DNA from: a bacterium
GTDB lineage: Bacteria; SZUA-182; DTGQ01
Reading direction: 5' to 3'
NCBI GenBank assembly: GCA_040755755.1
Contig: JBFLZW010000086.1
Span: 1-23,388 of the forward strand
Length of the DNA: 23,388 bases
Of this stretch, positions 1-23,388 are shown piece by piece. Each line of letters starts with the position of its first letter. Position 1 is the first letter of the stretch. Position numbers and translations under genes: made by a program. Below the pieces are notes generated by a model. That model was given only the letters and a program-made list of their open reading frames with translations, was not told the DNA's origin and searched no databases.

Positions 1-2
1 AT

Positions 3-107
3 TGTGATCAACTCAATGCTCATCCTAAACCAATACACTGGACTTATACGAAAGAAAAGTTCCTGCTCCAATTTGCTCCACCAGGCCCAAAACAACTGGC
101 CGCGTAA
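3..107 (+). CDS. C-terminal end of a probable IS630-type transposase (partial, cut by window edge)
   Basis: An open frame enters from the left edge and stops with TAA at 105-107. Its last residues include the stretch HPKPIHWTYTKEKF. That pattern (His-Pro-Lys-Pro, then Trp-Thr-Tyr-Thr, then a Lys-rich helix) resembles the extreme C-terminus of IS630/Tc1-type DDE transposases, where a similar motif follows the last catalytic acidic residue. Only about 34 codons are visible, so the catalytic DDE residues cannot be checked and the family call rests on this short tail. It lies directly upstream of the polysaccharide locus on the same strand, so the element may mark the left edge of the locus or supply a promoter to it. 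No terminal inverted repeat could be recognised by eye. Confidence 0.45.
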   Translation, partial: CDQLNAHPKPIHWTYTKEKFLLQFAPPGPKQLAA

Positions 108-163
108 TTATGGCGACGTGTACTAAGCCTTTATTCTTTGGTATTAAAATAATCAGCAGCATA

Positions 164-1405
164 ATGAAAGGTAGAAGACCTCTCTTTATTCTAGCCGGTA
201 ATGGCCCCTATGACAACCGAGGCTGTGAGGCGATTGTACGGGGAACGGCTGAAATTTTACGGCTCCACTTCGATAATCCGCAATTCATAGCTGTGAGTAA
301 TTACCTGGCGAGCCTTCAATTCGAGGAGCAGCAACAAGCTGAAACTGATAAAGCGATAATTCATGAAAAGATCGTGAAAGCCAGGAAAAGGTTTGAGCCT
401 GTCTGGTTTTTAGAGACTTTTTTACGATTTTTATATCCTACGGGAAGATGTTATTTCAGATACCAGAAGATGCTGCCTTATCTGAAAACAGCCGTGGCTG
501 TTTTATCGGTCGGTGGGGATAATTATTCTCTGGATTATGGGATACCAAAGCTTTTTACGGAGCTTGATGATCTTGTTTTGGCAAAGAGGAAGCCAATAAT
601 TATTTGGGGAGCTTCAGTCGGGCCATTTGATAAAATTCCGGGATATGAAAGGTACATGGTAAAGCATCTGAAGAAGGTAACAGCGATATTTGCAAGGGAA
701 TCCGCAACAGTTGACTATTTGGCCGAGCAGGGGATTACCAAAAATGTTTACCGGGTGGCGGACCCTGCTTTTCTCTTGAAACCTGGAAAACCTCCACAAG
801 AAAAGTTCAACAGAGATATCCCAAAAGAAGCGATCGGGATTAATTTAAGCCCGCTTATGGCAAAATATGTAACCAATGGGAGCATCAGAGAATGGGTTGA
901 TCGCGCTGCCAAGATAGTTAAGCATATATCAGAAAAGACTAAAAGACCTCTCTTCTTAATTTACCATGTAACAAGCGTACACAGTAATGATTATGGATTT
1001 TTACAGGATGTTTTAGCTGCTTTAGGGAACAAAAATGACCTGGTTCAACTCATGCCACCTGGCTTAAGGGCAGCAGAATTAAAGTGGTTAATAGGGAAAA
1101 TGTCTGTTTTTGCCGGTGCAAGGACACATGCAACTATTGCGGCCATTTCTTCTTCTGTACCAACGCTGAGCTTTTCCTATAGCCTTAAAGCAAAAGGCAT
1201 AAACCGGGATATCTTTGGACATGAAAATTTTTGTTTGGAAGCACATCGATTACGACCTGAGATTATTAGTGAGAAGATAGAAGAAGTAATCCAAAATTCA
1301 GAGGAAATAAAAAAGAAAATTAATTCGGTGCTGCCAGAAGTTATAGACCTGGCTCTGAATGCAGGAAAATATTTACAAGGAATTCTCAATAACAATGAAG
1401 CATAA
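164..1405 (+). CDS. Polysaccharide pyruvyl transferase family protein
   Basis: This probably transfers pyruvate from phosphoenolpyruvate to a sugar of the polymer, forming an acidic ketal, in the cytoplasm or at the inner membrane face. The N-terminal stretch GNGPYDNRGCEAIVRGT and the C-terminal block GARTHATIAAISSSVPTLSFSYSLKAKG (near residues 318-345) are the two signatures of the polysaccharide pyruvyl transferase family (PF04230). Length, about 413 aa, is normal. An in-frame ATG at 110 would add 18 residues, but the protein aligns best from 164 (MKGRRPLFILAGNGPYDN), and the extra codons sit directly after the transposase remnant. Neither start has a clear Shine-Dalgarno. It is the first gene of the run of glycan genes. 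The substrate sugar cannot be read from sequence, and some family members are modifying enzymes with other roles. Confidence 0.85.
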   Translation: MKGRRPLFILAGNGPYDNRGCEAIVRGTAEILRLHFDNPQFIAVSNYLASLQFEEQQQAETDKAIIHEKIVKARKRFEPVWFLETFLRFLYPTGRCYFRYQKMLPYLKTAVAVLSVGGDNYSLDYGIPKLFTELDDLVLAKRKPIIIWGASVGPFDKIPGYERYMVKHLKKVTAIFARESATVDYLAEQGITKNVYRVADPAFLLKPGKPPQEKFNRDIPKEAIGINLSPLMAKYVTNGSIREWVDRAAKIVKHISEKTKRPLFLIYHVTSVHSNDYGFLQDVLAALGNKNDLVQLMPPGLRAAELKWLIGKMSVFAGARTHATIAAISSSVPTLSFSYSLKAKGINRDIFGHENFCLEAHRLRPEIISEKIEEVIQNSEEIKKKINSVLPEVIDLALNAGKYLQGILNNNEA

Positions 1406-1463
1406 GCTTTCCTGTGGATTTGAAAAAAAGACATGTCAACATACATATTGTTTTTTATAAACC

Positions 1464-2483
1464 ATGCCAAAAGTCTCTACAGTCATTCCCCTTTATAACA
1501 AAGCTCCGCACATCCAACGGGCGTTAGAGTCGGTTTTAATTCAGACATATCAAGACGTTGAAGTTGTCGTTATCGATGATGGGTCCACGGATGGTGGAGC
1601 AGAAATTGTAAAAAGCATTTCTGATTCGCGCATCAGGCTGATTCAACAGAAAAATGCTGGTGTTTCTGTAGCAAGGAATAGAGGCATTCAGGAAGCGCAG
1701 GCTGGTCTGATTGCCTTTTTGGATGCAGATGATGCCTGGAAGCCGAAATTTTTAGAAACAATCCTCAGATTGAGGAATCGGTTCCCTGAAGCAGGTATTT
1801 ATGCCACTGCCTATGAATTTCATGAGCCAAATGGTAAAACTGTTCAACCCCGCTATAAAGCAATCCCTCCCGCACCCTGGGAGGGCTTAATTCCTAACTA
1901 CTTCCGTGCCAGCCTTGGTATTCCGCCAGTATGGTCTTCTGCAGTTGCTGTCCCCCGGAGGATATTTAAGGAAGCAGGGTATTTTCCGGCAGGCGAACGT
2001 TTGGGAGAGGACGGCGATATGTGGTTACGTATCGCTGTTAAATATCCTGTTGCCTTTAGTTGGCAGATTGGGGCCACCTATTTTCGAAATGCAAGTAACA
2101 GGGCATGCAATAAGTATCTTATGCAGTCTGAATATCGATTGGTGAAGACCGCAAAGGAATTGATCAGGAAAAATGAAGTGCCTGCATTTATGCTTCCTGA
2201 TCTGCAAGAATACATAGCCATGTATGTACTCTTAGCTGCGGCACAATGTGTTTTGGCAGGTAAGCCTCAAAAGGCCCGTCAGATGCTGGAAGATTGCACA
2301 ACTAAATGTTTCTGTACACAAAAACTATGGTGGCGTTTTTGGGCCAGCATACCTGTTCCAATAACTCACTTTGCCTGGAACGTGAAAAGAACTTTGTTCA
2401 AATCGATACCGAAAACCATTGAGGGGCGCATCACTATTGGAAGGCTTACCAATTTTCTGGCAGCACTCTTTGTGCTGCAATAA
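1464..2483 (+). CDS. Family 2 glycosyltransferase (GT-A fold)
   Basis: An inverting glycosyltransferase that adds a sugar from a nucleotide-sugar donor to the growing lipid-linked repeat unit on the cytoplasmic side. The N-terminus has the GT2 nucleotide-binding start VSTVIPLYNKAPHIQRALES and VVVIDDGSTDGG (residues 34-45). The metal-binding DXD lies within DADD at 87-90, and an acidic GED (181-183) before DMWLRI fits the catalytic-base region. The C-terminal third lacks obvious transmembrane helices, so it is a soluble or peripheral enzyme. The ATG at 1464 has no convincing ribosome binding site (context TAAACCATG), although the alignment starts here. It is 58 nt downstream of the pyruvyl transferase and 16 nt upstream of the first hydrolase. 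Donor and acceptor are unknown. Confidence 0.88.
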   Translation: MPKVSTVIPLYNKAPHIQRALESVLIQTYQDVEVVVIDDGSTDGGAEIVKSISDSRIRLIQQKNAGVSVARNRGIQEAQAGLIAFLDADDAWKPKFLETILRLRNRFPEAGIYATAYEFHEPNGKTVQPRYKAIPPAPWEGLIPNYFRASLGIPPVWSSAVAVPRRIFKEAGYFPAGERLGEDGDMWLRIAVKYPVAFSWQIGATYFRNASNRACNKYLMQSEYRLVKTAKELIRKNEVPAFMLPDLQEYIAMYVLLAAAQCVLAGKPQKARQMLEDCTTKCFCTQKLWWRFWASIPVPITHFAWNVKRTLFKSIPKTIEGRITIGRLTNFLAALFVLQ

Positions 2484-2499
2484 GATAACCTAACAAACC

Positions 2500-3324
2500 A
2501 TGAACAAGCCGATGTTTTTTAAGAACAAGGATAATAACTATAACCTCTTTGGCTTTCTCTTTCATCCGGAAGTGAAAAACAGTAATAACCGAAGAGGCGT
2601 TATATTTTGTGACTCGATCGGGAATGAAAAGTACTCAAGTCATAGAGTATTGGTTAATTTTGCCAGACTGCTTCAAGAAAATGGCTACATTGCATTTTTG
2701 TTTGATTATTACGGGAACGGTGATAGCGATGGAGATTTTGAGGATACAACACTTGATACGTATCTATCAGACATAAAAACAGCTATTGAATTCTTAACAG
2801 AAGAGACAAAAGCAGAGGAGATTTGCCTTCTCGGGTTAAGGGTAGGAGCTATTTTCGCCTCTCTGCTTGCTCGGGAAAAAGAAATAGTAAAGAATCTCAT
2901 TTTATGGGCACCAATCATAAATGCCAGAAAGTATATTTACGACTCATTAAGATCAAACCTGAATATGCAGCTTACCATACATGGGAAGCTAAAGTTTAAC
3001 CGAGATCAGTTAATAGAACAAATACAGAATGACGTCACCGTAGAGACAGATGGATATACAATATCCAAAGGCTTTTACCAGAGCCTATTGCCGATTAACC
3101 TGAATACAATCGATAAGCCGTTTACTACAAAAACTCTCGTAATAGAGTTGTCGAGAAATAGTAATACGGTAAATACAGAATTCAATATGCTTTTTAAAGA
3201 TAACAACCAATGCTTACGGATGGTAATAGCAGAAGATATTTTCTGGACAATAAAGGGAACCAATCAAAGATATATAACCAGGCAAAAGGTTCTTTTTGGA
3301 AAAACACTGAGCTGGTTAGGCTAG
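2500..3324 (+). CDS. Alpha/beta hydrolase-like protein, similar to exosortase A system-associated hydrolase 2; nucleophile elbow has Arg
   Basis: The alpha/beta hydrolase fold is suggested by the strand/turn FDYYGNGDSDGD (68-79) and by the elbow LLGLRVGAIFAS (110-121). Where serine hydrolases have G-x-S-x-G this protein has G-L-R-V-G, so the nucleophile is replaced by Arg. A catalytic His is not evident either: the expected C-terminal position reads EDIFWT. From memory, a GLRLGA elbow and a C-terminal FW are also typical of the exosortase A system-associated hydrolase 2 family, found in EPS loci with PEP-CTERM sorting; I cannot run the HMM. Classical hydrolase activity is therefore unlikely, and a structural or carrier-handling role is possible. 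The next gene has a similar N-terminus (FKNKxNN... pattern), so the two are probably paralogues. Start ATG at 2500, with no clear Shine-Dalgarno. Confidence 0.7.
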   Translation: MNKPMFFKNKDNNYNLFGFLFHPEVKNSNNRRGVIFCDSIGNEKYSSHRVLVNFARLLQENGYIAFLFDYYGNGDSDGDFEDTTLDTYLSDIKTAIEFLTEETKAEEICLLGLRVGAIFASLLAREKEIVKNLILWAPIINARKYIYDSLRSNLNMQLTIHGKLKFNRDQLIEQIQNDVTVETDGYTISKGFYQSLLPINLNTIDKPFTTKTLVIELSRNSNTVNTEFNMLFKDNNQCLRMVIAEDIFWTIKGTNQRYITRQKVLFGKTLSWLG

Positions 3325-3333
3325 GGTAATAGA

Positions 3334-4353
3334 GTGGAAGAGCCGGTAATTTTTAAGAATAAAAATAATCAAGAGCTGTATGGGATAGCTCACATCCCGT
3401 CTGAGAATGAATCCAGGAAAAAGATCGGAATTATTTTTCTCAACCCTGGTCCTGGATATAGAACTGGTCATAACAGGCTCTATGTTATCCTGGCAAGGAA
3501 ACTGTCCCAAAAGGGCTTCTATTGTCTGCGCTTTGATCCTGCCGGCCTTGGAGAGAGTGAAGGTGAGGTGGAAGAGGCCATGCTTTTTGATCTGTTTACC
3601 TCAATAAACCAGGGCCGGTTTGTTCACGATACAATTGAGGCCGCCAATTTTTTTATTGAAAAGTATGAGTTAAGAGAGCTTATTTTAACTGGTTTATGTG
3701 GTGGAGCAATGACCGCTTTACTCGCTGCACCTCATTGTCAGAAAGTCAGTTCTCTTATACTCATGGGGTTCCCGGTATTATTCAGCTCTCTTGATATAGG
3801 AAGCGGCACTCAGCATGCTGTATATGCACGACGCACATTGAGAAACTGCCGTGCGTGGATCGCGAATTTCAATGTAATAAGTTTGGATTCATACAGGGGT
3901 TTGATCAGGAAGATTAAGGCTTATGGATTATATGAACTGGCGGCTCTGTTACCGAAAGCCCTGCTTCGGACATTGAAGAAAGACAGCCACGATTTTCACC
4001 CGCATTTTAATAAATTATTCATGGATGTTCTTGAAAGTGTCAGTAGAGATATTAAGATAGGCTTTATCTTTGGCGAGCATGACAGATGGAGATTATTTTT
4101 TGAGGTGGAATTCGAGCAAAAAAAAATGTGTAGAAAATATGAAAAAAAATATTCTTATCGAAAGTTCATAATCAAGGAGGCAGACCATTTGCTTTCTTCG
4201 CAGACATGCCAAAAGGAATTGCTCGATGTTATTGAATATATAATGCATAGCAATAAACTTGATTTTCAATTTGAGGGTCACCGTTCTGCAAACGATTTCC
4301 ACTTTGGAAATTTTCCAGGGAAAAGGGTGAAATTATGCGGAATAAAGCCCTGA
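3334..4353 (+). CDS. Alpha/beta hydrolase, similar to exosortase A system-associated hydrolase 1; Cys nucleophile elbow
   Basis: A serine-hydrolase-fold protein whose elbow reads ILTGLCGGAMTALLA, with G-L-C-G-G at 120-124, so the candidate nucleophile is Cys122. The other triad members look intact: Asp250 in FGEHD and His285 in EADHL. The oxyanion-side loop FDPAGLGESEG lies at 67-77. An elbow GLC-[DG]-GA is what I recall for exosortase A system-associated hydrolase 1, which fits the tandem arrangement with the preceding hydrolase-2-like gene. It may be a thioesterase, acyl-transfer or ester hydrolase acting on a polymer substituent or carrier, but the substrate is unknown. The start is GTG at 3334, preceded by AGGG at 3323-3326 that overlaps the stop of the upstream gene. 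The last 19 nt overlap the polymerase gene. An A9 run (4118-4126) and an A8 run (4142-4149) lie just upstream of the catalytic His codon. Confidence 0.72.
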   Translation: MEEPVIFKNKNNQELYGIAHIPSENESRKKIGIIFLNPGPGYRTGHNRLYVILARKLSQKGFYCLRFDPAGLGESEGEVEEAMLFDLFTSINQGRFVHDTIEAANFFIEKYELRELILTGLCGGAMTALLAAPHCQKVSSLILMGFPVLFSSLDIGSGTQHAVYARRTLRNCRAWIANFNVISLDSYRGLIRKIKAYGLYELAALLPKALLRTLKKDSHDFHPHFNKLFMDVLESVSRDIKIGFIFGEHDRWRLFFEVEFEQKKMCRKYEKKYSYRKFIIKEADHLLSSQTCQKELLDVIEYIMHSNKLDFQFEGHRSANDFHFGNFPGKRVKLCGIKP

Positions 4354-5825
4354 GAAGAAAATTTTCAATATCGCATAAGGTTTTTCTGCCTATAGCATAC
4401 ATAAGTTTTGCGGTGATAGCAGTAATAGTTTTTGTCTCAGGCCTTTCTGATTTATTTTTTCTCCCTTCCATTATCATTGCTAATATCATAGTTATTTTCA
4501 ATTGCGTTCGAGCTCAAAGAAGGACTCGATATGGCACATTTGCCAGTTTATCTGCTCTTGCTCCTCTTTTTTTCTACTTGTGTCATTTTTTGTACCAAAC
4601 TGCCTTCCAGCTCGGTTTCGTTGAATATAACGAGTATGTAATATTTAACTTTCACTTGTATCGTGAGGCAACCGTGCTGGCATTGGCAGGTCTTTTTGCT
4701 TTAATGGCCGGTATTTATTTTAGTGAATGGTTATATAGTAACAGCATAAGAATTCCCTGTAAGAAAGACCAATCTTATGATGACGTAAAGTTCCACAAAG
4801 TAGCGGTCATTTCTTCGATTATTTTCTTTCTCATCCTCCTAGGAGAAATTTTTAGGATTGGTTTTGCAGATTTTGCAGCGTCGGGGTATGCTCGATCCGA
4901 GTTAACTGAAAAATTTTCAAGGATACTAACCAATGCGCAACGTTTTTTTATGTATAGTATTTTTGCCGCCTTTGCAAGTCTGCCCCGCAAGAAATGGAAA
5001 AGAGGCATTATACTTCCCGGTATTCTTGCTTTGCTTTTTTTCATGCTGCTGTCAGTATATGGCTATCGTGGGCATATAGGCGTCTTTTTATTGACATGTT
5101 ACTGTGTATTCGCAATTCGAATACATCCACTGCCTCTGAAAATATTGACGGTTTTCTTTACTGCCATGATCATTAGCTGGTCTGTTATTCTTGCAGGCCG
5201 ATCCATCGCAATTTCTGAGAGAGATTATTCAAGTATCATCAGCAGAGCTACAACCACTGACTCCATTATCGACACAGCAGTGAGAACACCTGGAATGATG
5301 ATTACCATGGTAACGAGAACTATAAACCTATATCCCCATATCTTTCCCTATCTCTGGGGAAAGAGTTATCTGAATGGTATTTACTTTTTGATACCAAACC
5401 TGTCACTGGAAAAAAAAAGGTCTTCAACTTTATACAGATTTGATCTCGCAATGAGCGCGTATTATTTTGGTAGTGTATTTCGTTCAATAAGAGGAGTGGG
5501 TATGGGAGCAACCCCTCTTGCAGAGGCATATGCCAATTTTGGGATATTGGGTTTATCACTTTTATTTTTGGGGGGCTGGTTTGTAGGCAGGACGGAGCTG
5601 ATTTCGGTTTCTTCAGGGAATTGCCTATTGCTGGCATTTCTCGGGATTAGCTCATATACCATATTGTGGTCAATGAGAAATGACTTTCTGACACTTCCCA
5701 GAGGAATCATATATGGCTATTTATTTTTAAAGCTGCTTTCATTTTCGGCCGCTTGTTGTAGCAATATCCGGGTGAGAACGACACAAGTATCGAGGAAAAT
5801 AGTTGCTCAAAGGGATTATTCATGA
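4335..5825 (+). CDS. Multi-spanning membrane protein, O-antigen/EPS polymerase (Wzy-like)
   Basis: This 496-residue protein has about 11-12 hydrophobic segments, for example residues about 15-35, 38-58, 70-90, 112-133, 153-172, a long pair around 225-265, and several near the C-terminus. Between the later helices is a large hydrophilic loop (about residues 285-395) rich in Arg and Tyr, typical of the periplasmic catalytic loop of Wzy polymerases. Sequence conservation in this family is too low for a motif-based call, so size, topology and its place among glycosyltransferases carry the assignment. The role would be polymerising lipid-linked repeat units at the periplasmic face. An O-antigen ligase is the main alternative. 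The ATG at 4335 has AGGG at 4324-4327. It overlaps the upstream hydrolase by 19 nt, and its stop overlaps the next ATG (ATGA), so the three genes are probably translationally coupled. Confidence 0.75.
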   Translation: MRNKALRRKFSISHKVFLPIAYISFAVIAVIVFVSGLSDLFFLPSIIIANIIVIFNCVRAQRRTRYGTFASLSALAPLFFYLCHFLYQTAFQLGFVEYNEYVIFNFHLYREATVLALAGLFALMAGIYFSEWLYSNSIRIPCKKDQSYDDVKFHKVAVISSIIFFLILLGEIFRIGFADFAASGYARSELTEKFSRILTNAQRFFMYSIFAAFASLPRKKWKRGIILPGILALLFFMLLSVYGYRGHIGVFLLTCYCVFAIRIHPLPLKILTVFFTAMIISWSVILAGRSIAISERDYSSIISRATTTDSIIDTAVRTPGMMITMVTRTINLYPHIFPYLWGKSYLNGIYFLIPNLSLEKKRSSTLYRFDLAMSAYYFGSVFRSIRGVGMGATPLAEAYANFGILGLSLLFLGGWFVGRTELISVSSGNCLLLAFLGISSYTILWSMRNDFLTLPRGIIYGYLFLKLLSFSAACCSNIRVRTTQVSRKIVAQRDYS

Positions 5826-6973
5826 AAGATATCCTGTTCTTACGCCAGGCTTATCAAAATTTTGGCGGGATAGAAGGGCAAATTCTCCTCATGGCCAGAG
5901 AATTTGCATCTCGTAAATTATTCAACCCTCTATTAGCTACTTCTCAGAGAGCTTCCCGGTTCGGGCAAGAATTTAAGGCACTTGGCTTTCCTGTTTATGA
6001 AGTTCCGATAGGCAGAGAAGACAAGCTCAATGAGGGAGTCAAGGCTATTGAACCCATCCTGAAAAAGCATACCATAGCATTAATTCAAAGTCACGCCTTT
6101 CGCGAAAGCCTTATTGGCAGAAAGGTTTGCAGGAAACATCCTGAAATTTCCCATGTACTGAGGGTTCACCTTTATATCGATTGCTCAGAGATTCCGAAAT
6201 GGAGAAAGGCTACCTATCATATTTTAGATAAATTAACCTCAAGGTATGTAGATCGATATGTGTGTATTGACCGGGTTACCTTAAGGGAATTAACTGAAAA
6301 TTCCTGGCTCCCATCAACTAAAACTCATCTGGTGACAGATGCGATTGAAAAGATAGGTGAGCCTGACTCGCTGGAATATAACTCCAATTTGCCTTTGCCT
6401 GCCCGAATTGCTATGGTGGCAAACTTTTTACCCCATAAGGGGCACGATGTCCTTATTAAGGCATTATCAATATTAAAGCTGAAAGGGTTGAAGGTTTACG
6501 CTCGTTTAATTGGTGGTGAATTAACCGGAAAAAGCCAGTCGAACCGTCCATCACTGGTGGCCAGTCTCAAGGAAAATGCCTCGGTATCAGGAGTTTTGGA
6601 CCAGATAGAGTTTTACGGCTACACTCGAAGTGTTTATGATGCGGTAAAGGGATATCCTGTCATTGTGCTTCCTTCACGTATTGAAGGGATTCCTAATTGT
6701 ATACTCGAAGCATTGACGCTGAAAAAACTCGTCATCGCTTCTCATGTTGGTGGTGTTCCCGAGATCATTCAAGACGGGATTAACGGTTTCCTTCATCCAC
6801 CTCAAGACCCGAAGGCATTAGCGGATATTTTGGAGAGGGTATTCACTGCACCCGCAGAAAGATGGCATTCAATACGGGATGCAGGGTATAGGACATGGGA
6901 AAAAAATTTTTCCGTACAGCAGATGATAGATGGATTATCCAAAATTTATAAGGGAATAGGAGTCTTGGCATAA
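5822..6973 (+). CDS. Family 4 glycosyltransferase (GT-B fold, retaining)
   Basis: A retaining glycosyltransferase for one linkage of the repeat unit. The N-terminal domain opens with a glycine-containing loop (FGGIEGQ, 14-20), as in GT4 acceptor domains. The C-terminal donor domain starts near 194 (ARIAMVANFLPHKGHDVLIKAL) and contains the GT4 E-x7-E motif, Glu288 and Glu296, within PSRIEGIPNCILEAL. This is followed by the conserved SHVGGVPEIIQDGINGFL segment that contacts the nucleotide sugar. Length (383 aa) is standard and no domain is missing. The start codon overlaps the polymerase stop in an ATGA arrangement, which implies coupled translation and a shared transcript. Donor and acceptor sugars cannot be inferred. 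Confidence 0.92.
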   Translation: MKDILFLRQAYQNFGGIEGQILLMAREFASRKLFNPLLATSQRASRFGQEFKALGFPVYEVPIGREDKLNEGVKAIEPILKKHTIALIQSHAFRESLIGRKVCRKHPEISHVLRVHLYIDCSEIPKWRKATYHILDKLTSRYVDRYVCIDRVTLRELTENSWLPSTKTHLVTDAIEKIGEPDSLEYNSNLPLPARIAMVANFLPHKGHDVLIKALSILKLKGLKVYARLIGGELTGKSQSNRPSLVASLKENASVSGVLDQIEFYGYTRSVYDAVKGYPVIVLPSRIEGIPNCILEALTLKKLVIASHVGGVPEIIQDGINGFLHPPQDPKALADILERVFTAPAERWHSIRDAGYRTWEKNFSVQQMIDGLSKIYKGIGVLA

Positions 6974-6985
6974 TCAGCGACGCAT

Positions 6986-8311
6986 ATGGCCAACCTCATA
7001 GAAAGGCATATATCAGAAGCTCTTCGTCCTTTTCCTCGAATCCGAACCTTTACCAGGAAAAGCTATCAGGGTGCCATGTATTGCCTGGGAAAGGCAATAT
7101 CTTTTCTCTATCAGGATCCCCCTAACCTTGTGCAGGCACGTGCTCTATCTGATAAAAGATATCATTGTTTTTTTGGCTACTACAATAACTGCCCATGGGA
7201 TCATAGTGGAAGATATATCGTGTGTCTGAAGGTCCCTTTTGCTCACCGTATGCCAAAACCAGGAGAGCCAGCCGAAATATGCCGTATCGACCTTCATAGT
7301 CACAGCGGATTGGAAAAAATTGCGGAAACAAGAGCCTGGTGTTGGCAGCAGGGCTGCATGCTGCAATGGTTGGGAGATATTTCTCACCAATATATCATGT
7401 TCAATGATTTCCAGGATGGAAAATATGTAAGTGTTATCACAGATACCTGTGGGGCGATGAAAAAAATTTTGCCTTTACCTGTTTATGCAGTAACGAAAAA
7501 TGGTCAGCAATCGCTCAGCATTAACTTTGCAAGACTTCACTATGGCGGTCCAGGATATGGATACGTTGCCAGGCCATTCACTGACAGCGATAAACCGGCT
7601 CCTGAACATGATGGCATATGGCACATGGACATCGAAACAGGAGAGCATAAGCTCATTATTTCCCTGGAGCAGGTGGTAAAAAGCTTTCGGGTGAAGAAGT
7701 TTGAAAATGCTTTTCATTATTTCAATCATCTGGAATTCAACCCGAGTGGAACACGTTTTGTATTTTTTCAGAGATGGTTTTATCGAGGGAAAGGCGATTC
7801 CAGAAGCCAGAACTTCACCCGGATGTTTACTGCCAACCCGGATGGCAGCGGTATTTATCTGCTCGCAGATCACGGGATGGTATCCCACTTTACCTGGCAG
7901 GATGATACCCGCTTACTGGCATGGTCCAAACATCCTTTGGCTGGGTGTTGCTATTACCTTTTTGAGGACAAAACAGAGAATGTCAGGATCGTTGGTGAAG
8001 GGATATTAACCGAGGACGGCCACCCCACATACTCACCTGATGGCAGATGGATTCTTACGGACACCTATCCAAATGACCGGCGCATGAGAACTTTGATACT
8101 CTTTGATTCCATAAATTCCAGACGGATTGAGCTCGGAAGATATTTTGCTCCTTTTGCATTTGATGGTCCGATCCGCTGTGACTTACATCCAAGATGGTCA
8201 CGCGATGGGAAAACGGTGTGTTTTGATTCTGCTCATGAGGGAATGAGAGCAGTATATACGGCCAATGTTGAAGAGCTGGTTTCGCGACTTCCCAAAAAGC
8301 AGAGCGATTAA
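6986..8311 (+). CDS. Beta-propeller protein, TolB/oligogalacturonate-lyase-like
   Basis: A 441-residue protein with repeated propeller blade motifs of the WD40-like/TolB kind: WDHSGRYI (71-78), FNPSGTRFVFF (251-261), HPTYSPDGRWILTD (346-359) and HPRWSRDGKTVCFDS (401-415). The spacing and the His-rich context (FHYFNHLEF near 243-251) recall the seven-bladed oligogalacturonate lyase family (PF14583), but identity of the metal-binding His set cannot be verified by eye. No signal peptide is apparent: the N-terminus is basic and only weakly hydrophobic (about 26-42), so a cytoplasmic location is likely. It sits 12 nt after one GT and 20 nt before the next, so it is cotranscribed with glycan assembly. 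It could be a lyase, a glycan-binding scaffold or an unknown sugar-modifying enzyme. I do not recognise a specific function. Confidence 0.65.
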   Translation: MANLIERHISEALRPFPRIRTFTRKSYQGAMYCLGKAISFLYQDPPNLVQARALSDKRYHCFFGYYNNCPWDHSGRYIVCLKVPFAHRMPKPGEPAEICRIDLHSHSGLEKIAETRAWCWQQGCMLQWLGDISHQYIMFNDFQDGKYVSVITDTCGAMKKILPLPVYAVTKNGQQSLSINFARLHYGGPGYGYVARPFTDSDKPAPEHDGIWHMDIETGEHKLIISLEQVVKSFRVKKFENAFHYFNHLEFNPSGTRFVFFQRWFYRGKGDSRSQNFTRMFTANPDGSGIYLLADHGMVSHFTWQDDTRLLAWSKHPLAGCCYYLFEDKTENVRIVGEGILTEDGHPTYSPDGRWILTDTYPNDRRMRTLILFDSINSRRIELGRYFAPFAFDGPIRCDLHPRWSRDGKTVCFDSAHEGMRAVYTANVEELVSRLPKKQSD

Positions 8312-8331
8312 AAATTATTGAGGAAATCACA

Positions 8332-9471
8332 ATGAGTAAGAATGATGTTGTAATTGTAGCCGAGTTAGATTGGGGAGGATTACATTGTCAGAGCCATGTA
8401 ATAGCTCTCGGCTTCGCCAATAGAGGGCATAAAGTCTATTATATCAATAGGACATTGCAGCGATGGCCTCACATAAATCACCTCCTCAGACGATTGTGTC
8501 CAAAGAGATCGCGTTGGTATGTCAATACTTACCCTCAACCGCCGGAGAATTTGTATCCTTTTACCTTATGGCTTGGTCCGCCGGTCCGATGGTTGAGGCG
8601 GGCTAACAGGATATTGATAGAAAAAGCTCTCCACAAGTACCAAATTAAGGATCCTCTAGTGATTGTTTACTCCCCGACTTTCAATGCCATAGATATTATA
8701 GAGACATTAAGGCCCAAAAAAATTATCTATATTTGCTATCACAATTTTGATGCCGCCCCCTCCTATGTATTACCCGATATTCTTTTGTCCGAGAAGGAAC
8801 TTATCAAAATTTCAGATGTTTTGTTTGCAGATTCGGCATTTCTGCAAGACCGTCTCAAGAAGATGGCTCCCGGCAAGCAGGTATTCAGGTCCATGCCGGG
8901 CGTATATTATGGATTATTCCATCAAGCGTTTCGCGGCGATGAAGCCAAGCAACGGAAGAACCTCTACTATTTTGGCTCGATAAAATATGATCTCGATTTT
9001 GGTTTGTATGAAGCAATGGCATCTCATATTCATACTGTGTTTATCGGAGTGGTGGACAGCGGTATGAGCACGAAGATCCCCTCAAATATAGAAGTTCGTC
9101 CGCCGGTTTCTAACAAGTATCTTCCGAATCTTTTGAAGGAAGCGGATATGTTGGGGCTTTTCTATAATGATTGCCCGTTTGTCCGGGGAATAATTCCAGC
9201 GAAGTTTTTCGAGTGCCTTGCTACTGGAAAACCAATCCTTGTTTCAGGATTACACGAAGCTAAACCTTATTTTGATGTTGTCTATAATGTTCAAGGATCA
9301 GAACAGAAAGCATTAGAGATAATAAAAAATTTACCTGATACTGAAACAGAATCTCGCTTGCGTAAGCGGGATGAAATTGCAAGGGATGCAGATTGGTCGA
9401 ATCGCTTCGGATTTTTTATATCTCAGCTTGACCTTGACCAAGGGCGTGATGATAAGTTCCACACGGTTTAG
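8332..9471 (+). CDS. GT-B fold glycosyltransferase (family 1/4-like)
   Basis: The protein begins with a beta strand and a loop, ELDWGGLHCQSHVIALGFANRGHKVYYINR (11-40), which resembles the acceptor domain of TuaH-like and related GT-B enzymes. The donor domain has YFGSIKYDLDFGLYEAMA (213-230) and the typical late motif PAKFFECLATGKPILVSG (289-306), in which Glu294 corresponds to a conserved GT4-type acidic residue. The classical E-x7-E spacing is not obvious, so it is a divergent member. It has a good ribosome binding site, TTGAGGAA at 8318-8325, in front of the ATG at 8332. It follows the beta-propeller gene by 20 nt. It most likely adds one sugar of the repeat unit; donor and linkage are unknown. 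Confidence 0.8.
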   Translation: MSKNDVVIVAELDWGGLHCQSHVIALGFANRGHKVYYINRTLQRWPHINHLLRRLCPKRSRWYVNTYPQPPENLYPFTLWLGPPVRWLRRANRILIEKALHKYQIKDPLVIVYSPTFNAIDIIETLRPKKIIYICYHNFDAAPSYVLPDILLSEKELIKISDVLFADSAFLQDRLKKMAPGKQVFRSMPGVYYGLFHQAFRGDEAKQRKNLYYFGSIKYDLDFGLYEAMASHIHTVFIGVVDSGMSTKIPSNIEVRPPVSNKYLPNLLKEADMLGLFYNDCPFVRGIIPAKFFECLATGKPILVSGLHEAKPYFDVVYNVQGSEQKALEIIKNLPDTETESRLRKRDEIARDADWSNRFGFFISQLDLDQGRDDKFHTV

Positions 9472-9509
9472 TAACAGAAAGATATTAAGGAGCATAGTAG
9501 GGAATTTTT

Positions 9510-10592
9510 ATGCCAGGGCCGTCAGCACTTCCCTTGGTTTCTTTTATCATTATCGCACGAAATGCCTCGCAGCATTTGCCGGACAGCTTATCTAATATTG
9601 CAGCACAGGATTATCCCAAAGATAGAATAGAGCTGCTTCTTGTTGATGGTTGTTCTCAAGATGGAAGTCGGCGCATTATGGAGGAGTTTGCTGCTGTTCA
9701 TCCTGATTTAAGAGTAATCGTTTTGGATAACCCTGGCAGGATATTATCCTGCGGTTGGAATGTGGCCTTAGCTGAAGCCAAGGGTGATATTATTATCAGG
9801 GTCGATGCTCATAGCAAAATTCCGACAGACTTTATCAAGAGCAATGTTCACAGTATGTTAAAAGGTGAATGTATTGTAGGTGGGCCAGTAATTTCCAAGA
9901 TGGCAAAAAGTTTATGGGAAAATCTGCTGGTTACAGCAGAAAGATCAAAATTCGGTGGTGCTGCTGCCGCCTTTAGGAATTCCGGCACTTCAAAACATGT
10001 TGATACACTTGCTTATGCTGCCTATAAACGGACTGTGTTTGAAAAAGTGGGCGGTTATGACGAGCGGCTGGTAAGGAATCAGGATAATGAGATTCATTAC
10101 CGGATGAAGCAGGCGGGGTTCAAATTTTTCTTTGATCCGGCAATAAGATCCTTTCATATTCCTCGATCGAGCCTTTATGGCCTCTTGAGGCAAAAATATG
10201 GCAATGGCCTTTGGATAGGATTGGCAATGGGTATTCAACCCCGCTGTTTCGGGATGCGCCATTTTGCTCCTGCCCTTTTTGTTGGAGCAATGGTCCTCTT
10301 TTTTATGGTGGGAATACTACGGAGCTGGGTTCCTCTGGTTTTATTAAGCGTCTTATATAGCTTGGCAGCGGTCGTATTTACCGTTGAGGCGATAGCTCAA
10401 TCCCCGTTATTGGTAAAACCATTCTGCTTACTGCTGCCGGTCATCTTTTTGTCCATGCATGGAGTTTATGGGATAGGGACAATGATCGGCTTCATAAGAG
10501 CGCCTTTTTTCATGTGGAAAAATCGGAACTACGAATTGCCCTGGCCGATCAAACCATCGGACAGGGTTACACCAATCAGAGGCAGAGGGTAA
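9510..10592 (+). CDS. ExoA-like family 2 glycosyltransferase with C-terminal membrane segments
   Basis: A GT-A enzyme with the N-terminal motif PLVSFIIIARNASQHLPDSL, nucleotide-binding LLLVDGCSQDGS (42-53) and RVDAHSKIP (97-105). D-A-H takes the place of a plain DXD, as in succinoglycan ExoA-type beta-glycosyltransferases. VRNQDNEIHYRMKQAG (187-202) matches the family's later acidic motif (N-x-D-x-E). The C-terminus has about three hydrophobic segments (near 250-270, 273-293 and 300-330), placing the enzyme at the inner membrane. The ATG at 9510 is supported by AGGGA at 9499-9503. It probably elongates the lipid-linked repeat unit. Some ExoA relatives act on lipid acceptors other than polymers, so the substrate is left open. 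Confidence 0.85.
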   Translation: MPGPSALPLVSFIIIARNASQHLPDSLSNIAAQDYPKDRIELLLVDGCSQDGSRRIMEEFAAVHPDLRVIVLDNPGRILSCGWNVALAEAKGDIIIRVDAHSKIPTDFIKSNVHSMLKGECIVGGPVISKMAKSLWENLLVTAERSKFGGAAAAFRNSGTSKHVDTLAYAAYKRTVFEKVGGYDERLVRNQDNEIHYRMKQAGFKFFFDPAIRSFHIPRSSLYGLLRQKYGNGLWIGLAMGIQPRCFGMRHFAPALFVGAMVLFFMVGILRSWVPLVLLSVLYSLAAVVFTVEAIAQSPLLVKPFCLLLPVIFLSMHGVYGIGTMIGFIRAPFFMWKNRNYELPWPIKPSDRVTPIRGRG

Positions 10593-10607
10593 CAATAAGA
10601 AAATCTT

Positions 10608-11270
10608 ATGAGGTCATCACGGAGCCTGGCGTGGGAATTCGGAAAAATGGGCATTTATACTCTGAGAGTTGCTACTCATAATGACATTGATCAGGTTGCT
10701 GGCATCCATAAACAGCAATTTTCGACACATTTCCTTGGTAAATATTCAATTGATTTATTGAAGCAGTATTATGCGAGCTTTCTTGGCGAAAGCATCTTTT
10801 TCGTAGGTGAAAAATCCAGCCAAATAGATGGATTTGTCCTTGGCGGCGAGAGTAACAAATTGCAGCAGGCAAAAAACAGGTTTATTAAACATAATAAATA
10901 CAGATGCATAATGGAAACGTTATTAATGCCGGAGATTTACTGCCAGGCTCTGAGCAGGATTTATTCAATAATTTCTGAAGTATCAGGCAACTACCTGAAC
11001 AGGTCATCTGACTGTTCACCTAACTGTGCTGTTGGTAAAAGGATACGGTTACTTTCAATCGCTGTATGTCAGGAAGCTCAAGGGAGCGGTCTCGCAACAC
11101 AGCTTGTACAGCTTTTTGAGCAAAGGATTAAGCTCGATAATGCTGCTCACGGCTATGGATTATCGGTAAAAATAGATAATCAAAGGGCCATAGGATTTTA
11201 CAAAAAAATCGGCTTCACCCTAGAAGGTAGAAAGGGTAAATCAATTTATTTTACAAAAAATATTGAGTAG
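10608..11270 (+). CDS. GNAT family acyltransferase
   Basis: A Gcn5-type N-acyltransferase. The acetyl-CoA loop QEAQGSGLA (155-163) follows strand LLSIAVC, matching the R/Q-x-x-G-x-G/A signature, and the C-terminal IDNQRAIGFYKKIGFTLEGR (189-208) is the usual GNAT motif B end. The central part (about 80-145) is longer than in minimal GNATs and contains a possible small insert. The first ATG is at 10608. An internal ATG at 10647 (MGIYTLRVATHNDIDQV) starts exactly at the first GNAT strand and may be the true start; neither has a strong ribosome binding site. Its place between the glycosyltransferases and the amino-sugar genes suggests N-acetylation (or other acylation) of an amino sugar. GNATs with protein or small-molecule targets cannot be excluded. 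Confidence 0.8.
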   Translation: MRSSRSLAWEFGKMGIYTLRVATHNDIDQVAGIHKQQFSTHFLGKYSIDLLKQYYASFLGESIFFVGEKSSQIDGFVLGGESNKLQQAKNRFIKHNKYRCIMETLLMPEIYCQALSRIYSIISEVSGNYLNRSSDCSPNCAVGKRIRLLSIAVCQEAQGSGLATQLVQLFEQRIKLDNAAHGYGLSVKIDNQRAIGFYKKIGFTLEGRKGKSIYFTKNIE

Positions 11271-11353
11271 GATAATTCCCCTGCCTTCCCTACCGTATCC
11301 CTCTCCTGAAAATCCATATTTTTTGTTCAATAAGGAAACCAAGGAAACAGATC

Positions 11354-12559
11354 ATGAATATTCCATTACTCAAAGATAACCAGCGTCTCCAGGTTAAGGC
11401 CATCGAAGAGGTTACATTTTTGCCCTTTGCCTTGCCTGACATCGGACCGGATGAAATCGCCGAGGTGGTCGATTCCCTGCGCTCCGGATGGATTACCACA
11501 GGGCCTAAGACCAAGCGTTTCGAGCAGGACTTTGCCGAATTCCTGGGGAATGGTGGAGAAGCAGTTGCGGTAAATTCAGGCACAGCGGGTCTGCATCTGG
11601 CTCTTGAGGCTATCGGCATCGGTATGGGTGATGAAGTTATCACCACACCTTATACTTTTACCGCCACGGCAGAAGTAATACGCTATTTGGGAGCCACGCC
11701 CGTTTTCGTTGACATTGATCCAGCCACTTTTAATATTGATCCGTCGCGGATCGAGAATGCCATTACCCTGCGCACCAAGGCTATTCTGCCGGTTCATTTT
11801 GCAGGGCTTTCCTGTGACATGGACGCTATCATAACTATTGCCCGGCGCTATGGGCTGAAAGTGGTGGAGGATGCGGCACATGCGCTGCCGACGGTATATA
11901 AGGGGAAGCTGATAGGGACACTGGAAAGTGACGCCACAATATACAGCTTTTACGCCAATAAGACCTTATCGACGGGCGAGGGGGGAATGATCGTAACCCG
12001 GCATCCTGAAATTGCCGAGCGCTGCCGGGTCATGCGCTTGCACGGAATCAGCCGCGATGCATTCGATCGCTACACCTCAACCACACCTGCCTGGTTTTAT
12101 GAAGTGATCGCGCCAGGGTTTAAATATAATATGTCAGATCTGGCTGCCTCTTTGGGGATCCATCAATTAAGAAAAATCTGGCATTTTCATGAGAGAAGAA
12201 GGCAGTTAGCCGAACGGTATGATTCATATCTGGGCGATCTGCCGCTCAGGCTTCCGCCCCATCCTCCTGACACAGACCTTCATGCCTGGCATATTTATGT
12301 CATTCGGCTGGATGAATCGGCAAAAATAAGCCGTGAGGCATTCATCGGACAAATGGCCGCCAGGGGTATTGGTTGCAGTGTGCATTTCATCCCGCTTCAT
12401 CTGCATCCCTATTGGAAAGATACGTATCGCCTGAAGCCTATGGATTTTCCCCATTCTCTTCTTTCCTATGAAAGAGCAGTGAGCCTGCCGCTTTTCACCA
12501 AAATGACGGACAAAGATCAGGACCGGGTCATTACCGCGGTTAGAGCATTATTAGCGTAA
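11354..12559 (+). CDS. DegT/DnrJ/EryC1/StrS family PLP-dependent sugar aminotransferase
   Basis: Transfers an amino group, usually from glutamate, to a keto-sugar nucleotide. The family pattern is complete: [23 protein letters not shown] (74-96), TPYTF (98-102), [10 protein letters not shown] with Asp173 near the PLP ring nitrogen, and the PLP lysine in [14 protein letters not shown] (Lys203). Length (401 aa) is normal. AAGGAAA at 11341-11347 gives a good Shine-Dalgarno for the ATG at 11354. This gene begins a block (aminotransferase, formyltransferase, deacetylase, phosphoglycosyl transferase, dehydratase) with tight spacing and overlaps. With the PglF-like dehydratase at 14865, the most likely substrate is a UDP-4-keto-6-deoxy-HexNAc, giving a 4-amino sugar; a 3-amino sugar is the alternative. 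Confidence 0.93.
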
Positions 12560-12582
12560 TTGCACAGCAAGAGGTATTATCC

Positions 12583-13533
12583 ATGAGGATCGGATGGATA
12601 GGTTTCCATATCGAGGGCAAGCCTGCCCTCCAGAGTCTCCTTGAGCAGGGCGTGCGGATAGAAGCTGTAATTACCTTGCGGCCGGAGCTGGCTGCCCGAA
12701 AAAGCGGGGCGATTGATTTTACCTCTTTGTGTCAACACCATCGCGTCCCTTTATATGAGGTTGCCAATATAAACGATGAAGCCTCGATTAAATTGTTGCG
12801 TGAGCTTGCTCTTGATTTGGCTTTTGTCATTGGATGGAGCCAAATCGTGCATGCTGAGGCACGTAACTCGGTAAAAATAGGAATGATTGGAGCACATGCA
12901 TCTTTCCTGCCTCATAACCGTGGCAGTGCTCCGATAAACTGGGCATTGATCAAAGGAGAAAAGCAGACCGGAAATTCCTTAATCTGGCTCGCTGAAAATG
13001 TGGATGAGGGTGAGCTGATAGATCAGGCAGTTATTCCCATCACCCCGTATGATACCTGCGCTTCACTCTATCAGCGGGTCGCCGAGTCAAACAGGGAAAT
13101 GATTCTTCGTATTCTTCCCAAACTGCTTGCTGGTGAGCGTCCCGGGATACCACAACCTCACAGTGAAGAGGCCATTTTACCCAGGCGTCATCCCAATGAC
13201 GGGCTCATTGACTGGACCAGGGAAAGCAGTGAGGTATATAACCTGGTACGTGCTTTGACAAAGCCCTATCCTGGTGCATTTAGCTGGTTAGACGGTAAAC
13301 GCTGGTTACTATGGCAATGTGCATTGCTGCCGGATTCTTCTTATTCTTATGGAAAACCCGGTGAAATAGTGGGGCAGACAGTTAGTCCCAGAGAAACTGC
13401 CTGTGGGCAGATGGTTGCCTGTGGAAAAGGTGCGGTGGTGATACTTGAGATCGAAGGAGATGACGGAGAGTCCCTGAGCGGCTGCTCTCTAAGTGACCAG
13501 CCATGGAAAGGGAAGGTGTGGGCAAATGAGTAA
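12583..13533 (+). CDS. Fmt-like formyltransferase (probable sugar N-formyltransferase) with altered catalytic Asn
   Basis: Uses 10-formyltetrahydrofolate to formylate an amine. The N-terminal domain has the hydrolase/formyltransferase signature with SFLPHNRG (107-114), equivalent to SLLPxxRG. His105 and Asp141 match the catalytic His and Asp of E. coli Fmt (108 and 144) with identical spacing. The catalytic Asn (E. coli 106) is replaced by Gly103 (IGAHASFLP). A C-terminal beta domain (about 205-316) follows, as in Fmt. At 316 aa and inside a glycan locus, next to a sugar aminotransferase, it is more likely a sugar formyltransferase than the tRNA enzyme. GAGGT at 12571-12575 precedes the ATG. 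Its 3' end overlaps the next gene's ATG by 8 nt. The Asn loss may reduce activity or define a subfamily; I recall G-x-H variants in other glycan loci but cannot verify this. Confidence 0.82.
   Translation: MRIGWIGFHIEGKPALQSLLEQGVRIEAVITLRPELAARKSGAIDFTSLCQHHRVPLYEVANINDEASIKLLRELALDLAFVIGWSQIVHAEARNSVKIGMIGAHASFLPHNRGSAPINWALIKGEKQTGNSLIWLAENVDEGELIDQAVIPITPYDTCASLYQRVAESNREMILRILPKLLAGERPGIPQPHSEEAILPRRHPNDGLIDWTRESSEVYNLVRALTKPYPGAFSWLDGKRWLLWQCALLPDSSYSYGKPGEIVGQTVSPRETACGQMVACGKGAVVILEIEGDDGESLSGCSLSDQPWKGKVWANE
13513..13518 (+). promoter_or_regulatory. Ribosome binding site that decides the PIG-L start
   Basis: AAGGTG sits 7 nt before the ATG at 13526, inside the 3' end of the formyltransferase gene. 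It favours 13526 over the upstream in-frame ATG at 13493, which has no such site and would add 11 residues before the conserved strand. Confidence 0.6.
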
Positions 13534-14212
13534 CATGCGTGAAAAGAGAGTGCTGGTAATCGGTGCACATCCTGACGATGAGCTCTTGGGTTGCGGAGGG
13601 ACACTTGCCCTGCACGCCAGAGCCGGCCACTATGTAGTGGCAGTCATTGCCTGTGAAGGAGAATCCCTCCGCTATGGGAAAGCAGGTGTTAGACAAAATA
13701 CCCATATTCAGTGTGCATCTCAAAAGCTTGGCATCCAGGATCTTCACCTCCTGGGATTTTCAGACCAACGGTTAGATACTCTGACCTTAACCGATATCAT
13801 AAGTCCTTTAGAGCAAATAATCCGGGAGAGACAACCCCATATTGTTTATTGTCAATTTGGCGGGGACATTAACCAGGACCATCAACTTCTCTTCAAGGCG
13901 GTATTGGTTGCCACTCGTCCGACTGAAAGGTATATTGAAGCCATTTACGCATTCGATACAGCCAGCAGCACAGAATGGGCCTATCCAAGAACATTTGTCC
14001 CGGATACATGGGTCGATATTTCATCCACTTTAGAAATCAAGCTGGAAGCAGCGAGCTGCTACACAAGCGAAATGCGCGAATATCCTCATCCTCGCTCGTT
14101 AAAGGCGCTACACTATAAAGCCAAAGCCTGGGGAAACCAGAGTTGTCTCGATGCAGCCGAAGTGTTTATGACCATTCGGAAATTATATCGCAATGGTCAG
14201 ACGCCTTTTTGA
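13526..14212 (+). CDS. PIG-L/LmbE family N-acetylglucosaminyl deacetylase-like protein
   Basis: A zinc-dependent deacetylase that removes N-acetyl groups from GlcNAc-type sugars or conjugates. The family metal motif AHPDDE is at 14-19 (GAHPDDELLGCGGTLALH), and the third ligand, His119, lies in GGDINQDHQ. The segment EYPHPRS (185-191) is typical of the family's second half. Length is 228 aa. The ATG at 13526 is chosen from its ribosome binding site; it overlaps the formyltransferase stop by 8 nt. A start at 13493 would extend the overlap to 41 nt. The gene overlaps the next one by 20 nt, so the trio is translationally coupled. Next to a formyltransferase and an aminotransferase, it may free an amine for formylation or remove acetyl from a finished repeat unit. 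The exact substrate is unknown. Confidence 0.88.
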   Translation: MSNMREKRVLVIGAHPDDELLGCGGTLALHARAGHYVVAVIACEGESLRYGKAGVRQNTHIQCASQKLGIQDLHLLGFSDQRLDTLTLTDIISPLEQIIRERQPHIVYCQFGGDINQDHQLLFKAVLVATRPTERYIEAIYAFDTASSTEWAYPRTFVPDTWVDISSTLEIKLEAASCYTSEMREYPHPRSLKALHYKAKAWGNQSCLDAAEVFMTIRKLYRNGQTPF

Positions 14213-14855
14213 CATAATTTTATCTTGTATCGCATTGATCGTTTTCCTTCCAGTTCTTTGCATGGCAGCGATAGGAATCTGGCTGAGCAGCCCTGGCCCG
14301 ATTTTTTATCGGGCCAGGCGTGTGGGCCGTAATAAAAAAATATTTACTATGTATAAGTTTCGTACCATGCACCGTGATCAGAGAATGTTCAAGAGCGTCA
14401 TAACCGCGAAGAACGATCCGCGTATTTTTGCCTTTGGATCATGGCTGCGCCGATTGAAAATAGATGAGCTTCCTCAACTCATTAATATAGTAAAGGGAGA
14501 AATGTCAATCGTGGGACCAAGAGCGGAAGACCCTCGGATTGTACATACATACTATACTCAACAACAGATTGAAACGCTGCATGTCTTGCCTGGATTGGCA
14601 AGCCCTGGCAGCATATACAACTATACGCATGGTGAGCGGTTTATCGATAAAGATAATCCTGAAAAGTGTTACCTCGAAAAGCTTTTACCCATAAAATTAG
14701 CTCTCGATATCATCTATGTGCGCGAATCATCATTTTTCTACGATCTGGAAATCATCTTCCGGACTATTTGGACTATCCTGCTGATATCGTTTGGAAAACA
14801 TTGCTTTCCAGACCCTCCTGAAATGAAAAAGGCCCGAAAGCTGATTAAGAATTAA
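14193..14855 (+). CDS. PglC/WbaP-type undecaprenyl-phosphate sugar-1-phosphate transferase
   Basis: A monotopic phosphoglycosyl transferase that starts the repeat unit by moving sugar-1-phosphate from a UDP-sugar to undecaprenyl phosphate. The N-terminal re-entrant membrane helix (about 8-30, LFDIILSCIALIVFLPVLCM) is followed by GPIFYRARRVGRNKKIFTMYKFRTMH (35-60), the catalytic Asp91-Glu92 in LRRLKIDELPQLINIVKGEMS, and VGPRAEDPRIV (107-117). At 220 aa it is the minimal PglC-like form, without the extra N-terminal helices of WbaP. The motif PGLASPGSIYNYTHGE (133-148) replaces the more common PGITG. It overlaps the deacetylase by 20 nt and is followed after 9 nt by a PglF-like dehydratase. The PglC/PglF pairing favours a diamino- or acylamino-6-deoxy sugar as the first residue. 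Confidence 0.9.
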   Translation: MVRRLFDIILSCIALIVFLPVLCMAAIGIWLSSPGPIFYRARRVGRNKKIFTMYKFRTMHRDQRMFKSVITAKNDPRIFAFGSWLRRLKIDELPQLINIVKGEMSIVGPRAEDPRIVHTYYTQQQIETLHVLPGLASPGSIYNYTHGERFIDKDNPEKCYLEKLLPIKLALDIIYVRESSFFYDLEIIFRTIWTILLISFGKHCFPDPPEMKKARKLIKN

Positions 14856-14864
14856 GGCCAGGTC

Positions 14865-16880
14865 TTGAATAAATCCAAGAAAAATTTATTACTTCTCATA
14901 CTTACGGATATGGTACTTCTTGCCATATCTCATGCTGGATCATATTTTCTTCGCTTTGATCTGAAGCTCCCTCCTGCACAGTATCTGGCAAGTCTAAAAA
15001 ATACGCTCATACCCTTCATTTCATTCAAGATTTTTCTCTTCTATCGGTTCGATCTCTATCGTGGCATGTGGCGCTATACAGGTTTGAAGGACCTTGAGAA
15101 TATTGTCAAAGCCTCTCTGTCCAGCTCGTTATCAATCGCTTTCCTCACCTTCATTATTACCGGATTTCATGGATTTGCCCGTTCCGTATTCCTCATCGAC
15201 GGCCTTCTTACGGTTTTTCTTATCGGAGGGTGTCGGTTGGGAATCAGGCTGTACTTCTCGTATTTGAAAAAAGATGCCCTTCCCTGGAGCAGAAACGGGA
15301 GTGATTACAAAAGGAAAAAAAGGGTCCTGATTGTGGGAGCCGGTGATGCCGGAGAGAAGATCCTGCGGGAGATTAACGACAACAGGGATCTGATGCACTA
15401 TGAGCCGGTGGGGTTCCTTGATGACAATCCCCGGAAGGTTCACCGGCACATTCATGGAATTAAGGTTCTGGACAGCATTAAGAACGTTGTCCCGGTAGCC
15501 CGTGACAAGAACCTTGACGAGATTATTATTGCCATTCCTTCCGCATCTGCAGAGGAAATGCGCCGTATTATCGATTTGTGCCAGCAGACAGGAGTAAACT
15601 GCAAGACCATCCCTGGTATCGGAGAGCTGATTAACGATAAAGTAAGCATATCGGCTATTCGGGATGTATCCTACTCGGATCTTCTTGGCAGGAGTCCGGT
15701 TAATCTGGATGTAGAGAGAATCGGCGCTTATTTGAAAGGTAAATGTGTCCTGGTGACCGGGGCCGGGGGATCGATCGGTTCTGAGTTTTGCCGCCAGGTG
15801 GCAAGCTTCAAGCCGAAAGTCATGGTCATGATGGACCGGGCGGAAAGCAGTCTGTACGATATCGAAATGGAGTTACGGCACCTGGACCCTCACCAGATTG
15901 TTGTTCCGGTTTTAGGTTCAGTGACCTGCCTGGATCATGTTAAGAGGGTATTCGGTCAATATCAGCCGGAGGTAGTTTTCCACGCTGCTGCTTACAAGCA
16001 TGTTCCCATGATGGAGATCCATCCCTGGGAGGCGGTCTATAATAATATCCTGGGAACCAGGAACGTCCTGGATGCAGCGATGGAGGCGGGGGCTGAGAAA
16101 TTTGTTCTGGTCTCTACGGACAAGGCAGTGCGGCCAACCAATGTCATGGGTGCCAGCAAAAGAGTTGCTGAGATTATCTTACAGCTTACGTATGAAGAAT
16201 CCTTAAGGCTGACAGAGGTTCATGGGGAATCAGAATCACTGCTGACAAAGGTTATGGCTGTTCGCTTTGGAAACGTTATCGGGAGTGCAGGAAGCGTTAT
16301 CCCTCTGTTTAAAAAACAAATCGCTCGTGGCGGTCCGGTAACTGTTACCCATCCGGAGGTTACCCGCTACTTTATGACTATCAGTGAGGCAGTCCAGCTT
16401 ATTCTGCAGGCTGGAGCCATGGGTGAGAGCGGAGAGATTTATATTCTGAAGATGGGAAGGCCGGTCAGGATTCTGGATATGGCCAGAGATCTTATCCGGT
16501 TGTCCGGTTTTACACCGGATAAGGATATTCGTATCGAGATCACAGGGCTTCGGCCAGGCGAAAAACTCTATGAGGAACTGATCATTGAAGGCGAGGGGAT
16601 TGTTCCCACTTCTCATGAGAAACTTATGGTCTTGAGATGCACTGACAGCAGGGGAAACGGAATGTCATGCAGTGAGCTCAGGGAGAAGATCGAAGAACTG
16701 CTCGCCCTGGCCCAAAGAAACGACCGGAGGGGAATACAGGCAAAATTACAGGAAATTGTGCCCGAATATCAGCCTCAAACCTTCAAGCGAGAGGTGCAAT
16801 TTCAGTGTGAAAAGGTTGTTGATCTGGAGGATGATGATGAGATGGTGTTTGATGTCAAAGGGGCTGCTTTACCCAGGTAA
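14865..16880 (+). CDS. PglF/WbpM-type membrane UDP-HexNAc 4,6-dehydratase (polysaccharide biosynthesis protein)
   Basis: Converts UDP-GlcNAc-type sugars to UDP-4-keto-6-deoxy-HexNAc. Order of elements: about four transmembrane helices (10-30, 48-60, 85-105, 108-130); a first Rossmann domain with VLIVGAGDAG (154-163) of the CoA-binding type; then the catalytic SDR domain with VLVTGAGGSIGSE (295-307), FHAAAYKHVPMME (372-384), STDKAVRPTNVMGASKR (417-433) and late FGNVIGSAGSVIPLF. The Lys of the classical YxxxK is preceded by Met, as in large PglF-type enzymes, with the STDK Asp-Lys pair retained. The start is TTG at 14865, 9 nt after the upstream stop, with AGG at 14860-14862 as a weak ribosome site. 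Length is 671 aa. It would feed the DegT aminotransferase encoded upstream. Confidence 0.92.
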   Translation: MNKSKKNLLLLILTDMVLLAISHAGSYFLRFDLKLPPAQYLASLKNTLIPFISFKIFLFYRFDLYRGMWRYTGLKDLENIVKASLSSSLSIAFLTFIITGFHGFARSVFLIDGLLTVFLIGGCRLGIRLYFSYLKKDALPWSRNGSDYKRKKRVLIVGAGDAGEKILREINDNRDLMHYEPVGFLDDNPRKVHRHIHGIKVLDSIKNVVPVARDKNLDEIIIAIPSASAEEMRRIIDLCQQTGVNCKTIPGIGELINDKVSISAIRDVSYSDLLGRSPVNLDVERIGAYLKGKCVLVTGAGGSIGSEFCRQVASFKPKVMVMMDRAESSLYDIEMELRHLDPHQIVVPVLGSVTCLDHVKRVFGQYQPEVVFHAAAYKHVPMMEIHPWEAVYNNILGTRNVLDAAMEAGAEKFVLVSTDKAVRPTNVMGASKRVAEIILQLTYEESLRLTEVHGESESLLTKVMAVRFGNVIGSAGSVIPLFKKQIARGGPVTVTHPEVTRYFMTISEAVQLILQAGAMGESGEIYILKMGRPVRILDMARDLIRLSGFTPDKDIRIEITGLRPGEKLYEELIIEGEGIVPTSHEKLMVLRCTDSRGNGMSCSELREKIEELLALAQRNDRRGIQAKLQEIVPEYQPQTFKREVQFQCEKVVDLEDDDEMVFDVKGAALPR

Positions 16881-16911
16881 TTCGTAACCTGCTCAGAAAC
16901 TTCACCCGGCA

Positions 16912-18153
16912 ATGACTATCGAAGAGCAGATTATCTTAAGCTATGCTATCCCTCAGCTCGATCATGAGGATACCTGCCGCACGTACAGGGAAACGGCAGG
17001 ATGGAAGAAGGTCAGTTGGGACCGGGTGCTGAAGCTGGCTCTCTTCCATGATGTGTTTCCATCAGTTTACCATCATCTGGAATATATCGGCTGGTCAGAT
17101 ATCCCGGCAGAGGTGGTTGCGAAATTCCGGAAAGAGTGGCGTCAGCATCTTGCCCGAAATATTATCTTATCCGATGAGCTGAATCGTATTCTTGGACTTT
17201 TTGCCGGAGAGAAGGTGAAAGCCATTCCCCTGAAAGGAGCTCTTCTGGCGGAATTGTTCTATCCGGATATGACGCTGCGGTCATTCAGTGATCTGGATAT
17301 CTGGATCAGGCCGATGGATATCGAGATGGCAGGGGAGCTCCTTCAGCAGCTTGGCTATGAACAATATTTTCACCTCGATGGGAGTAAGGCGATAGAAAAT
17401 GTTTGTGACATCTTATTCTATCGGTGCTTACGGGCAGGCCCCAGGATAAGTGTCGAGCTTCACCATCGACTGGTCAAAACGAGGGATTATCCGGCTATTC
17501 CTGAAGAGGAGTGGTGGCATCAGACTCAGGAGATATGGATTAATGGCCAGCGTTACTTTTCCCTTGCCCCTGACGATATGCTTATCTATCTGACGATAAA
17601 GATTCATGCTTCAGCCTACTGCTATCTCAAGCAATTTATCGACTTACATCAGCTCCTTACCCTCTGGGGCAGCAAACTGAATTGGGAGTGTATTTACCAG
17701 ACTGCTGAAAAGACGGGCATGCTGAATAACCTTCTTTTTGTCCTTGTGACTCTGGAACATCTCTTCGCCCCGTATGGTATATCGATACCTCATGCAGGGA
17801 ACAACCATTGGGTGAGATCAAGAATGGGACCCGTGCGTCTCCATTTTTTTGAACATATCTTCAACCGGCAAACGATCCTTCGCGGCCGGTACGGCCGCGA
17901 TCTGCGGAAGGGGCTCTGCCTCCTCCTGAACGATCGGATGGCCGATTCGATTACCTCCTGTCTCAGAGTTCTTTTCCCTTCCTCCGGGGCGATCTGTGCC
18001 CGCTATCTTACCTTGCCCCGCTCCAAAAAATTTTACCTCTATTATTGCCTCAATCCCTTTTTAATCATTTACTGGCTGTTTCGAGGGTTGGTGGTCAAAT
18101 CGACTGATGGACACGGGCTGGGAACCCTCCTCGGTCCGGTGAATCAGAAGTAA
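16912..18153 (+). CDS. Nucleotidyltransferase-fold family protein (NTP_transf_5-like)
   Basis: The protein carries a minimal nucleotidyltransferase signature: VKAIPLKGALLAELFYPD (102-119), followed by TLRSFSDLDIWI, in which Asp127 and Asp129 would bind metal. The LKG-x-n-Y-x-n-R-x-x-x-D-x-D layout is that of the uncharacterised nucleotidyltransferase family PF14907, whose members often lie in EPS or exosortase loci (recollection). The remaining sequence is helical with several Trp and His, and the C-terminus has a hydrophobic stretch (about 375-400). The ATG at 16912 has no clear ribosome site. It is the last + strand gene and converges on the DHOD-like gene 104 nt away. The target (protein or glycan) and nucleotide are unknown. 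Confidence 0.75.
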   Translation: MTIEEQIILSYAIPQLDHEDTCRTYRETAGWKKVSWDRVLKLALFHDVFPSVYHHLEYIGWSDIPAEVVAKFRKEWRQHLARNIILSDELNRILGLFAGEKVKAIPLKGALLAELFYPDMTLRSFSDLDIWIRPMDIEMAGELLQQLGYEQYFHLDGSKAIENVCDILFYRCLRAGPRISVELHHRLVKTRDYPAIPEEEWWHQTQEIWINGQRYFSLAPDDMLIYLTIKIHASAYCYLKQFIDLHQLLTLWGSKLNWECIYQTAEKTGMLNNLLFVLVTLEHLFAPYGISIPHAGNNHWVRSRMGPVRLHFFEHIFNRQTILRGRYGRDLRKGLCLLLNDRMADSITSCLRVLFPSSGAICARYLTLPRSKKFYLYYCLNPFLIIYWLFRGLVVKSTDGHGLGTLLGPVNQK

Positions 18154-18204
18154 TATTCTCTCCATTTCTCCCGCCCTCCCACTCCTCTGCTTTTCTCTGG
18201 CTTA

Positions 18205-18224
18205 CCTCTGTGCCTCTGTGGTGG
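18205..18224 (+). repeat. CCTCTGTG tandem pair, resembling a dispersed intergenic repeat
   Basis: The convergent intergenic region 18154-18257 holds CCTCTGTGCCTCTGTGGTGG, two direct copies of an 8-mer followed by GTGG, then GCCTTTGCCTTTGC. The text resembles a CTCTGTGnCTCTGTGGT-like sequence that I recall as common between genes in several environmental bacterial groups; only this single copy is seen here. The stretch upstream (18156-18200) is strongly pyrimidine-rich. No clear terminator hairpin is seen. Confidence 0.45.
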
Positions 18225-18257
18225 CCTTTGCCTTTGCTTTTTACTCGGTCTTCCCTC

Positions 18258-19259
18258 CTAAAAAGCCTTCTCCCGGAAGCTGTGGAGCGCTTTCATATAA
18301 TTAGCCCGCTCGAAAGCAGCCGGATCTTCCACGGATTTCTGGCTCATACTCCCCTTGAGCTGACTGACAGAGGTATATTCTTTTCGCTCCATCCAGGTTT
18401 CCATGTCCCGGAGAACAGTGCCAAGGTGCGATATGCCATTGCGCAGCAGTGCCGAGCAGAGCATGGTTACATCCGCGCCTGCCAACAGCGCTTTTAAAGC
18501 ATCTTCCGCTGTATGGATGCCGCTGCTAACAGCCAGGCTGCATGGAATCCGGCCAGAGAGAATTGCCACCCACCGCAAAGGCAGCCGCAGGGCATCGGAG
18601 GTACTCAAGGTTACCTGCGGCACCACCTCCAGGTTCTCCAGGTCAAAATCCGGCTGGTAAAACCGGTTGAAGAGCACCAGCCCATCTGCGCCAGCCTCGA
18701 CCAGAGCCCTGGCCATAGCTGCCGTCGAGCTGAAGCAGGGATTCAATTTCATGGCCACCGGAATCCGGACCCTTTGTTTAACTTCCCGTAAAATATCCAG
18801 ATACAGAGCTTCGATTCTGGTGCCCGGCAATTTCGGATTGGTAGCGATATAGTAGGCATTCAGCTCCAGAGCGTCTGCACCTGCCTCGGCGATCTTTTCA
18901 GCATACGTGAGCCATCCGCCGGTTGTAACTCCGTTCAGGCTGGCTATAACCGGGATATCCACTGCCTCTTTGACCTTCCCGATGTGCTCCAGGTATTCTT
19001 CCGGCCCAAGGTGATACTCTTTGGGTTCAGGAAAGTAGGAGAGGGCCTCGGGAAACCATTCGTAGTGGTAGCTGGTGTAGTAATTCAGCTCCAGGGTGTC
19101 ATGGATAATTTGCTCCTCAAAGAGTGAGTGCAGAACAACAGCCGATGCTCCGGCATCCTCCAGGGCTTTAATCTTGCCGATATCCGCGCACAGGGGGGAA
19201 GAGGAAGGCACCAGAGGATTTTTCAAGGTTAATCCCAAATAACTGGTTGATAGATCCAT
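18258..19259 (-). CDS. Dihydroorotate dehydrogenase-like flavoprotein
   Basis: A class 1 DHOD-like TIM-barrel, 333 aa. The N-terminus MDLSTSYLGLTLKNPLVPSSS matches DHOD barrel entry. FMN/phosphate-binding parts are visible as IPVAMKLNP (166-174), AVSSGIHTAEDALKALLAGADVTMLCSALL (243-272), plus ELNAY (132-136). True DHODs have a catalytic Cys or Ser in an N-x-S-C-P-N loop, but here the loop reads ELNAYYIATNP, so no Cys/Ser base is seen. It is therefore probably not the pyrimidine-pathway enzyme but a relative with another oxidoreductase role. It lies 42 nt downstream of nifJ on the same strand, so the pair forms an apparent operon. A good ribosome site (AAGGA, 19269-19273) is 9 nt before its ATG. 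A PFOR partner role is inference only. Confidence 0.83.
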   Translation of the reverse strand: MDLSTSYLGLTLKNPLVPSSSPLCADIGKIKALEDAGASAVVLHSLFEEQIIHDTLELNYYTSYHYEWFPEALSYFPEPKEYHLGPEEYLEHIGKVKEAVDIPVIASLNGVTTGGWLTYAEKIAEAGADALELNAYYIATNPKLPGTRIEALYLDILREVKQRVRIPVAMKLNPCFSSTAAMARALVEAGADGLVLFNRFYQPDFDLENLEVVPQVTLSTSDALRLPLRWVAILSGRIPCSLAVSSGIHTAEDALKALLAGADVTMLCSALLRNGISHLGTVLRDMETWMERKEYTSVSQLKGSMSQKSVEDPAAFERANYMKALHSFREKAF

Positions 19260-19271
19260 GATTTTCAGTCC

Positions 19272-19291
19272 TTATAATATATTATAATATA
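19272..19291 (-). repeat. Two perfect TTATAATATA copies between nifJ and the DHOD-like gene
   Basis: Positions 19272-19281 and 19282-19291 are identical 10-mers, followed by TTTATAAT, giving a very AT-rich spacer in an otherwise GC-rich region. It begins next to the DHOD-like ribosome site. The role is unknown: it may be an unstructured leader or a site for cleavage of the bicistronic mRNA. Confidence 0.6.
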
Positions 19292-19301
19292 TTTATAATC
19301 C

Positions 19302-22300
19302 TCATTCAGAGTGATATTCGATCCGGGCCAGTTGCTCGTACAGAAAGAAGCGGTTCTTTACATCCTTCCGGGCCAGCTCCAGAAGCCGCCTGGCCTCCTC
19401 CGGTTTGCTCTTGGTCAGCATCTTATACCGGTTTTCCAGATAGATATACTCTTCCAGGGGAATTTTGGGCGGCTTGGAATCAAGGGTGAGGGGGTTCTTC
19501 CCCTCCTTGATCCGATCCGGGTTAAAGCGCAGCAGATTCCAGTGACCGCTGTCAACGGCTGCCTTCTGGTTGGTCAGGGCCAGGCTGGTATTGATTCCCT
19601 GCCCGATACAATGGCTGTAGGCAAGGATCAGGGACGGCCCTTCATACTGCTCGGCTTCGACCAGTGCCTTGACGGTTTGCTGGTCGTCAGCTCCAAAAGC
19701 CACCTTGGCTACGTAGATGTAGCCATAGGTCATGGCTATCATGGCCAGATCCTTTTTGGGCAGATACTTTCCTCCTGCGGCAAATTTGGCCACTGCGGCC
19801 CTGGGAGTTGCCTTGGACATCTGGCCGCCGGTATTCGAATAGACCTCGGTATCGAGGACCAGGACATTGATATTCCGGTTGGCGGAAAGAACATGATCCA
19901 GCCCATCGGAATCGATATCATACGCCCATCCATCGCCGCCGATGATCCAGACATCCTTTTTGACCAGATAGTCGGCCAGACTGGAAAGGTGCCGGACTTC
20001 CGGAGATTGCAGCAATTTCAGTTTATCCTTCAGCACCTTGACCCGCTCCCTCTGGTCGGCGATTTCCTGCTCGGTGTTTTGCGGTGCCTCCAGGATAGCC
20101 GACGCCAACTGGTCTCCCACCTTTCCGGCCAGGTGCTGCAATAATTTTCTGGCCTGTTGGGTATGCTTGTCAATGGCGAGGCGCAGGCCAAAACCAAACT
20201 CGGCATTATCCTCAAACAGGGGGTTGTTCCAGGCAGGTCCTCTGCCTTCCCGGTTCCTGGTCCAGGGGGTGGTGGGCAGATTTCCCCCGTATATCGATGA
20301 GCAGCCTGTGGCATTGCCGATGACCGCCCGGTCGCCGAACAATTGACTGATCAGCCGGATATACTGGGTTTCCCCACAACCGGAGCAGGCCCCGGAATAC
20401 TCGAAAAGAGGTTGAAGGAATTGAGCGCCCTTGACCGTCGAAACATTCAGCCGGGTCCTGTCCGGGTCAGGGATACTGAGGAAAAATTCATAGTTTCGCT
20501 CTTCCTCCTCCCGCCTGGGTGGCTGCGGATAAAGATTGATGGCCCGCAGCCTGGTTTCTTTCTTGTTTTTGGCCGGGCAGGCCTGCACGCAGAGCCCGCA
20601 GCCCGTGCAGTCCTCCGGTGCCACCTGGACCGTGAATTTCATGCCGGGAAAATCCTTCCCCTTATAATCCGCCGACTTGAAGGTTTCCGGTGCTCCGACA
20701 AGGTTCCGGGGATCATAAACCTTGGTTCGAATCGTGGCATGGGGGCAGACAAAAGAGCAGCGGTTGCACTGGATGCAGACTTGCGGGTCCCAGATCGGAA
20801 TCTCCAGGGCGATGTTTCGCTTCTCGTACCGGGTGGTGCCTGACGGGTAGGTCCCATCGGCGGGCATGGCACTGACCGGCAGATCATCGCCGCGGCCAGC
20901 TATCATTTTGGCGGTGACGTGGCGCACAAACTCAGGGGCATCTTTGGGAATCGACGGTCTTCTCTGCATACCCTCGGCGGATGTTCTTCGGACAGCGCTT
21001 TCCGGTCCGGGGGTTACCTCTTCCCCGGCCACGATTGACTGGCGGTCAAAGGTGCTGGTGACTTTGGCAGGCACCGGCACCTCATGGAGATTGGCCAGGG
21101 CATGATCCACTGCCTTGAAATTCATCTGGACAATCTGCTCACCCTTTTTGCCGTAGCTTTCCTGAATAGCCTCCTTGATCTTGGCTATGGCCTCATCCCG
21201 GGGGAGGACACCGGAAATGGCAAAGAAGCAGGTTTGCATAATGGTATTGATGCGGACTCCCAGTTGGGCCTCTTTGGCCACGGTAAAGGCATCGATGGTG
21301 TAAAGTTTCATCTTTTTATCGATGATCTGCTGCTGATCCGACCGGGGAAGGGTATCCCAGACCTTATCAGGTCCGGCAGGGCTATTCAGCAGAAAAGTGG
21401 CCCCCTGCGCAGCCGTGGACAGCATATCGTACCGTTCGAGAAATACCGGCTGGTGGCAGGCAATGAAATTGGCCTGCTGAATCAGGTAAGGAGAGTGGAT
21501 CGGTTTTTTTCCGAACCGGAGATGGGAAATAGTCACCGAGCCCGCTTTTTTGGAATCATAGACAAAATACCCCTGGGCATAATTATCCGTTCCCTCGCCA
21601 ATGATCTTGATGGAATTTTTGTTGGCTCCTACCGTGCCGTCAGCCCCAAGGCCATAGAAAATGGCCCGGATCGTATCCTCTTTCTCGATGGAAAAGGAAG
21701 GATCGTAATCAATGCTTGTCCGGGTGAGATCGTCATTGATACCGATGGTAAAACGGTTCTTGGGCCGCTCTTTCTTCATTTCCTGAAACAGGCCGTTAAC
21801 CATGGCCGGAGTAAACTCTTTAGAGCCAATGCCGTATCGTCCGCCGATGATTCTTGGTTGAGAAGAAATCTGTGCTTCCTGGAGGGAGGCCACAACATCG
21901 AGGTAGAGCGGCTCGCCGATGCTGCCTGGCTCTTTTGTCCGGTCAAGCACAGCGATAACCTTCACGCTGGCTGGCAGGGCCTGGAGAAAATGTCCTGGTG
22001 AAAAGGGGCGATAGAGGTGCACTCTGATTATACCGACCTTTTCTCCCTGTGCAGCCAGGTACTCCACGGTTTCCTGGGCTGTATCGGCCCCTGATCCCAT
22101 GATCACGATAACCCGTTCCGCATCGGGTGCGCCCGCATAATCAAACAGATGATACTGCCTGCCGGTCAGATCGGCGAAGCGGTCCATGGTTTTCTGGACA
22201 ATATCGGGACAGGCCAGGTAGTAGGGGTTTGCGGCCTCACGGCTTTGAAAGTAGACATCGGGGTTCTGAGACGTTCCCCTGATGAAGGGATTGTCCGGTG

Positions 22301-22925
22301 AAAGCGCCCGGCTGCGGTGAGCCAGAACCAGATCATCGTTGATCATGGCCGAGATATCGTCCCGGCTGAGCTGCTCGATTTTATTCATTTCATGGGAGGT
22401 ACGAAAGCCGTCGAAAAAGTGCAGAAAGGGAACTCTCGCCTCCAGGGTAGCGGCCTGGGCAATCAGGGCAAAATCCATGGCTTCCTGGACCGATCCGGCA
22501 GCCAGAAAGGCAAAGCCTGTAGCTCTGGCAGCCATGACATCGGTGTGATCGCCAAAAATGGACAATGCCTGACAGGCTATCGACCGGGCCGCTATATGGA
22601 ATACGGTCGGAGTCAGCTCTCCGGCAATTTTAAACATATTGGGGATCATCAGGAGTAACCCCTGTGAAGCGGTAAAGGTAGTGCTCAGGGCACCGGCCTG
22701 CAAGGCTCCATGAATGGCAGCCGCAGCTCCTTTCTCGCTTTGCATTTCATTTACCAGCGGCACCGTCCCCCAGATGTTGGTTTGTCCCGCATTGGACCAC
22801 TCGTCCGCCCACTCGGCCATGGGCGAAGAAGGGGTTATGGGATAGATTGCAATTACTTCATTTGTTTGATGAGCTACATAAGCCGCAGCCTCGTTGCCAT
22901 CAATAGTTACCATTCGCCTGGCCAT
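19302..22925 (-). CDS. nifJ: Pyruvate:ferredoxin (flavodoxin) oxidoreductase
   Basis: Catalyses pyruvate + CoA + oxidised ferredoxin/flavodoxin to acetyl-CoA + CO2, reversibly, in the cytoplasm of anaerobes (EC 1.2.7.1). All domains of the single-chain enzyme are present in 1207 aa: the N-terminal pyruvate-binding domain with YPITPSSPMAE (28-38); the gamma-type domain; two 4Fe-4S motifs, C717-x2-C720-x2-C723-x3-C727 and C773-x2-C776-x2-C779-x3-C783; a further Cys pair in CSGCGE (C847, C850) for the third cluster; and the TPP region GGDGWAYDI near 995, with NTGGQMSKATPR after it. The ATG at 22925 has GGAGAA (22931-22936, reverse strand) 5 nt upstream. The gene is GC-richer than the glycan locus. 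It is probably cotranscribed with the DHOD-like gene. It may serve pyruvate catabolism or CO2 fixation. Confidence 0.97.
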   Translation of the reverse strand: MARRMVTIDGNEAAAYVAHQTNEVIAIYPITPSSPMAEWADEWSNAGQTNIWGTVPLVNEMQSEKGAAAAIHGALQAGALSTTFTASQGLLLMIPNMFKIAGELTPTVFHIAARSIACQALSIFGDHTDVMAARATGFAFLAAGSVQEAMDFALIAQAATLEARVPFLHFFDGFRTSHEMNKIEQLSRDDISAMINDDLVLAHRSRALSPDNPFIRGTSQNPDVYFQSREAANPYYLACPDIVQKTMDRFADLTGRQYHLFDYAGAPDAERVIVIMGSGADTAQETVEYLAAQGEKVGIIRVHLYRPFSPGHFLQALPASVKVIAVLDRTKEPGSIGEPLYLDVVASLQEAQISSQPRIIGGRYGIGSKEFTPAMVNGLFQEMKKERPKNRFTIGINDDLTRTSIDYDPSFSIEKEDTIRAIFYGLGADGTVGANKNSIKIIGEGTDNYAQGYFVYDSKKAGSVTISHLRFGKKPIHSPYLIQQANFIACHQPVFLERYDMLSTAAQGATFLLNSPAGPDKVWDTLPRSDQQQIIDKKMKLYTIDAFTVAKEAQLGVRINTIMQTCFFAISGVLPRDEAIAKIKEAIQESYGKKGEQIVQMNFKAVDHALANLHEVPVPAKVTSTFDRQSIVAGEEVTPGPESAVRRTSAEGMQRRPSIPKDAPEFVRHVTAKMIAGRGDDLPVSAMPADGTYPSGTTRYEKRNIALEIPIWDPQVCIQCNRCSFVCPHATIRTKVYDPRNLVGAPETFKSADYKGKDFPGMKFTVQVAPEDCTGCGLCVQACPAKNKKETRLRAINLYPQPPRREEEERNYEFFLSIPDPDRTRLNVSTVKGAQFLQPLFEYSGACSGCGETQYIRLISQLFGDRAVIGNATGCSSIYGGNLPTTPWTRNREGRGPAWNNPLFEDNAEFGFGLRLAIDKHTQQARKLLQHLAGKVGDQLASAILEAPQNTEQEIADQRERVKVLKDKLKLLQSPEVRHLSSLADYLVKKDVWIIGGDGWAYDIDSDGLDHVLSANRNINVLVLDTEVYSNTGGQMSKATPRAAVAKFAAGGKYLPKKDLAMIAMTYGYIYVAKVAFGADDQQTVKALVEAEQYEGPSLILAYSHCIGQGINTSLALTNQKAAVDSGHWNLLRFNPDRIKEGKNPLTLDSKPPKIPLEEYIYLENRYKMLTKSKPEEARRLLELARKDVKNRFFLYEQLARIEYHSE

Positions 22926-23074
22926 AATAGTTCTCCACTCTTACTCTACTCGAGAGATTTCAATATATTCAATATGTTCGATTTAAATCCACCACCCGCA
23001 CGGCGTTATGACTACTCTTCGGCATATAATAGTTAATCTTTCGCCTCCGGGTCGGACCAAGAGAACATATTGTT
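22926..23074 (-). other. Leader/intergenic region upstream of nifJ
   Basis: 149 nt between the transposase remnant and nifJ. It holds the nifJ ribosome site and, read on the - strand, a weak promoter-like pair, TTGAAT and TAGAGT, separated by 18 nt. Each matches the sigma-70 consensus at four of six positions. A short repeated TTCAATAT is visible on the + strand at about 22959-22974. Neither is more than suggestive. Confidence 0.3.
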
Positions 23075-23388
23075 TTATTTACGATAGATGTTCCAAAAAT
23101 AGGTATTTTCATGCCTTAGAAGGCCATTTTGGGGGTCAAAATTACTACTGTAAGGAAGCTGCTGTGGTTCCCGGAGCTCATACCCAGCATTTGTCTCTCT
23201 CTCGCAGTGCGCCCAGCGGCCTTAATTCCAAGCTTTGCCTGTACATCTTCCACAAACTCCTTGCTGCCAACGGCGAGGCTGTCCGTCCATTTACTTTCCC
23301 GCGTTATCTGCCCGGCTGAGAGAGCATAGTCAACCTGGCTGCGATACAGCTCCTTCAGCTCATCCCTGCTTCCACAGTTGAGCAAACC
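23075..23388 (-). pseudogene. REP-associated tyrosine (Y1) transposase, C-terminal part, frameshifted (partial)
   Basis: The - strand frame entering from the right edge reads SRDELKELYRSQVDYALSAG, then WTDSLAVGSKEFVEDVQAKLGIKAAGR, matching the C-terminal region of RAYT/IS200-like Y1 transposases. In this frame the family's end is lost (stop at 23116). In another frame the expected ending appears: YELREPQQLPYSSNFDPQNG, then LLRHENTYFWNIYRK, with a stop at 23075-23077. The switch maps to a (GA)5 run (TC repeats at 23194-23203). Removing one GA unit joins the two frames into RTARETNAGYELREP. So the gene looks frameshifted by dinucleotide slippage, and the ORF ending at 23116 is not the native end. 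The N-terminal HUH and Tyr catalytic region lies beyond the window. Confidence 0.8.
23194..23203 (-). repeat. (GA)5 dinucleotide run at the transposase frameshift
   Basis: Five GA units on the - strand (TCTCTCTCTC on +) at the point where the transposase changes frame. Four units would restore a continuous reading frame through the conserved C-terminus. Confidence 0.85.

Follow-up and report, generated by a model that had tools for sequence, protein, structure and literature searches.

A 23,388-nucleotide contig (hereafter the window, the whole stretch of DNA analyzed; contig C86 of a 5.3-Mb genome from a sparsely sampled phylum) carries a gene set that, in the reading we favor at a rough probability of 55%, builds the sugar that initiates a surface polysaccharide. 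A PIG-L de-N-acetylase and a formyltransferase (FT) with glycine in place of the catalytic asparagine would exchange the sugar's 2-N-acetyl group for formyl, a flanking GNAT protein would probably acetylate N4, and a phosphoglycosyl transferase (PGT) would load the product onto undecaprenyl phosphate (Und-P). A common explanation for N-formyl sugars is a formyltransferase that uses a 3- or 4-amine. As GlcNAc enters the pathway already acetylated, a formyl group on N2 cannot arise from such an enzyme. A deacetylase coupled to a distinct FT clade would be a gene-level answer to this problem, and would make the reported 5-N-formyl-legionaminic acid explicable.

Gene content and enzyme families of the window

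The features of the locus are as follows.

110-18153, + strand: polysaccharide cluster with a pyruvyl transferase, several glycosyltransferases, a Wzy-type polymerase, two hydrolases, the GNAT, the five genes and an NTP_transf_5 protein
10608-11270, + strand: GNAT acetyltransferase (PF00583, E 4e-9), candidate for acetylation of N4 or acylation of another amine
11354-12559, + strand: DegT/ArnB/PseC-type aminotransferase (PF01041, E 1e-132), predicted to form the 4-amino sugar
12583-13533, + strand: ArnA-like FT of the Gly-His-Asp clade (PF00551 and PF02911; ArnA E 2e-43)
13526-14212, + strand: PIG-L/LmbE metal-dependent de-N-acetylase (PF02585, E 3e-22; longest open reading frame from GTG 13493)
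14193-14855, + strand: PglC-like small monotopic PGT (PF02397, E 9e-55), predicted to transfer sugar-1-phosphate to Und-P
14865-16880, + strand: PglF/CapD-type membrane UDP-HexNAc 4,6-dehydratase (PF02719, E 3e-118; PglF/WlaL E 2e-89)

A sequence-only reading of the window had described the last five genes as one tight block, and coordinates, order, strand and family matches all agree with it: the frames are open, lie on one strand and match their families far above chance. That reading left uncounted the GNAT gene directly upstream. The likelier PIG-L start is ATG 13526, which has a AAGGGAAGG-like site upstream; PIG-L then shares 8 nt with the end of the FT gene, and PGT shares 20 nt with the end of PIG-L, as for a co-translated unit. 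The dehydratase starts with TTG. Elsewhere in the cluster, two alpha/beta hydrolases (2500-4353) adjoining the Wzy-type polymerase are akin to exosortase-A-associated hydrolases 2 and 1, with scores below cut-off, and no exosortase is found among the window's annotated genes. The cluster ends with an NTP_transf_5 (PF14907) protein that has a nucleotidyltransferase fold (16912-18153).

The dehydratase aligns with PglF across the STDKA...MGxxKR active site (E 2e-89); assignment as PseB was rejected (174 bits against a cut-off of 408), and a retaining PglF-type enzyme is thus expected. The DegT protein scores 398 bits against the NCBIfam model for ArnB and 389 bits against that for PseC, both below cut-off, and aligns with ArnB across the PLP-lysine region. 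The PGT, the shortest open frame among the genome's eight PF02397 transferases, matches PglC (E 2e-21) with its Asp-Glu dyad (LKIDELPQL) aligned. PIG-L exceeds the PF02585 cut-off with its HPDDE and second-His motifs intact, and H26-P-D28-D29-E30 and D129-H130 (numbered from the GTG) are invariant across 14 relatives.

With 316 residues and lacking an epimerase domain, the FT exceeds the cut-offs for both Formyl_trans_N (PF00551) and Formyl_trans_C (PF02911), and its best PDB match is ArnA (E 2e-43, 294 residues aligned). In the alignment Gly103 occupies the position of ArnA Asn102, which we take to be the catalytic residue of the Asn-His-Asp triad; the triad of ArnA-type FTs is thereby broken in the window protein, where His105 and Asp141 correspond to ArnA His104 and Asp140. 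Without the Asn the chemistry could be reduced or altered, and one alternative is that the protein is no longer an ordinary formyltransferase and transfers another group or serves as a partner subunit of PIG-L, its constant neighbor. The glycine is indeed invariant at this position in 11 aligned relatives (28%–51% identity to the window FT), all with the His and Asp kept. The window protein nonetheless retains LPxxRG from the folate loop of ArnA, both of these residues and the C-terminal domain, and a pathway of this type is reported to yield an N-formyl sugar (PMC6137143), so that we regard such a change of function as improbable.

Action of the FT on Met-tRNA, which would have undone the pathway of the sequence-only reading, does not apply. 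Identity with Fmt was ruled out: the genome's Met-tRNA formyltransferase is a separate gene on contig C41 that matches Formyl_trans_N at 156.5 bits, compared to 92 bits for the window FT, which also scores 142 against TIGR00460, under the cut-off of 201. Both Fmt and PurN of this genome are encoded outside the window. More generally, annotations of "methionyl-tRNA formyltransferase" within polysaccharide clusters become a testable prediction.

In the proposed pathway the dehydratase would convert UDP-GlcNAc (or an epimer) to a 4-keto-6-deoxy sugar, from which the aminotransferase would make UDP-4-amino-2-acetamido-2,4,6-trideoxyhexose. The flanking GNAT may then acetylate N4, PIG-L would remove the 2-N-acetyl group, the FT would place formyl on the nitrogen so freed, and the PGT would pass the finished sugar-1-phosphate to Und-P. 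This order of steps is a prediction. The overlap of the PIG-L and PGT genes, together with PGT-PIG-L-DegT groups that have no adjacent FT, makes PIG-L action before or after transfer both possible, and its substrate may accordingly be the UDP-sugar or the lipid-linked sugar.

Association of the Gly-type formyltransferases with PIG-L

We drew FT homologues from three bacterial genome sets (386 diverse genomes, 95 from one phylum and 295 from another) and from plasmids. After alignment, 102 have the Asn-His-Asp triad and 20 have Gly-His-Asp. Of the 20 Gly-type FTs, 13 have a PIG-L gene no more than 300 bases away. None of the 102 Asn-type FTs has such a neighbor, and 87 of them are flanked by 700 bases or more on each side. 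Fisher's test on these counts yields 4e-12, a value that describes an association at the level of a clade rather than many independent events, since one main clade (SH-aLRT 97) holds 20 of the 21 Gly rows of the tree; the tie to PIG-L is thus a property of that clade. All ten FTs from outside the search model, picked by FT score alone, also have the Gly and an adjacent PIG-L gene (L147-L151, L194-L198). No PIG-L gene was found in the stretches read around four Gly-type FTs (L045, L046, L156 and L159).

Either gene of the FT/PIG-L pair can come first, and the two are separated, yet still within one cluster, in rhizobia, Palleronia and Halorussus. We argue that this repeated re-association reflects a shared function. 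PIG-L also occurs without an FT, whereas closely related Gly-type FTs are nearly always accompanied by PIG-L, and this one-way dependence fits PIG-L acting first. The sequence-only reading had supposed that the deacetylase may create a second amine. The co-occurrence with the Gly-type FT makes the enzyme, which would unmask N2, look like a required partner and not an extra.

Several other gene neighborhoods were encountered in this survey. At three loci a Gly-type FT adjoins or lies near an asparagine-synthase-like protein (PF00733 was tested in L171 and L199; that of L172 is alike in size); no PIG-L gene was found within the stretch read in L171 or L172, and L199 has radical SAM genes and a divergent PIG-L. 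A second, short FT type has the motif C/I-F-H instead of N-x-H, lacks the catalytic Asn, and accompanies PIG-L and NeuB in pseudaminic-like clusters (L080, 6312-7693; L084, 7025-10567); among PDB entries, the L080 protein is closest to 1zgh. On a Pantoea plasmid (L088, 7001-7918), an ArnA-like FT retains neither the Asn nor the His of the triad (the motif reads GVQ), and its neighbors are efflux and iron-transport genes, with no sugar genes. On a Priestia megaterium plasmid (L087, 5989-10186), PIG-L is followed by a GT4 glycosyltransferase, a carbamoyl-phosphate-synthase-like protein and a phosphotransferase amid spore-coat genes; the PIG-L/GT4 pair is present on many Priestia plasmids.

Legionaminic-acid clusters and the probable site of formylation

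Beyond the five-gene set, the FT/PIG-L pair is found mainly in clusters for legionaminic acid, a nonulosonic acid, in both bacteria and archaea. In one of these clusters (L071, from a member of the family that includes the window's genome), LegC, NeuC, NeuB and NeuD score 556, 491, 508 and 235 against cut-offs of 420, 236, 400 and 161, respectively. All four also exceed their NCBIfam cut-offs in L168 and L202, and the pair is additional to them there as well; in L201, NeuD is over its cut-off. In a haloarchaeal cluster (L067, Halorussus), PIG-L separates neuB from neuC, and an FT of the Gly type is also present. NeuD-type enzymes (PglD/LegH-type) normally acetylate the 4-amine. In a pathway already complete, with NeuD for N4, the FT/PIG-L pair is surplus, and N2, the source of N5 in the acid, is the nitrogen left. 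These NeuD proteins may, however, carry out O-acetylation rather than acetylation of N4.

A product of the expected kind has been described. The archaeon Halorubrum sp. PV6 has 5-N-formyl-legionaminic acid on its S-layer glycan (PMC6137143). The N5 of this acid derives from N2 of GlcNAc. The cluster described for this archaeon includes legG, a predicted formyltransferase (HrrPV6_1050; 953 bp, ~317 codons), neuD and legI, and the passages describing it assign no deacetylase (PMC6137143). Formylation at N5 of an acid derived from GlcNAc needs removal of the N-acetyl group, a role that PIG-L offers. By analogy with the Halorussus and bacterial clusters, we predict that the Halorubrum formyltransferase is of the Gly type and that a PIG-L gene lies in its cluster.

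These clusters bear on where the formyl group goes. The sequence-only reading had placed it on N4, in the position that PglD acetylates. The FT would then act on the 4-amine like ArnA and VioF-type enzymes, with PIG-L independently deacetylating N2 to leave a zwitterionic 2-amino-4-formamido sugar or one that is re-acylated. To our knowledge, characterized sugar formyltransferases all act on 3- or 4-amines; ArnA, the closest solved relative of the FT, formylates a 4-amine, and a 4-amine is what the DegT enzyme would produce. Formylation of N4, however, does not need a deacetylase, yet the Gly clade tracks PIG-L; the legionaminic clusters that have the pair keep their own NeuD; and the product known from such a pathway is the N2-derived 5-N-formyl sugar (PMC6137143). 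We therefore consider N4 the less likely site and this alternative on the whole unlikely. The remainder of the earlier pathway is supported, namely a UDP-HexNAc 4,6-dehydratase, a 4-aminotransferase, a sugar-type FT and a PglC-like PGT.

A further alternative borrows the logic of the Arn pathway, with the 4-amine formylated for transient protection, the sugar transferred to Und-P by the PGT, and the formyl group then removed by PIG-L in the role of ArnD to leave a free 4-amine. The ArnB-like aminotransferase, the ArnA-like FT, the gene order (aminotransferase, FT, deacylase, transferase) and the overlap of the PIG-L and PGT genes would all suit this scheme. ArnD, however, is a deformylase of the NodB fold, to which PIG-L has no relation, and an ArnC-type transferase is missing. 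In addition, the legionaminic clusters that have the FT/PIG-L pair have no PGT partner, and their reported product retains its formyl group (PMC6137143). This makes transient protection a poor candidate.

The Gly clade accompanies PIG-L, and occurs otherwise in legionaminic clusters with an N4 acetyltransferase of their own, which argues for formylation of N2 by the window FT; the FT/PIG-L pair would most likely swap the 2-N-acetyl group for formyl, a site and chemistry that we infer from these neighborhoods. It is tempting to extend this to a two-gene "reacylation" module of bacteria and archaea, in which PIG-L and a Gly-for-Asn FT replace 2-N-acetyl by formyl on HexNAc-derived sugars, serving nonulosonic acids as well as the first sugar on Und-P; the Asn-to-Gly change would then fit the active site to a crowded C2 amine. 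We offer this extension tentatively, as falling somewhat short of an even chance.

Recurrence of the gene set and comparison with known systems

The five-gene set recurs on plasmids of Sulfitobacter, Leisingera, Palleronia, Rhizobium and Sinorhizobium, including pSymB of S. meliloti. In Sulfitobacter DSM 110093 the order is DegT-FT-PIGL-PGT-GNAT-dehydratase, contiguous save for the GNAT, and identity to the window proteins is 52% for FT, 59% for PIG-L and 50% for PGT. The Sulfitobacter GNAT, between PGT and dehydratase, is 27% identical to that of the window over 192 residues (E 4e-10), and the link between a GNAT and the gene set comes from these two loci. A search of the plasmids with the window GNAT gave no match. 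Leisingera has the order PGT-FT-PIGL-DegT-dehydratase and Labrenzia has PGT-FT-PIGL, while in Palleronia, R. gallicum, E. adhaerens, S. mexicanum and S. meliloti the five genes are dispersed inside one cluster. An Ensifer canadensis plasmid (pT173d, L190) has a Wza-PGT-PIGL-DegT cluster with no FT within about 22–26 kb. No close relatives were found on viral contigs, and a peptide-pattern search of genome contigs gave a single match, at 27%, the patterns being probably too specific.

The earlier reader had not seen this exact set described. A literature search largely outside subscription journals likewise found no description of it, of the Gly-for-Asn clade or of the tie to PIG-L, but the set also recurs outside this genome, in several Alphaproteobacteria. 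Each enzyme family is already known; as far as we have found, the combination and the tying of the Gly-for-Asn clade to PIG-L are new, and the acetyl-to-formyl exchange step had not previously been assigned to genes.

Four known systems invite comparison. In S. meliloti, SMb21247 (deacetylase) and SMb21248 (aminotransferase) are listed as activated by Clr and lie in a cluster for an unknown polysaccharide (nodP2-smb21248; PMC5498481). Judged by the gene content of strain ABS7 pSymB, this cluster shares with the window a PGT, the deacetylase, the aminotransferase, a Gly-type FT and a dehydratase, but spreads them over ~20 kb with sulfotransferases. In the ABS7 stretch (L193, 762000-811900), the PGT and DegT frames appear split, possibly by frameshifts or sequencing errors. 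The presence of the gene set in a cAMP/Clr-activated, uncharacterized polysaccharide cluster makes it genetically tractable.

The Halorubrum sp. PV6 pathway (PMC6137143) resembles that proposed here in adding a formyltransferase to a LegB/LegC dehydratase-aminotransferase route from GlcNAc, and related clusters of Halorussus and bacteria combine PIG-L with an FT of the Gly type. The Halorubrum product, however, is a nine-carbon acid made via LegG and LegI, whereas the window has a PGT and neither gene, NeuB/LegI and NeuC/LegG being absent from the window scans. The Arn system (ArnB, the N-terminal formyltransferase of ArnA, ArnC and ArnD) provides the closest solved relatives of the window's aminotransferase and FT. 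The window FT differs in having Gly for the catalytic Asn and no ArnA dehydrogenase domain, and PGT and PIG-L replace ArnC and ArnD, neither of which has a match among the scanned window proteins.

Compared to Campylobacter Pgl (PglF-PglE-PglD-PglC), the window has a GNAT and the FT/PIG-L pair instead of the hexapeptide acetyltransferase PglD, no protein of that type being found among its gene-sized open reading frames in Pfam and NCBIfam scans, and its aminotransferase is nearer to ArnB and PseC than to PglE. The likeness lies in the frame of the pathway, with a PglF-type dehydratase, a DegT aminotransferase and a small PglC-type PGT that loads a trideoxy-diamino sugar on Und-P.
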